A stretch of 64,000 nt of DNA from Nitrospirota bacterium (GTDB taxonomy: Bacteria; Nitrospirota; Nitrospiria; Nitrospirales; NS-4): contig VBOG01000107.1 in the NCBI GenBank assembly GCA_005877815.1, positions 53,922 to 117,921 on the forward strand. The letters run 5' to 3'. Shown here in pieces: positions 1-64,000 of this stretch. The notes below the pieces were generated by a model. That model made no database searches and was not told where the DNA came from. It saw only the letters and a list, made by a program, of their open reading frames with translations. The position numbers were made by a program, and so were the translations under genes. The stretch's first letter is position 1; the number at the start of each line of letters is the position of its first letter.

Positions 1-1223
1 ACGAGTGCAGGGTTTCGCTCCAGTAGCAAGGACTCCAGATCACGTGTTTTCCCGGCAAGCTCCTGGTCTGAGAGCGCTGGCCTGCTCGCAAGATATCGAG
101 ATACCACTTCGCTGCACCATTCGCCATCACGTTTCGCGACTCCTACCAAGCCTTCGCTCGCCTTCCGCGCCCACCCGCACAGGAAGACGCCTGGCAGCAC
201 CTCGCCGGCACTCTCGTCGAAAGCCTGAAACAGACTGTCATCGGGATCGTTCGACGTCCGAGTGGGATTACAGACGAAACAGCCGTTCCTATAAGGTAAC
301 CCCACCGTCTCGTCCACCCGATCTCCCACCGCAAACACCACGCTGTCACACGCGATGGAGTAATAGGTCTTCAGACCGACCGCGGCCATGTCGCCGCCTT
401 TTGCTTCGAGCTTGGTATCTTCCATCTCAAGACCGGTGACGCGGTTCTCGGCATTCGTGAGCACACGTTTGGGGGATGACAGGAAGTGGAAGTAGATTCG
501 CGTTTGGCTTTCGGTAGGCTCGCCTTTGGTGAATTCCGCCTGCATGTCGGAGAAGATCTTCTCGGGCGATTGCCCGACGACTTCCAATCTGGCGGCCACA
601 CGCTCGATTTCCTTCCTGAGAGCGGTCCGATCAATGTTCTCGCAAACGGCCCGTATTTCCTTCGGATTATATTTGCGCTCTCCGGGCCCCCTCCGCACGA
701 TGACATGAATTTCGGCGACTCGCTTTCGACGCGACAGCCAGTGGGCGATGTCCACCATGACGTCTCCGATACCGATCACCGCCACGCGCTGTCCCATTTC
801 GAACGGTCGCGTACTGAATCCCGGCAGCAGGTTGAAGTGATACACGCAGTCCTTGGCATGATAAACGCCCCGGGCGTTCTCGCCTTCCACACCGATTGTC
901 TTGGTGCCCTGGGCGCCGGTGGAGAACACCAGCGCGCTCGGCTGAAAGCCGCGCAACTCAGAAACGGTCAAGTGCTTCCCGTTTCCCACCGACACGTTGC
1001 CGAAATAGTGGACGTTGGGACGAGTCAACATCTCCCAATAACCTTTTCGCAGTCCACCTCTCAGCTTGTGTTTTGTCGGAAAAATGCCGTATTCGGCCAG
1101 TCCGCCGAACTTAATGTCCCGATTCAACACGATGACTTCATGACCTTGCTTGGACATCACGTTGGTCACCGAAAGCCCGGCCGGCCCCGCGCCAACGACA
1201 ATGACAAGGTGTTTGCCGCTCAT
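1..1223 (-). CDS. Ferredoxin/glutamate synthase-type NAD(P) FAD oxidoreductase (partial)
   Basis: This reading frame starts with ATG at 1223 and stays open to the left edge, so its C-terminus is missing and the ORF track did not list it. The N-terminus carries a dinucleotide-binding motif (VVGAGPAGLSV). A second one near residue 150 (VIGIGDVMVD) matches the NADP-binding motif of the GltD/adrenodoxin-reductase type of flavoprotein. No N-terminal iron-sulfur domain is present. The likely role is electron transfer between NAD(P)H and a small electron carrier such as ferredoxin. It runs in the same direction as fumarase and citrate synthase, which fits central carbon metabolism, but the electron acceptor cannot be told from the sequence. 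Confidence 0.75.
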   Translation of the reverse strand, partial: MSGKHLVIVVGAGPAGLSVTNVMSKQGHEVIVLNRDIKFGGLAEYGIFPTKHKLRGGLRKGYWEMLTRPNVHYFGNVSVGNGKHLTVSELRGFQPSALVFSTGAQGTKTIGVEGENARGVYHAKDCVYHFNLLPGFSTRPFEMGQRVAVIGIGDVMVDIAHWLSRRKRVAEIHVIVRRGPGERKYNPKEIRAVCENIDRTALRKEIERVAARLEVVGQSPEKIFSDMQAEFTKGEPTESQTRIYFHFLSSPKRVLTNAENRVTGLEMEDTKLEAKGGDMAAVGLKTYYSIACDSVVFAVGDRVDETVGLPYRNGCFVCNPTRTSNDPDDSLFQAFDESAGEVLPGVFLCGWARKASEGLVGVAKRDGEWCSEVVSRYLASRPALSDQELAGKTRDLESLLLERNPAL

Positions 1224-1251
1224 GGGTAGATGGCGTGTCCCACGCGGATGA

Positions 1252-2709
1252 TCATCCTCCGGCGCTGCCCGGTTTGCCGCCACTCAGCCCCGGTTCGGTC
1301 ATCCGCCAAGGGTCCAGAAGATGATCCAGTCGCGACTCGGACAGGAGATTTTTCAACCGCGCAACCTCCCGGACGGTCTTCCCGGTCTTATGGGCTTCCT
1401 TGGCGATCGCGGCCGCGGCCTCGTACCCGATCTCCGGCGCAAGCGCCGTGCACATCGCCAAGCTCTGTTCAATCCCCGCCTGGCAGCGTTCGCGATCCGC
1501 CGTAATGCCTTCCACACAGCGTCGAGAGAAATTCTCGGCCACCTTGGTCAGGAGCTCGATGGATTGCAGAAGATTGTGCGCCATCACCGGCAGCATCACG
1601 AGCAATTCAAAGTTGCCTGCCTGCCCCGCCACCGTAATTGCGACGTCGTTGCCGATGACCTGCGCCGACGCCATCATCACCGATTCGGCGATGACCGGAT
1701 TGACTTTTCCGGGCATGATGGACGAGCCGGGTTGGGTTTCCGGCAATACGATCTCACCCAGCCCGCAGCGAGGGCCAGATCCCATCCATCGGATGTCGTT
1801 GGCAATTTTTAGCAAGCTCACGGCAATGGTTTTCAGGATGCCACTGGTCTCCACCAGCGCGTCTTGCGCCGCCTGAGCTTCGAAATGATTCGGAGCTTCC
1901 TGAAAGGGACACGCTGTTTCCCGCGTGAGTTCCGCAATCACGCGGCGGGCGAACTCAGGATGCGTGTTCAGTCCGGTGCCGACCGCCGTGCCCCCAAGCG
2001 CGACCTCTCCCAATGATGCACGCACGCGTTGGAGTCGCACGAGGCCAAGCTCAATTTGACGCGCGTAGCCGGAGAACTCCTGCCCTAGCCGGATCGGAGT
2101 AGCGTCCTGCAGGTGCGTACGGCCGATCTTGATGACAGCATCGAATTCCTTCGCCTTCGCGGCCAATGCGGTCCGAAGACGTGTGAGTGCCGGAACCAGC
2201 GCGCGGTCCACCTGTTCCAAGGCTGCCACGTGAATCGCGGTTGGGATCACATCATTGCTCGATTGACCGAGATTGACATGATCGTTCGGGTGGACGAGCT
2301 TACCGCCGCGTTGGCCGCCGAGAATCTCCGCAGCCCGATTCGCAATGACCTCATTGACGTTCATGTTCGTCGAGGTGCCGGAGCCCGTCTGAAAGACATC
2401 TACTGGAAAGTGCTCATCCAAGCGCCCGTCCGCCACCTCCTGGGCTGCTGCCTGAATCGCGGCAGCGATCTTCGCGTCCAAAAATCCCAACTCGGCATTC
2501 ACGCGCGCCGCCGCAGCTTTCAGCAGGCCCAACGCCCTGAGCATGGATCGCGGAATGCGAAGAGCGCTGATGGGAAAATTTTCAATAGCACGCGCTGTCT
2601 GGACACCATAATACGCATCCGCGGGGACGGCCAGTTCACCCATCGTATCGCGCTCAAGTCGCGTTGCTTTTCCGGCTGTGCCCTGAGCTTTTGATATTTT
2701 TTTGTTCAC
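1252..2709 (-). CDS. fumC: Class II fumarate hydratase
   Basis: It interconverts fumarate and malate in the TCA or reductive TCA cycle in the cytoplasm. The protein has 485 residues, slightly longer than the usual 460-470. The family signature GSSIMPGKVNPV lies at residues 328-339. TGSGTSTNMN (108-117) and the catalytic-site segment GRTHLQDATP (around His199) are present. The start codon is GTG at 2709 with AGGACGG upstream. It lies between citrate synthase (upstream) and the reductase-like gene (downstream), all on the minus strand. Class II enzymes are oxygen-stable and need no iron-sulfur cluster. Confidence 0.95.
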   Translation of the reverse strand: MNKKISKAQGTAGKATRLERDTMGELAVPADAYYGVQTARAIENFPISALRIPRSMLRALGLLKAAAARVNAELGFLDAKIAAAIQAAAQEVADGRLDEHFPVDVFQTGSGTSTNMNVNEVIANRAAEILGGQRGGKLVHPNDHVNLGQSSNDVIPTAIHVAALEQVDRALVPALTRLRTALAAKAKEFDAVIKIGRTHLQDATPIRLGQEFSGYARQIELGLVRLQRVRASLGEVALGGTAVGTGLNTHPEFARRVIAELTRETACPFQEAPNHFEAQAAQDALVETSGILKTIAVSLLKIANDIRWMGSGPRCGLGEIVLPETQPGSSIMPGKVNPVIAESVMMASAQVIGNDVAITVAGQAGNFELLVMLPVMAHNLLQSIELLTKVAENFSRRCVEGITADRERCQAGIEQSLAMCTALAPEIGYEAAAAIAKEAHKTGKTVREVARLKNLLSESRLDHLLDPWRMTEPGLSGGKPGSAGG

Positions 2710-2788
2710 AAAGTCCGTCCTGCGATGCGCATAAGGGCGCGATTATAATCCAATCCGAATCTTCCGCACAAGACGCCACCACCAGCAA

Positions 2789-3925
2789 TTAGGCCCGCTG
2801 ATCCAGCGGAATATACCGTCGGCCATGGTCGCCCTCATAGATCTGGTCGGGACGGTAGAGCTTGTTCTCCTTCATCTGTTCCAGCCAATGCGCCAGCCAG
2901 CCGGAGACGCGCGCCATGGCAAAAATCGAGGTAAAGGTATCGGGCGGGATGCCCATCTGCTCGTACATAATGCCGGAATAGAAGTCCACGTTGGGGTAGA
3001 CCTTCTTCTCGGCAAGCCGTTCCAGGCAGGCCCGTTCCACTTCCTCCGCCAATGCGTAGAGAGGGGACTTGCCGCAGTGCGCGAAGAGCGTCTGCGCCAA
3101 GCGTTGAAGAATCACCGCACGCGGGTCTTTGACTTTGTAGACCCGATGCCCGAACCCCATAATGGGGGTCTTCGCCCGCAGTTTTTCATCAATGACAGCT
3201 TGGACACGATCCGTGGATCCGATCTCGCGCAGCATGGCCACGACCTCCTCATTCGCACCGCCATGCAAAGGCCCCTTCAGCGCGCCGATGGAGGAGGCCA
3301 CGACGGTGTATGGATCGGCCAGTGTGGATGCCGTCACCAGTCCACAGAATGTCGAGGCATTCATCGTATGCTCCGCATGAAGAATCAGACACGCATCCAG
3401 GACGCCGGCAACCAGCGTGTCCGGTTCCCGATCCGACAACATGTACAAGAAATTAGCCGTGAAGCCGAGATCATCGCGAGGCGCAATCGCATCGTCGCCG
3501 TGCCGCACACGGGCGAAGGCCGCGACGATCGTCGGCTGCTTGGCGATCAGGCGAACCGCCGACCAGTAATTGTTGTGTGTGTCCCGAACATTCCGACCGG
3601 GATAGAACATTCCCAGTGCGGCGACCGCCGCCTGCAGGGCGTCCATTGGATGGCCGTGCTCCGGGAGACATTTGATGAGATCGGTGATTCGAAACTTGAT
3701 TCGTCGGTGGCTCATCACATCGGCTGTAAAGGCATCCAATGCGGTGCCGTTGGGAAGGCGGTTGAAGAGGAGAAGGTAGGACGTTTCCAAAAACGTACTG
3801 TTCGCAGCGAGGTCTTCAATCCGGATCCCGCGATACTCGAGAATGCCGGCTTGTCCGTCCACATCGCTGATCTTCGACCTCGCCGCAGGCACTCCGGCGA
3901 GACCAGGCATGAAATCGTGTGGCAT
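2789..3925 (-). CDS. gltA: Citrate synthase
   Basis: It condenses acetyl-CoA and oxaloacetate to citrate. The 378-residue length is that of the short bacterial/archaeal citrate synthases rather than the long NADH-inhibited E. coli type. Catalytic residues are visible: His221 in GPLHGGANEE, His260 in GFGHRVYK and Asp314 in VDFYSG. ATG at 3925 follows GGAGG at a short distance. It lies upstream of fumC in the same direction with about 80 bases between them, so the two may be co-transcribed. Confidence 0.95.
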   Translation of the reverse strand: MPHDFMPGLAGVPAARSKISDVDGQAGILEYRGIRIEDLAANSTFLETSYLLLFNRLPNGTALDAFTADVMSHRRIKFRITDLIKCLPEHGHPMDALQAAVAALGMFYPGRNVRDTHNNYWSAVRLIAKQPTIVAAFARVRHGDDAIAPRDDLGFTANFLYMLSDREPDTLVAGVLDACLILHAEHTMNASTFCGLVTASTLADPYTVVASSIGALKGPLHGGANEEVVAMLREIGSTDRVQAVIDEKLRAKTPIMGFGHRVYKVKDPRAVILQRLAQTLFAHCGKSPLYALAEEVERACLERLAEKKVYPNVDFYSGIMYEQMGIPPDTFTSIFAMARVSGWLAHWLEQMKENKLYRPDQIYEGDHGRRYIPLDQRA

Positions 3926-4039
3926 ACGCCTCCGTCAGTATCTAACGACAGCGATTCTCTGCCTGTCAATGTGCGTCTTCAGATGCATACCCATTGCGGG
4001 TTGCAAACCTACCAACCGTTCGCCATACTTTCCGCTGCT

Positions 4040-4377
4040 GTGAGTACCGTGACACTCCACAAAAAACAGATTACCGCGATGATGGTGGGTTTGGCCGTCT
4101 TTGTCCTCGCCATGGGTCTCCACCAGACGGGCCTTCCGCAACCATGGCCTCTAGATTGAACTGGCGTTTCCGCTCGGCGCGCTGGCCGTGACATTTGCCG
4201 CGGCCTAGCCGCCTACAAGCAGCGCAACTTTTCACTGGCCAAGCAGCGGTTCGAAAGCGCCCTCGCAATCGATCCTTCCGATGGACCCAGCCGGGTCTAT
4301 CTGCACCGAACAGAAGAGTATCTTCATCAGCCGCCCCCGCCGATTGGGGCGGTGTCTATATTCTCAAATCGAAATAG
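4040..4377 (+). pseudogene. Remnant of a CHASE2-type adenylate/guanylate cyclase
   Basis: Two ends of one protein type survive with the middle gone. From a possible GTG at 4040 the frame gives a short basic N-terminus and a hydrophobic segment (MMVGLAVFVLAMGLHQTGL), as at the start of CHASE2-domain cyclases, then stops at 4159. From about 4196 another frame encodes a TPR-like stretch (AAYKQRNFSLAKQRFESAL). That continues into YLHQPPP and, after a one-base shift near 4340, DWGGVYILKSK and a stop at 4377. The tail resembles the C-terminal end of cyclases of this type. The sensor and cyclase domains are absent, so I read it as a deletion plus frameshift relic. The family assignment is from memory of such proteins. 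Confidence 0.6.
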
Positions 4378-4525
4378 GGAAGATCCGCGTGGCACGAACA
4401 CGTGTGGGACCGATCATGACGTTCACGATTGCGATGGCACTCCTCGCCGGTTTCGTCTCCGCTGAGATGGTCTTCGTCCAGGGAAAGACCGCAAGGCTCA
4501 GAGCGGTAAACAATTATAGAGCTTG

Positions 4526-4909
4526 CTAGGCCTCTTCGAGACAGGCGACACAACGCGAGGGCGCCACGTGTGCGTCCTGTTCCTGCTGCGTCAGACTGAA
4601 CGGGGCTTGGCACAGTTCGCAGACATGAATGTCGAAGACCGGGAGGCCTTCAACGTCGAAGCGTGTCGGGAGCAGTAAGTCGGCTGGGTCGTACCCCAAC
4701 ATCACATTGTCGGCAAACTTCACCACGGCAAGACGGACATTGAACTTCTCCCAATGCGCCACTTGACCTTTGCGACCTAGGGTATGATCCGCGGAGACAT
4801 AGACGGGTTGGCCGAATCGGCGATGCCGAAGATCTCGAAGATTTCGAGCTTGAGGCGTCGCGACGGCATAACCCGTCGCCTGCGCAAATCGTCCTTCTTC
4901 CACGCCCAT
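4526..4909 (-). CDS. Hypothetical protein with C-terminal zinc-ribbon-like cysteines
   Basis: The product is 127 residues and has no family I recognise. The C-terminal 35 residues contain CELC and CVAC pairs, a likely zinc-binding ribbon. The middle has an alternating hydrophobic pattern (VRLAVVKFADNVMLGYDPADLLLP). The ATG at 4909 is preceded by GGAG at a suitable distance. It is divergent from the ArsC-like gene and lies beyond the cyclase remnant. The first 30 residues overlap other open frames, so a shorter start is possible. Confidence 0.5.
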   Translation of the reverse strand: MGVEEGRFAQATGYAVATPQARNLRDLRHRRFGQPVYVSADHTLGRKGQVAHWEKFNVRLAVVKFADNVMLGYDPADLLLPTRFDVEGLPVFDIHVCELCQAPFSLTQQEQDAHVAPSRCVACLEEA

Positions 4910-5040
4910 TCAAGAATCTCCATTTTCGCGGTCGAGCAGTCTATACCATTGGCATCAGGGAGGGTCAAGGGCTCCGCTGAATGCTTGACAACGTGTCCGA
5001 TCCCTGTGATATGACCGTGGCCACAATGGTGGATGCGCGC

Positions 5041-5391
5041 ATGGACAAATTGACCGTGTACCAAAAGCCGACCTGCTCCACCTGTCGTGCGACGCTGTCG
5101 CTGTTGCGAGAAGCCAAGGCGCCTTTTGTGACGATTGATTATTTTGCCACTCCCCTGTCCGTCGCAACGCTCAAAAACCTTCTCAAAAAGCTTGGGATGT
5201 CGCCGAGGGACCTCCTGCGGACCGGCGAGGAGGTCTACAAGAAGCTCGAACTGGACAAGAAAGCGGTCTCAGACGTGGAATTGATCAAATTGATGGTCGT
5301 GTACCCGGAACTCATCCAGCGGCCCATCGTAGAAAAAGGAGACCGGGCAATTCTTGCCCGGCCCGCGGAAAGCGTCAAAAGCCTGCTGTAA
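5041..5391 (+). CDS. ArsC/Spx-family thioredoxin-fold protein
   Basis: The 116-residue product has the ArsC-like fold. TVYQKPTCSTCRAT near the N-terminus contains a CxxC pair, and RPIVEKGDRAILARP near the C-terminus matches the conserved arginine region of arsenate reductases. Such proteins reduce arsenate or act as Spx-like regulators. No arsenic resistance genes lie nearby, so a housekeeping redox role is as likely. The track starts at 4981. I prefer the ATG at 5041 because homology begins at MDKLTVYQKP. It converges with the HU gene across a shared terminator. Confidence 0.75.
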   Translation: MDKLTVYQKPTCSTCRATLSLLREAKAPFVTIDYFATPLSVATLKNLLKKLGMSPRDLLRTGEEVYKKLELDKKAVSDVELIKLMVVYPELIQRPIVEKGDRAILARPAESVKSLL

Positions 5392-5435
5392 CCTTCCTCA
5401 TCACAAAACGCTGGCCAGCGCGACCTTTTCAACAA

Positions 5436-5470
5436 AAGAGGGCCGCCGAGAATGTCCCGGCGGCCCTCTT
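5436..5470. terminator. Bidirectional intrinsic terminator between ArsC-like and HU genes
   Basis: A perfect 13-bp inverted repeat (AAGAGGGCCGCCG and its complement) encloses a 9-base loop between two convergent genes. It has A-rich sequence on one side and T-rich sequence on the other, as expected for a terminator used from both directions. Confidence 0.8.
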
Positions 5471-5489
5471 CGTAAAGTCCCAAAAAGAA

Positions 5490-5774
5490 TTATTTCTTCA
5501 AGACAGCATCCTTGCAAGCCTTGGCAACCCGGAACTTCACAACACGCTTTGCGGGAATTTTGATCGGTTCACCAGTCTGAGGGTTGCGCCCCATTCTCGC
5601 TTTTCGGTTCATCAGCACCAGTTTTCCGATTCCCGGCAACGTAAAGGTGTTCTTCGCCTCTTTATGGGCCAATGACGCCATCTCGTCGATGAATATCCCC
5701 GCCGCCTTTTTGGTGATTCCCACTTTACCGGCGAGATGCTCCGTAATTTGAGATTTGGTCATCGCTTTTGCCAT
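5490..5774 (-). CDS. HU/IHF-family DNA-binding protein
   Basis: A small nucleoid protein that bends DNA as a dimer. The 94-residue product begins MAKAMTKSQITEHLA and contains the family signature near GKLVLMNRKARMGRNPQTGE, followed by IPAKRVVKF. ATG at 5774 is preceded by AAAGGAG with 7 bases of spacing, which decides this start over the upstream ATG at 5828. The N-terminal AKAMTKSQ extension is longer than in E. coli HU, as often seen in other phyla. Confidence 0.93.
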   Translation of the reverse strand: MAKAMTKSQITEHLAGKVGITKKAAGIFIDEMASLAHKEAKNTFTLPGIGKLVLMNRKARMGRNPQTGEPIKIPAKRVVKFRVAKACKDAVLKK

Positions 5775-5888
5775 ACCATCGCTCCTTTCATTTCGAACCG
5801 CTTCGCGGTCCATTCGAACGTTGAGCACCTATTCAGTTTCTGTTTCCTATAGTGTCAGTGAATCTGCCCGGCTGTCCTGTGCTTTTGG

Positions 5889-6758
5889 TTACGCCACCAC
5901 CCGAGTCCGCTCCGGCTGGACTCGATAGAGATTCCACGATGCTCCGATGACGGAGAGTCCATAGATCAGCCACTTCGAAGGATCGAAGTTGTACCACCGG
6001 GCTCCATTCCGATAATCCCGCTGATGTGCGTGGTGATAATTGTGATAGCCCTCTCCGAAGGTCAGCAGCGAGACCACCCAGCTATCCCGACTCGAATCGG
6101 CGATGGTGTGCGGCTGATCGCCCCACAGATGGCAGACGGAATTGATGCAGAATGTGGAGTTCAAGACGAGGAAAGTCCTGCCCAAACCGGCCAGGAGAAA
6201 GCATCCCAGTCCGCCGACCCATCCGCCATAGAGCGTCCCGACCGCCAGCGGAATGGCCAGACCGGACAGAACGATCAATACGTAATAGCGATGCTGCCAC
6301 ATGATCAATGGATCTTTCCGGAATTGAAGCGCGTACTTCTCGTGGGTATGTGAAGGATTTTTATAGAAAATCCAGAGAAGATGACTATGCCAGAACCCAC
6401 GAAGGGCATTGTAAGGATCTTCCTCTTGATCGCACCGTGCGTGATGCCGGACGTGATCTGCGCACCATTTATACGCGGAATTCTCCAATGCCCATCCGCC
6501 GGCGATCAACAAAACCGCCTTGACCCAAGGCCTGCATTCAAAACTTCGATGGGAGATCAGACGGTGATAACCAACGGTGATGCCCAAACCCGAAGCGAAA
6601 TAGAGCAGGACGGCCATCGTCCAATCAACCCAGGTGTAGCCGACGTAGTACCCGAACAGCGGGACGGCGACGACCGCGCCGAGCATAACGAGAGAGAACA
6701 ACGATAAGGCGGTATGGTCAAATCGAACAGACGCCGGATTGCCTGTGGTTCGCTCCAC
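5889..6758 (-). CDS. Membrane fatty acid (acyl-CoA) desaturase
   Basis: A di-iron membrane desaturase of the stearoyl-CoA delta-9 type, which puts a double bond into saturated acyl chains. The three histidine boxes are visible: HRLISHRSF, HVRHHAR and HNYHHAHQ. Several hydrophobic helices lie between them (e.g. LLYFASGLGITVGY). The track begins at 6878. A GTG at 6758 has GAGG six bases upstream and gives 289 residues starting just before conserved sequence, so I prefer it. The gene stands alone on the minus strand downstream of an AT-rich spacer that carries two TATACAA repeats. Confidence 0.9.
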   Translation of the reverse strand: MERTTGNPASVRFDHTALSLFSLVMLGAVVAVPLFGYYVGYTWVDWTMAVLLYFASGLGITVGYHRLISHRSFECRPWVKAVLLIAGGWALENSAYKWCADHVRHHARCDQEEDPYNALRGFWHSHLLWIFYKNPSHTHEKYALQFRKDPLIMWQHRYYVLIVLSGLAIPLAVGTLYGGWVGGLGCFLLAGLGRTFLVLNSTFCINSVCHLWGDQPHTIADSSRDSWVVSLLTFGEGYHNYHHAHQRDYRNGARWYNFDPSKWLIYGLSVIGASWNLYRVQPERTRVVA

Positions 6759-7129
6759 TCGATACCTCGCTCTAGGTGAAGAGAACACGTTGTCTTCGTG
6801 AGAAGGGATTACGGCCACCTGGAGTACCAAGTATACAAAAGTGTTATACAAGAATTCCAGATAATTTTTTTCCGGCAAAAAGAGCGCGCCAGCTTAAAAG
6901 CCGCATCAACCGTGGCAAATGGCGCGACTCTACATAAGGAAATCAAGGAAAGCAAGAGGAAAGAATATTTGTCGGTATTGCCCCCGGGCCATACAAACAA
7001 CGGGTGAACCGACGAAAGAGATACGTGTCACGTGAGTTCAACGTACGCATGTACTAATACGTATTCAACTACCGCCTCAGGAAAAACAATTTTGGAATAA
7101 AAAATCGAGATTGAATTCCGAAAGAAAGG
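6759..7129. other. AT-rich intergenic region upstream of the desaturase
   Basis: No convincing gene is present. The two short open frames here (6798-7007 plus and 6809-7000 minus) overlap each other and show no family features. The stretch is clearly richer in A and T than its surroundings and probably holds the desaturase promoter and leader. Confidence 0.5.
6832..6851. promoter_or_regulatory. Pair of TATACAA direct repeats, possible operator for the desaturase
   Basis: Two identical TATACAA heptamers (6832-6838 and 6845-6851) lie 13 bp apart, about 75-95 bases before the desaturase GTG. The spacing is roughly one helical turn and is compatible with a regulator site. No binding protein can be named. 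Confidence 0.3.
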
Positions 7130-7165
7130 ACGGTACGGAAGCTCCTTGGGGAACCTCCGTACCGT
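7130..7165 (-). terminator. Intrinsic terminator after the RNA-binding protein gene
   Basis: The 10-bp inverted repeat ACGGTACGGA/TCCGTACCGT starts about 30 bases beyond the stop of the minus-strand RRM gene. Read on that strand, it is followed by a pyrimidine-rich CCTTTCTTTC stretch. Confidence 0.65.
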
Positions 7166-7194
7166 ACAATGTGATCTGACGTGATGGCAGATGT

Positions 7195-7524
7195 TCAGTA
7201 CCGGCCGCCGCGATCTCCTCCGCGGCCACCGCCACCGCCCGCCCCGCCGAACCGGCTGCCGCCGCCCGAGCGGCTTTCCTGGGGCTTCGCCTCGTTCACG
7301 GTCAGCGATCGTCCATCGAGTTGCGTCCCATTCAGAGCGCTGATGGCCTTCTTCGCTTCCTCCGGTGTGGACATCTCCACAAAACCGAATCCGCGCGACT
7401 GTCCTGTGTATTTGTCGGTGATCACCTTCGCCGAGGTCACAGAGCCCTGCTGGGCGAACAGATCATTCAACTGCTGCTCGGTCACTGAATAAGGCAATCC
7501 GCCGACATACAACTTGGTACTCAT
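7195..7524 (-). CDS. RRM-domain RNA-binding protein with glycine-rich tail
   Basis: Single RNA-recognition-motif protein of 109 residues. RNP2 is KLYVGGLP (residues 4-11) and RNP1 is RGFGFVEM (44-51). The tail is Gly/Arg-rich (GGAGGGGGRGGDRGG). Proteins of this type in bacteria and cyanobacteria bind mRNA and are often cold- or stress-related. A very strong ribosome-binding site (GGAGGAGG, 4 bases before ATG) decides the start. A hairpin terminator follows, so it is probably monocistronic. Confidence 0.92.
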   Translation of the reverse strand: MSTKLYVGGLPYSVTEQQLNDLFAQQGSVTSAKVITDKYTGQSRGFGFVEMSTPEEAKKAISALNGTQLDGRSLTVNEAKPQESRSGGGSRFGGAGGGGGRGGDRGGRY

Positions 7525-7879
7525 GGTACCTCCTCCACTAAGGACATTGTCTTGAAGGTGAGGGAGCCGAGAGGGAATGGCAGCCGGGACTGGGCGATGT
7601 CAGAAGCAACGTCAGAACTGGCTTTCCGTTTCAGATTCCTACCGCAAGGCAACATCGGGTTCCGGGCCTCGTCGTTTCCTGACGCCATCGCGTGGCCCAC
7701 GGCGATGACGCAGAAGACACATAGCACAGGGAGACAATGAAAGCAACGTCCATATTTACTTCCAAGCCCGTCTCCCGGAGAGTTGACGGAAGGGCGAAGG
7801 ACTTGTATAAGATTTGATACTTCGGTCCTGATTCCTCTCCAGGTCTTCGTCCGCGCTCCTGACAAGACCTGCCTTAAAG
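7525..7879. other. Intergenic region upstream of the RRM gene and tRNA-Thr
   Basis: No supported gene. The open frame 7521-7865 on the minus strand overlaps the start of the RRM gene and lacks protein-like features. The region presumably holds the RRM promoter and leader on one strand and the tRNA promoter on the other. Confidence 0.4.
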
Positions 7880-7954
7880 GCCGGCGTAGCTCAGTGGTAG
7901 AGCAGCTGATTCGTAATCAGCAGGTCGGTGGTTCAATCCCACTCGCCGGCTCCA
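7880..7954 (+). tRNA. tRNA-Thr (CGT anticodon)
   Basis: The acceptor arms GCCGGCG/CGCCGGC pair fully. The D-arm (TAGCTCAGTGGTAGAGC), anticodon arm GCTGA-TTCGTAA-TCAGC with anticodon CGT, and T-loop GGTTCAATCCC are all present. CCA is encoded at 7952-7954. CGT reads the threonine codon ACG. Confidence 0.97.
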
Positions 7955-7987
7955 CATTCTTCAGGCGCACCTGTGATCTCGTGGTTC

Positions 7988-9868
7988 CTATCGCGTCCGT
8001 CTCGCCTTGGTCAGTGAGAACGCACCGATGGGCCCGTCCGGGTCTAAGGACGGCAGAATGACGGGGACCTGTTCCTTACCCAACTCCGCAGCGCTCGATG
8101 CCACGTGCGCACGCAGGTAGGCGAACAACTCGCCGACATCCACCCAGCCGTTATCGTTCATATCGGCCTGCCCCCGGATTCCTTTGAGGAATTGATACGT
8201 GAAGAGGCCATGCTGCCCCGCTTCCCAGGGAAGGGAAGGCCCGGGACTCGGGGACGACGCGATCAGAACGTTGCGGCCTTTTGTTCGCAGACCGGGCGCC
8301 TCCCAGAGGAGGCCGGCTGGTCCCGCCTGTCCAGTACCTTTCACCGTGTTAAATGCCACATCGGCAAGCAGAAGGTTCAACCGTGAAGGAATCCTGTTCA
8401 AGACCTCTTGAAGTCGCGTGAGTGAATAGCCACGGGGCGCGCTCTCTGGTGCGCCGGTGTCGTATGCCAAAATCGACATCTCGTGATTCGGGGCATTGAG
8501 CAAACCACTTCCCACGAGATACACCAGCACGATTCCCGATGACTTGGCCTTTCGCGGCAGCCAATCTTCGAAGGTACTTTCAATGTCCGCCAATAATGCG
8601 CGATCATCGGTCAGCACACGAACGTTTTCCGCCGGGAAGCCGGCAAGAGCCGTCAAGTGCTTCCCGACGATTTCGGCGTCGCGTTTCGCGAATTTCATTC
8701 GCGGCACCCCCTCGTCCCGATAGCTGCCGATACCGATCACGACGGCATACGAGGTGCGCCGTTCAAATCCCTGAGGCCGCGGAGGCACTTGGTCCACGTC
8801 GACTGAGAGCACCTCCAGCGATTCGGACGGTGCGTCCTTGACACCCGGCTGCACCATTGCCACGAATCGTTTTCGCGTCGACACTCCAAAACCTCCGGCT
8901 TCCGTAATCTGCACCACCAACTCTGCTTGTTGATCGGCAAGAGATGCCGACAGGGTCGAGGAGATCGTGACCTGTTTCTTTTCGCCCGGCTGGATGTCGC
9001 CCAAAAATGTGGGCGAAGTGAATTCTTTGACCAATGCGGCCGTGCCCGAGAGAACGGCCGCGACACCTCGAGCGACCCCTGGGCCGCTGTTGGCGACTTC
9101 CAGCCGAATGAGGACCTTTTCTCCTCCTTCAAGGATCTGGTTATGGTTTTCATCTTCCAATGACGCTCGGAAGCTCAGGGTCGGGGATTCGGCACTACTG
9201 CGCGGTTGAGCAGCGGCACCCGCCGCCAACTCTTGCCGCGTTCGAAGCCGGATCGCGGCATCCCTGATCCTGACCGCTTGCGTCAGACTCTCAACGACAC
9301 GGTCTGAGAGTTTCTCTATCGCCTCGGTCACCGGCAACATAATACCTTGGACTCTGCACTCGGTGCCGTCCGTACGCGCCGTCCATTTCCCCTCGGCCTT
9401 GATGACGTCGTTGAACAAACTCTTGCCTTCCGTGTCCGAAACACTGATTCGCAAGCGGATGAGGACCTTGAGCGGATATTCCCCAATTTCTCTTCTGGGA
9501 ATATTGAGATTGATCTCGGACGTCTCCAGCACCGCGCTCAATACGGCATCCGCGGGCTCCTTGGCCGCCGTCCCTTCAAACGTTTTCTCGAAGACCTGCG
9601 CAGCGTCAGCCTTCACTTGTTCTGCCAGCCGCTCGCCGAGAGGAATGGCCTGCGGCACATTGCAAGAGTCCCGGTAATACATCTGCGCTTGTTTCAAGGC
9701 GTCGGGAAGGTCGAGACGCACCGACAGAGGAATGCTCGGCGTCTGAGGTTCGCTGGATTTGAATTCGAGCCGTGGAAAGACAACTTTTTGACCGCACCCC
9801 GATGTCGCGCCGAGAAGCAGAAGGAGTAGTGCCAGAGTTGGCCTTACCAGGCGATACGAACAGGACAA
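7988..9868 (-). CDS. Caspase-like (peptidase C14 fold) lipoprotein, catalytically degenerate
   Basis: A predicted lipoprotein with a hydrophobic segment ending in LLGATSGC. A CARDB-like beta-sandwich follows in the middle (ILEGGEKVLIRLEVANSGPG). A C-terminal caspase-fold domain begins YAVVIGIGSYRD. Where active metacaspases have GHG the sequence is LVGSGLL, and the DAC motif is replaced by LLADVAFN, so both catalytic residues are lost. Near the C-terminus DMNDNGWVDVGE is a textbook EF-hand-type calcium loop. The track starts at 9976. A TTG at 9868 with GAGGAG seven bases upstream gives 626 residues and puts the lipobox in the expected place. Function is probably binding or scaffolding rather than proteolysis (inference). 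Confidence 0.75.
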   Translation of the reverse strand: MSCSYRLVRPTLALLLLLLGATSGCGQKVVFPRLEFKSSEPQTPSIPLSVRLDLPDALKQAQMYYRDSCNVPQAIPLGERLAEQVKADAAQVFEKTFEGTAAKEPADAVLSAVLETSEINLNIPRREIGEYPLKVLIRLRISVSDTEGKSLFNDVIKAEGKWTARTDGTECRVQGIMLPVTEAIEKLSDRVVESLTQAVRIRDAAIRLRTRQELAAGAAAQPRSSAESPTLSFRASLEDENHNQILEGGEKVLIRLEVANSGPGVARGVAAVLSGTAALVKEFTSPTFLGDIQPGEKKQVTISSTLSASLADQQAELVVQITEAGGFGVSTRKRFVAMVQPGVKDAPSESLEVLSVDVDQVPPRPQGFERRTSYAVVIGIGSYRDEGVPRMKFAKRDAEIVGKHLTALAGFPAENVRVLTDDRALLADIESTFEDWLPRKAKSSGIVLVYLVGSGLLNAPNHEMSILAYDTGAPESAPRGYSLTRLQEVLNRIPSRLNLLLADVAFNTVKGTGQAGPAGLLWEAPGLRTKGRNVLIASSPSPGPSLPWEAGQHGLFTYQFLKGIRGQADMNDNGWVDVGELFAYLRAHVASSAAELGKEQVPVILPSLDPDGPIGAFSLTKARRTR

Positions 9869-9999
9869 TACCACACTCCTCGACTGTGCAATCCAGGCAT
9901 CCAACCGAAGCCTTATACAGCATGTGCTCCATGAAGGCAATGCAAACGTGGTGCGCACGAGAGTTGACCGTCTCATCGCGAAGCCGTTAGCATGAGGCG

Positions 10000-10878
10000 A
10001 TGCACGCCTCGCGCTCGCATGGCCATCACTGGCTTCTCCTGACCGATCTCCTCAGACTCCGCAACCAGACAGGCTCGCTGCTCTTGTTGTTTCCCACCCT
10101 TTGGGCGCTGGTTATCGCCAGCAACGGACGTCCGCCGATGTCCCTGGTTGTCGTGTTTGTCGCCGGTGTCTTTCTGATGCGAAGCGCGGGCGTCGTCATC
10201 AATGATTGGTGGGACCGCGACCTGGACCGCAATGTGACCCGTACACGCAGTCGCCCGCTGGCATCCGGCGCGCTCCCTCCCCATGTCGCGATAATCGTTT
10301 TTGTCGTGTTGCTCATCCTGGCTGCAGGGCTTCTGACGAGCCTCAACTTCCTCACGGTCATGCTGGCACCCATCGCCGTCCTGCTCGCGATTGCGTATCC
10401 CCTTGCCAAACGCGTCACCGCCTTGCCTCAGGTGGTCTTGGGAATTGCCTTCGGGTGGGGTGTCATCATGGCATGGACGGCCGTGCGCAATGACCTGTGT
10501 TGGATCCCGATCGGAATCTTTCTGGCGACAGTCTGTTGGGCGGTGGGATACGATACGATTTACGCTCTTCAAGACATCGGCGATGACATGCGCATCGGCA
10601 TCCGCTCGACTGCCCTCCTCTTCGGCCGCCATGTGTGGGTGGCCGTGGCCCTGTCCTTCGCCGTCATGATTGTCATTCTGTCTGTGGTCGTCATCACCTC
10701 GGAGATTGGATGGCCTTTCTACGCGACGCTATTAATTGCCGCATCGGTCTTCGGCCATCAGGCCTGGAGGGTCAAGCAAGGGATTTCGCAGACGGAGGCA
10801 TTCGGTCTCTTTAAGCAGCACGCATGGCTCGGCGCCCTGATTCTTGCCGGTATGTGGATCGGCGCTTGGCTGCGCTGA
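10000..10878 (+). CDS. ubiA: UbiA-family prenyltransferase (4-hydroxybenzoate polyprenyltransferase-like)
   Basis: An integral membrane enzyme that attaches a polyprenyl chain to an aromatic acid during quinone synthesis. The first aspartate motif NDxxDxxxD is seen in INDWWDRDLDRN. The second (YALQDIGDD followed by GIRST) lies about 100 residues later. Eight or nine hydrophobic helices span the 292 residues. It stands alone, convergent with the respiratory operon below, whose quinone substrate it may help to make. The aromatic acceptor (hydroxybenzoate or the futalosine-pathway equivalent) cannot be decided here. Confidence 0.88.
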   Translation: MHASRSHGHHWLLLTDLLRLRNQTGSLLLLFPTLWALVIASNGRPPMSLVVVFVAGVFLMRSAGVVINDWWDRDLDRNVTRTRSRPLASGALPPHVAIIVFVVLLILAAGLLTSLNFLTVMLAPIAVLLAIAYPLAKRVTALPQVVLGIAFGWGVIMAWTAVRNDLCWIPIGIFLATVCWAVGYDTIYALQDIGDDMRIGIRSTALLFGRHVWVAVALSFAVMIVILSVVVITSEIGWPFYATLLIAASVFGHQAWRVKQGISQTEAFGLFKQHAWLGALILAGMWIGAWLR

Positions 10879-10892
10879 CACGACTCTGGTCA

Positions 10893-11690
10893 CTAAGAAG
10901 ACGCGGGTAGCGGCTTCTCGGGCGGCGGCGCATTCAACGTCTTAAGGAACATCATGATGGCTTTGGCGTCATCATCGCTGATGCCCAGGTTCGGCATCTT
11001 CGTTTCAGGTTTCATGCTCTGGGGATACTTGATCCACCGGTACACCCAAGATGGGTTCAGCCGGAAACCCGCACGGTCCAGTTCGGGGCCGACTTGCCCG
11101 CCGGTCTTCCCGACTGAATGACAGGCGTTGCAGCCGTACTTGTTGAAGTAGAGTTGCTTGCCCCGCCCGGTCAATTGCGCCTCTTCGTCGGAACTCGCCG
11201 TGACCAGAGGCTTGGGGACCGCCGCCATCTTCGGCCGTTCCTTCTTGAACGAGTCCCAGTCAGCCTTTTCAAGCTTCATGCCATGCAGCGTCCGGACATA
11301 GGCCACGAGGGACCAGAGTTCTTGTTCCGAGAGCGTGTATTTGAAGGTCGGCATGGTCGGGACGGCAAACTCATCGTCGCCGATCTTGTCGCCGACATTC
11401 GGAGTGGTATCTTTCATGTCCCGCGAGATCGTCTCGAAGATTTCCGTGTCCTTCAGCGTGCTCATCTCATCCTTGTTCGAAAGATCCTTGGGTTTCGGAT
11501 CAGGCATGAGCTTCCAATTGAAGCCTACTCCGGGCTTGCCGTTCGCGCCGTGGCAGTGCGAGCAGTAGTAGGCGTAGAGGTCCGCGCCTTTTTTGACATG
11601 CTCATTCTGGAACAGGGTGCATCCGGCCACACCGACCAACACCGCCACGGCTCCCACACCCACCAGACCCACGACGTATTGCGACTTCAT
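10893..11690 (-). CDS. Dihaem cytochrome c lipoprotein
   Basis: Last gene of the respiratory operon. The 265-residue product has a lipoprotein-like signal (VLVGVAGC) and two class I cytochrome c domains, with haem motifs CSHCH (about residue 45) and CNACH (about residue 190). A methionine ligand is likely in the MPNLG segment of the second domain. The true start is the ATG at 11690, which overlaps the stop of the upstream gene by 4 bases (ATGA), not the track start at 11975. It probably passes electrons outside the cytoplasmic membrane. Confidence 0.9.
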   Translation of the reverse strand: MKSQYVVGLVGVGAVAVLVGVAGCTLFQNEHVKKGADLYAYYCSHCHGANGKPGVGFNWKLMPDPKPKDLSNKDEMSTLKDTEIFETISRDMKDTTPNVGDKIGDDEFAVPTMPTFKYTLSEQELWSLVAYVRTLHGMKLEKADWDSFKKERPKMAAVPKPLVTASSDEEAQLTGRGKQLYFNKYGCNACHSVGKTGGQVGPELDRAGFRLNPSWVYRWIKYPQSMKPETKMPNLGISDDDAKAIMMFLKTLNAPPPEKPLPASS

Positions 11691-12637
11691 GCCGGTTGCC
11701 CTTTTTTCACCTTCCGAATAATGACGAACTCCACGCCGGCCGCCAGTACAACGGCGACAAGACCATAGAGGTAGACGGAATAGTCCATCGGCGGTTCCGC
11801 ATTGAAGTACCACCATGAGGACACGGCCTTCTGCGAACCCGATTCCTTGAAGTCCCCGCTCTCCAGTTTCTTGCCGTCCCAGACGGCGAAGGCGATATTG
11901 GGGAAGGTCCCTGTCTGGAACTGAGCATCCTGCGCATCGGTGGTGGTGAGGGCACGCACAAAGACAATCCGCCACACCCCCGTGACTTCTTCTTCCACAA
12001 CACTCGTCTCTTCATCCACGATGGGGTCGCCGGTCTTGGCATCCTTCATCGGCTCCCCTTTCGCGTCTTTTCGCAGGGCTATCTTCCGCACCTTGTAGTT
12101 GATCTTCGTCTTTTCGGGCTTCCACACGGCCTTCGCCTGAACGTCTTGCTGGGCCTCTTTTTTGAGGGTCCCGAATCCCTTCGCCGTCATATCGGCAGCC
12201 CCCGGAGTGTCGTTGCGCCAATACCAGATATTGACCGGGCCGCCTTCGACCTGGCCCATGGGCTGCCCATGGGCGAAGTGAGCCTTCTTATCCCCGACCA
12301 TGAATTCAAGCGCGGCGGCGTCCGCCGGATCTTGTGTGGGATCAGCGTATTCGAGCAGAAACGCAATCTGTTTGTTGTTATGGACGGCGCGAACCTTGAC
12401 GGACTTGACCGTGACTTGTTGGATCCGCTTCTGCCAATGGACTTGGGGCGACAATGGAAACTCTGTGACGGGAAGCGTATTCCAGGCAGCCGCCGTGGGA
12501 TCGGTCGGGAGGTCGCCCTGCACCAGCTTGGCGCGCACGACCACGCTCTCCTGAGAGAAAACGGAGGAGGGGGACATCAGTCCTGCTCCCGCCCCGATGA
12601 GGAGCGCAAGCAGTCTGCAATGGGTGCCCTTCATCAT
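11687..12637 (-). CDS. Ethylbenzene-dehydrogenase-type haem b-binding membrane-anchored subunit
   Basis: The 316-residue protein has a signal peptide ending near SSVFSQES. A periplasmic beta-rich domain resembles the gamma subunits of type II DMSO-reductase-family enzymes (ethylbenzene dehydrogenase, NxrC-like), with IAFLLEYADPTQDP, VNIWYWRN and IAFAVWDG segments. One C-terminal membrane helix is followed by a basic tail (IIRKVKKG). In known relatives this domain holds a b-type haem. It overlaps the following cytochrome gene and follows another, so it is probably a structural or electron-transfer subunit of the same complex. No molybdenum subunit is encoded nearby. Confidence 0.75.
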   Translation of the reverse strand: MMKGTHCRLLALLIGAGAGLMSPSSVFSQESVVVRAKLVQGDLPTDPTAAAWNTLPVTEFPLSPQVHWQKRIQQVTVKSVKVRAVHNNKQIAFLLEYADPTQDPADAAALEFMVGDKKAHFAHGQPMGQVEGGPVNIWYWRNDTPGAADMTAKGFGTLKKEAQQDVQAKAVWKPEKTKINYKVRKIALRKDAKGEPMKDAKTGDPIVDEETSVVEEEVTGVWRIVFVRALTTTDAQDAQFQTGTFPNIAFAVWDGKKLESGDFKESGSQKAVSSWWYFNAEPPMDYSVYLYGLVAVVLAAGVEFVIIRKVKKGQPA

Positions 12638-12640
12638 GAG

Positions 12641-13363
12641 TTACTCCCAGGTCCTGGGCTTCTGCCCGGCACCGGCGTATTCGGCCATGATAATTTTCCA
12701 GATCTGATCGTCTGATAACTCAACTTCCCAACGTGGCATCGCTGATTTCCAGGGATGGCCTTCCACGGAAAGACCCACTCCCCCCTTCTTGATCCGCCAG
12801 AACAGGTAGGATTCCTGGAGCATCGCGATGGTCGTCGGATCTGAGAAGTTGGCCGGTTGCGGGTTGAACCCGTCTGAGGCCGGGCCGTTGCCGTTGAACT
12901 TTGGACCATGACAGGGCATGCAATACGCGAAGTAGAGACCTTTCCCCATCATCACATTGTCAGGTGTATTCGGAACCGGGTTCGAAAGTCCGACGAATTC
13001 GCCCGGGGGTGCCGGGTGAATGGTCCGGTTCTCTGAAGGCGGCTGAGAGCTCGGAACAAAACCACTGTACGTCTGCCACCCGACCAGCAATGGGAACAAC
13101 ACCAGCACCGCCAATCTGGCCATCTTGGTTGTCCCCTCAATGCCTTCCCCACTGAGGAAGCGAAAGATCGGACCTAACAGCGCTTCCGTGGATTCTCCGC
13201 TCAGCGTCCCGTAGACGATGATGCCGATGGTGGTGAGGAACAGGTAGAGCCAGATGAGACTCATCGGCAGGGGCGCCGTGAAGAGGGGCAAGATCAACTT
13301 CAAGAACAGGAAGATCGCCCCTAAAAGGATGCCGCCCTTCAGCGCTAACGAGGAACTTTTCAT
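12641..13363 (-). CDS. Membrane-anchored monohaem cytochrome c
   Basis: The 240-residue protein has two or three N-terminal membrane helices (GGILLGAIFLFLKLILPLF, LIWLYLFLTTIGIIVYG) and one C-terminal cytochrome c domain with CMPCH near residue 150. WKSAMPRW may supply the methionine ligand. Its stop lies 4 bases before the start of the haem-b subunit gene, so translation is probably coupled. Confidence 0.9.
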   Translation of the reverse strand: MKSSSLALKGGILLGAIFLFLKLILPLFTAPLPMSLIWLYLFLTTIGIIVYGTLSGESTEALLGPIFRFLSGEGIEGTTKMARLAVLVLFPLLVGWQTYSGFVPSSQPPSENRTIHPAPPGEFVGLSNPVPNTPDNVMMGKGLYFAYCMPCHGPKFNGNGPASDGFNPQPANFSDPTTIAMLQESYLFWRIKKGGVGLSVEGHPWKSAMPRWEVELSDDQIWKIIMAEYAGAGQKPRTWE

Positions 13364-13397
13364 CTGCCTCTCCTCTCACCCTGTGTACTCACGGCAT

Positions 13398-14231
13398 TCA
13401 CAACGGCTTGGCTGTCGCCTTCGCGTCCATGAGATAGGCCATGAGATCGTCGAAGTCTTTGAGCGCCAGCTTCCGATCGAACCCCTGATGATCCTTGCTC
13501 CCCAGCTTGGGCTCGGATAACACCAGGCGCCGCAATCCGGGGTCCGTCTGCCTTCCGAGTACCGGCAGCAGGTCCGTTTTGCCCTTCTCGGCGACGCCGA
13601 CGGTATGGCACTTAGCGCACAGCGCTCGAAACACCTTTTGGCCGCCGGCCTTGTCGCCTATCACCAAGACCACGTCGTACGGCGCCTCGATTTCAGATGG
13701 GTCAACGGTGATCTCCTCGCCCGACATGCTCTGAAGAAACGCGATGACTGCATAAATTTCATTTTTGTTCAAGCCGATAGGCTTTTTGTTGATGTACGGC
13801 ATTTTCGCGGGGAAAAACTTCGGCGGTCCGACGTGCTGGTAATCCATATAGACGTAGGCCTGTGGCTGCGTCAGACTTTCATAGAGGAATTGCCGGGTCA
13901 GTTTGGCCCCGACACCTTTGAGATCCGGGCAGCGTCCTTCGCTGCTGCCAATCGTATGACAGAGCGCGCACTGTCCTTTGCCGAAAAAGATCTTCTGCCC
14001 GATGGCGGCCAGATCCTTCTTGTCCTTGATGGAGGCAACGTCGAACTTCTCGACGGCGGGCGGCAAGGACGCCATCTGCGGCACCCCGAGCGCGACCAAC
14101 GAAAAGGCACCCAGCACCATTGAGACAAAGGCGACCACCCGAATGAAGCGAGCCTTCACGAACAGCAGGAGGGATGCCCCCACGCCGACCACAGTCAGCC
14201 CGATCACCTGCAGCAGTTGGACTTCAGTCAT
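13398..14231 (-). CDS. Membrane-anchored dihaem cytochrome c
   Basis: The 277-residue protein starts with two hydrophobic helices (LLQVIGLTVVGVGASLLLF, VVAFVSMVLGAFSLVALGV). Two cytochrome c domains follow, with haem sites CALCH (about residue 89) and CAKCH (about residue 205). FPAKMPYINKKPIGL resembles a methionine-ligand loop. It lies between a bd-like subunit gene and the monohaem cytochrome, with short intergenic gaps. Confidence 0.9.
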   Translation of the reverse strand: MTEVQLLQVIGLTVVGVGASLLLFVKARFIRVVAFVSMVLGAFSLVALGVPQMASLPPAVEKFDVASIKDKKDLAAIGQKIFFGKGQCALCHTIGSSEGRCPDLKGVGAKLTRQFLYESLTQPQAYVYMDYQHVGPPKFFPAKMPYINKKPIGLNKNEIYAVIAFLQSMSGEEITVDPSEIEAPYDVVLVIGDKAGGQKVFRALCAKCHTVGVAEKGKTDLLPVLGRQTDPGLRRLVLSEPKLGSKDHQGFDRKLALKDFDDLMAYLMDAKATAKPL

Positions 14232-14246
14232 GTGCCCTCTCCGTTC

Positions 14247-16073
14247 CTATTGACGCACCACTGGGACCGGACCTGCTCCGACGACCGGCACCCGCGTTTC
14301 CTTTTGCTGGGGCTTTTTTTCGCCGCCCAAAGAGGCCACCCAGAAAATAAACGCGACCATGAGGCAGAACAAGAAAGTGTTCAGCGACATGAAAGCCGCG
14401 GCATAGCCCAGAGCCGGGGAATAGGCGTAGGGGGAAGTATCCTGCATCACGCCATAGATATGCCAGTGGACCCGGGATGAAGAACGGGCGTACCCCATGA
14501 GGGTCATCAGCAGTATCACCATGACCGCATTCAGGACCAGCGCGTAGCCGGCACGAGCCGGCATTACGCCCCACACCATCTCTGTGGTGGTTTTCGCGCT
14601 CTTCATCAGGAGTCCGGTCAACGGGGTGACGGTGAGTAGCACGAAGAGGACGATCAGCACTTGCGTTGTCGAGAATTTATCGATGCGGGTGATCGCCGGC
14701 ACAAAGTACCCCCAGACGCCGAGCACTACGATGACGATCGCCGCAAGCCCGAGAATCACGCCCATAACCGCCTTCGCGGCTTTCGCCCATGCGGCGGTCT
14801 CCTGCTTGCCAGCGCGCCAGTACATGATGAAGCTCATGAACGTGACCAGGATCATGAGATTCGCCACGGTCATCTTGGCCGACATCACGCCGAAGACGCC
14901 GAGCAGCGGGTGATGGGTGCCACCCATCTTGCGGGCTTCCTCAAGGCTAGCCACCAGTGAGTGGGGAGTCATCCAGATACCCAGGCACACCAGCAGGATC
15001 ACCAGCATGATCAAGATCGGCCGGCGATATTTCGGCTCCGAGCCGGGGATTCGATACATGATCCCAAGCCAGAAATAATAATTCGCCCCAAGAAACAAAA
15101 TCCCAATCAGCATCGCCTGGAGAATGAACAGCCACGACAGAAAGCCGCCCATTAAGGTAATGCCCATCTGCTGGTTATACTGGTACACCTCCCGCATCAA
15201 CCAGTAGCCCGCAAACGGCAGAGGCAACATGCCGAACACTCCGATGAAGTTTCCGACGTAGCCCATCCAGTCATAGTGCACGCGCTCCTCCTGGCTGGTC
15301 GTCATCAAATACTTCAACCCTGCATAGGCGCCACAGAGAAAGCCGCCTAGGACCACGTTTGCGATCAAACGATGCACATTCAACGGCCACCACGTCGGAT
15401 TCCAGGTGGCCGCCCAAGCCTTGGCCCACATGCTGCTTTCAGTGATCACAACGGGGCTCGTCTGAAAGGTCGCCCAGGAGTTCGGCACGATCATGATGAA
15501 TAACGCGAAGACGTTCAATAGAAAGCCCAGGAACAGATGCATTCCTTTCTTGCGGCCCTGCATCGCGTCCCAGCCATACCAGTACAGATAGAGCGTCGCG
15601 GTCTCCAATAGAAAGAGCGCACTGTAAACCAGGAACGACGGAAAGAAGACGTCCGTCAAATAGTTCATGAGCTTCGGATACAGTCCGATCAACAGGAATA
15701 GAAGGATTCCGCCGAACAAGGCAGTAGTCGCGTAGGCGGAGGTCAACAGTTTCGTGAATTCCTTCGCCAGCTTATCGTACCGGGGGTCCTTGGTCCGTAC
15801 ACCCACGATCTCGCAGACCCAGGCGAAAATCGGAACGCCGAGCACAAAACCAGCCAACAGCAGGTGCTGCTGGGCGACGATCCAGATGAGGTTCCGGCTC
15901 CCGATACCAGGGACATCGCGATACTCAACCGCAGCACCCGCCGGCGCTTCCTGTGCCATGGCCAACCCGAGGGGAGCGGCCAGTACCAACACAAGCATCA
16001 CCAGAAGCGCCGCATAGGCCCAGACCCGCTCCGAGCGTCTCATTTCGCGTGGATGGCTGTTTCGGTGTTCCAT
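14247..16073 (-). CDS. Cytochrome bd-like quinol oxidase subunit I (second copy)
   Basis: A large CydA-like membrane protein of about 608 residues with many hydrophobic helices. Two conserved histidine segments resemble CydA haem-ligand regions: VAQQHLLLAGFVLGVP and WWPLNVHRLIANVVLGGF. MTPHSLVAS and PVVITES are shared with the paralogue at 19830. No CydB partner gene lies in the window. GAGGAG eight bases before ATG 16073 favours that start over the track start at 16169. The C-terminus is an extended hydrophilic tail. It may work as an electron-transfer or oxygen-reducing part of the complex. The role is inferred, not shown. Confidence 0.75.
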   Translation of the reverse strand: MEHRNSHPREMRRSERVWAYAALLVMLVLVLAAPLGLAMAQEAPAGAAVEYRDVPGIGSRNLIWIVAQQHLLLAGFVLGVPIFAWVCEIVGVRTKDPRYDKLAKEFTKLLTSAYATTALFGGILLFLLIGLYPKLMNYLTDVFFPSFLVYSALFLLETATLYLYWYGWDAMQGRKKGMHLFLGFLLNVFALFIMIVPNSWATFQTSPVVITESSMWAKAWAATWNPTWWPLNVHRLIANVVLGGFLCGAYAGLKYLMTTSQEERVHYDWMGYVGNFIGVFGMLPLPFAGYWLMREVYQYNQQMGITLMGGFLSWLFILQAMLIGILFLGANYYFWLGIMYRIPGSEPKYRRPILIMLVILLVCLGIWMTPHSLVASLEEARKMGGTHHPLLGVFGVMSAKMTVANLMILVTFMSFIMYWRAGKQETAAWAKAAKAVMGVILGLAAIVIVVLGVWGYFVPAITRIDKFSTTQVLIVLFVLLTVTPLTGLLMKSAKTTTEMVWGVMPARAGYALVLNAVMVILLMTLMGYARSSSRVHWHIYGVMQDTSPYAYSPALGYAAAFMSLNTFLFCLMVAFIFWVASLGGEKKPQQKETRVPVVGAGPVPVVRQ

Positions 16074-16086
16074 GACCATCTCTCCT

Positions 16087-16938
16087 CTATTTCCCCTTCC
16101 GCTCGGGTTTCTTCGACTCTTTGCTTTTCGCGTCTTCGAGCGACGCCAAAATAGCTTCCGCCTTGGCAAGGGAGTTCTCCGTTTTCTTGAGCGCGTCCTC
16201 AGGTTTCATGGGTTTGGCGGGTTTGCTGACCTCCGGCATCTGATAGTCCTGATGAGGATGCGGCGTCGTCACGGGAAGAACCATCCAAAAAGCTATGGTC
16301 ACCAAGACCATCGCTGCGCCGAACGACGTGATCATGAGGCCAACATCATCCGGTACGCGTGCAGAATCCCATTGCCGCACCCGCTCGAAATAACTCGCCG
16401 AGCTCGTCGTGCCGGAGGACGCGATCAGGCGCTTGATGCACCACCCGAAGAGTTTGAGCCAGATCAGCAGCAACACCAGGGCGAGGATCGTCACCGGGAT
16501 CGTCCATAGGAGCAGCTCGACGGTGATCTGTTCTGCAATGGGAAAGTGAGGAAACACCTTCTTGATGAGTCCGATGATCCCGGCCGCGACCTTTTTCCCG
16601 ACATCGACAGCACCGCTGACGGCATAGTAAGAGATTCCGAGAACCAACCCGCCCAAGACCGCCCCTTGCCACCACAGCGTGAAGCCGACAGGCGCGTCGA
16701 TGTCCAGGCCGAGACGTTCGAGAAAGACCGTTCTCGCCGTCAAGCCCAGCGCCCAGATGTCAATCGGGATGGAGACCAACAGCAGGGCAATCAACCCTCC
16801 GCCTTCCCACGGATTGATCCCGGCCGCCAGCAGCAATAGCGCAACGATCAGTTTAAGCGGGAATCCGGTCCAGAATGCGGACCAGGACACCGCCCAGGCG
16901 AGCTTGACCGACGGAGTCTTTTCCGGTGATGGCGTCAT
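16087..16938 (-). CDS. Unknown membrane protein of the respiratory operon
   Basis: Not recognised. The 283-residue protein has four to five predicted helices (e.g. LIVALLLLAAGI, LLLWTIPVTILALVLLLIWL, GAAMVLVTIAFWMVLPV). It ends in a highly charged Lys/Glu-rich tail (AKAEAILASLEDAKSKESKK) that may form a coiled coil. The start is ATG 16938, five bases beyond the cytochrome b stop, rather than the track start 17016 inside cytochrome b. Its position between cytochrome b and a bd-like subunit suggests a structural part of the complex. Confidence 0.7.
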   Translation of the reverse strand: MTPSPEKTPSVKLAWAVSWSAFWTGFPLKLIVALLLLAAGINPWEGGGLIALLLVSIPIDIWALGLTARTVFLERLGLDIDAPVGFTLWWQGAVLGGLVLGISYYAVSGAVDVGKKVAAGIIGLIKKVFPHFPIAEQITVELLLWTIPVTILALVLLLIWLKLFGWCIKRLIASSGTTSSASYFERVRQWDSARVPDDVGLMITSFGAAMVLVTIAFWMVLPVTTPHPHQDYQMPEVSKPAKPMKPEDALKKTENSLAKAEAILASLEDAKSKESKKPERKGK

Positions 16939-16943
16939 CCCCG

Positions 16944-18029
16944 TCAATCCAAAAACTCGCGGTTCAAAATCGCCGACACCGTCAACACCGTAATCCCGAT
17001 CATCACAACGGCCCAACAGAGCAGTGCGATCGGCCGCTTGAAGATGTTGCGTTCGGGATTCCGGTCAATAAACGGCAGGGCCACCAACAGCAGCATGAAC
17101 AATCCCGGAATGGCGATTGCGCCCAGGAACTGCCCGAATTCACCGGAAAAGACCTTCCACCGCAGCAGTTGAAAAAGAAACAGGAAGTACCACTCCGGCT
17201 CGGGATGATAGTCCCCGGGATCGGGGGTCGCCTGCTCCAACAATTGCACCGGCTCGATCAGCGCAAGCGTCGAGATGATGAGAAAGACCACCCCCATCGC
17301 CATGATGTCTTTCCAGACCTGGCGGGGGAAGAAGAAGTCGGTCTTGGCCTTCAATTCGTCGGGCGTGCCGCGGAACGGTCCGGCAGGTCCCGCCGATCGG
17401 AACAAAAACAGGTGCAACCCCGCGAGTCCCATCAGGGCGCCAGGGAGAATCATCACGTGAATAACGAAGAATCGGCTGAGCGTCATCTGTCCAGGCGTCG
17501 GACCACCCTTGAGAAATCGGGCGAGAAAATCTCCGATGACCGGCGTCTTATCCATAATCTCCACACCGACCGTCGTCGCCCAATAGGCCCGCTGATCCCA
17601 CGGCAGGAGATAGCCGGTAAATCCAAACGCCATGACGAGTCCGAAGAGCGCCAGCCCCACAAGCCAGACCATTTCCCGTGGCTTTTTATATGCGCCCCAC
17701 AAGAACACCTGCGACATGTGGGCAAAGACCATTACGACCATCGCCGAGGAACCCCAAAAATGGTAGCTCAGGATGTACCACCCGTAATCCACCTCATGGA
17801 TGATGAACTGCGTGCTGGCATAGGCATGGTCCGCGCTGGGGATGTAATAGAACATCAGCAGCATACCCGTGATCGCCTGCATGATGAAGATGAACAGGAG
17901 GACCGACCCGAAGACGTAGGCCCACCGTGAGCCACCCTTGATCGGCTCCTTCATCAACTTTGCTTCGAGGGTTTTGAGGCCGATGCGCTCCTCGACGAAG
18001 TCGTAGACTTGTTGGAACAAGGCGTTCAT
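16944..18029 (-). CDS. Cytochrome b of a bc-type quinol:cytochrome c oxidoreductase
   Basis: The 361-residue protein combines the cytochrome b6-like N-terminal half with a subunit IV-like C-terminal half. Haem-ligand histidines are visible in SYHFWGSSAMVVMVFAH and in the pair FFVIHVMILPGALMGLAGLH. The quinol-site PEWY motif occurs in HPEPEWYFLF, and GYLLPWDQ is conserved. It follows the Rieske gene directly (stop TAA then ATG with no gap). It oxidises quinol and, with the Rieske protein, feeds c-type cytochromes. In a nitrite oxidiser such a complex may also run in reverse. Confidence 0.93.
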   Translation of the reverse strand: MNALFQQVYDFVEERIGLKTLEAKLMKEPIKGGSRWAYVFGSVLLFIFIMQAITGMLLMFYYIPSADHAYASTQFIIHEVDYGWYILSYHFWGSSAMVVMVFAHMSQVFLWGAYKKPREMVWLVGLALFGLVMAFGFTGYLLPWDQRAYWATTVGVEIMDKTPVIGDFLARFLKGGPTPGQMTLSRFFVIHVMILPGALMGLAGLHLFLFRSAGPAGPFRGTPDELKAKTDFFFPRQVWKDIMAMGVVFLIISTLALIEPVQLLEQATPDPGDYHPEPEWYFLFLFQLLRWKVFSGEFGQFLGAIAIPGLFMLLLVALPFIDRNPERNIFKRPIALLCWAVVMIGITVLTVSAILNREFLD

Positions 18030-18974
18030 TTAGGCGATTCTGACCTGTTCTCGCTTGCCCGCCTTAAACTCAATGTCGATCACCTCGATCTCGCCCGCGG
18101 GCGAGATCTTGATCGGCAGCACGTCCAAGGGGCGCGGCGCCGGACCGTCCAGGACGGTGCCCGCCACATCGTAGATGGAGAGATGGCAGGGGCAGAGGAA
18201 CACTTGGCCGCGGGTCTTGTGTGATCTCCATTTATACCCGCATCCAAGATGCGGGCATTTGCCTGAATAGGCGACATACGGCACCGTCGCTCTGTTTACC
18301 CACACGACATTTCCCACGTTATCGGTGAAAGTGATATCCCCGTGCTGATAAATCTGCTTGAGCGTTGCCGGAGAGGCCTTCACCACCCAATTGTTCTTGT
18401 CTTCCTCGCGTTGAAGGACCGAATCGCGGAAGGACTTCTTGAAGGTGAACTGCACGCCGATGTCCTCTTGTTTGATCTTGCTGGTGTTCCCGATCTTCCA
18501 CCATCGGTTGTCGAACGGCGCATACATCGGTTTCATGACGTATTGCAGGACGGGCCACACAAACGGGAACCCGATCAACACCCCCATCAGCGTGGTAAAG
18601 CCCGTAAAAAACGTGCGGCGGGCGCAGCTTCGCTCTAATTCTGGAAATGGGACGAAGATTTCGCCAGGTTCGGCGTGAATCCGGTCTTCCAGGTGGGGAA
18701 TCTCCACCTCTTTGGAGGACAGAAAATCGGCCCGAACGAACGCCGGGAACTCCGGAACCTGTGCCGATTTGCAGCTGAGCTCGACCGTATTCTCATCAGC
18801 CGACCGGATCGTCTCTACCGGCACTTGGCGTTCGGTCCCATTGGACTTGACGACGATGTGGCTGACCTCCAGCGTCAGGGGATCGGCAATCACATGCGAA
18901 ACTTCGCCGATGGGGCCGTCCAGGCAACGGACCGTGGATTTGATTTTCGGTTGCAGCCCCATATGTTCCATCAT
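18030..18974 (-). CDS. Rieske 2Fe-2S protein with N-terminal PRC-barrel-like domain
   Basis: The C-terminal half is a Rieske domain with cluster ligands in CPHLGC and CPCHLS. One membrane helix near residue 130 (FTTLMGVLIGFPFVWPVL) anchors it. Residues 12-70 look like a PRC-barrel: DGPIGEVSHVIADPLT, HIVVKSNGTERQVPVETI, then TVELS. That domain is not part of ordinary bc1 or b6f Rieske proteins. Length is 314 residues compared with about 180-200 for standard forms. It sits directly upstream of cytochrome b and is the iron-sulfur subunit of the complex. Confidence 0.9.
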   Translation of the reverse strand: MMEHMGLQPKIKSTVRCLDGPIGEVSHVIADPLTLEVSHIVVKSNGTERQVPVETIRSADENTVELSCKSAQVPEFPAFVRADFLSSKEVEIPHLEDRIHAEPGEIFVPFPELERSCARRTFFTGFTTLMGVLIGFPFVWPVLQYVMKPMYAPFDNRWWKIGNTSKIKQEDIGVQFTFKKSFRDSVLQREEDKNNWVVKASPATLKQIYQHGDITFTDNVGNVVWVNRATVPYVAYSGKCPHLGCGYKWRSHKTRGQVFLCPCHLSIYDVAGTVLDGPAPRPLDVLPIKISPAGEIEVIDIEFKAGKREQVRIA

Positions 18975-18989
18975 GTCCCGGTGCAGGCT

Positions 18990-19823
18990 CTATTTCTTGA
19001 TCGGCTTGGGCGTTTCGACCGAGGTATCCTTCAGACTGGACAGATAGGCGATGAGCGCGTCGACTTCCTGATCGGCCATGAGTTCCTTATATTTGTCGGG
19101 CATCAATTTCTTGGCATATTCCTTGTCGAACCCCTCGGCCATCCAGGCTCGGGGGTTCAACAGTTTTTCTTTGAGCTCTTCCGGCTTCATCAGATTGCCG
19201 ATGTTGTCGAGAATAGGCCCGCGCTTTTTCACAGACCCTTTGCCGCCGATCTTGTGGCAGTTGTAACATTCCTGCAACTCGTACTGATCTTTGCCGAGCG
19301 CGATCAAATCACCCCCACCTCCTGCGGACTTCGCTGCCGCGGCCCCGCCGGTGCTTCCTGTCGAAGCAGCGATCGACTTCACTTCCGCCCCGCCGATCGT
19401 CTCAAGGCGCTTCATGATGGCCTGGCTTCGTGCGTTCAGTTCTTCGCTCCGCTTCAGCAGCTCATCCACCTTGCCCTTCTCGGTCATGGCAAGTTTTGGC
19501 TTCACGATTTTGTCGATTTTGCCTTTCTCCACCGAGGGATCATACTGCGGCAGCACATTGGCTCCTGCGATGAACGCCCCGGAGACCAAGGCGTAGAACG
19601 CGACCAACGCAGCGATTGCTTTGGCACCGGTGAAGCTCGGCAAGGCCGGCGCATCAAGGAGAATATAGACAATGGTTCCCAATAATACATAGAGCATGAA
19701 CATGATCTGAAAGACGGGCGGAAAATGCATCAGCTTGGCCGCGACGAACACCACAACGGCAATGACGGCCCCAAGGATGCCTTTGGTTACAACGAGACGG
19801 AGAAGACTTTTCTCTTCCGGCAT
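18990..19823 (-). CDS. Membrane-anchored monohaem cytochrome c with coiled-coil linker
   Basis: The 277-residue protein has three N-terminal helices (GILGAVIAVVVFVAAKLM, MFMLYVLLGTIVYILL, AALVAFYALVSGAFIAG). A Lys/Glu-rich linker (VDELLKRSEELNARSQAIMKRL) and a Gly/Ala-rich hinge follow. A C-terminal cytochrome c domain carries CYNCH near residue 190 and an AKKLMPDKY methionine-ligand candidate. It lies between a bd-like subunit and the Rieske gene and may relay electrons between the modules. Confidence 0.9.
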   Translation of the reverse strand: MPEEKSLLRLVVTKGILGAVIAVVVFVAAKLMHFPPVFQIMFMLYVLLGTIVYILLDAPALPSFTGAKAIAALVAFYALVSGAFIAGANVLPQYDPSVEKGKIDKIVKPKLAMTEKGKVDELLKRSEELNARSQAIMKRLETIGGAEVKSIAASTGSTGGAAAAKSAGGGGDLIALGKDQYELQECYNCHKIGGKGSVKKRGPILDNIGNLMKPEELKEKLLNPRAWMAEGFDKEYAKKLMPDKYKELMADQEVDALIAYLSSLKDTSVETPKPIKK

Positions 19824-19829
19824 GGCTTC

Positions 19830-21695
19830 CTATTTGGCGCCGGCGGGCACCGGCACCGCCTTCGGGACTTCCGCGACGGCCTTGTCCTTGCCAGTGCGCA
19901 GCGTCAATACGATGGCAAAACTGACGATGATATAAAAGGTCACCGTGATGCCCGTGATCAACCAACTGGAATACGCCAACGTCGGTGTAAAGGATTCCGG
20001 AGTAAAGTCGTACTGGAGGTTGAACACGTGGAAATACTTTCGGGTCAGCTCCCGTACGACGCCCATGAGTCCCATCGTCCAAATGGCGCTGAAGGCCAAA
20101 AAGACCAGGACGAACTGGCTCACGAAGTCAATTTTTCCCCAGATGATCCGCCCGTTGCGCAACGCGCGGTTATACATGATGTAATTAATGATCGTGACGA
20201 ATACCAGCGTGAAGGCCGCTGCGTTCTTCGCGGGCATCAATGCCAGCATGTCCCACGAGATGGTGATAAAGCCCAGGCTGACCTCTCCGTGAGGCAGACT
20301 GAGAGAGCCATCATCGGGGGCGAGCGCTTGGGTCGCGACGAAGGCATGGGGCGTCATCCAAATGGCATTGCCGATGATGACCATGAGGAACGCCACTTTC
20401 ACCATCGTCTGAGAGGACACCGTCCAGGGAATTATTTTTCCGATGAGCAACCAGGCTCCAACATAGACGGCTGGAATGATGAAGGCCATCTTGTCGGGGA
20501 TGGGAAACTTCGTCCAGACCATCATGAAGACGACGGGCACACTGACCATCAGCAGCAATGTTGCAAGGGACATCCGGATCCGCTCAATCCCTTCGATCCG
20601 TTTCATGCTCAACCAGATGTAATAATTACTCGCAAGAAAGATGAGCCCGACCATCGCGCCCTGCATCTCGAAGAACATAGAGAGTTGATCGGCCATCATG
20701 TATGGACAGATCGACGCGTCGTAATCGCACAATTCGTAGGCCAATAAGTAGCCGGCGAAAGGAAGGACCAGCAGCGCACCCACCCCGATCATGTTTCCCA
20801 CGAAACCGAACCAATCGTAAAAGGCCCGATCCTCATCGGTTTTCGAGGCCAGATACATGTAGGCGGCGATGAGGCCTGCGATGAACCCGCCAAACACCAC
20901 ATTGCCGACGGTGCGATGGATGTTTAACGGCCACCAAGTGTAGTTGTCCATCTTATCCCATAGCGTGGCGGTCGTTTCGATGAACGTCTTGAGGTCCAAT
21001 CCTTCGGCGGACTTGACCGGCGTGTTCATGAACGAGGTGGGGCCGTCGATCACAAAGAGCGTAACCAGGCCCACGATATTCAGCAACGCGCCAAGCGCGA
21101 TGTGCCGACCCTTCTTCGGACCTTGCAACGCGTCCCAGGTATACCAATACAGATACAGAATGATCGTCTCCGCGATGAACAGGAGCGGGTAGATGATCGC
21201 GAAGACCGCAAAAAAGTGGTTGATCAGCCATGCGGTGAACTGGGGATACGTGGCGAGCAGCACGAAGATGAAGAGTCCCCCTGTGAGGGCCGTCATGCTG
21301 TACAGAATGACCGTGACTTTCGTGACTTCCTTGGCCAGCCGTTCGTACCGATACCGCGCAGCATAGTTCTCTCCGCTCAGCCAACCCAGAATCTCGCTCA
21401 CGACGATGAAGATCGGCGCCCCGAGAATAAACGCGGCGAAGAGGATGTGGAGTTGCGCCACGACCCAGACAGCGGCGCGGTTCCCGCCGAGAGGAAAAGT
21501 GTGCGCCTTGGGCTCGGGAAGTTGCGCATAGGCGGCCGCCACGCCAAGCAACAGGATGAGTGTCACCGCAAAAGCCGCCGTCACGCCGCTACTCACCGCA
21601 AAACGCGGCATCCGCAGCCCGGACGTGTTCGTGCGCCATTGCATCCACCGGGCCGCCGAAGAACCGCCCGGCGCTTTGAGTCGCCAGATCTTCAT
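19830..21695 (-). CDS. Cytochrome bd-like quinol oxidase subunit I (first copy)
   Basis: A CydA-like membrane protein of 621 residues, paralogous to the one at 14247-16073. Shared elements are VAQLHILFAAFILGAP, WWPLNIHRTVGNVVFGGF, an ANYY/SNYYIWL helix and MTPHAFVA. It begins with a hydrophobic leader (VTAAFAVTLILLLGVAAAYAQ). Again no CydB gene follows. ATG at 21695 has GAGG just upstream. A shorter start within the first 30 residues is possible. Two non-identical copies in one operon suggest a heteromeric arrangement (inference). Confidence 0.75.
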   Translation of the reverse strand: MKIWRLKAPGGSSAARWMQWRTNTSGLRMPRFAVSSGVTAAFAVTLILLLGVAAAYAQLPEPKAHTFPLGGNRAAVWVVAQLHILFAAFILGAPIFIVVSEILGWLSGENYAARYRYERLAKEVTKVTVILYSMTALTGGLFIFVLLATYPQFTAWLINHFFAVFAIIYPLLFIAETIILYLYWYTWDALQGPKKGRHIALGALLNIVGLVTLFVIDGPTSFMNTPVKSAEGLDLKTFIETTATLWDKMDNYTWWPLNIHRTVGNVVFGGFIAGLIAAYMYLASKTDEDRAFYDWFGFVGNMIGVGALLVLPFAGYLLAYELCDYDASICPYMMADQLSMFFEMQGAMVGLIFLASNYYIWLSMKRIEGIERIRMSLATLLLMVSVPVVFMMVWTKFPIPDKMAFIIPAVYVGAWLLIGKIIPWTVSSQTMVKVAFLMVIIGNAIWMTPHAFVATQALAPDDGSLSLPHGEVSLGFITISWDMLALMPAKNAAAFTLVFVTIINYIMYNRALRNGRIIWGKIDFVSQFVLVFLAFSAIWTMGLMGVVRELTRKYFHVFNLQYDFTPESFTPTLAYSSWLITGITVTFYIIVSFAIVLTLRTGKDKAVAEVPKAVPVPAGAK

Positions 21696-21733
21696 GATCC
21701 TCGCCGATCCCTTCTATCCATGCCGGAAGTCAA

Positions 21734-22315
21734 TCACTTCCCACCCTTCGCAGGAGCCGGCTCTGCCGGCTTGCCGTCAGTCGCCGGAGCGGCCGCGCCA
21801 GGCGCGCTGGCAGGTGCACTCGCTGCCGGAGCCGGCTTGCCGAGATCTGCCACAGGTACCCACTCTTGCCTGGCCACGTCATAGGCCATCCCGGGAAGAC
21901 CGAAGTTGCGCTCATAGGTCATCACCTTCCAACGGTCCTCTTCGTTCAACTTGCTTTTCCAGGCCTTCATTTTGGTGTTCGGAACGCCTTCCGAAATCCT
22001 CCAGAGCCAGACGCTGTCCGAATACAACTTCATCCGTTCGCCTTTCCGGAAGTCACGAGCCCCGGCCTTCACCGGCTTGCCATCCTTGCCGTGGCAGGAG
22101 GAGCAGTTCACATCGATATTCTTGACCCCTTCAAAGATTTCTTTGCCTTCGGCCATGATCTTCGGGTCAGTCCACCAGCCCGCCGGCATATGCTTGTCCG
22201 CAAACTCCGGGGGAGCAGGCGGCGGAGGGGCCGTGCTTTCCTTCTCTTCCGCACATCCCACAAGAAACCCTGCACCGCTGATCAACACCATTCCAAGGAC
22301 ATATCGGATGTTCAT
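21734..22315 (-). CDS. Monohaem cytochrome c lipoprotein
   Basis: First gene of the respiratory operon. The start at ATG 22315 gives a lipoprotein signal (LISGAGFLVGCAEEKES), a proline-rich stretch and one cytochrome c domain with CSSCH. The tail is rich in Ala and Pro (PAPAASAPASAPGAAAPA), probably a flexible tether. The track start at 22342 adds nine basic residues. The signal fits better from MNIRYVLGM. A terminator-like hairpin upstream separates it from the previous gene. Confidence 0.88.
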   Translation of the reverse strand: MNIRYVLGMVLISGAGFLVGCAEEKESTAPPPPAPPEFADKHMPAGWWTDPKIMAEGKEIFEGVKNIDVNCSSCHGKDGKPVKAGARDFRKGERMKLYSDSVWLWRISEGVPNTKMKAWKSKLNEEDRWKVMTYERNFGLPGMAYDVARQEWVPVADLGKPAPAASAPASAPGAAAPATDGKPAEPAPAKGGK

Positions 22316-22374
22316 AGCCGTCTTCCGCTCCTTTCGCCTCATGATCTGCGTCTTAAAAATAGTGCCCTGCGCAT

Positions 22375-22421
22375 AAAAAAGACGCTTTTCCTGCGGGTGA
22401 CCTTACCCACAAACAAAAGCG
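22375..22421 (-). terminator. Intrinsic terminator of the 185-residue protein gene
   Basis: On the minus strand CGCTTTT (22421-22415) pairs with AAAAGCG (22389-22383). An inner GGGT/ACCC pairing lies in the loop, and a TTTTTT run follows at 22380-22375. It lies downstream of the gene at 22447 and before the respiratory operon start. Confidence 0.6.
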
Positions 22422-22446
22422 CCTCTGCGAATGTTCTTCCAAGGAC

Positions 22447-23004
22447 TTAGCGTTTCTTTCTCCGCCGTTTTGATTCCGTCGCCCGCTTTCGGCGGCCCCA
22501 CATGACTGCGGCCAAGGCAGCCGTGCCAATCAACACCCCTCCGGCAACATAGGACCACGTTCGATCGCCGGCGTCCGGGTCTTGGTCCAATGAGGGTCCA
22601 AAATTAATTTTGGCTTGTCGTTCGGTTTTCGCGTCGCGAGGATTGAACTCGGCTCGAACGTCTTTCGCATCCTCTAATCCGACCTTCTCCTCACGGACAG
22701 AGATTTGCACTTGGTCACCCGCATTGTCATTGTGGAGATGGAGAACCGCTTTGTAATATCCCTTCCGGTCGGTGTATGTCGTGACGCCTTCGATCTTCTG
22801 ATCCCGTAGATCACGGACGTATACCCGGGCATCGCCGACCGGCGTGCCGTCCTTGTCCCGCACATATCCTGACACGGTGAATCGGTGATCTGTTTCGTGC
22901 ATGGCATCCGCCGGACCGGGCCACATCATTTCGGTCCCGATACACCCGCATGCCAGAGTGAGGAAGAAGACCTTGAGACGACGCGAAGGCCACGATTGCA
23001 TCAC
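22447..23004 (-). CDS. Exported protein with carboxypeptidase-regulatory-like domain
   Basis: The 185-residue product has an N-terminal signal (LKVFFLTLACGCIG). An Ig-like carboxypeptidase-regulatory domain follows (FTVSGYVRDKDGTPVGDARVYVRD, then TDRKGYYKAVLHLH). A C-terminal membrane helix (SYVAGGVLIGTAALAAVMWG) is followed by a strongly basic tail. It looks like a periplasmic beta-sandwich held by its C-terminus. It reads toward the respiratory operon but is separated by a terminator, so any functional link is open. Confidence 0.7.
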   Translation of the reverse strand: MMQSWPSRRLKVFFLTLACGCIGTEMMWPGPADAMHETDHRFTVSGYVRDKDGTPVGDARVYVRDLRDQKIEGVTTYTDRKGYYKAVLHLHNDNAGDQVQISVREEKVGLEDAKDVRAEFNPRDAKTERQAKINFGPSLDQDPDAGDRTWSYVAGGVLIGTAALAAVMWGRRKRATESKRRRKKR

Positions 23005-23144
23005 CGTAAAAATAACTTAAAAAACCCCTAGAAAGCGTGGGCCTATCTAACATAGACGCCTACTTTTGTCAATAAATTTTGCGGAGTTTGGAGGCCTGTT
23101 TGTACGTCGTTTCATGCGGGTCACAGGAGGGGCGCCTTGACACC

Positions 23145-23987
23145 ATGAATGGACACCGGTTAGCGTCTGCTGCCGTGAAGAAAATCAAGAGGAACATGCC
23201 GAAGGGGGAACTTCGCCGGCCGACCTTCGTCATTGGATACGCGGCTCCGGAACCCATCCCGCCGGGGTTTCTCGTCGCCTGGTTCAATGACGAATACGGG
23301 GGTCCGCTGAAGATCGACGTCTCACCGGATTTTCAGGTCACTCAGTTCGAAGCTCATCACGGTCCGTGGAGTGCGCTCGTCGACCCCAATCTTCCCCCGT
23401 CTATCTCCGATCCATGGCGTGAACGCCTCGGATGGGGTCACCAAAGAAGCGCACACGTCCTTCCGCTTCGTCCGGTGGGGCTCGACGTGCGAGACGTGGT
23501 GCTACACGTCGCCAGACTTGCGCGAGGCCTCACGCTACTGACGGGAGGAACCGCACACGATGTCGCCACCGAAACCTATTTCAATCCGTCGGATTGGACG
23601 GACCGCCCGCTTCGTCAATTTCGCATAGCCGATCACCTTCGCATCGAGCAGGTAAGTGGCCGAGAAGACGGGCGGGTGTGGTTCCATACTAGGGGATTAT
23701 CGAAATTCGGCCTTGAGGATATCGAAGCATTTCGACCGGCCGGGCTGTCTGAACGGTCCACGATCGAAGCGCTCAGCGAGATCGCCGAAGCGCTGATTGA
23801 GCGAGGCAAATCACCGACGGTCGGAGAGCAGTTTGACGTGCCGGCTCTGAACCGGTCGGTTCGCATCGTGCGCCATCGAACGGATCAGTCCTATGGCATC
23901 CTGCTGCACCTGAGGGAGATCGAATGGGATGAGCCTGGGGCAAATGCGGGCTCCTCCCCGTTGAGAAGGAATCTGGAGGACCGTTAG
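23145..23987 (+). CDS. Hypothetical protein
   Basis: I do not recognise this family. From ATG 23145 it has 280 residues, with no signal peptide or membrane helix. Features include a basic N-terminus (AAVKKIKRNMPKGELRRP), WFNDEYGGPLKIDVSPDF and many Trp/His residues (HHGPWSAL). AGGAGG occurs upstream but 14 bases from the ATG. Its stop overlaps that of the convergent gene by 4 bases. It is probably a soluble cytoplasmic protein. Confidence 0.6.
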   Translation: MNGHRLASAAVKKIKRNMPKGELRRPTFVIGYAAPEPIPPGFLVAWFNDEYGGPLKIDVSPDFQVTQFEAHHGPWSALVDPNLPPSISDPWRERLGWGHQRSAHVLPLRPVGLDVRDVVLHVARLARGLTLLTGGTAHDVATETYFNPSDWTDRPLRQFRIADHLRIEQVSGREDGRVWFHTRGLSKFGLEDIEAFRPAGLSERSTIEALSEIAEALIERGKSPTVGEQFDVPALNRSVRIVRHRTDQSYGILLHLREIEWDEPGANAGSSPLRRNLEDR

Positions 23988-24781
23988 GCCGTCTGCGGCG
24001 GTGGCGATGCAAGGCCGAAGATATCGGCGTAGGCCGCCCCGAACATGCATCCTGAGAGGGCAATCCCCAATCCGCCACCGATCATCGTTCCACTGAGGAG
24101 GCCGACCATCATTCCCAGATTCACCTGAGCCCCCGTCTCTGGCAGCACGAGAGGCAGATCATCAAGACTGACTTCCGGAAAGTAGCCGGTTAAGACGTAG
24201 CCGAGCGGAAAGCCCAGCAGCGCCGCGCCGAATATGCCCCCGCCCATGATCAACAACAACATCACCCCCGTCAACCAGAAGATCCCCCACCAGTTCCGGG
24301 TCACCACCCGGCGGCTTGCCTCGAGTGCTTGCCAGGCTCCCAGGTGCCGGTCCGCAATCAGCATGTAGGAAAAGCTGTAGGCCACGATCAGATAGATGCC
24401 AGGGAGCACGAACAACAGAAGTCCGGCCGCGATCAAAAGAAGCGCCAGCACGGTGCTGACCACCAGCCTCCCCACGGTCTCCCAATCAGGAAAAAAGTCC
24501 GCGAACGTAGAGGTCCGGTTTCGAAGTTGCCCCCACGTCGCCATGGCAATGCCGGCCATCATGATGACCTGCACGGCAATACTTAGAAGCTGCCCGAAGA
24601 CAGGCGTCAGCAGTGGGAGCGCTTGCGAAATGACGATGAAGACAAGGGCAAAAGCGATGAATCCGAGGGGATAATTTCTGAACGCCTGCCAACCTTCCTC
24701 AAGATAATTGAAGGGCTGGACGGCATATCCGTTGGAGATGAGATCCTCCAGGGAGCGGGGCTGGGTCGGTCCGTCCGCCAT
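23984..24781 (-). CDS. Multi-pass membrane protein of unknown function
   Basis: The 265-residue protein has about six hydrophobic helices (e.g. LGFIAFALVFIVISQALPLL, VLALLLIAAGLLLFVLPGIYL, GIFWLTGVMLLLIMGGGIFG). A cytoplasmic N-terminus precedes YLEEGWQAFRNYPLGF. This resembles the bacterial membrane families annotated as DUF975 or glycerophosphodiester-phosphodiesterase membrane domain, but I cannot assign it firmly. It is the last gene of a minus-strand set with the small protein at 24803 and hpnH. Confidence 0.65.
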   Translation of the reverse strand: MADGPTQPRSLEDLISNGYAVQPFNYLEEGWQAFRNYPLGFIAFALVFIVISQALPLLTPVFGQLLSIAVQVIMMAGIAMATWGQLRNRTSTFADFFPDWETVGRLVVSTVLALLLIAAGLLLFVLPGIYLIVAYSFSYMLIADRHLGAWQALEASRRVVTRNWWGIFWLTGVMLLLIMGGGIFGAALLGFPLGYVLTGYFPEVSLDDLPLVLPETGAQVNLGMMVGLLSGTMIGGGLGIALSGCMFGAAYADIFGLASPPPQTA

Positions 24782-24802
24782 GCTGGTGCCCGCCGGGGAA
24801 GC

Positions 24803-25186
24803 TCAGAGATGTCCGCGCGCGCGCGCGTCGGCCGCGATGCGGTCTGCCTCGGCTTTTCGGTCCGATTCCTTTTTCTTCACCCACGCCTCCCACGATTTTC
24901 CAGAGGCGGTGTCCTCGCCCGTGAACATCACCGCGACGATCTCAGCATAGCGGATTCGACGGGGGGTGGAATCTCCTGCAAGATACATTTGAAGCGAAGG
25001 CGAGGGGTCATCGGCGCACCGGTTGAAAATGTACCCTTCAATGCGCTCTCCGGATCGCAGTTCCAGCGTCACATCGCCGCGGTAATCGAACGCCCGCTCC
25101 AGCGCTTCCGCGAGATCGGCGGGATTCGTCGGACGATAGCTCCGCGCTTCACATCGTCCGGAGCTGTCGAGCGTCGTGTCGGACAC
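24803..25186 (-). CDS. Small conserved-type hypothetical protein next to hpnH
   Basis: The 127-residue soluble protein contains a predicted beta-rich core (YRGDVTLELRSGERIEGYIFN, then RRIRYAEIVAVMFTGED), like a small SH3-like fold. A charged helical tail ends it (KKKESDRKAEADRIAADARARG). It starts 15 bases after the hpnH stop in the same direction, so co-transcription with hopanoid synthesis is likely. No function can be named. Confidence 0.65.
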   Translation of the reverse strand: MSDTTLDSSGRCEARSYRPTNPADLAEALERAFDYRGDVTLELRSGERIEGYIFNRCADDPSPSLQMYLAGDSTPRRIRYAEIVAVMFTGEDTASGKSWEAWVKKKESDRKAEADRIAADARARGHL

Positions 25187-25200
25187 GGATCGGCGGGCGA

Positions 25201-26217
25201 CTATCGCGCGGTCGGAATTAATGTTGCCTGAACGGTCCGGGTGAAGCCCTTGAAAGACCCGAAGGTATCGTTGACGGCCGACGCTTCATACCCGCAGTGC
25301 ACCATGCAATCCGCGCACTGCTCGTGCCGTCCGGTTCCGTATTGCTCCCACTTCGTCTTATTCATGAGTTCCTGGAAAGTGGCCGCGTACCCTTCTTGCA
25401 ACAGATAACAGGGTTTTTGCCACCCGAAAATATTAAAGGTGGGGTTGCCCCATGGGGTACACTGATAATCCTTCTTCCCCATGAGAAAATCGAGGAAGAG
25501 AGGCGACTGATTGAACCGCCACCCTTTCTTCGGATGATGAAGGATGCGGCGGAACAGGTCGCGGGTGCGCTCCCGCTTCAGGAAATTTTTCTGGTCGGGA
25601 GCCTTCTCGTAGCTGTATCCTGGAGACACCATCATCCCTTCCACTCCTAGCTCCATCATCGCATCGAAAAATTGCCTCACGCGCTCGGGTTCAGCATCGT
25701 TGAACAGGGTCGTGTTAGTGGTGACGCGAAATCCACGGCTGAGCGCAGCTTTGACCGCCTTCACCGCGACCTCATAGATCCCGTCTCGACAGACGGCCAG
25801 ATCATGCTCTTCTTTGAGCCCATCCATGTGAATGCTGAAGGTCAGGTATTTGGAAGGCGTGTACTCATCCAGCTTGCGCTCCAACAGAATGGCGTTCGTG
25901 CACAAATAGACATATTTTTTCCGGTGGACCAATCCCTTCACGATCGCGGCCATTTCGGGATGGATCAGCGGTTCCCCGCCGGGAATACTGACGATCGGCG
26001 CGCCGCATTCTTCAGCTGCCTTCCAACACTGCTCGGGGGTCAAGCGCCGGTCGAGCACATGATCCGGGTACTGAATTTTTCCGCAACCGGCGCATGCCAG
26101 GTTGCACCGGAACAACGGCTCCAGCATCATCACAAGCGGATACCGCTCAACACCCTTGAGTTTTTGCGTCAGCACATATTTGGCGACCGTGAACATCTGC
26201 AAGATCGGAACAGCCAA
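25201..26217 (-). CDS. hpnH: Adenosyl-hopene transferase HpnH (radical SAM)
   Basis: Radical SAM enzyme that joins the adenosyl group to a C30 hopanoid, the first step to extended (bacteriohopanetetrol-type) hopanoids. The iron-sulfur motif CNLACAGC (CxxxCxxC) follows LEPLFR near residue 35, a hallmark of HpnH. A C-terminal cysteine cluster (CADCMVHCGYE) is present. The track begins at 26271. A TTG at 26217 with GGAGGG six bases upstream gives 338 residues starting at the conserved AVPILQMFTV, so I prefer it. The squalene-hopene cyclase and hpnG lie 12 kb away in another operon. Confidence 0.93.
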   Translation of the reverse strand: MAVPILQMFTVAKYVLTQKLKGVERYPLVMMLEPLFRCNLACAGCGKIQYPDHVLDRRLTPEQCWKAAEECGAPIVSIPGGEPLIHPEMAAIVKGLVHRKKYVYLCTNAILLERKLDEYTPSKYLTFSIHMDGLKEEHDLAVCRDGIYEVAVKAVKAALSRGFRVTTNTTLFNDAEPERVRQFFDAMMELGVEGMMVSPGYSYEKAPDQKNFLKRERTRDLFRRILHHPKKGWRFNQSPLFLDFLMGKKDYQCTPWGNPTFNIFGWQKPCYLLQEGYAATFQELMNKTKWEQYGTGRHEQCADCMVHCGYEASAVNDTFGSFKGFTRTVQATLIPTAR

Positions 26218-26416
26218 GGCATGCCCTCCATGTGTAGCTGCTAAACCGCGCCTCGAGGAACGCGTAGCCAAATGCGATAAGAAGTTGGGAAATCACTCTA
26301 TCATCGGATGGAGCCTACGTCAATGCTGACGATCCGCCAGAAGCGCTTCCGCATGACTGTGCAGACCATCGTGCGAATGGTATGATACGTCCCTAGAGAG
26401 AGAGGGCCTGAAAGAA

Positions 26417-26824
26417 ATGCCGCACTTCACGAGACGCCTCACGACGTGGCTGTTTGCCATCCTGACCTTGGCCTCGACGGCCAGTGCCGGCACCGTCGAT
26501 CTGACCGGGGAATGGGAAATTCAAGAAGAGGAACGGACGTATACCGCCACGCTCGATCGCGACGGCAACGGCACGTACACGTGGCAAAACGGCCGCATTG
26601 CAACGACCTCTTCTACGGACGGCCGATGGGAAGGACTATGGACGCAAACCGGAAATGACCGCGAGGGGGGGTTCGAGATCCAGCTTTCCAGCGACGGCTC
26701 GCGAGCGGAGGGCAAGTGGTGGTACACCAGAGTGGGACAAACCATCATTCCCCCGCGGGAATGGGGCGGTCCCTATACGTGGAAGCGATTAACGCCTGCG
26801 CCCGTTTCCTCGTCCGCTCCCTAG
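26417..26824 (+). CDS. Small exported hypothetical protein
   Basis: The 135-residue product starts with a clear signal peptide (LTTWLFAILTLASTASAG). A beta-strand-rich domain follows (VDLTGEWEIQEEERTYTATLDRDGNGTYTW, then GGFEIQLSSDG). This lipocalin-like or small barrel-like pattern is seen in many periplasmic proteins. No family is recognised. It is convergent with the outer-membrane protein gene. Confidence 0.6.
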   Translation: MPHFTRRLTTWLFAILTLASTASAGTVDLTGEWEIQEEERTYTATLDRDGNGTYTWQNGRIATTSSTDGRWEGLWTQTGNDREGGFEIQLSSDGSRAEGKWWYTRVGQTIIPPREWGGPYTWKRLTPAPVSSSAP

Positions 26825-26854
26825 TTCTTCTGGCCTTCCGTTCAGCGCCCCGAG

Positions 26855-28093
26855 TCATTTCCACTCGGCGCGTAAACTCACGATCACCTGATTGCGATCG
26901 AACGAGGTGGTACCCAGCGAAGAGAAGCTCTGCATGAATTTCGTGTAGGTATATGTCAGCGATCCAGTGAGCACCCGTGTAATAGCGTAGTTCAGTCGCA
27001 AGACCGCGTCATAAGAACGAAACAATAGATGCTCCCCGGTCACGTTGGATTGGTTGTGCGCGTAATCGGCCACTGCGGTCAGCGTGAGAGGATCAGTCAC
27101 GCGATGCAGCAGTGCGACCTTGAAAATCTGACTTTCCAACGGCAGCGCGGCCACCGCAAAACTCGGCAGAACTGATCTCGTATAGGAAAATGTGAACGTC
27201 GAATTCTCCGCCGCCCTCCACTGCAATGAGGCATCGCCTATGAAGCTCACCCGGTTGGTGGGTTGAATGTCGGCCGCCCCTGCCGCAAGATTCATCGTGA
27301 GCCTCTGATTCAGCACACGGGCCCAGCCCACCGTTCCGCCCTGGGTCGTAAATCCTGGTACCTGCCCTCCGGCAAAGTCCGCTTGTTGGTATTGATAGGT
27401 GAGACTTACCGTGTCGTCACGGGAAACCTTGAATTGGGGTCCGGCATTGACGGTCTGAAACGTCGTCCGAAACAAACCGCCTTGCTGGGGATTTCCCAGG
27501 ACGGTGCCAAACCGAAGAATCGAGTGCGTATAGGAAGCCCGTAGGTTCGTCAGGGCAGACAACTCGAAGTTGCCGTTGGCGGACGCCGTGTTCGTATAGG
27601 TATTGACGCGTTGCGGCTGGATCCCCGTGGCGAAAGGATTGAACCCTGCCGTGGCGCTGACAAATGCCGGCAACTCAGGAGTGAAGAAGAACGACTCTGC
27701 GACTTGCAGCTTCGCCCGCTTATCCAAACGCCCGACGAGCTGATCGAGATTCAGAACGAGCGAGCCATTCGCGGCCACGTAATTGAGATTTGAATTCTTC
27801 GCATAGCTTCCGACGACCAAACCGCCCCGAAGACTTCCCTCCACCAGCCGGCCCGTATAATCGGCTCTCAGCTCCGGCGCCACGGTCGTGACGAAATCTT
27901 CCGTCTTACGACCGGTCGCGAACAGCACATTGCTGTCATAGCGCTCCGATACGACAAGCGCCGGCACGAATTTTAGTTCGGCCTCTGCGGGCGGCGCGTT
28001 CGACACCATCCCGATCACTGTCAGCACGAACACCAACGATGGAACCGTCTGCCAGGATCGATGGGACTGATGCCGCAATGTGGGCCTCCTCAA
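26855..28093 (-). CDS. Outer-membrane beta-barrel protein
   Basis: The 412-residue protein has a signal peptide (LVFVLTVIGMVSNAPPAEA). Alternating amphipathic strands cover the whole length (e.g. LKFVPALVVSERYDSNVLF, NLRASYTHSILRFG), ending in a terminal strand VIVSLRAEW. The opening resembles barrel proteins linked to exopolysaccharide or PEP-CTERM systems, but no such genes are adjacent. The next gene upstream is a divergent LuxR-type regulator. Confidence 0.75.
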   Translation of the reverse strand: MRRPTLRHQSHRSWQTVPSLVFVLTVIGMVSNAPPAEAELKFVPALVVSERYDSNVLFATGRKTEDFVTTVAPELRADYTGRLVEGSLRGGLVVGSYAKNSNLNYVAANGSLVLNLDQLVGRLDKRAKLQVAESFFFTPELPAFVSATAGFNPFATGIQPQRVNTYTNTASANGNFELSALTNLRASYTHSILRFGTVLGNPQQGGLFRTTFQTVNAGPQFKVSRDDTVSLTYQYQQADFAGGQVPGFTTQGGTVGWARVLNQRLTMNLAAGAADIQPTNRVSFIGDASLQWRAAENSTFTFSYTRSVLPSFAVAALPLESQIFKVALLHRVTDPLTLTAVADYAHNQSNVTGEHLLFRSYDAVLRLNYAITRVLTGSLTYTYTKFMQSFSSLGTTSFDRNQVIVSLRAEWK

Positions 28094-28335
28094 TCAGATG
28101 CACGCAGTTCTTACGTGTTCACCTTACCGTGCGAACTTATAAGGTCATATCGCTACTGTCAAGATGTACTGCCGATACCCATCTTTTGATGGTAATGCTG
28201 CCAGAAGGATGGACGATGGACAACTCTTCGTGCGGCATTCCCTCTATATTTTAATACTAAAGATGGATTTACTAGAGAAAGTCCTTTCCCTATGTTGCGC
28301 ATAGCTGAATCACGCCGAATCATTAGGAGGCGTTC

Positions 28336-29070
28336 ATGAGAACTGATGCAACAAAGGAATCGGTCCAGTATATGGAAACCATCGCCGAGAAACGGGTCGG
28401 TCCGGGCATTCTCATGCTGACATCATCCATGCAACTGCTCTATCGGGATCGACGCTCCTGGGAACTCTGCGCCCAGATTAACAAACATCAGAGCGGGAAA
28501 GCCGCGAACGGCGTGTTGCCACCTGCCGTCGCTGACCTCTGCGTGAAAATAATGAAGGCGCTGCAGGTACGTCCCGAGGCCAAGGACTGGGAGCAGTTTC
28601 AGTTGCGGCGGATCGTCGGCGATCCGAAGCGTCCCATTTTGCTGTGCGGACTCGGGCTCCCCGATACAACCGGCAGCCAACAATCCCGGATCCTCATCAT
28701 GATGGAAGAAATCGGACGTCGGCAGGAGAGTGCGACCGAGGAAGCCAAGGAACGCTTCCATTTAACGGATCGGGAGATGCAGGTGGTTCAGAATCTCTTG
28801 AAGGGATGGACCAACAAGGAAATCGCGAATGAACTGGGTGTCACGGAACAGACCGTCAAAGAGCATATCAAGCACATCATGGAAAAAACCCAGACCACCA
28901 CGCGAACCGGCATCCTCGTGCAAGTCATTCATTTTGGTTTAGAACGTGAGACCCCGCCCGCGGTCGCCGAGCCTCCGGCTCCTAAGGACGAGAAGCCATC
29001 GCCCGCAAGCGGCAAGACACCCTTATTCAGCAAAGCCAACGGGGCCATTCGAAAGGCGGTCAGCCTCTGA
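28336..29070 (+). CDS. LuxR/NarL-type transcriptional regulator
   Basis: The 244-residue protein has a variable, possibly PAS-like N-terminal domain (GPGILMLTSSMQLLYRDRRSWE). A LuxR-type helix-turn-helix lies around residues 141-195 (LTDREMQVVQNLLKGWTNKE, TEQTVKEHIKHIMEKT). A Pro/Lys-rich tail ends it. No receiver domain is present, so it is not a classical response regulator. TAGGAGG five bases before ATG supports the start. It is divergent from the outer-membrane barrel gene with a 242-base AT-rich spacer, which suggests it may control that gene. Confidence 0.85.
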   Translation: MRTDATKESVQYMETIAEKRVGPGILMLTSSMQLLYRDRRSWELCAQINKHQSGKAANGVLPPAVADLCVKIMKALQVRPEAKDWEQFQLRRIVGDPKRPILLCGLGLPDTTGSQQSRILIMMEEIGRRQESATEEAKERFHLTDREMQVVQNLLKGWTNKEIANELGVTEQTVKEHIKHIMEKTQTTTRTGILVQVIHFGLERETPPAVAEPPAPKDEKPSPASGKTPLFSKANGAIRKAVSL

Positions 29071-29101
29071 GGGAGCATACGAACGTCCCGCGGAGAATCG
29101 G

Positions 29102-29177
29102 TGGAGGCGCCGAGCGGGTTCGAACCGCTGCATCGCAGTTTTGCAGACTGCTCCCTTAGCCACTTGGGTACGGCGCC
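29102..29177 (-). tRNA. tRNA-Cys (GCA anticodon)
   Basis: On the minus strand GGCGCCG starts the acceptor stem and pairs with CGGCGCC at the 3' end. The anticodon arm GCAGT-CTGCAAA-ACTGC gives anticodon GCA, and the T-loop GGTTCGAACCC is canonical. CCA is encoded at 29104-29102. Confidence 0.95.
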
Positions 29178-29211
29178 TTTCGTCAGAGTATAGCGGGAAC
29201 CTGGCTGGAAA

Positions 29212-30384
29212 TCACAGCTTGAGGACCGGTATCTCTCCCTTCCGAGGAGAGGTGGAGGGTGAGTGCTCATCGACGTCATGTCCCTGGCGGTCATTTCCGC
29301 TGTTCCCAGATATCTCGGCTTCTCTTTCCTTCGCCATGATTTCCACTTCGGCAAGCAAGGTTTCCATTAAATCCTCGGATTTTACCTTCCGCACGAGTTT
29401 GCCCTGCTTGAACAGAATCCCATGGCCCTCTCCGCCGGCAATTCCGATGTCCGCCTCTTTGCCTTCACCGATCCCATTGACGACGCATCCGAGAACAGAG
29501 ACATTCAGGGGCACCTTGATGTGGCCCAACCTCTTTTCGAGTTCATTGGCTAATTTGACGACGTCGATCTCCACCCGGCCGCACGTGGGACAGGCGATGA
29601 CATTGACACCGCGATGCCTCAACTCAAGAGACTTCAGGATTTCAAAACCGACCTTCACTTCCTCCACGGGGTCGGCCGCCAGCGACACGCGGATGGTATC
29701 CCCGATACCGTCGGCCAGCAGCATCCCAATGCCAATCGCGGATTTGATGGACCCGGTGAGCAAGGTCCCCGCCTCGGTGATGCCAAGGTGCAAGGGGTAA
29801 TCGGCCTGCAGCGAAAACAACCGGTAGGCGTCCACGGCCATATGGACGTCGGAAGCCTTCAATGACACTTTCATATTTGTAAACCCGATATCCTCGAGCG
29901 CATGGACTGCGTTCAAGGCCGATTCGCATAGCGCTTCCGCCGTCGGATAGCCGTATTTCGTCAGCAGCTCACGCTCCAGCGAGCCGCCGTTCACGCCGAT
30001 GCGAAGAGGGATGTTCCGGTCCCGCACCGCTTTGACCACTTCCTCTACTTTCCACCAGGCGCCGATATTGCCGGGATTGATGCGAACACAGTCGACGACC
30101 TCCGCGGCCTTGAGAGCCAGGCGGTAGTCGAAATGAATGTCGGCAATTATCGGGATCTGTGTCTGAGCCTTGATCGCAGGCAGCGCATCAGCTGCCTCCG
30201 GAGTATTGACGGTTACCCGGACAATCTCACAGCCGACCTGTTCCAGTTGATGAATTTGTTCGACCGTCGCCCCGACGTCGGCGGTATCGGGCGTCGTCAT
30301 GGATTGCACCACGACGGGCGCTCCCCCGCCCACCGGGACCCGCCCAACCTTGATTTGCTTCGTCTTGCGGCGTTTGATGAACAC
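29212..30384 (-). CDS. ispG: 4-hydroxy-3-methylbut-2-enyl diphosphate synthase
   Basis: IspG/GcpE, a 4Fe-4S enzyme of the MEP isoprenoid pathway. The N-terminus (VPVGGGAPVVVQSMTTPDTADV) and cluster region (NVIACPTCGR, then NVSVLGCVVNGIGE) are typical, giving the three cysteine ligands. The start is GTG at 30384, immediately after the dxs stop. The last 30 or so residues (e.g. HSPSTSPRKGE) lie beyond the usual end of the family and fall over a repeat-like palindrome. They look like read-through into repeat sequence. It acts two genes away from dxs in function and supplies precursors to the hopanoid genes upstream. Confidence 0.95.
   Translation of the reverse strand: MFIKRRKTKQIKVGRVPVGGGAPVVVQSMTTPDTADVGATVEQIHQLEQVGCEIVRVTVNTPEAADALPAIKAQTQIPIIADIHFDYRLALKAAEVVDCVRINPGNIGAWWKVEEVVKAVRDRNIPLRIGVNGGSLERELLTKYGYPTAEALCESALNAVHALEDIGFTNMKVSLKASDVHMAVDAYRLFSLQADYPLHLGITEAGTLLTGSIKSAIGIGMLLADGIGDTIRVSLAADPVEEVKVGFEILKSLELRHRGVNVIACPTCGRVEIDVVKLANELEKRLGHIKVPLNVSVLGCVVNGIGEGKEADIGIAGGEGHGILFKQGKLVRKVKSEDLMETLLAEVEIMAKEREAEISGNSGNDRQGHDVDEHSPSTSPRKGEIPVLKL
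29233..29251. repeat. Palindromic repeat-like element inside the ispG 3' end
   Basis: CTCTCC and GGAGAG flank a 7-base loop, followed by GTGGAGGGTGAG. This C/T-rich then G/A-rich layout is typical of dispersed intergenic REP-like elements in GC-rich bacteria. Only one copy is seen in the window, so its repeat nature is inferred. Confidence 0.35.
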
Positions 30385-32283
30385 TTATCGGCGCTCGTGG
30401 AGGCCCAGGCTTATTGGAGCCAGAAGCGCTTTCGCCTCATCATAGATGCCGTCTGCCGTCAGAAGATACTGCACACGAAGAAGATCTTGGGGCCCCTGTT
30501 CGATATATTTATCTGGCAGACCGAGCACTCTCGTCGGGATAGAGAAAATGCCCTGATCGGCAAGAGACTCCAGCACGGCAGAGCCAAACCCGCCCATTCG
30601 GCATCCTTCCTCGACGGTCATCAGGCACTTTATTTTTTTCGCGACCTCCGCGATCAACACATGATCGAGCGGCTTCACGAATCGCGCATTCACCACGGCC
30701 GCTGAGATGCCTTCCTCTGCCAGTCGCTCCGCCGCCTGAAGAGCGGGCATCACGGTGACGCCGACAGCCATCAACGCAATGTCGCTTCCCTCCCGAAGCA
30801 GCTCGCCCTGGCCGATCGGCAAACGCTTCGGAAATGGATCCATCTGGGTGCCAAGGGCGCTACCGCGGGGATACCGAACCGAGGCCGGACCCTCGTAGCT
30901 CAGGGCGGTCTTGATCATATGCTGCAGTTCGTTCTCATCTTTCGGAGCCATCACGACCATATTGGGCACATGGCGAAGATAGGCGTAGTCGAAGGCCCCG
31001 TGGTGCGTCGTCCCGTCTTCGGCCACCAATCCTGCCCGATCAATGAGGATCGTCACGGGCAGGTTCTGCGTGGCGACATCATGGACGACCTGGTCGTAGG
31101 CTCGCTGCAGGAACGTGGAATACATGGCCACGACCGGCCTGGCGCCTTGAGTCGCCAGCCCCGCGGCGAAGGTGAGCGCATGTTGCTCGGCAATCCCGAC
31201 GTCGTGAAATCGCTCGGGAAACTCCTTGGCAAATCCCGCCAATCCGGTCCCTTCGCTCATCGCCGCCGTGATGGCCACGATCCGGCGGTCTTCCCTCGCC
31301 AACCGGGTCAACGTGTTCATGGCCACCGCGGTATACGACGGCTTACCGGATGACTTCAAGGGACGTCCCGTCTCGCGCGCGAATGCCGGACAGGCATGAA
31401 ACCACACCGGATCTTTCATGGCCGGCTCGTACCCCAACCCTTTTTTTGTGATGACATGCAGCAGCGTCGGTCCTTTGAGCTTCAGCACATTCTCGCACGT
31501 CCCCAAAAGGTGTTCGAAACTATGACCGTCAAGCGGACCCACATAGCGAAAGCCTAACTCCTCAAACAGAAGCCCCGGCAGGATCAGCCCCTTGGCCAGT
31601 TCCTCGGCGCGGTGCGCCATCCTGCTGATGGAACTCCCGATCATGGGGATGGCCCGTAGCAGATGTCCGGTTTCCTCTCGCATCCGTGTGATGAACTCTC
31701 CGGTGAAGGTGCGGTTCAAATAGGCCGAGAGGGAGCCCACGTTCGGCGAGATGGACATCTGATTGTCATTCAAGATCACCAAAAGGTCTTTTTGCAATCC
31801 TCCCGCGTGTTCCATGGCTTCCAAGGTCATCCCGGATGTCATGGCACCGTCACCGACGACACACACAACCTTGTGATCCTGCCGTTCCAAGTCGCGCGCG
31901 ACTGCCATCCCCACTGCGGCGGATACCCCCGTCCCGGCATGACCGGCATTGAATGTATCGTAGATGCTCTCTTCGCGTTTGCAGAACCCGCTCAATCCTC
32001 CATATTGCCGCAGCGTTGAAAATTGCTGCCGGCGCCCCGTCAGAAGTTTATGGGTATAGGCCTGATTGCTCGTGTCCCATACAATCTTGTCCTTGGGTGT
32101 CTGTAAGACATAGTGCAACGCCAGGGTCAATTCCACGACACCTAAGTTGGACGCCAGGTGTCCGCCCACCGCGGACGTCACTGAGATGATTTGTTCACGA
32201 ATCTCCTCGGCCAGGAACGGAAGCTGATCAACCGGCAGGCGCTTCAAATCCGCAGGGGACTCAATCGTCTTGAGAAGCTGCAC
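30385..32283 (-). CDS. dxs: 1-deoxy-D-xylulose-5-phosphate synthase
   Basis: First enzyme of the MEP pathway, a thiamine diphosphate-dependent transketolase-like protein. The ThDP motif GDGAMTSGMTLEAM is visible, as are DMSISPNVG-like elements and the C-terminal EEGCRMGGFGSAV segment. The track start at 32379 precedes homology. A GTG at 32283 with GGAGGG five bases upstream yields 632 residues starting QLLKTIESP, the family norm. It is directly followed by ispG without any spacer, so two steps of one pathway are coupled. Confidence 0.96.
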   Translation of the reverse strand: MQLLKTIESPADLKRLPVDQLPFLAEEIREQIISVTSAVGGHLASNLGVVELTLALHYVLQTPKDKIVWDTSNQAYTHKLLTGRRQQFSTLRQYGGLSGFCKREESIYDTFNAGHAGTGVSAAVGMAVARDLERQDHKVVCVVGDGAMTSGMTLEAMEHAGGLQKDLLVILNDNQMSISPNVGSLSAYLNRTFTGEFITRMREETGHLLRAIPMIGSSISRMAHRAEELAKGLILPGLLFEELGFRYVGPLDGHSFEHLLGTCENVLKLKGPTLLHVITKKGLGYEPAMKDPVWFHACPAFARETGRPLKSSGKPSYTAVAMNTLTRLAREDRRIVAITAAMSEGTGLAGFAKEFPERFHDVGIAEQHALTFAAGLATQGARPVVAMYSTFLQRAYDQVVHDVATQNLPVTILIDRAGLVAEDGTTHHGAFDYAYLRHVPNMVVMAPKDENELQHMIKTALSYEGPASVRYPRGSALGTQMDPFPKRLPIGQGELLREGSDIALMAVGVTVMPALQAAERLAEEGISAAVVNARFVKPLDHVLIAEVAKKIKCLMTVEEGCRMGGFGSAVLESLADQGIFSIPTRVLGLPDKYIEQGPQDLLRVQYLLTADGIYDEAKALLAPISLGLHERR

Positions 32284-32383
32284 TGTATCCCTCCATGGAA
32301 CCGACCTGATCTGTCTTGGAATGGTCTGAATAGTAAGTGAAATCGCGGTATTGTGACACAACCAAGGCGATCGTGTCAATGGA

Positions 32384-33436
32384 TTACAGCCGATGGTTTT
32401 GAGGGAGACGGTATGTCAAAACCATGCCGAGTGTAAAATCAGGCGCGGAATCCCGGATGAGATCCAAGTTTTCCACCCCATAGACTTGGAGAAGAAAGTC
32501 CTGACTCATCCGGCATCCGAACGCGAGGACAGCTTCCGTCACCCCGTTGTCTAAGCCGTTGCTTCCCGTTCTCCCGAACGGCGACTGATAATAGTCGAAC
32601 TGGCCGACGACGGAGAATTTCGGCGTGATCATGAATTCGACACCAGACATCGCCGTCCAATACGCGCGAAGCGCCAAATCGAGGTAATGTCCCGTGGGTA
32701 ACATCTGATTCACGTTGAGATAGAAGACGACTCGATTCCATACCGTCTTCTGCAACACCAACCCCACTCCAAGATCCGCCACGCCAGTCCCAAACGCGCG
32801 ACTTTTGTCTCCGATCGGCACTTTTATGGCCGTCCGTAGCGCAATCGCCGGAAGATACGTGCTCTCCACAAACAGCAACGTCTTTGTGTACACGACGGTG
32901 TCGCTCAGACCAAATGCACCGTTCGTGCCCTGGAGAAGCGGCTGACCGTTTCGTGCGAGCACATACGTGAATCCCTGATGCTTTAATTGCTCACGTATCG
33001 GAGCGGATCGATCGAAGAGACGTTCGGTCGCCGTAATCAGCCCATCCAGGGCGCCCGAATGATTGTAGCGGGAAATGACCTCGATGCCGACCTCCGTGTT
33101 CTCCATCGCTCCATATCGAATGTCCAAAGCAGACCGCAGTTGATTCAACTTGAGCACGGCATTCACGCCCGTATTCGAGTCTCTGATGATGGTGCTGGTC
33201 TCTGCGAAGTCGCCACGGATCATAAACTCGCCGCGGCTGACCGGAATTGCCGACTCCCCCGGCATCTGAAGCGACAACCCTTGGATCGGTTGGTAATTCC
33301 GTACCGGAACGGGTCCTTGCCCTTCCATGATCTCTGCAGCGAGAGTCTGTCCGGCAGACGAGAGCAACATGCTAGTAAGAAAAAATAGGATGGAGACCTG
33401 CCGACAGCGGCACGATGGACAAGAGATGTTCAACAA
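32384..33436 (-). CDS. DUF3187-like outer-membrane protein
   Basis: The 350-residue protein has a signal peptide (ILFFLTSMLLSSAGQTLAAE). Beta-strands typical of outer-membrane barrels follow (e.g. MENTEVGIEVISRYNH, FSVVGQFDYYQSPFGR), with a terminal strand ending TYRLPQNHRL. The opening GPVPVRNYQPIQGLSLQMPGE and overall layout recall the DUF3187 family, from memory. It lies between dxs and the BamA-like gene in the lipid-transport/hopanoid block, so it might take part in outer-membrane lipid handling. Confidence 0.65.
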   Translation of the reverse strand: MLNISCPSCRCRQVSILFFLTSMLLSSAGQTLAAEIMEGQGPVPVRNYQPIQGLSLQMPGESAIPVSRGEFMIRGDFAETSTIIRDSNTGVNAVLKLNQLRSALDIRYGAMENTEVGIEVISRYNHSGALDGLITATERLFDRSAPIREQLKHQGFTYVLARNGQPLLQGTNGAFGLSDTVVYTKTLLFVESTYLPAIALRTAIKVPIGDKSRAFGTGVADLGVGLVLQKTVWNRVVFYLNVNQMLPTGHYLDLALRAYWTAMSGVEFMITPKFSVVGQFDYYQSPFGRTGSNGLDNGVTEAVLAFGCRMSQDFLLQVYGVENLDLIRDSAPDFTLGMVLTYRLPQNHRL

Positions 33437-33475
33437 TACCTCAGGGTTTCCACGAAGGGATGTTCCCTAGACGAG

Positions 33476-34732
33476 TCAGAATGGAAAGTCCAGCCCCGCG
33501 AACACCGCATTCCCATCGTTGCTCTTCGCAAAATCGACCCGTCCCACAACATTCGGGCGCGCGATGGCCCGAAAGCCGATGCCGGGATTGGCCTCGTATT
33601 GCGAGAAAGCCCGGTATCGGAACGTCCTAGTCACCTTGCCAACATCCAGGAACGGAGCAGTCTCGACCTCTGCGACTGTGCCCAAGATTCTCAAATGAAA
33701 GAGCTGAATCCGCTCCTCGAAATTGAACAGGAGGGCATCGTTATCCACGAAACGCCCCACCCCGTACCCTCGCAACGAATTCTGTCCGCCCAGTGTGCTG
33801 CGCTCGAAAAATGGAATGGCGTCGCCGCCGACGGTCGCGTCGAATTTCGCCCGAAACGCGAAGGTATATTGCTTGGTTTCGTTCGGAAGCAACCGCCGGT
33901 ATTCAAAGCCATATCGGCTGAAGACCGTTGTGGCCTCCGCCGTCAGGGATTGGGCCAATTCAGCAAACATGCTGAAGAATGAGCCGATCGTTGGGGTCAC
34001 AGTGTCATCCCGCGTGTCTTGGAGGAATCCGAGCTTATGTCCCAAGATTGTGGCTCCGTTCATTCCTTTGACGAAGGGAAAGACCACACGGCTGGATGGC
34101 AGATTCCTGTCATTGTCTGTATCCCCGATGGTGTCTCCTACCAGACCCCCAGTTTGAATCTCCACATTGCGAAGGCGTTCCGTGATCGTGACCCGGGTGC
34201 CCGGCCCGATATAAAGCCCGCCGGTGACAAGAGCATAGAGCTCGCGGTCCGTGTAATTACTCTCATTGGCCGCCGGCGTCTGGCTGCCGAGTCCGAAAAA
34301 ACGCGCGGTGGCGTTTTTGAAAAATCCGCCGCTCGCCTCCAGGCTGTACTGCCCTCCGGAAAGGTAGAGATTGCGTGAGCTGAGAATGAATTTGCGCTCG
34401 ATCCTTTCGGTGAACGAGGTGATGAGAGTGATGTCCTGCCCGCGGGCGGGATATTTGAACAGGTTCAGGGTGAACCGGGACCCCAGGAACTGATTGTGGA
34501 CGTACATGGGGGCTACGATTTCATTGATCCGGCCGTCCGCGTCGCCATAAATGAACGGGACGATGACCCCGACATCAACGCCGTCGTTTTTGGAGGTGGA
34601 AACAGCGGGAATGATAAAGTAGTTCGGATCCTTCGCATGCCCGCGCGTCTCGGTGAACGGGATCAGCGCGAGTGCGGCAATCAGAAGGCAGCCCCGGAGG
34701 CCCCATGAGGCTCCGCCGAGTTTCGTCATCAT
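33476..34732 (-). CDS. BamA/TamA-like surface antigen (D15) barrel protein
   Basis: An Omp85-superfamily-type outer-membrane barrel without visible POTRA repeats. It has a signal peptide (GCLLIAALALIPFTETRGHA), many beta strands and the diagnostic RGYGVGRFVDND segment (the conserved R-G-[YF] loop) near the C-terminus. The terminal strand is AVFAGLDFPF. ATG 34732 lies eight bases beyond the MlaC stop. The track start at 34972 runs into mlaC. The context suggests that it exports or inserts lipid or protein at the outer membrane. Confidence 0.75.
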   Translation of the reverse strand: MMTKLGGASWGLRGCLLIAALALIPFTETRGHAKDPNYFIIPAVSTSKNDGVDVGVIVPFIYGDADGRINEIVAPMYVHNQFLGSRFTLNLFKYPARGQDITLITSFTERIERKFILSSRNLYLSGGQYSLEASGGFFKNATARFFGLGSQTPAANESNYTDRELYALVTGGLYIGPGTRVTITERLRNVEIQTGGLVGDTIGDTDNDRNLPSSRVVFPFVKGMNGATILGHKLGFLQDTRDDTVTPTIGSFFSMFAELAQSLTAEATTVFSRYGFEYRRLLPNETKQYTFAFRAKFDATVGGDAIPFFERSTLGGQNSLRGYGVGRFVDNDALLFNFEERIQLFHLRILGTVAEVETAPFLDVGKVTRTFRYRAFSQYEANPGIGFRAIARPNVVGRVDFAKSNDGNAVFAGLDFPF

Positions 34733-34739
34733 CCTACGA

Positions 34740-35360
34740 CTAAGGAGCGTCGATGCCTTTCGCCTTTTCGCGAAGCTGCTGTGCCAGTGCCTCAAACGAC
34801 TCCTTATTAATGATGCGACGGAACTGTTCCCGATAGTTTTGGACGAGCCCTGTGCCCTCGACCACAACATCATAGACCCGCCATTCTCCGGAATTGTTAT
34901 GCATTTTATAATCGATCGGCACGATGGATTTCCCGGTATCAATCTGAGTTTTGACCTCGGCATAGTCTCCATCCGTAGTCTCTTTCAGGTACTGTACTTT
35001 TTCTCCGGAGTAGTTCTCGATCCTTCCGATGTAGGTATTGACGAGTAAGGTTTGAAATGATGCGACAAATTCCTTCTGCTCCTCCGGCGATCGCTTCGCC
35101 CATTCTTTCCCTAGCGTGCGCTTCGCCATTTCCGCATAGTTGAACCGGTGGCCGACCACTTCCTCCAACCGGACTCGGCGATCTTTCTTCTTGTCGAGTT
35201 TTTTCAATCCCGGATCTTCAAGAATCTTGATCACCTCATCGATCGTCTGCTTCAGAGCGTCCGTCGGCGGCCCCGCCCAGGCTGTATCGGCAGAGGCCGC
35301 GCCGAGAAGGATCACCGCGGCCATCACCGCGATGCCCAGCCCGTTTTTCACATATCCCAT
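34740..35360 (-). CDS. mlaC: MlaC-family phospholipid-binding periplasmic protein
   Basis: Periplasmic lipid carrier of the Mla pathway. The 206-residue product has a signal peptide (IAVMAAVILLGAASADTAWA) and the MlaC/Ttg2D domain (e.g. FNYAEMAKRTLGKEW, FVASFQTLLVNTYIGRI, VYDVVVEGTGLVQNYREQF). It lies just after mlaD in a run mlaE-mlaF-mlaD-mlaC. It shuttles lipid between inner and outer membrane components. Confidence 0.92.
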   Translation of the reverse strand: MGYVKNGLGIAVMAAVILLGAASADTAWAGPPTDALKQTIDEVIKILEDPGLKKLDKKKDRRVRLEEVVGHRFNYAEMAKRTLGKEWAKRSPEEQKEFVASFQTLLVNTYIGRIENYSGEKVQYLKETTDGDYAEVKTQIDTGKSIVPIDYKMHNNSGEWRVYDVVVEGTGLVQNYREQFRRIINKESFEALAQQLREKAKGIDAP

Positions 35361-35383
35361 TTCGATCTCCTTCGCATCGATCC

Positions 35384-35830
35384 TTATTTCACATTTCCAT
35401 GGATGAATTCACCGATGACCGATTCCAGATCGATTCCGGATTCCGTGTCGCGAATTTTCGCGCCCGGCGGCAATTCCTTGTCGGACCCGCCGGGAGTGAT
35501 CGCCACATACTTGTCCCCGATCAACCCGCGCGTTTTGATCGAGGCGATCGCATCTCCGTAGATTTTCACGTCCGGCTTCAACGCCAATGTGACAAGCGCC
35601 CGTTCCCCATGGAGGCTGATGCCCTTCACCTGGCCGACCTGAACGCCCGCGATCTCAACGGTCGAACCCGCCTTCAAGCCGGCGACCGAATCGAACTCGG
35701 CCTGAATGTGGCGTTGATGGCTCGATCCGATCACCTCCAGTTTGCCGAGCTTGACGGCAAGATACGTGAGGGCCGCAATCCCGATCAGGACAAAGATGCC
35801 GACTATCACTTCAATTTTGGTGTCATTCAT
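35384..35830 (-). CDS. mlaD: MlaD/MCE-domain protein
   Basis: The 148-residue protein has one N-terminal membrane helix (VGIFVLIGIAALTYLAVKLG) and one MCE domain (FDSVAGLKAGSTVEIAGVQVG, then TRGLIGDKYVAITPGG). MCE proteins form hexameric rings that funnel lipid between the permease and the periplasmic carrier. It lies between mlaF and mlaC with very short gaps. Confidence 0.93.
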   Translation of the reverse strand: MNDTKIEVIVGIFVLIGIAALTYLAVKLGKLEVIGSSHQRHIQAEFDSVAGLKAGSTVEIAGVQVGQVKGISLHGERALVTLALKPDVKIYGDAIASIKTRGLIGDKYVAITPGGSDKELPPGAKIRDTESGIDLESVIGEFIHGNVK

Positions 35831-35836
35831 CGAGGC

Positions 35837-36682
35837 CTATCCTTGTGATTGTTCCGTTCCTGTGGCCGCTGCGATTCCGGATGATTCGCACTGGCCGCCG
35901 ACGTTAATAAATTCGCGAACGACGGGATGTGTCGTTCGCTGGAACTCCTTGGCAGTCGCCATCTCGACAATGACGCCGTCCAGCAGCATCGCTACATAAT
36001 CGGAAATGCCGAAGACTTCAGGGATCTCATGGCTGACCATCACGGCCGTAAAGCCGAACCGGCGTTGAGTCTCCACAATCAGGTCGTGGATCGTCCTCGC
36101 CAGCAAGGGGTCGAGCCCTGTCGTCGGCTCATCGAAAAGCATGATCTCCGGCCCCATGACAAGCGCGCGCGCCAATCCGGCCCGCTTCCGCATGCCACCG
36201 CTCAACTCAGCGGGAAATTTATGGCCCATATCTGGGAGACCGACCTCCTCAAGCATGGCCCGGACCTTCTGCTCGATCTCGGTTTCGGACAGTGCGGTTT
36301 TTTCGCGCAGGGGGAAGGCGACATTTTCAAACACCGACAGTGAATCGAACAGCGCGGCACCCTGGAAGAGCATCGCGAATTTTTTTCGCACCTCATTCAG
36401 CTGGTGAGCTCCCAATGTGGTGATATCCACATCATCTACCAGCACCTGCCCTCGATCCGGTTTTAACAGCCCGATGAGATGCTTCAGCAGAACGCTCTTG
36501 CCGCCTCCGCTGCGGCCGATGATTGTCGTCAGCTTGCCGCGTGGAATGTCGAGATTTAGGCCTCTTAAGACAGGCTGCCCGCTGAATGTCTTCTCCACCC
36601 CGATCAAGCGAATGACGGGATCACCGGACACCTTCCCTGTGTCCATTTGAACGGCGGCCGTGTTTGCGTGAGGAACGCTCAC
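35837..36682 (-). CDS. mlaF: ABC transporter ATP-binding protein MlaF
   Basis: ATPase of the Mla lipid transporter. Walker A is GRSGGGKS, the signature is LSGGMRKRAGLARAL and Walker B is IMLFDEPTTGLDP. The start is GTG at 36682, which overlaps the mlaE stop by 4 bases (GTGA). An ATG 12 codons further in (MDTGKVSGDP) is an alternative. The track start at 36871 is inside mlaE. The product is about 281 residues, as usual for MlaF. Confidence 0.93.
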   Translation of the reverse strand: MSVPHANTAAVQMDTGKVSGDPVIRLIGVEKTFSGQPVLRGLNLDIPRGKLTTIIGRSGGGKSVLLKHLIGLLKPDRGQVLVDDVDITTLGAHQLNEVRKKFAMLFQGAALFDSLSVFENVAFPLREKTALSETEIEQKVRAMLEEVGLPDMGHKFPAELSGGMRKRAGLARALVMGPEIMLFDEPTTGLDPLLARTIHDLIVETQRRFGFTAVMVSHEIPEVFGISDYVAMLLDGVIVEMATAKEFQRTTHPVVREFINVGGQCESSGIAAATGTEQSQG

Positions 36683-37452
36683 AAGAGGACCGAGGTCAAA
36701 AAATAATCCCAAATAAGAATCAGCACAGAGGCCAGGACCACGGCCTCTGTCGTGGCTTTGCCGAGGCCCTCGGCGCTCATGCTGGTGTGGTACCCCTTGT
36801 ACGTGCACACCCAGGTCACGATCAACCCGAAGCTCAGCGCTTTCAGAAAGCCTCCGGAGACGTCTTTCCATTCGACGCTGGATTCCATCGAACTCGTATA
36901 GGCGCCTGAACTGACGCCAAGGAGTTGCACGCCGACCAGATAGCCTCCGTAGATGCCGATCAGATCGAAGATCGCGACCAGCATCGGCAAGACGAGGACA
37001 CCGGCCAGGACTTTCGGAGCGATGAGGTATTGCATGGGGCTGATGGCCATCGTGTCCAGCGCGTCGATCTGCTCGGTAATGCGCATCAGCCCGATCTCAG
37101 CGGTCATGGCGGAGCCCGCCCTGCCGGTGACCATCAGCGCGGCAAGCACCGGTCCCAGTTCCCGGATGATGCTGAGCGCGACGGCGGACCCGAGGAGTCC
37201 TTCTGCACCGAATTTGCGGAGCGAATAATAGCCCTGAAGCCCCAATACCATCCCGGTAAAAGAGCCGGTCAGCACGATGACAAACAGGGACTTCACCCCG
37301 ATAAAATGCATTTGTTTCAGCACCTGCACAAACCGAAACGGCGGACGGACCATCCAGGCAACCGTGCCGATCAGGAACAGCATCATTCGACCCATCTCCC
37401 GCAGGAGCCCAAGCGTGTGTCGGCCAAGACCGGCGACGGCGGTATCGATCAT
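36679..37452 (-). CDS. mlaE: MlaE-family lipid ABC transporter permease
   Basis: Integral membrane permease of the Mla-type transporter, about 257 residues from ATG 37452. Conserved segments include GSFTGMVLGLQGYYSLRKFGAE and GRAGSAMTAEIGLMRITEQIDAL, the hallmark of this family. The ATG overlaps the stop of hpnG by 4 bases (ATGA), so hopanoid metabolism and lipid transport are translationally coupled. Confidence 0.94.
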   Translation of the reverse strand: MIDTAVAGLGRHTLGLLREMGRMMLFLIGTVAWMVRPPFRFVQVLKQMHFIGVKSLFVIVLTGSFTGMVLGLQGYYSLRKFGAEGLLGSAVALSIIRELGPVLAALMVTGRAGSAMTAEIGLMRITEQIDALDTMAISPMQYLIAPKVLAGVLVLPMLVAIFDLIGIYGGYLVGVQLLGVSSGAYTSSMESSVEWKDVSGGFLKALSFGLIVTWVCTYKGYHTSMSAEGLGKATTEAVVLASVLILIWDYFLTSVLL

Positions 37453-38252
37453 CGCTGCGCTCCTATAGCCATCATGGAGATCTTTGTTTCTGTTGGCGGG
37501 ACATGCGCGCCCAGGACGATCACCAAGGCGCAAAAAAACTTCCGCAGGCTCTCAGAGGCGTGATCGGCATGGCGTTTCATCTGCCACAGACCCGGCATGA
37601 TGGTCGGCCGCTTCAGGAGTTCCCAGAAACAGCGCGCAGCGCCAAAAGGCGCAAACCACAGATTAAAGTCCATGGGCAGATCTTCAGCGACACGGTCCGA
37701 TATGGCACGGACGACCAGGAATGGAACACCGGCGGAAACGGCCACCTGTGCGATCGGCGCACTTTCCATGTCTACGGCTATCGCTCCGGTTCCGATCGCG
37801 AGGGCCTCCTTTTCGCTGGCCTGCCACAGGACACTTTTGACGGTGACCACAGGACCTTGACTCCACGTGATGACAGCATCACGCGCAGCGATAGTACCGC
37901 GTTCCCGGAATCCGATCTCGGTCTGGATCTCGCTTCGAGCGGTGTCCACAGACCAGTCAAGAACCCGAGTGCCGATAATCACGTCTCCGATCCCGGCAGC
38001 CCCTAAAGACCCCGCATATCCGGTCGAAATGATGGCATCCGGTGACCATTCGCTGACCGCTGCTTCGGTGGCTTGCCGGGCGGCTCGCGGACCGGTTCCT
38101 GTCTGCAGGAAGTACAGTTCTAGATCACCGAGCCGGCCCATGCAATAAGGAAATTGTCCCAGGCGGCTTCTAAAGAGAGGTCCGGCAGATCGGCACGCTG
38201 TCTGCGCCGGAAGAAGCTCACGGCGCGAGGCCGCTAAAACAGCCACGCGCAT
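37449..38252 (-). CDS. hpnG: Hopanoid-associated phosphorylase HpnG
   Basis: A phosphorylase/nucleosidase-superfamily protein of 267 residues. It has the glycine-rich IISTGYAGSLGAAGIGDVIIG segment and AVDMESAPIAQVAVSAGVPF, the nucleoside-binding Met-Glu region. HpnG is thought to remove adenine from adenosylhopane made by HpnH. It starts 2 bases after the squalene-hopene cyclase stop, which supports this over a general MTA/SAH nucleosidase. The C-terminal 40 residues are variable. Confidence 0.85.
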   Translation of the reverse strand: MRVAVLAASRRELLPAQTACRSAGPLFRSRLGQFPYCMGRLGDLELYFLQTGTGPRAARQATEAAVSEWSPDAIISTGYAGSLGAAGIGDVIIGTRVLDWSVDTARSEIQTEIGFRERGTIAARDAVITWSQGPVVTVKSVLWQASEKEALAIGTGAIAVDMESAPIAQVAVSAGVPFLVVRAISDRVAEDLPMDFNLWFAPFGAARCFWELLKRPTIMPGLWQMKRHADHASESLRKFFCALVIVLGAHVPPTETKISMMAIGAQR

Positions 38253-38254
38253 GA

Positions 38255-40408
38255 CTACGCTTCCAGGCGGAGATGTCCGTGCATGCGCTGGTGTTCTCGG
38301 ATTTCGTCCGCGCGGGACCGGCCCTTGGACTTGAGCGATCGATACATCGCAAGGGCCCAGAGTGGAAAATACTGACTGTAGCCATGGTAGCGAAGATAAA
38401 AGACGCGGGGGAACCCTGTCCCCGTGTGCATGCCTTCCGGCCAGGATCCGTCAGCGTCTTGATGGCGAAGAAGATAGTTGACGCCGCGCATGACGCTGAG
38501 GGACTCCATCTCTCCGGCACATAACAGCCCTATCAACGCCCACGCGGTCTGAGAAGCCGTGCTGAGACCGACGCCATGCGCCTCCTCCTCAGCATAGGAG
38601 AGACACGATTCCCCCCACCCGCCGTCAGGGTTCTGTTTGGAGACGAGCCAGATGACCGCGCGACGGACATACTCCGCCTGCATGTCTTCACCGATCGCCT
38701 TGAGACCGGCCAGCACCGACCATGTGCCGTAAATATAGTTCACGCCCCACCGCCCGTACCACGAGCCATTCTCTTCCTGCGTCTTCCGGAGAAATCGCAG
38801 AGCACGCACCGCTGCCGGATGAGACAAGCCATACCCCAATGCTCCGAGCATCTCCAACTCCCGTCCGGCGAGGTCCGCCGTGCTGGGATCCAACAACGCC
38901 CGGTGATCCGCGAACGGGATCTGATTGAACAGCATCTTATTGTTGTCCTTGTCGTAGGCTCCCCAGCCGCCGTCGCTGCTCTGCATGGCGAGCGTCCACT
39001 CCGCACCCCGTTGCATGGCGATCCGCTGAAGATCGGGCTCCGGCGTCACGATCTTCGACAGCGCGATCACGACCGCAGCCGTATCATCGTTGTCGGGGTA
39101 ATATTCATTCTCGAACTGGAAGTACCAGCCGCCGGGCTTCGCGTTCGGAGAGGAGACGATCCAGTCTCCGACCTTGTTGCATTGGCGTGCTAAGATCCAA
39201 CGAGCGGCGCGGACCAGCGCCGCGTGATCCTGAGGAAGGCCGCTTTCAATGAGCGCGCTCAGCGTCAGCGGCGTGTCCCACACCGGCGAGAAGCAGGGCT
39301 GCAAATGCAACGTGTCACCCGCATGAACCTCCAGCGCTTCAATTTCACCCAATGCCTTCCGGAAGAGAGCATCGTCGGTCTCATGTCCAAGACACCGGAG
39401 TGCAATGACGGAATTGGCCATCGCCGGATAAATCGCGCCCAAGCCGCCTTCTCCCGCCATTCGCTCGAGCATCCACTCTGCAGCGCGCTCGATCGCTTTT
39501 TTCCGGAGCCCTTTCGGGACGAGCCAATCATAGACCTTGAGGGCCGCATCCAGTGTGATAAATGCGTTCTGCCACGTGAGCCAGCGCTGATCCTTTCGGA
39601 AGGGAGGCTCGCGCCTAAAGTTCACGTCCTTGCGGGGAGTCGCATACAACTCCGCGATGCCCTGTTCCATGGAGACCCGACAGACCGGCTTCGCATTAAA
39701 GATGATCAGCAAGGGGACCAGCACCGCCCTGGACCAATACGAGAGGGCATAGAGACTGAAAAAGGTATGCGGCGGCAAGAGGATGATCTCGGCCGGCATG
39801 GTCGGCAGACCGCGCCAGTCATACTGATCGAACAAGGCCAACGTGATCTTGGTAAACACATTCGCCCGAACGACGCCCCCCTTGCTGAGAATGACTGAGT
39901 GGGCTTTCTGCATAAACGGTTCTTCGGCAGAAATGCCAGCCAGCTTTAAGGCAAAGTAGGCCTTCACCGAGGCGCTGATATCCGGTGGACCACCGTGGTA
40001 AATGGGCCAGCCGCCATCCGATAATTGCGCCTCGATCAGGTGCCGAACGGCCTTTCGCTGTTTCTCCAAGTCTACGAGGCCCAAGAACCGTCTGAGCATT
40101 ATGTATTCAGAGGTCAGGGTCGTATCCGCTTCAAGCTCGTGGACCCAATACCCGGCCTCATCCTGACGGCTCAGCAACCACGCCTGTGCCCGCCGGACCG
40201 CTTCATTCAGCGTCGCTCCCTGATGGGGAATGTATCCCGATTCGCTCCACCGAGGTTGCGCGGGAGCCTGCGAGAATAAATTGGGATTGCCGCCCACGAG
40301 GCGCATCAGGCGACGCGCATTCTGTCGGGCGCGCTGCTGCATATGCGGAGGCGCCGCGGAGAGAATTCTTTCAGACCAACTGGTCAGAAGACCGAGCAGT
40401 CGCTTCAC
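38255..40408 (-). CDS. shc: Squalene-hopene cyclase
   Basis: Cyclises squalene to hopene/hopanol in the membrane and is the committed step of hopanoid synthesis. The protein is 717 residues, at the long end for the family. The catalytic D-x-D-D-T-A motif is present near residue 435 (PDNDDTAAVV). Several QW repeats are visible (e.g. QSSDGGWGAYD, QNPDGGWGES, QDADGSWPEG). It heads a minus-strand run with hpnG, mlaEFDC, two outer-membrane proteins, dxs and ispG. Confidence 0.96.
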   Translation of the reverse strand: MKRLLGLLTSWSERILSAAPPHMQQRARQNARRLMRLVGGNPNLFSQAPAQPRWSESGYIPHQGATLNEAVRRAQAWLLSRQDEAGYWVHELEADTTLTSEYIMLRRFLGLVDLEKQRKAVRHLIEAQLSDGGWPIYHGGPPDISASVKAYFALKLAGISAEEPFMQKAHSVILSKGGVVRANVFTKITLALFDQYDWRGLPTMPAEIILLPPHTFFSLYALSYWSRAVLVPLLIIFNAKPVCRVSMEQGIAELYATPRKDVNFRREPPFRKDQRWLTWQNAFITLDAALKVYDWLVPKGLRKKAIERAAEWMLERMAGEGGLGAIYPAMANSVIALRCLGHETDDALFRKALGEIEALEVHAGDTLHLQPCFSPVWDTPLTLSALIESGLPQDHAALVRAARWILARQCNKVGDWIVSSPNAKPGGWYFQFENEYYPDNDDTAAVVIALSKIVTPEPDLQRIAMQRGAEWTLAMQSSDGGWGAYDKDNNKMLFNQIPFADHRALLDPSTADLAGRELEMLGALGYGLSHPAAVRALRFLRKTQEENGSWYGRWGVNYIYGTWSVLAGLKAIGEDMQAEYVRRAVIWLVSKQNPDGGWGESCLSYAEEEAHGVGLSTASQTAWALIGLLCAGEMESLSVMRGVNYLLRHQDADGSWPEGMHTGTGFPRVFYLRYHGYSQYFPLWALAMYRSLKSKGRSRADEIREHQRMHGHLRLEA

Positions 40409-40566
40409 GATTCCCTTACACCTTCCTGCCTAATGAATCCGAGATCCCGGTGAGCAAATACGCGGCATTTCTGCAGTACGGGTATAACAAACGTCACCAG
40501 CAGTGTCAAGATTACTACGGAGCCACCCCCCGGACATCCGGGACATCGAGCGCGAGGATGACAGAC

Positions 40567-43500
40567 CTATACGGTCGTCAGGAGCTTACTGAGTCTGACC
40601 GAGACCAGGGCGGAGATTCCCGGCTCTTCCATGGTCACCCCATAGAGAGAGTCCGCCACCTCCATCGTCTGCTTGCTGTGGGTGATGACAATGAACTGGC
40701 TGTTGGATGCCAGCCTTTGGAGCACCCTCGTGAACCTCACGGTATTCTCTTCATCCAGTGGCGCATCAATCTCATCAAGCACGCAGAACGGCGTGGGACG
40801 GATCAGAAAGCTTGCGAAGATGAGGGACATCGCCGTCAACGCCCGTTCCCCCCCCGACAACATAGTGATATTCTTCAGCCGCTTTCCGGGCGGCTGGGCG
40901 ACGATATCCACGCCCGGTTCGCCCCCCTCCTCGTCCTCAACCAGAAACAACTCGGCACGCCCGCCGTCGAAGAAGGTCGTAAACATCTCGCCGAACGTTG
41001 TTTGAAGCTGTTCGAAGGTTTCCATAAACAGTTGCTTGGTCTCCCGATTGATGCGGGAGATAATGGCCTTCAGCGAGGCGACCGATTGCGCGAGATCCTC
41101 CTCCTGTTTCAGCAGGAAATCGAGCCGATCTTTCAGCTCGCGATGTTCGTCAATCGCCATGACATTCACCGGTCCCAAGTCCTGCAACCGTCCGCGCTTC
41201 AGTGCAAGCTTCTCGCGTGATGGGCCAATGTCTTCATCCCGGACCTCGTCGCCGACCTCCGACACCGCCGTTTCGAAATTCACACCGTAGGTTCCCGTGA
41301 ATTGCGCGTCATACCCTTCGAGGCGAAGCTGGGCCTCCATGCGAAGAAGCCGTACGCTCTCCTGTTCCCGGTGAACTTCTTCAAGACGCTGCCGGGCCCG
41401 GTTCCATTCGCTCTCCTGAGCACGAAGGGCGGCGACACGCAACGTCTGCGCCTCTTGATGCTCCTTTAACCGCTGTCTGGCCTCGTCCACGCCGTGAATG
41501 ATTGCAGGCAGCGACGCCTCCGTCTGCCGTCGTTCGTCGCATGCTGCCTGTCCAGCGCTCAGTAATCGTGCCGCCTCGCGCTCCAGTTCAGAGAGCCTGA
41601 CATGTCGCACCCCAATGGCGTCCTCGTGCCGGCTGATATCGCGACGCGCCTGATCGAGACGGTCGCAGAGCGTTGCTTTCTCCAATCGCACCTGTGCGAC
41701 CACGGCCTGTTGATGAGTGAACGCGTCCTCATTCGCCGCCACGTCGTTCTGCCGTTCGACCAGTCCCTGTTCGGCCGCCAGTTTTTGAGATTCCAACCGC
41801 TCGAGCTCCTCTCGGAGAGACTGCTCGGAAGCGGTCAACGCGTTCAGCTCCGCTTCGGCAGCCAGACGCTCGGCAAGCGTCGTCTCAATCCGCTGCCGCC
41901 ATTCGGTCACGTCCTCTTCAGCCCGTTGTTGGTCCTTTCGCTCGCTCAGCACAGCCATTTCCAAAGTGCGCACCTCGGCTTCCAAGGCTTCGAGCGGCAG
42001 AGCAGCCGATTGAAATGACTCTTCAAGAATCCCCCGCTCCGCCCGGGCTCTCTCAACCCGGCGTTCCAGATCTTCGATTTGTGCCGTCAGCGACAGCAGT
42101 TCCCGTTCACGGCTGATGGCGCCGACCGCCGCTCCGATAGGAGTTCCGCTCACCATTCCCTCCGGCGTCAGAATCTCTCCCTTGACCGTGACCAAGACCG
42201 CGCGCCTCGCCTCGTTCATAGACGCCCACACCGTGATCGCGCGCTCAAGACTATCCACGATGACGACGCCTGCGAGCAGGTACTGCACCAGATCTTCGTA
42301 CCCGTCCCGTGCCCGCACCAACGACAATGCTGAACCAAGGACGCCCGGCCCGTCGAATGTCACGGCAGGCGGTCCGCCAAACAGCCGTGGCCGTCGCGGA
42401 AGAAAACTGCCCCCGCCCAGTCCTTGCGCCTTCAATGTCTCTAACAGCGACACGGCCTCAGAAGGCGTTTCGATCAGCGCGCTCACGAGTCGATGGCCAA
42501 GTACCGCTTCAACGGCGGCCTCATATTCCGCGGGCACCGTCAACACCTGTGTCACCGTCTCCCCGAACCGGTCCGTGACCGACGGAGGCAAGATGACGGC
42601 GTCTTGCTTCACGGCATGCAAAGCCTTCCCTCGGGCGATCGACACGGTCAGCTTTTCCTGCAGTCGAACGATCTGCTGATCGCATTCCGCAATGTCTGCT
42701 TTCAGGCGATGGGCTGTCTCTGCATGATCACCGCGAGAGGTGCCGGATGCCGCCAATTGCGTTTCGAGTTCCTGTTTCCGAACGGTATGCGACGAAAGGG
42801 CAACAGTCACCGCATCGAGCCTCGCCCCTGCCCGGACCCGGTCCTGCTCCAGCCGTTCGACCCGTCGCGACAGTTCACCGGCCCGTGCACGATCGCTTGC
42901 GAGGCGGTTTACCGCGGCCGTTCCCGCCAGGACATGTTCCATCACGGCGGCGCGCGCCGACTCCAGCAACGCTTGGCTTTCGCGATACCGTTGTTGAGCT
43001 GCGGACAACGCGGTCTCAACCTCTGCTGCCAAATTCGATGTGAGGGCAAACGCCGCTTGCAGTTCTTCGGCCGTGACGCGAAGGCCCTTCACCTCCGTCT
43101 CCGCATCGCGTTGCTCGGTCCGAACATGCTCGACATCCGCCTCCACACGCCTGCGCTGTTCTTCGAGAAACGCAATTTTTTGAACCATGAGTTCGATGGC
43201 CGTTCCGGCTTGAGTCATCCGTGCTTCCGCAGCCGCCATCTGTTCACGTACCGCCGAAAGCGCCGTTTCGCTATGGGTCACCTCCAACTGCATTGTCTCG
43301 ACAGATGCCGCATGGCGTCCGACGACCGCCACTTCTGCACTCTCGCGCATGTCCAGCTCATTGAGGCGCCGGTCGTTCTCATGGCGTTCACCCGCCACTT
43401 CCCGGTAATCGTGGACTAAGACCCGCAACTCCAGCCGTCTGACTTCTTGACGCAGCGCTTGATAGGCTTCAGCCGCACGCGCCTGGCGCTCCAGGCTCCC

Positions 43501-44142
43501 GAGCTGCCGCTTGACCTCATTCACGATGTCCCGGACTCGCAAAAGATTTTGTGTCGTCGCATCCAACTTGCGGAGCGCTTCGGCTTTTTGTTTCTTGTAA
43601 CGGATAATGCCGGCGGTTTCTTCGATTAGCTCCCGCCGTTCGAGTGGCGAGGCTTTCAAGAGGCGGTCAATCATTCCCTGCTCGATGACGGTGTGCCCTT
43701 TGCTGCCGGCTCGGCTATCGAGCAACAAGCTCCGGATGTCTTTCAATCGGCATGGGGTCTTATTGATGAAGTACTCGCTGACACCATCGCGGAACAGCCG
43801 CCGCGTGACCATGACTTCGCGACATTCTTCCAACGAGTACGGCAAGGGGGCTGGAGCCGCGTCAGTTGGCGATGGCCCATTGTCCACTGCGCCCAGTATC
43901 AGAGAGACTTCAGTCATCCCATGGGGTTTTCGTGACTCGGTGCCATTGAAGATGACATCCTCCATACGCTCGCTTCGCATCGCCTTGGTGCTCTGCTCGC
44001 CGAGCACCCACAGGATCGCATCGAGAATGTTGCTTTTACCGGTTCCGTTCGGCCCGACCACAGCCGTAATGCCGGGCTGGAAAAACAGGCGGGATTCGAC
44101 GAACGATTTGAACCCGTTCATCTCCAATTGTTTGAGATACAT
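40567..44142 (-). CDS. smc: Chromosome segregation protein SMC
   Basis: ATPase that organises and segregates the chromosome. The 1191-residue protein has an N-terminal Walker A (GPNGTGKSNILDA, residues 32-44), two long coiled coils around a hinge (about residues 500-650, YEAAVEAVLGHRLVSALIE) and C-terminal LSGGERALTAMSL plus Walker B (FCVLDEIDAPLDEEN). GAGGAG five bases before ATG supports the start. It is divergent from oleA, with a 199-base spacer that likely holds both promoters. Confidence 0.96.
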   Translation of the reverse strand: MYLKQLEMNGFKSFVESRLFFQPGITAVVGPNGTGKSNILDAILWVLGEQSTKAMRSERMEDVIFNGTESRKPHGMTEVSLILGAVDNGPSPTDAAPAPLPYSLEECREVMVTRRLFRDGVSEYFINKTPCRLKDIRSLLLDSRAGSKGHTVIEQGMIDRLLKASPLERRELIEETAGIIRYKKQKAEALRKLDATTQNLLRVRDIVNEVKRQLGSLERQARAAEAYQALRQEVRRLELRVLVHDYREVAGERHENDRRLNELDMRESAEVAVVGRHAASVETMQLEVTHSETALSAVREQMAAAEARMTQAGTAIELMVQKIAFLEEQRRRVEADVEHVRTEQRDAETEVKGLRVTAEELQAAFALTSNLAAEVETALSAAQQRYRESQALLESARAAVMEHVLAGTAAVNRLASDRARAGELSRRVERLEQDRVRAGARLDAVTVALSSHTVRKQELETQLAASGTSRGDHAETAHRLKADIAECDQQIVRLQEKLTVSIARGKALHAVKQDAVILPPSVTDRFGETVTQVLTVPAEYEAAVEAVLGHRLVSALIETPSEAVSLLETLKAQGLGGGSFLPRRPRLFGGPPAVTFDGPGVLGSALSLVRARDGYEDLVQYLLAGVVIVDSLERAITVWASMNEARRAVLVTVKGEILTPEGMVSGTPIGAAVGAISRERELLSLTAQIEDLERRVERARAERGILEESFQSAALPLEALEAEVRTLEMAVLSERKDQQRAEEDVTEWRQRIETTLAERLAAEAELNALTASEQSLREELERLESQKLAAEQGLVERQNDVAANEDAFTHQQAVVAQVRLEKATLCDRLDQARRDISRHEDAIGVRHVRLSELEREAARLLSAGQAACDERRQTEASLPAIIHGVDEARQRLKEHQEAQTLRVAALRAQESEWNRARQRLEEVHREQESVRLLRMEAQLRLEGYDAQFTGTYGVNFETAVSEVGDEVRDEDIGPSREKLALKRGRLQDLGPVNVMAIDEHRELKDRLDFLLKQEEDLAQSVASLKAIISRINRETKQLFMETFEQLQTTFGEMFTTFFDGGRAELFLVEDEEGGEPGVDIVAQPPGKRLKNITMLSGGERALTAMSLIFASFLIRPTPFCVLDEIDAPLDEENTVRFTRVLQRLASNSQFIVITHSKQTMEVADSLYGVTMEEPGISALVSVRLSKLLTTV

Positions 44143-44341
44143 GCGATCTCCTCTGTGAGCGGCCTTCTACCATATCTCGTGGGGAATTGTAAAGTAAAAC
44201 ACCGGATATGGGGCATGTCTCTGCACATCGCCTATCCAAGAGGGTCGCCTCTAGCGACCAAACCTTGACCCCCCAAGCACGCTTGTTTAGAATGCCACCG
44301 CTCCCGTCAGCCATACAAAAACCCCGACACCTCTCCAGTCG

Positions 44342-45388
44342 ATGAGATATTCGAACGTCTGTATTGAATCAATCGGGTATGAGTTGCCGAAACACATCGT
44401 GACTTCGGCGGAGATTGAAGCCCGCCTCAGCCCATTGTATGACCGGCTACACCTTCCTTATGGGCGCCTTGAGCTCATGAGTGGCATTCGGGAGCGGCGC
44501 TTTTGGGAGAACGGTACGAACCCGAGTGATGCCGCGACCATGGCAGGCAAGTACGCCCTGGCCCTGGCCGGTATACCTGGAAGCCAGATCGAGTGCATCC
44601 TGAACTGCTCGGTATCGCGGGATTTTCTGGAACCTGCAACGGCTGCCCTGGTGCACGCACGGTTAGGCGTAGCCCCGAAAGCCGCCGTCTTCGACATCTC
44701 CAATGCCTGCCTCGGAATGCTCAACGGCATGGTGACGCTCGGCAACATGATCGAATTAGGCCAGGTCAAAAGAGGTCTGCTTGTCGCCGGAGAAAATGGA
44801 AAACCGCTGGTTGAAACGACCATCCGGCAACTCCTTGCCGACCCGGAGATGACTCGCAAGAAGTTCAAAGATACCTTTGCCTCGCTGACCATTGGGTCCG
44901 GCGCCGCAGCGATCGTCATGACCCACGCCTCCGTCTCGAAGGACCATCACCGCCTCCTCGGCGGCGTCGCGGAGAGCGCAACGGAGCACAATGATCTGTG
45001 CCGGGGGAGCGCTGATACGGGCCTCGACTCGGACAGCGAACCCGCCATGTCGACCCAGTCGGAGGTGCTGATGAAAAGTGGATGTGCGCTGGCCGGGCGG
45101 ACGTGGGCGGACTTCAAACAGGAACTTGGCTGGACAGACGCGGAGGTGACCAGGACGTTCTGCCATCAAGTGGGCGTGGCCCATCGGCGCCTCCTGTTGG
45201 AGACCCTGAAGCTTGACCCCTCGATCGACTATCCGACGGTCGAGTTTTTGGGGAACATGGGGTCGGCATCGCTGCCCGTCACCATGGCCCTCAGCATCGA
45301 GGCCGGCCATGTGCACCGCGCGGACAAGCTTGCCCTGCTGGGCATCGGCAGCGGCCTCAATTGCCTGATGTTGGGAGTTGAATGGTAG
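44342..45388 (+). CDS. oleA: OleA: acyl-CoA head-to-head condensing thiolase-fold enzyme
   Basis: Condenses two fatty acyl chains into a beta-keto acid with two alkyl tails. The 348-residue thiolase-fold protein has nucleophile Cys123 in ISNACLGML, His275 in CHQVGVAH and Asn305 in LGNMGSA. Glu97 in RDFLEPAT matches the second-channel glutamate that sets OleA apart from FabH. The order oleA-oleB-oleC-oleD downstream makes the call firm. It overlaps oleB by 7 bases. It differs from ordinary KAS III by the LELMSGIRERRFW segment. Confidence 0.92.
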   Translation: MRYSNVCIESIGYELPKHIVTSAEIEARLSPLYDRLHLPYGRLELMSGIRERRFWENGTNPSDAATMAGKYALALAGIPGSQIECILNCSVSRDFLEPATAALVHARLGVAPKAAVFDISNACLGMLNGMVTLGNMIELGQVKRGLLVAGENGKPLVETTIRQLLADPEMTRKKFKDTFASLTIGSGAAAIVMTHASVSKDHHRLLGGVAESATEHNDLCRGSADTGLDSDSEPAMSTQSEVLMKSGCALAGRTWADFKQELGWTDAEVTRTFCHQVGVAHRRLLLETLKLDPSIDYPTVEFLGNMGSASLPVTMALSIEAGHVHRADKLALLGIGSGLNCLMLGVEW

Positions 45389-46263
45389 CGACGTCTTTTC
45401 AAGAGCTGTATCCTTTTCAATCTCACTACCTGCCGCTCGACGGGTTAAAGTACCACTACCTGGACGAAGGATCGGGAGATCCCCTCATCATGCTGCACGG
45501 GAATCCAACCTGGTCCTTCTACTATCGACGCCTCATCGCAGAATTCCGCAAGACATATCGCGTGATCGCCCCCGATCATATGGGCTGCGGCTTCTCCGAC
45601 AAACCGCAAACCTACGCCTACCGGCTCGCGCAGCACATTGACAATCTCGATGCGCTGCTGCAACACCTGGACCTCAAACGCGTCACCCTGTGTCTTCACG
45701 ACTGGGGCGGACCGATCGGTATGGGATGGGCCCTACGGCATCCCGAACGAATCTCGCGCTTCGTCATCTTCAACACCGCGGCCTTCCCGTCATCACGGAT
45801 TCCTTTGCGCATCAACCTCTGCAAATTGCCGGTTGTCGGCGATCTGGCGATCCGCCGATTGAATGCCTTCGCGGGATTGGCACTCACGATGGCAACGGCC
45901 CAGCCCCAGCGCATGACCCGCGCGGTCAAGGACGGCTATCTCGCGCCCTATGACAGCTACGCCAACCGCATCGCACACTTGCGGTTCGTGCAAGATATCC
46001 CGATGCACTCGGGCCATCCGACATATGCGCTGATCAATGACATCGGAAAGGGGCTCGCACGCTTTCGGCAGACGCCGATGCTCATTATTTGGGGCGAACA
46101 GGACTGGTGTTTCACCCCTGAATTTCTCGAGCGGTGGGTGGAATATTTCCCGCACGCGAAGGTGCGGCGCGTCAGTGATGCCGGCCACTACGTGGTGGAG
46201 GATGCCTACGAGCGGATCATCCCATGGCTTCACGAATTCCTCGCCGCACACCCTCTGACATGA
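45382..46263 (+). CDS. oleB: OleB: alpha/beta-hydrolase, beta-lactone decarboxylase
   Basis: Haloalkane-dehalogenase-like hydrolase that decarboxylates cis-beta-lactones to olefins in known Ole pathways. The 293-residue protein has the oxyanion motif HGNPTW, the aspartate nucleophile in LHDWGGPIG (Asp107) and the terminal His in SDAGHYVVED (about residue 269). Its stop overlaps the oleC start (ATGA). If OleB is active the end product is an alkene. Pathways without it keep the beta-lactone. Confidence 0.9.
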   Translation: MVATSFQELYPFQSHYLPLDGLKYHYLDEGSGDPLIMLHGNPTWSFYYRRLIAEFRKTYRVIAPDHMGCGFSDKPQTYAYRLAQHIDNLDALLQHLDLKRVTLCLHDWGGPIGMGWALRHPERISRFVIFNTAAFPSSRIPLRINLCKLPVVGDLAIRRLNAFAGLALTMATAQPQRMTRAVKDGYLAPYDSYANRIAHLRFVQDIPMHSGHPTYALINDIGKGLARFRQTPMLIIWGEQDWCFTPEFLERWVEYFPHAKVRRVSDAGHYVVEDAYERIIPWLHEFLAAHPLT

Positions 46264-47927
46264 TGCCGCTGACATCCTCGGCGGTCAGTCCGGACCTTTT
46301 GAACATCGCACGCCACCTGCCGGCGATGGCCATGCGCCATCCGGAACAGGATGCCGTCATTCATTCGAAGGACGGCTCTCGCCTGACGTTTCGTCACCTC
46401 AATGAAGATGCCGACCGGTACGCCCATGGATTAACTCGACTCGGGATCCGCCGAGGCGCTCGAACGCTGGTGATGATTCGTCCCGGTCAGGAGTTCGTCG
46501 CGGTGGCTTTCGCCCTGTTCAAGATGGGCGCGATCTCCGTGCTGTTAGACCCCGGCATGGGACGAACCAGTCTCTTGCGCTGCATCGAGGAGGTGGAACC
46601 TCATGCGTTCATCGCCGTCTCCATGGCGCATGCCGCCCGCCTCCTCCGGCCACGCGCATTCAAGAGCGTGAAGCATTGGGTCACCGTCGGCCCCCGATGG
46701 TTCTGGAGTGGGCCCACGCTCTCGCAGATCAGGGCACTGGAACGTCAATCGCGCGAGTTCCCTTGCGCCGACACACGAACCGATGAGACCGCGGCGATCC
46801 TATTTACCTCCGGCAGCACGGGGATCCCCAAAGGCGTCGTCTATGAGCACGGCATGTTCGACGCCCAAATCCGTTCGCTCCGCGAGTCTTACGGCATCAG
46901 GGAGGGGGAAATTGATCTTCCGGCGTTTCCACTCTTCGCCTTGTTCAGCGTGGCAATGGGAATGACGGTTGTGATTCCCGATATGGATTGTTCACGCCCG
47001 GCGCGGGTCAACCCCGAAACGTTCGCCCGGACGGTTTTGGAGTATGGCGTCAATCAATCGTTCGGATCCCCTGCGATCTGGGACCGCGTGGGCCGCTACT
47101 GTGCCGGAAGACAACACGTCCTGCCTTCGCTCACCCGCGTTCTCATGGCTGGAGCTCCCGCGCCGCTTCATGTCATCGAACGCCTACGACATATTCTCCC
47201 CGAATCCGGAGACGTGCACACCCCCTACGGCGCAACGGAGGCGCTGCCGGTCTCCTCCATCAGCGGCAGAGACATTCTCGGCGAAACGGCCGAACGAACG
47301 CGCGCAGGTGACGGCACCTGCGTCGGCAAGATGTGTCCAGGCATCACGCTTCGCATCATTCGCGTCTCGGAGGAACCGATTCCAGCGTGGAACGACAGTC
47401 TGGCGCTTCCGGCACATGAAATCGGCGAGATCGTCGTGAAGGGTCCTGTCGTCACACGCACGTACTATCGGAATGACCGGGCCACGTCGCTGGCAAAAAT
47501 CAAGGACGGCAATGCCTGGTGGCACCGCATGGGAGACGTCGGCTATCTGGATGACCATGGACGGCTCTGGTTCTGCGGGCGCAAGGCCGATCGCGTGGAC
47601 ACCGCAGTCGAAACCTTGTACACCGAGCCATGCGAAGCCATTTTCAACCAGCATCCGGCGGTGTCGCGCTCGGCGCTTGTCGGGGTCGGCCGCGAGAAAA
47701 CTCGACGACCGGTCATGATCATCGAGCCGCGCCGGGGCCATTTTCCGCGAAGTCCCGAGACCGCCGTGCGATTCAGTCATGAACTCCGGGAGCTCGCGAA
47801 GGGCCATTCGGTGACGTCGTCTATCACCGCGTTTCTGTTTCATCCAAACTTCCCCGTGGATGTTCGCCACAATGTCAAAATCTCCCGGGACATGCTGGCG
47901 CTCTGGGCTGAGGAGCGAATGCGGTGA
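46260..47927 (+). CDS. oleC: OleC: AMP-dependent beta-lactone synthetase
   Basis: Adenylate-forming enzyme that closes the beta-hydroxy acid to a beta-lactone. It has 555 residues from ATG 46260. The ATP motif FTSGSTGIPKGV is visible, as are YGATEALP and the hinge GDVGYLDDHGRLWFCGRKAD. The track start at 46224 lies within oleB. The ATG chosen overlaps the oleB stop by 4 bases, which fits translational coupling. Confidence 0.92.
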   Translation: MMPLTSSAVSPDLLNIARHLPAMAMRHPEQDAVIHSKDGSRLTFRHLNEDADRYAHGLTRLGIRRGARTLVMIRPGQEFVAVAFALFKMGAISVLLDPGMGRTSLLRCIEEVEPHAFIAVSMAHAARLLRPRAFKSVKHWVTVGPRWFWSGPTLSQIRALERQSREFPCADTRTDETAAILFTSGSTGIPKGVVYEHGMFDAQIRSLRESYGIREGEIDLPAFPLFALFSVAMGMTVVIPDMDCSRPARVNPETFARTVLEYGVNQSFGSPAIWDRVGRYCAGRQHVLPSLTRVLMAGAPAPLHVIERLRHILPESGDVHTPYGATEALPVSSISGRDILGETAERTRAGDGTCVGKMCPGITLRIIRVSEEPIPAWNDSLALPAHEIGEIVVKGPVVTRTYYRNDRATSLAKIKDGNAWWHRMGDVGYLDDHGRLWFCGRKADRVDTAVETLYTEPCEAIFNQHPAVSRSALVGVGREKTRRPVMIIEPRRGHFPRSPETAVRFSHELRELAKGHSVTSSITAFLFHPNFPVDVRHNVKISRDMLALWAEERMR

Positions 47928-48925
47928 AGGCCCTCGTCACCGGAGGCGGGGGGTTCCTGGGCCGGCATATCGTCTCCAAGTTGCTGGCACGAGGCGATTC
48001 GGTCCGAGTGCTGGGGCGTCAGGCATACTCCGATCTGGAAGCGCGGGGTGTCGAAACAATCCGGGCCGATCTGCAGAATGCGACGGCAGTTGAGCAGGCC
48101 TGCCGTGGAATGGACATGGTCTTCCATGCGGGGGCCCGGACCGCCTATTGGGGGGCCTGGCGCTCGTTCTACGGAACGAACGTTCTGGGGACGCGAAATG
48201 TTCTCGAAGGATGCCGGAAGGGCGCTGTGCGCAAACTGATTTATACCAGCACGCCGAGCGTCGTGTGGGCCCACGGAGGCCTTGAGGGAATGGACGAGTC
48301 GGTCCCCTATCCTGATCGGTATACGTGCCCCTATCCCGCTACCAAGGCCATCGCCGAACGGCTGGTCTTAGAGGGGAACGGCGTCGGTGGTCTCCTGACC
48401 GTCTCCCTGCGGCCCCATCTGATTTTCGGTCCGGGCGACCCACATCTGTTCCCTCGGATCATCGAGCGCGCGTGTCGGGGGCAATTGGTGCAAGTCGGAG
48501 ACGGCACGAACAAGGTGGATGTCGTCTATGTGGAGAACGCGGCCGACGCCCACCTGCTCGCCGCCGACAAGCTGGGGGCTGGTTCGCCAGTCAATGGTCA
48601 TGCATATTTCATTTCACAGGGAGTGCCCGTGGTGCTCTGGGCATGGATTAATGGGATACTGGAGCGGATGCAGTTCCCTCACGTCGGCCGGAAAGTGTCG
48701 TACGGAATGGCCAGGGCTGTTGGAGCGGCGATGGAGATCGCCTATACTGTGTTACCGCTGCCTGGGGAACCGAGAATGACGCGCTTCCTGGCAGACCAAT
48801 TGGCCACCTCGCATTACTTCGACATTTCCCGCGCGCGCAAGGACCTCGGCTACGAACCTCGGATCAGCACCGAGGACGGATTGGACCGAACGATCAAGGC
48901 GCTCCAAAGTGGTTCTCTAAATTGA
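47924..48925 (+). CDS. oleD: OleD: NADPH-dependent beta-keto acid reductase
   Basis: Extended short-chain dehydrogenase/epimerase that reduces the OleA product to a beta-hydroxy acid. The Rossmann motif TGGGGFLG (residues 6-13), the catalytic YPATK (Tyr137, Lys141) and STPS upstream are seen. The 333-residue product starts with GTG at 47924, overlapping the oleC stop by 4 bases. OleB, OleC and OleD form one multi-enzyme assembly in organisms studied. Confidence 0.92.
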   Translation: MKALVTGGGGFLGRHIVSKLLARGDSVRVLGRQAYSDLEARGVETIRADLQNATAVEQACRGMDMVFHAGARTAYWGAWRSFYGTNVLGTRNVLEGCRKGAVRKLIYTSTPSVVWAHGGLEGMDESVPYPDRYTCPYPATKAIAERLVLEGNGVGGLLTVSLRPHLIFGPGDPHLFPRIIERACRGQLVQVGDGTNKVDVVYVENAADAHLLAADKLGAGSPVNGHAYFISQGVPVVLWAWINGILERMQFPHVGRKVSYGMARAVGAAMEIAYTVLPLPGEPRMTRFLADQLATSHYFDISRARKDLGYEPRISTEDGLDRTIKALQSGSLN

Positions 48926-50493
48926 CTGCCATGGCCGACATCGTCTTAATCAATCCGCGTTTCGAGATTTCCTTCTGGGGTCTGGAACATGTCCTGCCGA
49001 TCATGGGGAAAAGAGCCAACATGCCGGTGGGCAGCTTGCCGCTGCTGGCGGCTTTGACGCCGGCGCCGCACCAGGTGACGCTGATCGATGAGAATGTCGA
49101 GGCCATCGACTTCGAGCGCGTGGCCCGGGCGGACATTGTCGGGCTGACCGGGCAGATCGTGCAGCGTTTTCGCATGCGCGAGATCCTGGCCGAGCTCAAG
49201 GATCGCGGTGCCTGCACGATCGTGGGCGGGTCATGGGTCAGCGTGCAGGAGGACTACTTTGAAGGCCTCGCCGACGTCATTTTCGTGGGCGAGGCGGATG
49301 AGAGCTGGCCGCGCTTCTTGCGGGAGTGGGAACAGGGCCGGCACCAGGGTCGCTACCAGCAAGCCCAGCAGACCGACATGAGTACCGTGCCGACGCCGCG
49401 CTTCGACCTCTTGAAGATGCAGCACTACCTGTTCGGCAGCGTGCAGTTCTCACGCGGCTGTCCCTTCAAGTGCGAGTTCTGCGATATCCCGATCAACTTC
49501 GGCCACCGTCCGCGGCTCAAAACTTCCGCCCAGATGATGGCCGAGCTGGATGCCCTGCGCGCCCAGAACACCGACATCGTCTTCATCGTCGATGACAACC
49601 TGATCGGCAACAAGAAAGCCATCAAGGTGCTGCTCCGCGACCTGATTGACTACCAGCGAGACCACGGGTATTTCTTTCACTTCTTCACCGACACGTCCCT
49701 GGACCTGGCCGAGGATGCCGAGCTGATGGACCTGATGGCCCAGGCCAATATCGTGGCTGTCTTCATCGGCATCGAAAGTCCGAACGAGGACTCCTTGCGT
49801 GAGACCAAGAAGTTTCAGAACGTCCGTGCCGGCGGCTCGATGCTGGAAAAGGTCTGGCGCATCCAGGAGGCGGGCATGGAGGTGATGTCCGGCATGATCC
49901 TGGGTTTCGACCACGACAACGCCGGCATCTTCGAGGCCCAGCTCGAATTCATGACGCGGGCCCGCATCGTGGATACTTCGGTCGGCATGCTCTATGCCAT
50001 CCCGAAGACGCCTTTGCATGCCCGCCTGGCCGCCGAAGGACGCCTCGACCCGCAAGACGATTCCGAATTCGGCACCAATGCCATCCCCTTGAAGATGAGC
50101 CGTGAAGAGCTGCGGGACGGCTACATCAAGGTGATCAGCGATCTGTACGAGCCCAAGGCGTTCTTCGGCAGGCTGGAAGATCTGGTGCTGCATGGCCACC
50201 TGGACTATGGCAGGGCCGTGAGACGCTACTGGCGCGGCCATCCCCGGGCCTGGTTCAAGACCCAGGCCAAGAACCTGGTCCGTTCTCTTGTGCTGTACCA
50301 GCGTTTGATGTGGGGCATTCCGGAAGGTTCGCTGCGCCGCGAATACCGCCGCCGACTCGGCCGCCTTTTACAGTTCAGCCGCAATCCCAGTCTTTTCCTG
50401 ATGTATGTCATCAAATGTGGCTTGCACTACCACCAGTACACCCGTGCCAGCCAAATGGCTGCTGGCGTGAGCCGGCCGTTGATAGGGGCCTAA
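48922..50493 (+). CDS. B12-binding-domain radical SAM protein (HpnP/DUF4070-like)
   Basis: The 523-residue protein has a cobalamin-binding-type N-terminal domain (VTLIDENVEAIDF, VGLTGQIVQRFR, then IVGGSWVS). A radical SAM core follows with Cys180, Cys184 and Cys187 in RGCPFKCEFCDIP. The C-terminal region is of the DUF4070 type (e.g. AIPKTPLHARL). The overall layout is close to the hopanoid C-2 methylase HpnP, but the operon is not a hopanoid operon, so methylation or rearrangement of a fatty acyl chain or hydrocarbon is an alternative. The TTG at 48922 overlaps the oleD stop. ATG 48931 is also possible. Confidence 0.82.
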   Translation: MTAMADIVLINPRFEISFWGLEHVLPIMGKRANMPVGSLPLLAALTPAPHQVTLIDENVEAIDFERVARADIVGLTGQIVQRFRMREILAELKDRGACTIVGGSWVSVQEDYFEGLADVIFVGEADESWPRFLREWEQGRHQGRYQQAQQTDMSTVPTPRFDLLKMQHYLFGSVQFSRGCPFKCEFCDIPINFGHRPRLKTSAQMMAELDALRAQNTDIVFIVDDNLIGNKKAIKVLLRDLIDYQRDHGYFFHFFTDTSLDLAEDAELMDLMAQANIVAVFIGIESPNEDSLRETKKFQNVRAGGSMLEKVWRIQEAGMEVMSGMILGFDHDNAGIFEAQLEFMTRARIVDTSVGMLYAIPKTPLHARLAAEGRLDPQDDSEFGTNAIPLKMSREELRDGYIKVISDLYEPKAFFGRLEDLVLHGHLDYGRAVRRYWRGHPRAWFKTQAKNLVRSLVLYQRLMWGIPEGSLRREYRRRLGRLLQFSRNPSLFLMYVIKCGLHYHQYTRASQMAAGVSRPLIGA

Positions 50494-50501
50494 CTCTCGT
50501 C

Positions 50502-51737
50502 ATGATGGATAAGCACCGGCGCATCGTCATCACCGGCATCGGCCTCACGGCCCCGAATGGCAATACGTTGGACGCCTTTCGCGCGAGTCTGTTGAAGGGC
50601 GTTTCGGGCGTCGTTCCGTTTGAGACCCGTTATATGGGGAAGGTGCTCGCCGGCGTCTGCACATACGATCCGTTGAAGTATCAGATGAAGAAAGAAGTGC
50701 GGCGCGGGACGCGGGCGGGATCCATCGCCATCTATTGTTCCCGTGAAGCCATGGCGGATTCCAAGCTGGATTTCGTATCGTTCGACAAAAGTCGCGTCGG
50801 CGTCTATCTCGGCATCACGGAGCACGGCAACGTCGAGACCGAGAACGAAATCTACAACATCAGCCAATTCAACTACGATACCAAGTTCTGGTCGCATCAC
50901 CACAATCCCCGAACCGTCGCCAATTCTTCGGCGGGCGAGGTGACATTGAACATGGGCATCACCGGTCCGCACTATACGATCGGTGCCGCCTGCGCCGCGG
51001 GGAATGCCGGCGTGATCCAGGGGGCGCAGATGCTGCTGCTCGGCGAGGTCGACATCGCACTGGCCGGCGGCGTCTCCGAGAGCATCCATACATTCGGGAT
51101 CTTCGCCAGCTTCGCCAGCCAGGGAGCGTTGGCATCCCATCCCGACCCCGCCAAGGCCTCGCGGCCCTTTGATCGCGACCGGAACGGCATCGTCTGCTCG
51201 GAAGGCGGCTGTGTGTACGTGCTGGAGCGCCTCGACCATGCCGAAGCGCGGGGCGCCCAAATCTATGGAGAGATCATCGGCTATCACATCAATTCCGACG
51301 CGACGGATTTTGTGCTTCCCAATGCGGAACGGCACATCGAGTGCATGCGGACTGCGCTCAAGAAAGCCGGGCTCGGCCCGCAGGACATTGACGTTGTCAG
51401 CACGCATGCCACGGCCACCCCGCTGGGGGATATCCAGGAATGCATCGCGCTCCGGACGGTCTTTGCCGACTGCCTGAATACGCACTTCAACAATACGAAG
51501 AGCTTCATTGGTCATGCCATGGGCGCGGCCGGTGCCTTGGAGCTGGCGGGCAATCTCCCCTCCTTCGACGACGGCCTGATCCATCACACCATCAATGTGG
51601 ACCATCTCGACCCAGACTGTGCGCTGGACAATTTGGTCTTGCACGAGCCGAGGCGGGTGCGGCATGTCACCTACGTACTGAACAATTCCTCCGGCATGCT
51701 GGGAATCAACTCCGTGGTGGTTGTAAAACGCGTGTAA
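50502..51737 (+). CDS. Beta-ketoacyl-ACP synthase (KAS II/FabF-like)
   Basis: Elongating condensing enzyme of 411 residues with the Cys-His-His triad: Cys164 in GAACAAGNAG, His302 in STHATATP and His338 in FIGHAMGAAGALE. GITGIGLTAPNG-like opening and SSAGEVTLNMG are typical. The track start at 50310 is far upstream inside the radical SAM gene. ATG 50502 is just past that stop. It is a single condensing enzyme without a chain-length-factor partner and is followed directly by its own ACP, so it likely serves a dedicated acyl chain rather than bulk membrane lipid. Confidence 0.9.
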   Translation: MMDKHRRIVITGIGLTAPNGNTLDAFRASLLKGVSGVVPFETRYMGKVLAGVCTYDPLKYQMKKEVRRGTRAGSIAIYCSREAMADSKLDFVSFDKSRVGVYLGITEHGNVETENEIYNISQFNYDTKFWSHHHNPRTVANSSAGEVTLNMGITGPHYTIGAACAAGNAGVIQGAQMLLLGEVDIALAGGVSESIHTFGIFASFASQGALASHPDPAKASRPFDRDRNGIVCSEGGCVYVLERLDHAEARGAQIYGEIIGYHINSDATDFVLPNAERHIECMRTALKKAGLGPQDIDVVSTHATATPLGDIQECIALRTVFADCLNTHFNNTKSFIGHAMGAAGALELAGNLPSFDDGLIHHTINVDHLDPDCALDNLVLHEPRRVRHVTYVLNNSSGMLGINSVVVVKRV

Positions 51738-51793
51738 ATCGTGTATTTTTTGACGCCGATTGTGACCAGCGAAAACGTCGGGGAAGTCGACTG

Positions 51794-52045
51794 ATGACCA
51801 ATGACCAGATCAAGCACGCGGTGCTGCAGATTATCGCTGTCATCGCACCGGATGAAGATCTGAGTCACGTGAAGAGCGATGTCGCGTTGAGGGATCAGTT
51901 GGAACTGGATTCCATGGATTTCCTCGACATCGTGATGGAATTGCGCAAGCGGTACGGGGTCGAGGTGCCGGAAGGCGATTATGGACAACTCGCCAGCCTC
52001 GACAGTTGCGTCATCTATCTCGCCCCGAAGCTCAAAGACAAGTAA
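51794..52045 (+). CDS. Acyl carrier protein
   Basis: An 83-residue carrier protein. The phosphopantetheine attachment serine is Ser40 in LELDSMDFLDIV, as in ACP families. It starts at ATG 51794, 56 bases after the KAS stop. The track frame from 51440 is longer but runs through the KAS gene. An ACP private to this operon would keep its acyl chains apart from normal fatty acid synthesis. No phosphopantetheinyl transferase is encoded in the window. Confidence 0.92.
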   Translation: MTNDQIKHAVLQIIAVIAPDEDLSHVKSDVALRDQLELDSMDFLDIVMELRKRYGVEVPEGDYGQLASLDSCVIYLAPKLKDK

Positions 52046-52118
52046 TCGTCTCTCGCTCCGTCTTTCCGACGTTCTCTCAGCTGTGAGCGCCCACGAATTT
52101 CGGTATAATCCAGCCGCC

Positions 52119-53519
52119 ATGGCCCAGACTCACTACGATGTCATCATCATCGGCGCGGGGATGTCCGGCATGGCGGCAGGCATCAGGCTGGCATATTTCG
52201 ACAAGTCCGTCTGCGTGTTGGAGCGGCACTATGCCGCGGGTGGGCTCAATTCCTTCTACGCATTGGACGGGCATCAATTCGATGTCGGCCTTCATGCCAT
52301 GACGAATTACGTCCGGCCCGGCACGCGCGGCGCTCCCCTCACGAAAATCTTTCGCCAATTGCGCTTGACGCCGGAGGATTTCGGATTGGCGCCGCAGCAT
52401 CATTCCGAGGTGCGCTTCCCGGGCAAGACGCTCCGTTTCAACAACGACTTTAGATGTTTCGTCCAGGACGTCGTCGACAACTTCCCCGCACAGGCTGACC
52501 ACTTTGTCAGGCTGGTGAAGCACATCCAGGAATACGACGAACTGGACCTCGAGGCGCCGCCGCGTTCAGGGAGAGCGGTCGTCTCCTCCTTCCTCAGCGA
52601 CCCTTTGCTGACGGACATGATCTTCTGCCCCCTGATGATTTATGGGAATGCTCAGGAGCGCGACATGGAATTCGGCCAGTTCGTCGTGATGTTCAAGAGC
52701 ATCTTCTGCGAAGGCCTCGGCCGCCCGCGGGAAGGCGTGCGGCGTATCATCACCGCGCTCCGACGAAAACTACGTGAGGTCGGCGGGACCGTCCGGATGA
52801 AATGCGGCGTCCAGGCACTGAATGCCGAAGGCACGCGGATCACCTCGGTGACCTTGGATACCGGCGAGATCCTCACTGCCAACACGATCCTCTCGTCGGC
52901 GGGATATGTGGAAACGATGCGCCTCTGCGGAACAGACCATGCCACGCTGGCTCCGATGGAAGGCCGGCTGTCCTTCGTGGAGATTATCTCCATCCTCGAC
53001 CAGCCGATGAAACACCTCGGCCACGACGCCACCATCATCTTTTACAATACCGGCAAGGAGTTTCATTACGAGACGCCGAAGAACCTGGTCGACGCGCGCA
53101 GCGGCGTCATCTGCTGCCCCGACAACTTCCTCTTCGACAAGCCGCTTCCGGAAAGCATGATCCGGCTGACCTGCCTCGCGAACTTCGACGGCTGGAACGC
53201 GCTTGACGAACCGGCCTACCTTCGAGCCAAGACGGAGTGGCTTCCGAAGATCCAGCAGGAAGTGCTACACTTCATCCCCGATTTCAGACACCATGTCGTC
53301 TACACCGATTTCTTTACGCCGCGGACCATCCAGAAATGGACGGGGCATCTCAATGGCGCAGTGTACGGCGCTCCCGAGAAGCTGAAAACCGGAAAGACTC
53401 CCATTGAGAACCTCTTCATCTGCGGCACAGATCAAGGTTTCCTCGGCATCGTCGGAGCCATGCTGAGCGGCATCTCCATGGCCAATCTTCACGTGTTGAA
53501 AAGAGCCCATGCCCGCTGA
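52119..53519 (+). CDS. Phytoene desaturase-like FAD oxidoreductase (first copy)
   Basis: The 466-residue flavoprotein of the CrtI/RetSat amine-oxidase-like superfamily starts with the FAD motif [16 protein letters not shown], then [13 protein letters not shown]. The C-terminal flavin motif [19 protein letters not shown] closes it. Known relatives desaturate, isomerise or saturate conjugated polyenes. ATG 52119 marks the start because the FAD motif follows directly. It overlaps the second flavoprotein by 11 bases. Substrate is unknown. The ACP and KAS context suggests an acyl chain. Confidence 0.85.
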
Positions 53520-54963
53520 CTGGCTGAAAGACGTCAAACACGACTACGACGTGATCGTCATCGGCTCGGGATTGGCGGGCCTGACGGCAGCCAACCGCCT
53601 GGCCACCTGCGGCTATTCCGTGCTGCTGCTCGAGCACCATTATAATTTCGGCGGCATGGCCACCTGGTTCAAACGCCGGGGCAACCACATCTTCGACATT
53701 TCCCTGCATGGCTTTCCGATCGGCATGGTGAAAACATGCCGCAAGTACTGGTCGGCCGACATCGCCGATTCCATCGTGCAGATCAAGGGCATCCGCTTCG
53801 ATAACCCGCAGTTCTCCTTCACCACCACCTTTGACAGGACCGACTTCACCGACAAGCTCGTCACCTATTTCAAGATCCCGCCGGCCACGGTGGAGGCCTT
53901 CTTTCAGTTTGCCCGGAGCATGAATTTCTACGACGATCAGGCGATGACGACTCGCGATCTGTTCCAGAAATACTTTCCCGGCCGTCACGACCTGTGGCGT
54001 CTGCTGATGGAACCCATCGCGTATGCCAATGGTTCGACGCTCGACGATCCGGCTATCACCTTCGGCATCGTCTTTTCGAATTTCATGAACAAGGGTGTGT
54101 ACACGTTTCAAGGCGGCACCGACAAGCTCATCATGAAGATGAAAGCCACGCTGAAGGCCCACGGGGTCGACTTGCGCCACCATGCGCTGGTGGAAAAAGT
54201 GCTGATTGAAAAGGAACGGGTCGCCGGCGTCGTGTGCAACGGGCGCACGATCCGTGCGAAGGCGGTCCTCTCCAACGCCAACCTGACCGCCACGATTCAT
54301 TCCCTGGTCGGCGACGAGTATTTCGGGTCGGACTTCATCCGGGAAGCCAGAGCCGTCCGGCTGAACAGCAGCAGCTGCCAGGTGTACATGGGGATCCGCA
54401 AAGGGGAGACGATCCCCAACATCGGCGATCTGTTCTTCACCTCCTCCCACCCGGTGTTTGACTCCGAGGCGCTGAACGCCATGGACGTGACCAGCCGCAC
54501 CTACTCCCTCTACTACCCGGACACGCGCCCGGGGTCGGACCGCTACGCCATCGTGTGTTCGACGAACGCCAACTACAGGGATTGGGCCGCGTTGAACGAG
54601 GATGCGTACCGACGGGAAAAAGAGCGGCTCATCGAAGGCGTCGTCGCCACGCTCGAGAAATATCTTCCCGGCGTTCACGGCAAAATCGATCATCTTGAAG
54701 CCTCGACGCCCCGCACCTTCGAGCACTACACCCGGCATGTCAACGGAGCGTCGTTCGGCACCAAGTTCGAGGGGCTGAAGGTCAGCCAGAATCTTCCCAA
54801 ACAAATCAGCGGACTCTTTCATGCAGGATCCGTCGGCATCATCATGTCCGGCTGGCTCGGCGCCATCAACTATGGGGTGATCGTCGCGAACGAGATGGAC
54901 AAACATCTGCGGCAGGCCACGGGGTGTATGGTTCAGTCTCCGGCCATGGCGACCCATGAGTAG
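53509..54963 (+). CDS. Phytoene desaturase-like FAD oxidoreductase (second copy)
   Basis: The 484-residue relative of the preceding gene has [20 protein letters not shown] and [16 protein letters not shown] at the N-terminus. [20 protein letters not shown] is the C-terminal flavin motif. The two copies differ widely in sequence, so they probably act on different steps or form a heteromer. It overlaps the preceding gene by 11 bases and the FabG-like gene by 8 bases. Confidence 0.85.
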
Positions 54964-55708
54964 GGCGAGCTTCGACTACAGCAGTCAGACGATCGTCGTG
55001 ACCGGAGGCACCCGCGGGATCGGCCGCGCGATTTCCCGGCGGTTCCTCGACGCAGGGGCAACGGTGGTGGCGACCTACACCGCCAACCGCGATGCCGCGG
55101 ACGAGTTCAAGACGTCAGCTGGGCCTGCCGCCGACCGGTTGCATCTGAGGAAATTTGAGGTCGAGGATTACGCGCAGGCGAAGGCGTTTTATGCCTATCT
55201 CGAAAAAGAACACAAACACTTCACCGTGCTGATCAACAACTCGGGCATCCGGAGGGATTCGGTCCTTGCGATGATGCCGCTGGACGACTGGCAAAAGGTG
55301 CTGGACGTCAACCTCACCGGCGCGTTCAACATGTCCAAGTTGGCCGTCCTGATGTTCATGGCCAATCGGTATGGCCGCATCATCACGATCACGTCCCCCT
55401 CAGGACGTTTCGGGTTCGAGGGGCAGGCCAATTACGCCGCCTCCAAGGCCGGATTGGTCGCGATGACCCGCTCGCTCTCGAAAGAAGTCGCGTCTCGCGG
55501 TATCACCGTGAACTGCGTCTCGCCGGGGCTTATTGACACGGACTTCATCGCGGATCTCCCCGACAAGTTGCGCAAGGAATATCTCGCCGCCATTCCCCTG
55601 AAGCGTTTCGGCACCCCGGACGAAGTGGCGGCCAGCGTGCTCTTCCTTGCATCGCGCGATGCGGACTACATCACCGGCTCGGTCCTCTCGGTTGACGGAG
55701 GCATGTAG
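54956..55708 (+). CDS. FabG-like 3-oxoacyl-ACP reductase
   Basis: Classical short-chain dehydrogenase of 250 residues. The cofactor motif [20 protein letters not shown] and the catalytic Ser and YAASK are present, and the C-terminal SVLSVDGGM is typical of FabG. It would reduce the beta-keto group made by the KAS. It follows the second flavoprotein with an overlap and is followed by the FabZ-like gene without a gap. Confidence 0.9.
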
Positions 55709-56185
55709 GTGGCGCCCCGTGACCACGTCAACGAAGCCCTGGCGCTGATTCCCCATCGCCCGCCGTTTCTTTTTCTCGATGAGATCCTCGAGCGAAGCAC
55801 CACCCGCATCAAGGCACTCAAGACGCTCGATCCTGAGGAACCATACCTGACCGGACATTTTCCCGGCCATCCCATCATGCCTGGCGTCTTGCTGTGCGAG
55901 TGTATCTTCCAAGCCGGGGCGGCACTCCTTTTCGGTCGGGGGACGATCCCATCAGGCACGGTCCCGGTACTGGCGAAAATCCAGAACGCCCGGTTTCGCA
56001 GGCCGGTGAGGCCCGGTGCTCGCCTCGTGATCGAGGCGGAGATTAGCGAAGAAATCGCGAACGCCGTCATTATGAAAGGCGCCATCACGGTTGATGGACA
56101 CAATGTGCTGCGCACCGAGTTCATCGTGACCATGGCATCGCTCGGCGCGCCGCTCGATGAGCCGAGGAACGGGAGCCTGCCATGA
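55709..56185 (+). CDS. FabZ-like 3-hydroxyacyl-ACP dehydratase
   Basis: Hot-dog-fold dehydratase of 158 residues, starting with GTG directly after the FabG-like stop. [13 protein letters not shown], the catalytic His in FPGHPIMPG and the catalytic Glu in [10 protein letters not shown] match FabZ. It makes a trans-2-enoyl chain. Its stop overlaps the FabI-like start by 4 bases. Confidence 0.9.
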
Positions 56186-56985
56186 GCTTTCTCGGGTTGG
56201 AGGGCAAAACCATCGTCGTGTTCGGCGTGGCCAACAAGAAATCGGTGGCCTTCCATATCGGCCAGGTACTGGATGAGGCAGGCGCCAAGGTGGTCTATGT
56301 GGTGCGCTCCAAAGAACGAAAAGATACGGTGGCCCGGCTGTTGCCGGACGCGGAGATCCACGTCTGCGACGTCGAACGCGAACACGACATTGTGGCCGTG
56401 GCGGCGGACATCATGCCGGCACATCCGGTCATCCATGGGCTCGTGCATTCCATCGCCTTCGCCGACTATCACGGCGGCCTGAAGGCGTTCCATGAGACCG
56501 ATCGCAAGGCCTTCCTCCAGTCGGTAGACATCTCCTGCTACTCGCTGATCGCCATCGCCAAGGCCTTCAAATCTCATCTGGCGCCGGACGCCTCGGTGGT
56601 CACGATCTCCATCTCCACAACAAGGATGGCGGCTGAAAACTACGGCTTCATGGGACCCGTCAAGGCGGCGCTCGATTCGACCATCTGTTTTCTCGCCAAG
56701 TCCTTCAGCGGCTCCTCCCATGTGCGCTTCAATTCAGTCAACCCGGGGCTGCTGAAGACGTCGGCGTCAGCGGGCATCCCAGGCTATGCCGATGACTATC
56801 TCTACGCCGAACGCCTGACGCTCCGAAAGAAAGGCGTGACGACCAGGGAAGTCGCACATGCCGCGGCGTTCCTGCTCAGCGAACGCTCGTCGGGCATCAA
56901 TGCGCAGGGCATCGTCCTCGATGCGGGGATGTCGGTGAATTACTTCGACAAGGAGCTGATCAAGCGGGCGATGAGGCCTGAGTGA
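56182..56985 (+). CDS. FabI-like enoyl-ACP reductase
   Basis: Enoyl reductase-like SDR of 267 residues with the FabI-type cofactor motif [13 protein letters not shown]. The tyrosine-lysine pair is present in [13 protein letters not shown] (Tyr and Lys spaced as in FabI). The first FabI tyrosine, normally in the LSYLGAE segment, is missing here (TISISTTRM). This may change substrate range or activity, for example leaving some double bonds unreduced. It is followed without gap by the ChaN-like gene. Confidence 0.85.
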
Positions 56986-57933
56986 ATGCGCGGCCTGGCC
57001 CTTCTTCTCGTCTTCGTATCGAGCTTCTTCTATCCCGCCGCACTTCTCTCCGCCGATGATGTGCCACTCGGTTTTCAACCGTGGCAGATTGTTGAGACCA
57101 AAACGGGTCACGTCGTCACCTTCGACGACCTATTGACGCAGGTCAATGGCGCGGACGTCGTCTACCTCGGGGAGGAACACCGGAACGCCGCCCATATCGA
57201 GTCTGCGATCAAGGTTCTTCACGGGCTTGTAGCCCGCCACCGGCGTCCCATTGTGGCGATGGAGATGTTCGGCTGGGACGGCCAGACGACCCTGGATCGC
57301 TACCTGAATGACCCGAAGATGTCCAAGGAAAACTTCATGCATGACGCGCGCTGGAAGGAGAACTGGGGAGGCGACTACTCTGACTACGCGCCACTAGTCA
57401 ACCTGGCGCGTGACCGGGGATTACCGCTGCTCGCGTTAAACCCACCGCGACCCCTGGTCCGGCGAGTCGCAAAGGAGGGGCTGGCCAATGTTAAGGACGA
57501 CTCCGATATGACGCGGTGGGGCATGCGTGACGAGGTCTTGTACGAAGACGGCGCCTATCATGACATCATTCTCAAACAGCTTCGTTCCTGCCATACGGGC
57601 CTTGCCGATGAGGCGTACCAACGGATCTACCAGGCGTCCGTGTTCCGGGATGAAGGCATGGCGAAGACGATCTCGCAAGCCCTGCATCGACTGTCCGAGG
57701 GCGGCGGTCCCATCGTCAGCTACACGGGGGGAGGCCACATTCAGTACGGCTTACCGGTCCCCAACCGCGTGGCGAGAAAAGAGCGTCGGCCGGTGCGCCA
57801 AATCACCGTCTATCTTCAGGGCTTCGATCCAACGCGGACAGAAGAGATTCACGCGCTCTTGCGGGAAGGCATTGCGGACTACGTCTGGCTGACGCCGCTC
57901 AGCACGCACGGCCCTTCCGGACGGTGCCTGTAA
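56986..57933 (+). CDS. ChaN/Tiki-like exported protein
   Basis: The 315-residue protein has a signal peptide (LALLLVFVSSFFYPAALLSA) and the ChaN-type fold. GADVVYLGEEHRNAAH near residue 55 and YTGGGHIQYGLP near the C-terminus match the conserved ends of the haem-binding ChaN/erythromycin-esterase-like group. No lipobox cysteine is present. It ends the operon. Its role there is not obvious. A link to export or to a metal cofactor is speculative. Confidence 0.75.
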   Translation: MRGLALLLVFVSSFFYPAALLSADDVPLGFQPWQIVETKTGHVVTFDDLLTQVNGADVVYLGEEHRNAAHIESAIKVLHGLVARHRRPIVAMEMFGWDGQTTLDRYLNDPKMSKENFMHDARWKENWGGDYSDYAPLVNLARDRGLPLLALNPPRPLVRRVAKEGLANVKDDSDMTRWGMRDEVLYEDGAYHDIILKQLRSCHTGLADEAYQRIYQASVFRDEGMAKTISQALHRLSEGGGPIVSYTGGGHIQYGLPVPNRVARKERRPVRQITVYLQGFDPTRTEEIHALLREGIADYVWLTPLSTHGPSGRCL

Positions 57934-57975
57934 CGACTGTTTTGCCGATCTTCGGCGAGGAAGTCGACCGTCGTA

Positions 57976-58977
57976 TTAATAATAGGTCGCGAGCTGGATG
58001 ACTTGCTGGACGCTGCGAAGGTCGAAATGGCCAGCCTCGGCGAAGATCATGAGATGCGAGAGGGTTTCTTCATGCGGCTTCTGCTCGTGATAGTACCGCG
58101 GGTGGGTCATGCTTTCATAGACGTCGGCGACCGCAAGGATGCGGGCAAATTCACCGAGGGGCGGGCCCTTTTTCTTCGCCGGATACCCCATCCCATCCAA
58201 CCGCTCATGGTGATCCAGCACTGCCTCAATGACCGCTTCCGGAATCCCCGGCGTGAGATTGAGAACATCCGCGCCGTACTCCGGATGGCGCTGCAGGAGA
58301 TCGTGATCCTCCTGGGTCAAATTTAATTTCGTGAGCACGTCCTCCGGGATGCGCGCGTGTCCGATATCGTGCATGACAGCCGCCGTGCCGAGATCCATCA
58401 GCCGCTCATCAGAAAATCTCCGCATGATGCCCATGGACAGGACCATCTTGGCAATGTTGACGCAATGCGCAAAGGCAAACCGGTCGGCTTCCTGCACTTT
58501 GGCGAGATGTTTCAACCCCACCGGTTTTTTTGCGAGCGACACGATGATTTCATTGACCAGCTTCATCACGCGGTCGACGTTGATCGCTTTTCCCGCCCTG
58601 GCGAGGGCCATGCTCTCCTGTACCGTAGACTCCGCTTCACGCTGGAGTTTCGCGGCCGTCTCTAACCGCGCCTGATAGTCATCGTCCTTGGGCTCGGGTT
58701 CCTTCTCTTCGAACGGCGCGATTTCCGCGTAGACCGCTCCGCAGGATTGGAGCTTATACAGCTCATTCTGGGTGCGAATCATCATGCCGGGACCGTCGAA
58801 CATGCTGCTAAAGACGCAGGGCCTGTCCAGCGAATAGATCGTCATCCCGATGCGAAGGCGCAGGGCAAGGATTTTCTGTTTCTCTCGTGTATCGGCGTTC
58901 AGAGGCGTTAGTCTCCCAGGTCCGTGGCTGGCCCCTATTTTATCCTGTCTTTTCCGTACGTCAAGACTCTTCGACAT
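57976..58977 (-). CDS. HD-GYP domain protein with DUF3391-type N-terminus
   Basis: Probable cyclic-di-GMP phosphodiesterase, 333 residues. The N-terminal half (LRLRIGMTIYSLDRPC) resembles DUF3391. The HD motif is MHDIGHARIPEDV (the usual Lys after HDIG is His). HHERLDGMGYPAKKKG is the GYP motif, and ADVYESMTHPRYY follows. It is convergent with the ole/FAS-like operon and upstream of nothing obviously linked. Confidence 0.88.
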   Translation of the reverse strand: MSKSLDVRKRQDKIGASHGPGRLTPLNADTREKQKILALRLRIGMTIYSLDRPCVFSSMFDGPGMMIRTQNELYKLQSCGAVYAEIAPFEEKEPEPKDDDYQARLETAAKLQREAESTVQESMALARAGKAINVDRVMKLVNEIIVSLAKKPVGLKHLAKVQEADRFAFAHCVNIAKMVLSMGIMRRFSDERLMDLGTAAVMHDIGHARIPEDVLTKLNLTQEDHDLLQRHPEYGADVLNLTPGIPEAVIEAVLDHHERLDGMGYPAKKKGPPLGEFARILAVADVYESMTHPRYYHEQKPHEETLSHLMIFAEAGHFDLRSVQQVIQLATYY

Positions 58978-58982
58978 TAAAG

Positions 58983-60557
58983 CTAAAAGACGATGGTGTA
59001 CTGGAGGCGGGCCCGGTTCTCGATCAACGAGACATTGCCACCGACGTCCGCGCCGCCCAAACGCGTCGTGATGACGCCGTAATCGAACTGCAGCTTATTC
59101 TCGTGACCATTGAAATACCAGTTTAGCCCGCCAACCGTGGAGGTGATCATGTCATGCCCCAGTTGGGTGTCGGGATCCATCGAGCCGTAGCGACCCACGA
59201 CCTCCAACTTCGTCGGAATGAGAAAATATCCCCCCTGAACATAGTAGCCGGTGGCATTCCCGACACGGTGCGCGGACTCTCGCGTGTCCACGTTCCGAAC
59301 AAAACCCTCCGCCTGGAGCGACAGGCCCTTGTACTTGAACACGAAATCAAGGCCTGTGGTGCCGATATTCACTACGCCTTGATTCAGCAAGCGCCCGTTC
59401 CCCAACGACGCAATGGCCGTGGAAACTTGGTTGCTGCTGCCTGCACCAGTGGTATTCGTCTGTAGACCGCCGTTGTACCCATAGCTCGCGCCGACCGCCA
59501 ATTGCGGTGTTTGTGAATTCTTCAAGTCGCCTTCCGGGTACCCCGGCTTGCCCAGCAGATCCGCGGTGATTCTGCCGACATACATCAGTTCATTCGCATT
59601 GCCGGGAGTATTCAAGCCAAGTCTATTGATGTTAATGCCCACCCCGTTGAACACCCCCATCGCGTAATTGATGGGGTATTTTGTCTGATCGCTGAAAAAT
59701 GTCACGCCCTGATCGCGGCGATCAATCACATTAGGGACGAAGGCCTCCGCGACGAAATTCCGATCCACAAACTGCAGGAAGGCGGAACTTTGAAACTCCT
59801 GGCGACCAAAGTGCGTCCGAAATTGCCCGATCCGCAAATTCGCCCAGGGGATCTGTTTCAGTGTTAGATAGGCATCGTAGAGTTGCGCCGTAGAACGGGA
59901 CCCACCTTGCTGCGTCGTCGCATCGTTCGTATCGCTCCGGAACTGAACGAAGTATTCAGTCTCCGGATTAAAGGCAAAACCCTCGAACACCAACCGGACG
60001 CGGTGCACGCCGAACACATCCACGCTCTCGCCGTGCTTCAACGGCGTAATCGCGCCTGTCGAAGAGACCAACGGAAAATTCTTGCTATCGCCAATCGTAT
60101 TGTAGGCGGTGTTGAAGTGGCTGTCGGTGAACCGCGGTTGTATCCGGAGACGGATTTTCAAGCGAAACGTGTCCTTGAACTGCGTATAGATTCCCCGATC
60201 ATAGCCGAATTTGATACCCTTCCCGAGATCCACCGTCGTATCGGAATCAGGCGTTTTGGCTGGGTCTGCCTTTGCGGTTGGCTGTTGCGCCTCTGACGGC
60301 TTCGCCGCAGCTGGCTGGCCCGTCGAGGTATCCGGCACGACCGGCGGCTGCGATCCCCCCGGCGCCCGCTCAGCATCGCGAATCGCCTCGTCATACTCAG
60401 ACTGCGTAATGATGCCTTTTTTCAGCAAGAATTTGAGGGCCGCGTCAGCCGCGACGGCGGGATCCCAGAGAACCAGAATGACGCCTGCCGCAAGAAGAGC
60501 GGCCGTCCATCGTTCCCGCGCGCGCCTCACCTGTCCCGCAAACGTCACGTGTGCCAT
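58983..60557 (-). CDS. Phosphate-selective porin O/P-like outer-membrane porin
   Basis: A large porin of about 524 residues with a signal peptide (LLAAGVILVLWDPAVAA). A short helical segment follows (KKGIITQSEYDEAIRDAE). A long beta-barrel resembles the OprO/OprP family (e.g. DTFRLKIRLRIQPRFT, RLVFEGFAFNPETEYFVQF). It ends in RLQYTIVF with terminal Phe. The start is ATG 60557 with AAGGGAG eight bases upstream, not 60575. A palindrome lies 31-46 bases upstream. It may transport phosphate or other anions. Confidence 0.85.
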   Translation of the reverse strand: MAHVTFAGQVRRARERWTAALLAAGVILVLWDPAVAADAALKFLLKKGIITQSEYDEAIRDAERAPGGSQPPVVPDTSTGQPAAAKPSEAQQPTAKADPAKTPDSDTTVDLGKGIKFGYDRGIYTQFKDTFRLKIRLRIQPRFTDSHFNTAYNTIGDSKNFPLVSSTGAITPLKHGESVDVFGVHRVRLVFEGFAFNPETEYFVQFRSDTNDATTQQGGSRSTAQLYDAYLTLKQIPWANLRIGQFRTHFGRQEFQSSAFLQFVDRNFVAEAFVPNVIDRRDQGVTFFSDQTKYPINYAMGVFNGVGININRLGLNTPGNANELMYVGRITADLLGKPGYPEGDLKNSQTPQLAVGASYGYNGGLQTNTTGAGSSNQVSTAIASLGNGRLLNQGVVNIGTTGLDFVFKYKGLSLQAEGFVRNVDTRESAHRVGNATGYYVQGGYFLIPTKLEVVGRYGSMDPDTQLGHDMITSTVGGLNWYFNGHENKLQFDYGVITTRLGGADVGGNVSLIENRARLQYTIVF

Positions 60558-60587
60558 TCGTACGGCTCCCTTCATTATTATGTTTGC

Positions 60588-60603
60588 TAACTTAATAAAG
60601 TTA
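60588..60603. promoter_or_regulatory. Inverted repeat TAACTT-AATA-AAGTTA, candidate Rrf2 operator at the porin
   Basis: Perfect 6-bp inverted repeat with 4-base spacer just upstream of the porin ribosome-binding site. The core TTAATAAAGTT matches TTAGTAAAGTT upstream of the Rrf2-type gene at 10 of 11 positions. Shared control is inferred. Confidence 0.45.
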
Positions 60604-60619
60604 AGTGCACCATAAGAGC

Positions 60620-61552
60620 CTATTGCTCACGACCGGCGCGGTCTGGGCGATTTCCCGACGAGGCCGAAAGAGCCGGGGGCGCCTCTGTTTCCAAAGCCGC
60701 CGGCCTCTGCGTGGTAAAAAAGATGTATAAGAGGTAGATGTCTATTACAATCGCTATCGCCATGAGGGTATACGCCCATGGACTCTGGATCAATTTCAGA
60801 TCGATCAGCACGCGGGAGAGCCCAAAACCGACCACCCAGACGTCAAAACTCATGCAGATGCGACGAAATGTTTCGGGATCGAGTCGTCTAATGACGTATG
60901 CTCCAAGCGGAATGCCAAGCAGCACGCTCGGCACAATCGTCGAGAAAATGCCCTCGCTCTCCGCCGTAAACAGGCCCAGGTAGTAATACACAATGGCGGT
61001 CAAGCTGGACTCAGCGACACGGATCAATCCGAGGCCGGCCCGAAACTCTCTTTTGACAAGGCCCTGATTGTTGAACAACACCGCGAGCGGCGGACCGGAA
61101 ACCGTGGTGACGGAATACAGGAAGCCCAGCCCCGTCCCGAAAGGCACGCCAATGAGATGTTCCGATCGAATCGGCCTTCGAATCCCCGCGGCCTGAATGA
61201 GGATCAGCGGCAGAAGAAACGCGTACGTGACAAATTTGATCCAGCCCGGATGGAGCGAGGCGAGAAGGTAACTGCCGACGGCGATGCCAGGCAATAGCCC
61301 AATGAGAATTGGATAGATCCTCTTCCAGACCGCCGGAATGCTCTCTCGATTGATAAACAGAACATACACATTGATAAAGACTTCGATGAGAACCAGAGCC
61401 GGGTTCAGGATCCGATTGGTATAGAAAATGAGCGCGACCGGGACGGTGAGCGATGAAAAGCCATACCCCAGCGCTCCATTCACAAACGCGGCGAGAAAGG
61501 TGATCCCCAGAAGGACCATGACAGCAGTATCGAGATCGAGTAAAGCCATCAT
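60620..61552 (-). CDS. TauE/SafE-family sulfite/sulfur permease
   Basis: Multi-pass membrane protein of 310 residues with about eight helices. GYGFSSLTVPVALIF and LYSVTTVSGPPLAVLFNNQG are typical of the TauE/SafE family. These transporters export sulfite or other organic or inorganic anions. The ATG at 61552 overlaps the stop of the Rrf2 gene (ATGA), so the two are co-transcribed and the regulator probably controls the permease. It is followed by the porin gene. Confidence 0.87.
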   Translation of the reverse strand: MMALLDLDTAVMVLLGITFLAAFVNGALGYGFSSLTVPVALIFYTNRILNPALVLIEVFINVYVLFINRESIPAVWKRIYPILIGLLPGIAVGSYLLASLHPGWIKFVTYAFLLPLILIQAAGIRRPIRSEHLIGVPFGTGLGFLYSVTTVSGPPLAVLFNNQGLVKREFRAGLGLIRVAESSLTAIVYYYLGLFTAESEGIFSTIVPSVLLGIPLGAYVIRRLDPETFRRICMSFDVWVVGFGLSRVLIDLKLIQSPWAYTLMAIAIVIDIYLLYIFFTTQRPAALETEAPPALSASSGNRPDRAGREQ

Positions 61553-62025
61553 GCGCGCTCCGATTTACGACGAACGGCCCCAAGGCGCGCAGGGCGGTTG
61601 CTGCGCGTACCTGAAATAAAATCTTCCAGGCTGTAGTTGTCCAAAATATCCGCGATGGCGTTCCGCACCCCGCCCATCACATGCTGGAGGGGGCAGTAGG
61701 ATTTCTTGGCATAGGGGCAATCCTCGCATTTCCGGTACGCCGTCTTGCTGACGCAACCGATCGGGGCCAGGGGGCCGTCCAGGACGCGGATCACCTGGCC
61801 CAACGTCACGTCCTTGGGCGGCTTGATGAGCTGATAGCCGCCCTGGATGCCCCGTGTACTCGCCAACAGGCCCGCATGTTTCAGGGACAGGAGAATCTGT
61901 TCCAGGAAGACAATAGGCACGTGCTGCTCTTCCGCGATCTGTTGCCGGGTAATCGGGTGCCCATAATGCTTGGTCAACTCGATCAAGGCCCGCAAGCCAT
62001 ACTCGCTTTTTTTAGAAAATCTCAT
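61549..62025 (-). CDS. Rrf2-family Fe-S transcriptional regulator
   Basis: The 158-residue regulator starts MRFSKKSEYGLRALIELTKH, the typical Rrf2 winged-helix opening. STRGIQGGYQLIKPP is the recognition wing. The cysteines in GCVSKTAYRKCEDCPYAKKSYC could bind an iron-sulfur cluster, as in IscR and NsrR. It likely senses redox, sulfur or iron state and controls itself and the permease/porin genes. Confidence 0.92.
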   Translation of the reverse strand: MRFSKKSEYGLRALIELTKHYGHPITRQQIAEEQHVPIVFLEQILLSLKHAGLLASTRGIQGGYQLIKPPKDVTLGQVIRVLDGPLAPIGCVSKTAYRKCEDCPYAKKSYCPLQHVMGGVRNAIADILDNYSLEDFISGTRSNRPARLGAVRRKSERA

Positions 62026-62053
62026 CGCACCGCATCATCAGTGTCGTTAATGT

Positions 62054-62064
62054 TTAGTAAAGTT
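62054..62064. promoter_or_regulatory. Candidate Rrf2 autoregulatory site
   Basis: TTAGTAAAGTT lies 29-39 bases upstream of the Rrf2 ATG and matches the palindrome core before the porin. Position near the start suggests promoter overlap. Confidence 0.35.
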
Positions 62065-62128
62065 GTCGAGATTGTATAGATTTCGTCCTCGACCGTCAAG
62101 ATGTTTGTGCTTCGGAAGATAAAGGCGC

Positions 62129-62575
62129 TTAGAGAGAGAGCGGCCTGGTGGGAGAGAGCACCGCCGCGGGATCGTTCTTCCAGACAGAGGGATCCGCATC
62201 CACATAGAGCTCGACTTCGTTGCCGTCGGGGTCCGCCAGATAGAGGCTTTGGCTGACCGTATGATCGCTCATGCCGGTGATGGCCACGCCCGCCCTTTCC
62301 AACTCAGTCTTCGCGGTGCGGAGTTCCTGGAGCGTGTCGCCGATCTTGATCCCGATGTGGTACAGGCCAAGATGCCGCCCGCGTGGAGTCGACGGCGCGT
62401 CTCCCACCTCGATCAATAGGAGTTCGTGGTGCGTACGACCGGAGGTCAGCGCCGCCGCCGCGCCACCGAACGTACGCCCCACTTCCTGAAATCCGAGCAA
62501 GTCCCGATAAAACTTCAGGGACCGTTCGAGATCCTTCACATAAAACACGACGTGGCCGAGATAGCGTGCTTTCAT
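62129..62575 (-). CDS. VOC/glyoxalase-family protein
   Basis: A vicinal-oxygen-chelate fold protein of 148 residues. HVVFYVKDLERSLKFYRDLLGFQEV opens the fold, and HLGLYHIGIKIGD and DPDGNEVELYVDADP supply the metal-ligand region. Members act as dioxygenases, lyases or resistance proteins. It overlaps the rhodanese gene stop by 4 bases (ATGA). Confidence 0.87.
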   Translation of the reverse strand: MKARYLGHVVFYVKDLERSLKFYRDLLGFQEVGRTFGGAAAALTSGRTHHELLLIEVGDAPSTPRGRHLGLYHIGIKIGDTLQELRTAKTELERAGVAITGMSDHTVSQSLYLADPDGNEVELYVDADPSVWKNDPAAVLSPTRPLSL

Positions 62576-62952
62576 TTCTCGATGTCCATCTCATGTTCTT
62601 TCCATGTACGGAAGCCTCCTTCGAGCTCCATCACCGGGTAGCCTCTCGACGCGAACTCAAACGCGGCCGCCGCCGCCAGATGGCAGACCTGGGAATAGCA
62701 GTACACGACATTGATCTTGTCCTTCCGAAGTCCTTCCAGCGTGCTCCACCTGTCTTTGGGCAGATTCACAGCGCATGGAATATGCCCTTCGGCATAGTCT
62801 TCGGCAGCCCGGACATCCACGATATTGACATTGCCGCCTTCCCGCATCATCCGCTCGAGTTCCACCGGCCCGGTGGTAAACGCCAACTTCGTTTCGAAAT
62901 ACTCTTTCGCTTTTTGGGTATCCATTGTCAGTGTCATTGTCGCGCTTGCCAT
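62572..62952 (-). CDS. Rhodanese-like sulfurtransferase domain protein
   Basis: Single rhodanese domain, 126 residues. IVDVRAAEDYAEGHIPCAVNLP is the conserved substrate-binding opening, and the active-site loop CYSQVC follows VVY. Its C-terminus ends in GFRTWKEHEMDIEK. It stands between the pirin and VOC genes in one short operon. It probably handles sulfur transfer or thiol chemistry, which fits the nearby sulfite-type permease. Confidence 0.87.
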   Translation of the reverse strand: MASATMTLTMDTQKAKEYFETKLAFTTGPVELERMMREGGNVNIVDVRAAEDYAEGHIPCAVNLPKDRWSTLEGLRKDKINVVYCYSQVCHLAAAAAFEFASRGYPVMELEGGFRTWKEHEMDIEK

Positions 62953-62962
62953 GATCTCCTCC

Positions 62963-63691
62963 TTATAGCGGTAAATCCTTGTCCATTTCCCACACCAGCA
63001 CCTCGGCGCCCGTCTGGCGATCGGCCGTCAACTGTGGACCGCCTGCCGCTGTGAGTCTGACCGCGTCGCCCTTCTCCAGTCGTCCGCTGCCCTCCAAGTC
63101 CGCAGCGCCTTTCGCGACAAACACATGCACGAAGGGGGCATTCGGGATGCTCACCGTTTCACCCGCCTGCAAACGCCCGCCCCAGAGCACCGCCCCGCGT
63201 TGCCGGATCGTGATCGCGGCGTCGTGCCCGCGACCGGACGCGATCGGCACCAAACCGCCGCGCGCAAGCTGCGCATTGATGTCGAGTTGCTCGTAGCCGG
63301 GAGTGATCCGCTCGGTATCGGGCGCCACCCACATCTGCACCAGATGAACATCCTGGTCCCCGCGTGGATTCATCTCCGAATGCCAGATGCCCCTTCCCGC
63401 GCTCATCCGCTGAGCCAAGCCAGGATAGATGATGCCTGTGTTACCGGCAGAGTCTTTGTGCTCGATCTCTCCGTTCAACACCCAGGTCACAATTTCCATG
63501 TCCTGATGTGGATGGGTGCGAAAACCCGTGCCGGCCTTGATCAGATCATCGTTGCTGACCAGCAACAGGCCATGATGCGTATTCGCCGGATCGTAGTGAT
63601 CCGAAAAACTAAAACTATGGTACGAATCCAGCCAGTCTATTTTCGTATGAAAGCGATCTCGGGCTCGTCGAATATCTAAAGTGCCCGTCAT
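62963..63691 (-). CDS. Pirin-family protein (YhhW-like)
   Basis: A bicupin of 242 residues. The metal-site segment HPHQDMEIVTWVLNGEIEHKD is followed by SAGRGIWHSEMNP, a strong match to pirin/quercetinase YhhW. Members bind iron and can act as oxygenases or redox-linked cofactors. ATG 63691 has a strong GAGGA upstream. It leads a pirin-rhodanese-VOC set. Confidence 0.9.
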   Translation of the reverse strand: MTGTLDIRRARDRFHTKIDWLDSYHSFSFSDHYDPANTHHGLLLVSNDDLIKAGTGFRTHPHQDMEIVTWVLNGEIEHKDSAGNTGIIYPGLAQRMSAGRGIWHSEMNPRGDQDVHLVQMWVAPDTERITPGYEQLDINAQLARGGLVPIASGRGHDAAITIRQRGAVLWGGRLQAGETVSIPNAPFVHVFVAKGAADLEGSGRLEKGDAVRLTAAGGPQLTADRQTGAEVLVWEMDKDLPL

Positions 63692-63780
63692 GACGTCCTC
63701 CTTTCCTCCAAGTATTACGCCGGTAGGATGCTTCCGCCATCCTCCGATTGGGCGTATGTGTTCTGCTGACTTGAACTTCC

Positions 63781-64000
63781 TTAATGCGTGTCCTCACGCT
63801 GCGAGATCGCGCGGTCCATGGACCATCGGCCGCCCCCGACGATCATCAGCACGACGCCGATTCCGATCGCCAGCAGGTGGTATTCGAATCCTTCGCCGGC
63901 CTGTTTGCCTGACCAATTCATGAAAAACCCATTGGGCCAGTGGACCATCGCAATGGCGACCACCATGATGCATGTGATGCCGAAGGCCGCCAGGCGCGTG
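63781..64000 (-). CDS. DoxX-family membrane protein (partial)
   Basis: C-terminal part of a small membrane protein cut by the right edge. The visible frame reads LAAFGITCIMVVAIAMVHWP, then NGFFMNWSGKQAGEGFEYHL and a further helix AIGIGVVLMIVGGGRWS. This is the C-terminal pattern of DoxX proteins. The frame stays open past the ORF-track ATG at 63966. Confidence 0.8.
   Translation of the reverse strand, partial: TRLAAFGITCIMVVAIAMVHWPNGFFMNWSGKQAGEGFEYHLLAIGIGVVLMIVGGGRWSMDRAISQREDTH

What the first reader, a model, noticed from the sequence alone, without database searches (positions are those of the whole stretch)
18030..18974. PRC-barrel-like domain fused to a Rieske protein
About 80 residues before the membrane anchor have a clear PRC-barrel pattern (GPIGEVSHVIADP, HIVVKSNG, QVPVETI). 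This domain is known in the photosynthetic reaction centre H subunit and in RNA-processing proteins. On the cytoplasmic side of a bc complex it could control assembly or proton/quinone access.
Basis: seen in the sequence. Interest (0 to 1): 0.55.

Follow-up and report, generated by a model that had tools for sequence, protein, structure and literature searches.

The report
Rieske protein with a PRC-barrel domain
The iron-sulphur subunit of a respiratory complex in Nitrospira-like bacteria carries a small extra barrel-shaped domain, predicted to face the cell interior and to share the fold of the cap on purple-bacterial photosynthetic reaction centres; it is conserved across the order, and no paper mentioning it was found in the open-access library searched.

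Summary
The 314-residue ORF at 18974-18030 (-) is a Rieske [2Fe-2S] protein with an N-terminal PRC barrel (residues about 9-76), a conserved 40-residue linker, an invariant internal twin-arginine motif (R119-R120), one membrane helix (118-151) and a Rieske head. AlphaFold2 models the barrel well (pLDDT 84-92), and the best 50 Foldseek PDB matches to it are PRC barrels or PRC-containing proteins, including reaction-centre H subunits (about 1.5 A over 72 residues). Nitrospira moscoviensis passes Pfam's PRC cut-off; the window's own protein does not.

The fusion is the norm in Nitrospirales (56 of 58 relatives). It belongs to complex III "CIII_1", in a conserved operon with cytochrome b, cytochromes c, two bd-like oxidase subunits and alt_nxrC. 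Deeper relatives (two other families; a Leptospirillum-like family) keep only PRC-Rieske plus cytochrome b, so the PRC domain travels with cytochrome b, not with the oxidase. The second Rieske of the same genomes lacks it.

Best explanation: a cytoplasmic-side module of a b6-type bc complex, held inside by an uncleaved internal Tat anchor, probably docking on cytochrome b near its inner quinone site. Domain and side are well supported by prediction; docking and function are inferred. New variant of a known kind.

The parts
18030..18974 (-). PRC-barrel/Rieske fusion, Rieske subunit of complex III (CIII_1 type), 314 aa
18747..18950 (-). PRC-barrel domain, residues 9-76 (strands 14-17, 20-31, 36-44, 47-52, 56-59, 63-66)
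   Evidence: AlphaFold2 pLDDT 84-92 over residues 11-80; Foldseek top 50 PRC barrels or PRC-containing proteins; Pfam PRC in 28/36 relatives
18627..18746 (-). Conserved acidic linker between barrel and membrane helix, residues 77-116
   Evidence: 64% mean pairwise identity, about as high as the TM helix (65%) and above the barrel (54%); R81, G104 and P111 invariant in 36 sequences
18615..18620 (-). Internal twin-arginine (Tat) motif R119-R120 (ARRTFF)
   Evidence: invariant in 36 sequences with F122
18522..18623 (-). Single transmembrane helix, residues 118-151
   Evidence: AlphaFold2 helix H118-151; hydropathy maximum within 121-147
18087..18344 (-). Rieske [2Fe-2S] domain, residues about 211-296; C240-P-H242-L-G-C245 and C261-P-C263-H264-L-S266-I-Y268
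   Evidence: Pfam PF00355 E 2.6e-8; PDB matches to bc1/b6f Rieske proteins
16944..18029 (-). Cytochrome b (b6-type haem spacing, PEWY, no Cys35), directly downstream
   Evidence: Pfam PF00033/PF00032; downstream in 71 of 71 eligible named loci
18990..19823 (-). Membrane-anchored monohaem cytochrome c, directly upstream
   Evidence: Pfam PF00034; upstream in 73 of 73 eligible named loci
19830..21695 (-). bd-like subunit 1 (CydA-like)
   Evidence: Pfam PF01654; conserved in 67/67
14247..16169 (-). bd-like subunit 2, the putative terminal oxidase of Nitrospira (bd-like_2 / OR-N2); equated with the published gene by operon position
   Evidence: Pfam PF01654; conserved in 56/57; PMC6606698, PMC12342949
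16087..17016 (-). Membrane protein of unknown family conserved in the operon (true start uncertain; the ORF overlaps the cytochrome b end)
   Evidence: no Pfam family above cut-off; present in 61/62
11687..14231 (-). Dihaem cytochrome c, second cytochrome c and alt_nxrC-like protein closing the operon
   Evidence: dihaem cytochrome c 54/55, alt_nxrC 48/52

Best explanation
This is the Rieske subunit of the complex III called CIII_1 in Nitrospirales. Its N-terminal PRC barrel stays in the cytoplasm, because the protein is inserted by an uncleaved, internal Tat signal-anchor. The Rieske head sits on the periplasmic side and passes electrons between the outer quinol site of the b6-type cytochrome b and the neighbouring cytochrome c (in either direction, since nitrite oxidisers need reverse electron flow). 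The barrel and its conserved acidic linker most likely dock on the inner (N-side) face of cytochrome b, near the inner quinone site, and act as a built-in cap that stabilises the complex and shapes proton or quinone access, much as the reaction-centre H subunit caps the N-side beneath QB. Predicted with good support: fold, fusion, side, constant pairing with cytochrome b. Inferred: docking, capping, effect on quinone or proton traffic.
For: Fold: (RC-H match about 1.5 A over 72 residues, TM-score 0.65 by query). Family signal. Topology: invariant RR plus one TM helix plus Rieske head. Partner: cytochrome b directly downstream in 71 of 71 eligible named loci and in deep relatives that lack the bd-like oxidase operon in the fetched stretch. 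The second Rieske/cytochrome b pair of the same genomes has no PRC, so the domain marks a particular complex. The linker is as conserved as the TM helix. The RC H subunit is described as capping the N-side and lengthening the proton path to QB (PMC8239185).
Against: No complex structure or co-fold was available, so docking on cytochrome b is not shown. Domain order is the reverse of RC-H (there TM then PRC; that order is from general knowledge). The barrel itself is the least conserved structured part (54% against 69% for the Rieske domain), which fits a scaffold better than a finely tuned proton path. Cytochrome b lacks Cys35 in both the PRC and non-PRC types, so no special inner-site feature was found that goes with PRC.
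Confidence: 0.5

Rival explanations
1. Biogenesis module: the barrel is a folded cytoplasmic N-terminus that acts during maturation, for example holding the precursor until the [2Fe-2S] cluster is inserted and Tat export can proceed, or binding an assembly factor, as the C-terminal PRC domain of RimM does for a ribosomal protein.
For: RimM's C-terminal domain binds ribosomal protein S19 during assembly (PMC8073977, abstract). The fused Rieske has an internal Tat motif about 115 residues from the start, whereas in the ordinary paralogues it lies close to the start. Linker conservation up to the RR motif fits an export-timing role.
Against: The ordinary Rieske of the same genomes needs no such module. 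An anchored domain would remain in the mature complex anyway. Linkage in the operon is to cytochrome b and electron carriers.
Confidence: 0.25
2. Supercomplex tether: the barrel links complex III to another N-side partner, such as the bd-like terminal oxidase of the same operon or complex I.
For: The operon joins complex III with bd-like oxidase subunits in nearly all Nitrospirales loci examined, and a III-IV supercomplex has been proposed for N. moscoviensis (PMC6606698).
Against: Deep relatives (L052, L053, L069 and the Leptospirillum-like L055-L065) keep PRC-Rieske plus cytochrome b with no bd-like gene in the fetched stretch, so the domain is not tied to the oxidase operon. It could have been re-used later.
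Confidence: 0.15
3. Passive remnant: an old fusion with no present function beyond stability.
For: The barrel is the least conserved structured part (54% pairwise identity).
Against: Kept intact in 56 of 58 relatives and in deep lineages at about 40% identity.
Confidence: 0.08

Closest known systems
Complex III 'CIII_1' of Nitrospira moscoviensis (PMC6606698); L131 = NZ_CP011801.1, about 702364-703293
   Same: Matching operon content: Rieske, cytochrome b, bd-like_1, bd-like_2, cytochromes c, alt_nxrC_1. Its Rieske passes Pfam's PRC cut-off.
   Different: The paper passages read describe the Rieske subunit with no mention of a PRC domain.
Photosynthetic reaction-centre H subunit (PRC barrel, e.g. 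2gnu_H, 7vy2_H)
   Same: Same barrel fold (about 1.5 A over 72 residues), one TM helix, predicted N-side location beside a membrane quinone enzyme.
   Different: Here the PRC domain precedes the helix, the rest of the protein is a Rieske head, and the partner is a cytochrome b.
Ordinary Rieske subunits (TIGR01416; second Rieske of the same genomes)
   Same: Tat-anchored single-helix Rieske [2Fe-2S] protein next to cytochrome b.
   Different: No PRC, RR close to the start, about 34 residues shorter after RR, mostly CPCHGS instead of CPCHLS; the window protein scores 55.8 against the TIGR01416 cut-off of 97.4.
Actinobacterial QcrA Rieske proteins
   Same: An internal twin-arginine motif with extra sequence before it (PMC5449189).
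   Different: QcrA has two extra TM helices before the motif; here it is a soluble barrel.
Archaeal CdpB1/CdpB2 and stand-alone PRC-barrel proteins (8qzo, 8onw, 3htr, 1pm3)
   Same: Fold and PRC motif.
   Different: No Rieske domain and no link to a bc complex.

Membership tests
Rieske subunit of bc-type complexes | CxHxGC ... CPCHxS cluster motifs and Rieske fold | tested here: met
   C240PHLGC245, C261PCHLS266; Pfam PF00355 above cut-off; Foldseek to bc1/b6f Rieske proteins
Rieske subunit of bc-type complexes | Tat-type membrane anchor before the Rieske head | tested here: met
   invariant R119-R120 and helix 118-151; internal rather than near the start
Rieske subunit of bc-type complexes | Encoded with cytochrome b | tested here: met
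   cytochrome b directly downstream
Rieske subunit of bc-type complexes | NCBIfam equivalog TIGR01416 cut-off (proteobacterial-type Rieske) | tested here: not met
   55.8 bits against 97.4
Rieske subunit of bc-type complexes | Quinol:cytochrome c electron transfer | not testable with these tools
   needs biochemistry
PRC-barrel domain | PRC beta-barrel fold | tested here: met
   AlphaFold2 plus Foldseek, 50 of the top 50 PRC barrels or PRC-containing proteins
PRC-barrel domain | Pfam PRC gathering score | tested here: inconclusive
   met by N. moscoviensis (21.6) and L052 (21.4), cut-off 21.2; window protein has only a sub-threshold DUF2171 match (18.6 against 25)
Reaction-centre H subunit | TM helix followed by cytoplasmic PRC domain | tested here: not met
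   order reversed here
Reaction-centre H subunit | PRC domain docks on the N-side of a quinone-reducing membrane core | not testable with these tools
   no complex model available
Actinobacterial QcrA | Two TM helices before the internal Tat helix | tested here: not met
   a soluble barrel precedes it; one TM helix only

The most novel reading that the evidence does not exclude
Respiratory complex III of Nitrospirales has its own reaction-centre-H-like cap: a PRC barrel under the inner quinone site of cytochrome b that controls proton or quinone access, recruited independently for two unrelated quinone enzymes, possibly linked to the reverse electron flow that nitrite oxidisers (and, if the Leptospirillum-like family is that, iron oxidisers) depend on.
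Probability: 0.25. Interest if true: 0.7.

Novelty: new variant of a known kind. Interest (0 to 1): 0.42.

Why it matters
Nitrospira are widespread nitrite oxidisers whose respiratory complexes are known mostly from genomes and transcripts. A conserved N-side domain on complex III, with the fold of the reaction-centre H subunit, gives a concrete thing to look for in a structure and a handle on how complex III may run forward and in reverse. It also provides a simple sequence marker that separates CIII_1 from the second complex III.

Tried and rejected
A first genome-contig scan with the single protein found no relatives; the scan with an alignment did. Assembly or annotation artefact rejected: the fusion is in 56 of 58 relatives, including single-contig genomes. 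Tie to the bd-like oxidase rejected as the origin, because deep relatives lack that operon in the fetched stretch. A cytochrome b peculiarity that goes with PRC was sought (Cys35, haem spacing, PEWY): Cys35 and haem spacing do not separate PRC from non-PRC types, and PEWY does not either, as it is present in most of both and missing in the Leptospirillum-like set. One origin of the fusion against two: the tree puts the Leptospirillum-like family away from the main PRC clade, but one clade is not rejected (p-AU 0.32). Full-length Foldseek listed only Rieske-containing matches, as that domain dominates, so the barrel was modelled alone. Literature: no paper in the library holds both 'PRC-barrel' and 'Rieske' or both 'PRC-barrel' and 'Nitrospira'; the library is open-access only. 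Occurrence outside the phylum was not surveyed.

Full report
The ORF at 18974-18030 on the minus strand encodes 314 residues. Pfam places a Rieske domain at 211-286 (E 2.6e-8) and a sub-threshold DUF2171 match at 15-73; that DUF2171 belongs with the PRC barrels is general knowledge and was not tested. The start could be M1, M2 or M5; relatives begin near M5.

Fold. AlphaFold2 on 36 aligned sequences gave pLDDT 82 overall, 84-90 for residues 11-80, with six strands between 14 and 66, and one long helix at 118-151. The N-terminal 95 residues modelled alone gave the same barrel. All 50 listed Foldseek matches of that model are PRC-barrel or PRC-containing proteins: the Rhodopseudomonas PRC protein 3htr, MTH1859, archaeal PRC/CdpB and CdvA, and many reaction-centre H subunits (E 2e-4 to 3e-3; about 1.5 A over 72 residues in several). 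That MTH1859 and CdvA are PRC proteins is general knowledge. A sequence profile of the domain finds PRC-barrel chains first in the PDB, though weakly (best E 0.026). Pfam PRC is seen in 28 of 36 relatives and passes the gathering score in N. moscoviensis. So a routine domain scan of that species would already show the domain, and the novelty is modest.

Distribution. A full-length match (about residue 6 to the end) occurs in 56 of 58 genomes including the window's own. The two exceptions are draft genomes; in one, a close match to the cytochrome b is only partial (residues 160-361), which suggests a contig break. In the wider phylum the fusion occurs in the same class (G187, G193, G254), in two further families (f18, f25; about 39-40% identity) and, at 22-29%, in family f21. 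Family f21 may be Leptospirillum: the single contig of G074 has 2,559,538 bases, which from memory is the size of the L. ferrooxidans C2-3 chromosome; this is a lead only. Two of five f21 proteins tested show Pfam PRC just under cut-off, and their N-terminal part aligns with the barrel. One same-order genome, G225 (99% complete), has neither the fusion nor its cytochrome b.

Operon. In the loci from named genomes, and wherever the locus reaches far enough, cytochrome b follows the fusion (71/71), a membrane cytochrome c precedes it (73/73), and bd-like_1 (67/67), the unknown membrane protein (61/62), bd-like_2 (56/57), the dihaem cytochrome c (54/55) and alt_nxrC (48/52) lie in the same order. 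These tallies leave out the three deep loci L069, L070 and L072. This matches the CIII_1 cluster of N. moscoviensis, which is consistently highly expressed and was proposed as a III-IV supercomplex with a novel bd-like oxidase (PMC6606698; OR-N nomenclature in PMC12342949). In the deep relatives L052, L053, L069 and in f21 only the fused Rieske and cytochrome b of this set are found together in the fetched stretch; where examined, that cytochrome b carries a CxxCH haem site. The constant partner of the PRC domain is therefore cytochrome b.

Contrast. Other Rieske proteins of the same and related genomes run about 162 residues from the RR motif against 190-204 in the fused ones. Most lie next to a cytochrome b that carries a CxxCH site, have RR close to the likely start, and give no PRC match in five tested. 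In the tree of helix plus Rieske domain the PRC proteins of Nitrospirales, its class and the two other families form one group at 100/100, away from the ordinary ones; f21 falls elsewhere, but a single PRC clade is not rejected. The fused Rieske keeps the serine and tyrosine of the second motif (CPCHLSIY in 69 of 77), which from general knowledge go with a high redox potential.

Mechanism. RR at 119-120 is invariant in 36 sequences and is followed by the only long helix, so the barrel and its linker are predicted to stay in the cytoplasm while the Rieske head is exported folded by Tat. An internal Tat motif has precedent in actinobacterial QcrA (PMC5449189). The linker is as conserved as the helix (64% and 65%) and more than the barrel (54%), which suggests contacts at the membrane surface. 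The reaction-centre H subunit caps the N-side and lengthens the proton path to QB (PMC8239185). By analogy the barrel here is proposed to cap the inner face of cytochrome b. That last step is inference; no complex could be modelled.

Limits. No other phylum was surveyed. The E-values of single sequence matches to PRC are weak; the case rests on the model, the fold search and the family-wide signal together. Function is not shown.

Noticed in passing
L149:2656-3368 (G000 contig C198): The second Rieske of the window's genome looks broken: its frame ends at GPAPGHWIACR and the rest continues in another frame, with no cytochrome b behind it; the whole genome shows only one cytochrome b. The PRC-type complex may be the only complete complex III here, or the draft assembly is faulty.
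   Followed up: partly
G225 (same order, 5.2 Mb, 99% complete): A Nitrospirales genome with neither the PRC-Rieske nor a matching cytochrome b; loss or assembly gap not resolved.
   Followed up: partly
window 16087-17016 (-): Membrane protein with no Pfam family above cut-off, conserved in the CIII_1 operon between cytochrome b and bd-like_2.
   Followed up: no
window 18345-18521 (-), residues 152-210: The fused Rieske has about 34 more residues after the RR motif than the ordinary ones, and a bulky conserved KPMYxPFDNxW stretch at the end of the anchor helix, where other Rieske proteins have their hinge.
   Followed up: no
L055-L065 (family f21): PRC-Rieske next to a cytochrome b with a CxxCH site in a Leptospirillum-like family, CPCHHS motif; possible second origin of the fusion.
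   Followed up: partly

Follow-up and report, generated by a model that had tools for sequence, protein, structure and literature searches.

An oleABCD operon joined to a private fatty-acid-synthase-like gene set in soil Nitrospirota and its predicted role in unsaturated hydrocarbon synthesis

The window, a 64,000-nt stretch of DNA whose numbering supplies all coordinates used here, contains 13 tightly packed + strand genes at 44342-57933, separated by intergenic gaps of -11 to +73 bases (Table 1). With all 13 genes on the same strand and assigned by profile, the linkage of Ole and fatty acid synthase (FAS)-like genes reported in a preliminary description of this DNA is real. That description placed the radical SAM gene last; its actual site is between oleD and the KAS gene, and the thirteenth gene codes for a ChaN-like protein. 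Translation of OleC could start at 46224 or 46260, and relatives agree better with the latter. Promoter and terminator scans of the locus yielded matches at chance level; within the gap that precedes oleA, a promoter-like match occurs only at 44265-44293.

Table 1. Genes of the ole/FAS-like locus, in window coordinates.
Gene / product	Position	Strand	Basis and remarks
oleA / OleA, head-to-head condensing thiolase-fold enzyme	44342..45388	+	best structural matches OleA-type
oleB / OleB, alpha/beta hydrolase, haloalkane-dehalogenase-like beta-lactone decarboxylase	45382..46263	+	Pfam/NCBIfam
oleC / OleC, AMP-binding beta-lactone synthetase	46260..47927	+	Pfam/NCBIfam
oleD / OleD, 2-alkyl-3-oxoalkanoate reductase (SDR)	47924..48925	+	Pfam/NCBIfam
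B12-binding/radical SAM protein with DUF4070	48931..50493	+	Pfam/NCBIfam; outside conserved unit
KAS, FabF-like ketoacyl-ACP synthase (KAS II)	50505..51737	+	Pfam/NCBIfam
ACP, dedicated acyl carrier protein	51794..52045	+	PF00550
PD1, CrtI/CrtISO-like FAD protein (Amino_oxidase)	52119..53519	+	Pfam/NCBIfam; AlphaFold2
PD2, second CrtI/CrtISO-like FAD protein (Amino_oxidase)	53509..54963	+	Pfam/NCBIfam; AlphaFold2
FabG-like ketoacyl-ACP reductase	54956..55708	+	Pfam/NCBIfam
FabZ-like hydroxyacyl-ACP dehydratase	55709..56185	+	NF000582 above its cut-off
FabI-like SDR, Ile for Tyr146	56182..56985	+	profile match and residue alignment
ChaN-like (Cofac_haem_bdg) protein	56986..57933	+	Pfam; co-directional, not conserved with operon

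The conserved unit comprises 11 genes, oleABCD-KAS-ACP-PD1-PD2-FabG-FabZ-FabI. The radical SAM gene, the ChaN gene and all flanking genes are not common to the operons of family relatives. The radical SAM gene is missing between oleD and KAS in these relatives and represents an insertion in the window's operon only; its membership in the system, as initially proposed, is thus not borne out.

The OleABCD chemistry is established in other systems. The closest solved structures to the OleA encoded here are 3fk5, 3row, 4ku3 and kin (E ~1e-70), which are structures of Xanthomonas OleA. OleC scores 716 bits against PRK09274 and 569-605 bits against olefin beta-lactone synthetase models, the latter under their cut-offs, and OleD reaches 338-375 bits with 2-alkyl-3-oxoalkanoate reductase models, also under cut-off. 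Alignments show that the catalytic residues are kept in all homologs: Cys, His, Asn and Glu of OleA (19/19), Asp and His of OleB (23/23), the Lys within SGSTGIPKG of OleC (27/27), and Tyr/Lys of OleD (31/31). The locus thus encodes the four clustered Ole proteins, with catalytic residues, that mark an OleABCD pathway.

Within the FAS-like set, Cys-His-His-Lys of KAS is complete in all 41 homologs, and the phosphopantetheine Ser of ACP (48/48), Ser-Tyr-Lys of the FabG-like protein (35/35) and His/Glu of the FabZ-like protein (57/57) are likewise invariant. The FabI-like protein retains Tyr156/Lys163 (E. coli numbering) with Tyr146 replaced by Ile, and carries an invariant IS(S/T)T motif, each in 49/49 homologs. 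Neither a FabA-like isomerase nor a thioesterase is among the genes of the set. The window's genome has one further full KAS only (two in total), sited in a separate fab cluster. AlphaFold2 models of PD1 (pLDDT 88) and PD2 (pLDDT 86) both have gamma-carotenoid desaturase 4rep as the best fold, with a TM of 0.73 for PD2. The two PDs score 62.6 and 82.6 bits against the phytoene desaturase model TIGR02734 (cut-off 238), the top NCBIfam match of both is carotenoid isomerase, far under its cut-off, and neither reaches the cut-off of any curated function model. Because the PDs fall under the curated models and anammox CrtI-like relatives are without phytoene desaturase activity (PMC4790861), desaturation by the PDs is a putative activity.

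The window's operon belongs to a group of soil Nitrospirota, and PD2 is the best marker of the system. Both halves are present in 7 of 8 genomes of the same family, every contig being consistent with a single operon, and the contiguous 11-gene operon recurs in other family members carrying the system. Among 246 Planctomycetota genomes PD2 is found in 51, all of which also contain Ole genes (51/51); the two lie within ~20 kb of each other in 21 of the 51, and the halves are often adjacent, in many varied orders and orientations. Two apparent PD2-only planctomycetes were rejected, as linked ole genes were found in both. The FAS-like set is unlinked from Ole in several complete Planctomycetota genomes and many Planctomycetaceae, and in Nitrospinota the halves co-occur unlinked. 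Across several phyla, 49 of 50 PD2 genomes have Ole. A KAS ortholog is present in 23/23 PD2-positive planctomycetes versus 0/9 that have Ole without PD2. A PD2 search of 148 Nitrospirota genomes returned, outside the family, distant matches only; they lie in KAS-FabZ-KAS-PD clusters of another kind and do not represent the Ole-linked system. Distances between the Ole proteins are correlated with those between the KAS/PD/Fab proteins at r of 0.82-0.97, similar to correlations inside each half, after a length filter that removes partial and over-long sequences (OleC-PD2 r 0.27 before, 0.91 after). Since linkage recurs in every PD2-carrying family genome and in many Planctomycetota, it is far beyond chance. 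The co-occurrence of oleABCD with a KAS/ACP/CrtI-like set, for which the preliminary description proposed a survey, is thus conserved in both groups. Separation of the halves in relatives, named there as contrary evidence, is not seen in the family; linkage is partial in Planctomycetota, and in Nitrospinota the halves do stand apart.

PfaA (TIGR02813) occurs above its curated cut-off in 0/45 PD2-positive Planctomycetota genomes versus 27/34 that have Ole without PD2, an exclusion that a Fisher p value overstates because the separation of PD from Pfa carriers falls on a single branch of the OleC tree and so does not reflect many independent events; multiple independent feeder swaps were sought on this tree and not found. 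The window's genome likewise has no PfaA match over the cut-off. Given this exclusion, the FAS-like set most likely stands in for Pfa synthase in supplying (poly)unsaturated chains to OleA, and the earlier suggestion that a dedicated set could feed special chains to OleA gains support from these sequence comparisons. In marine bacteria, OleA accepts a predicted 16:4 chain from Pfa synthase (PMC6463001).

We consider it likely, judging from gene content and conservation, that the 11 core genes together specify a self-contained route to long unsaturated hydrocarbons, with the FAS-like set doing Pfa's job. KAS, its own ACP, FabG, FabZ and the FabI-like enzyme would elongate the chain, and PD1/PD2 would insert double bonds into the chain while it is bound to ACP, shift their positions, or both. 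OleA would receive the resulting polyenoyl-ACP and join two chains head to head, after which OleD would reduce the product, OleC would close the beta-lactone and OleB would expel CO2, giving a long-chain polyunsaturated olefin such as C31:9. We infer the action of PD1/PD2 on acyl-ACP, the degree of unsaturation, the chain length and the direct transfer to OleA. The KAS-ACP-PD set would then take the role of the Pfa synthase of Shewanella and, probably, other Planctomycetota. The chances are about even that KAS-ACP-PD1-PD2-FabG-FabZ-FabI constitutes a new type of de novo PUFA synthase that is dedicated to OleABCD and occurs in at least three phyla. In such a synthase, assembled from separate type II proteins, the polyene would be formed by two carotenoid-desaturase-like flavoenzymes, with neither Pfa nor oxygen-dependent desaturases taking part.

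OleC forms beta-lactones and OleA by itself yields ketones, which would allow the pathway to end in a natural product of the beta-lactone or ketone type instead of an olefin. With OleB and OleD both present and their catalytic residues conserved, this is very unlikely, and the beta-lactones suggested in the preliminary description lose ground to the olefin on account of OleB. A ladderane-type pathway, in which radical SAM and CrtI-like enzymes produce cyclised chains, would fit the Kuenenia candidate clusters, which also consist of KAS, ACP, FabZ, CrtI-like and radical SAM genes (PMC2649909, PMC4790861). However, the radical SAM gene is missing from the operon in all relatives, and its product scores 54.9 bits on the ladderane model TIGR04072 (cut-off 360). 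Furthermore, the probable anammox genomes, assigned on size and cluster content and with L142/L143 (Kuenenia) left out, contain no PD2 at E<=1e-60 and no OleC/OleA orthologs, and KAS and PD are only 25-33% alike between the loci, making a ladderane product extremely improbable. A ladderane-cluster trait given in Table 2 of PMC2649909, a second KAS without Cys163, is absent here, where the single KAS has Cys-His-His intact; a non-canonical KAS partner is present in other Nitrospirota loci. TIGR04072 was too broad to serve as an anammox marker, with some match in 91/246 genomes and 14 above cut-off.

It is also conceivable that the set makes a polyunsaturated or unusual membrane fatty acid, part of which Ole diverts to hydrocarbon as a side branch. 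Nitrospinota and many Planctomycetaceae do hold the set apart from Ole, and Pfa synthase likewise supplies both EPA/DHA and hydrocarbon (PMC6463001), but a membrane pathway should also be found by itself, and PD2 practically never occurs without Ole, which renders this rather unlikely. Supply of a saturated, branched or trans chain, with PD1/PD2 as CrtISO-like isomerases or reductases and an olefin that is not polyunsaturated, is unlikely. The carotenoid isomerase matches of both PDs, weak as they are, and the absence of a FabA-type isomerase would suit such a scheme; yet a saturated chain would need no private set, as Xanthomonas-type Ole draws on core FAS (PMC6463001), and the replacement of Pfa points toward polyunsaturation.

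The preferred reading, a dedicated feeder for OleABCD, bears on how bacteria without Pfa make polyunsaturated C31 hydrocarbons, a question standing at least since 2009 (PMC2649909). Rattray et al. 2009 suggested that Desulfotalea forms its polyunsaturated hydrocarbons by FASII together with CrtI-like enzymes; it has a FASII and CrtI-like cluster and no PKS and makes C31:8/C31:9, as planctomycetes also do (PMC2649909). The preliminary description knew of no account of this exact combination, and our literature search found no paper joining such a FASII/CrtI-like set to Ole or contrasting it with Pfa; the FASII-plus-CrtI idea itself, however, dates from that 2009 work. A defined 7-gene feeder set that tracks Ole in Nitrospirota, Planctomycetota and Nitrospinota, in Pfa's place, now provides named candidate genes. 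If the flavoproteins desaturate acyl-ACP, they would represent new polyene enzyme chemistry, and the giant Pfa complex would have a compact, modular counterpart. The set may also help to explain related anammox ladderane genes.

Several known systems resemble this locus in part. The Kuenenia and Desulfotalea clusters share KAS, ACP, FabZ, FabG and CrtI-like enzymes with it, Desulfotalea by description, but include several radical SAM enzymes, and the cited sections of the source draw no connection with Ole (PMC2649909). PD1 and PD2 share the fold (4rep, TM ~0.7) and FAD motif of the CrtI/CrtISO carotenoid desaturase/isomerase family, although they have 18-19% identity in the structural match and lie under every curated cut-off. 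All four proteins, their catalytic residues and the oleABCD order are as in the Xanthomonas/Shewanella olefin pathway, whereas here the private KAS-ACP-PD1-PD2-FabG-FabZ-FabI set comes after the ole genes. Pfa plus Ole in Shewanella and Photobacterium (PMC6463001) and in Geobacter/Gemmata Type I (PMC3098273) similarly pairs OleA with a dedicated, often ole-linked second synthase; unlike the giant multidomain Pfa, the supplier here is a set of discrete type II proteins together with a pair of CrtI-like flavoproteins, in genomes where PfaA is absent.

Positions 44342-57933 (+) of the window contain thirteen genes oriented in one direction with intergenic gaps of -11 to +73 bases, in the order oleA, oleB, oleC, oleD, B12/radical-SAM, KAS (a FabF-like ketoacyl-ACP synthase), ACP, two CrtI/CrtISO-like FAD proteins (PD1, PD2), FabG, FabZ, FabI-like and ChaN-like. 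Assignments are from Pfam and NCBIfam and, for OleA, also from the best-related solved OleA-type structures. The operon lies between an SMC gene upstream and an HD-domain protein gene downstream, both on the opposite strand. The preliminary description of a joined Ole and FAS-like operon named the genes correctly, apart from the radical SAM gene, which sits mid-operon, and the final gene, which is ChaN-like.

Features of the operon and its surroundings, in window coordinates
Feature	Position	Strand	Remark
Squalene-hopene cyclase beside phosphorylase-superfamily gene	37449-40408	-	Probable hopanoid locus; SMC gene between it and the operon
Thirteen-gene operon	44342-57933	+
Predicted eleven-gene functional unit	44342-56985, minus 48931-50493	+
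B12/radical SAM gene with DUF4070	48931-50493	+	Insertion in this genome only; possible tailoring enzyme
ChaN-like (Cofac_haem_bdg) gene	56986-57933	+	0-base gap before it

Comparison within the family defines a smaller conserved unit. The genomes compared in this analysis include incomplete MAGs. PD2 is present in seven of the eight same-family genomes, including that of the window (83–84% identity in the other six), and OleC is present in the same seven (62–67%); among 147 genomes searched across the order, no further one has OleC at E<=1e-60. The block oleA-B-C-D-KAS-ACP-PD1-PD2-FabG-FabZ-FabI is contiguous in three relatives and interrupted solely by contig ends in the other three. Neither the radical SAM gene, ChaN nor the flanking window genes occur beside the block in these relatives, so the predicted functional unit is eleven genes, whose genomic setting in the relatives differs from that in the window.

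The two halves of this unit also occur together in Planctomycetota. Among 246 evenly drawn genomes, PD2 (E<=1e-60) is found in 51, OleC (E<=1e-100) in 87 and both in 49. The two PD2 genomes without an OleC match contain linked ole genes on inspection, and thus PD2 without Ole was never met in this sample. The halves are within about 20 kb of each other in 19 of the 49 genomes, as well as in both exceptions, with many orders and orientations and with ole before, after or divergent from the FAS-like set. A KAS ortholog is present in 23/23 PD2 genomes versus 0/9 genomes with OleC but without PD2. Pairwise protein distances of Ole against KAS, PD1, PD2, FabI and FabZ at linked loci correlate at r 0.82–0.95, similar to the within-half values, with shared ancestry adding to r; OleC is less conserved than KAS and PD2.

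The predicted system is not limited to the window's family. A PD2-alignment scan of named genomes yields 264 relatives, the best 80 of which belong to Nitrospirota, Planctomycetota and Nitrospinota, plus one titled Wallbacteria. Nitrospinota keep the order KAS-ACP-PD1-PD2-FabG-FabZ-FabI without adjoining ole, and in several Planctomycetota ole adjoins the KAS-ACP-PD set. OleC orthologs (45–55%) occur in 49 of 50 PD2-type genomes scanned over several phyla, and OleA in 10/14 Nitrospinota (one partial) and 27/27 other PD2 genomes tested. Two loci titled Candidatus Kuenenia stuttgartiensis (L142, L143) contain planctomycete-type PD2, with OleC also in the genome of L142; these titles look wrong.

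Shulse and Allen 2011 (PMC3098273) tied Ole to pfa-like Type I clusters of Deltaproteobacteria and of one planctomycete, and in marine bacteria Pfa synthase supplies OleA with a predicted 16:4 chain (PMC6463001). With the PfaA model TIGR02813, no match above the curated cut-off is found in the window's genome or in any of 45 planctomycetes with both PD2 and Ole (top match 647 bits, in genome G502), versus such matches in 27 of 34 planctomycetes with Ole but without PD2. Six more of the latter have strong partial matches (633–892 bits), and only G383 has none. These counts indicate that planctomycete Ole is accompanied by either the PD2-type set or a PfaA-type synthase as feeder. The genomes are not independent, and the Fisher p of 4e-25 should not be taken at face value. 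A single branch of the OleC tree separates the PD2 and PfaA groups (SH-aLRT 98), making this one old divergence rather than repeated independent swaps. In Ole-containing Planctomycetota without PD2 (for example G363, G413 and G477), PfaA-type synthases lie no more than about 14–16 kb from OleC; pfa and ole are themselves linked in such lineages.

Catalytic residues are invariant across all aligned homologs of OleA, OleB, OleC, OleD, KAS, ACP, FabZ and FabG. The FabI-like protein retains Tyr156 and Lys163, but 49/49 homologs carry Ile at the Tyr146 position, which falls inside an invariant IS(S/T)T motif; the protein is a putative altered reductase that perhaps spares or handles polyene intermediates. 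Confident models of PD1 and PD2 (pLDDT 88 and 86) resemble gamma-carotenoid desaturase 4rep and CrtI, and by sequence both are nearest to a carotenoid isomerase model, far under its cut-off. Apart from the operon's KAS, the window's genome encodes one full KAS; it belongs to a separate cluster that also contains FabH-like and FabG-like genes.

In the most likely pathway, the KAS-ACP-Fab set would elongate chains on its own ACP while PD1 and PD2 insert or shift double bonds, OleA would fuse two such chains, and OleD, OleC and OleB would complete the olefin; the steps from OleA onward are known Ole chemistry. Co-occurrence and replacement of Pfa support putative delivery of special chains to OleA. 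Replacement of Pfa also suggests that the chains are polyunsaturated, as do hydrocarbons C31:8 and C31:9 of Desulfotalea, in which the FASII clusters contain CrtI-like genes and no PKS, and the same hydrocarbons in planctomycetes (PMC2649909).

For Kuenenia and Desulfotalea, Rattray et al. 2009 (PMC2649909) put forward a FASII extension that uses phytoene-dehydrogenase-like enzymes as the anaerobic route to PUFA; the available part of the paper attributes such hydrocarbons to decarboxylation without mention of Ole. A literature search, with most subscription journals outside its reach, found no paper that connects OleABCD with phytoene-type enzymes in Planctomycetota or with Nitrospirota. Javidpour 2016 (PMC4790861) detected no phytoene desaturase activity for anammox CrtI-like proteins. 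Loci L237 and L239 (genomes G394, G474) are the probable anammox ladderane cluster: both encode KAS, KAS, radical SAM, FabZ and CrtI-like proteins, and L237 alone also has a FabG match. Other Nitrospirota families contain FabG-KAS-FabZ-KAS-CrtI-like clusters (L061–L070, e.g. L061:5356-10492). One of the KAS proteins there is non-canonical, with Phe replacing Cys and Glu replacing the second His, as Rattray et al. gave for anammox Kuste2805; ladderane-type KAS/partner clusters thus seem present in Nitrospirota. PD2 and orthologs of OleA and OleC are all missing from the probable anammox genomes sampled, and the KAS and PD genes of these genomes are only distant, so identity of the operon with the ladderane system is rejected; it looks like a cousin of that system.
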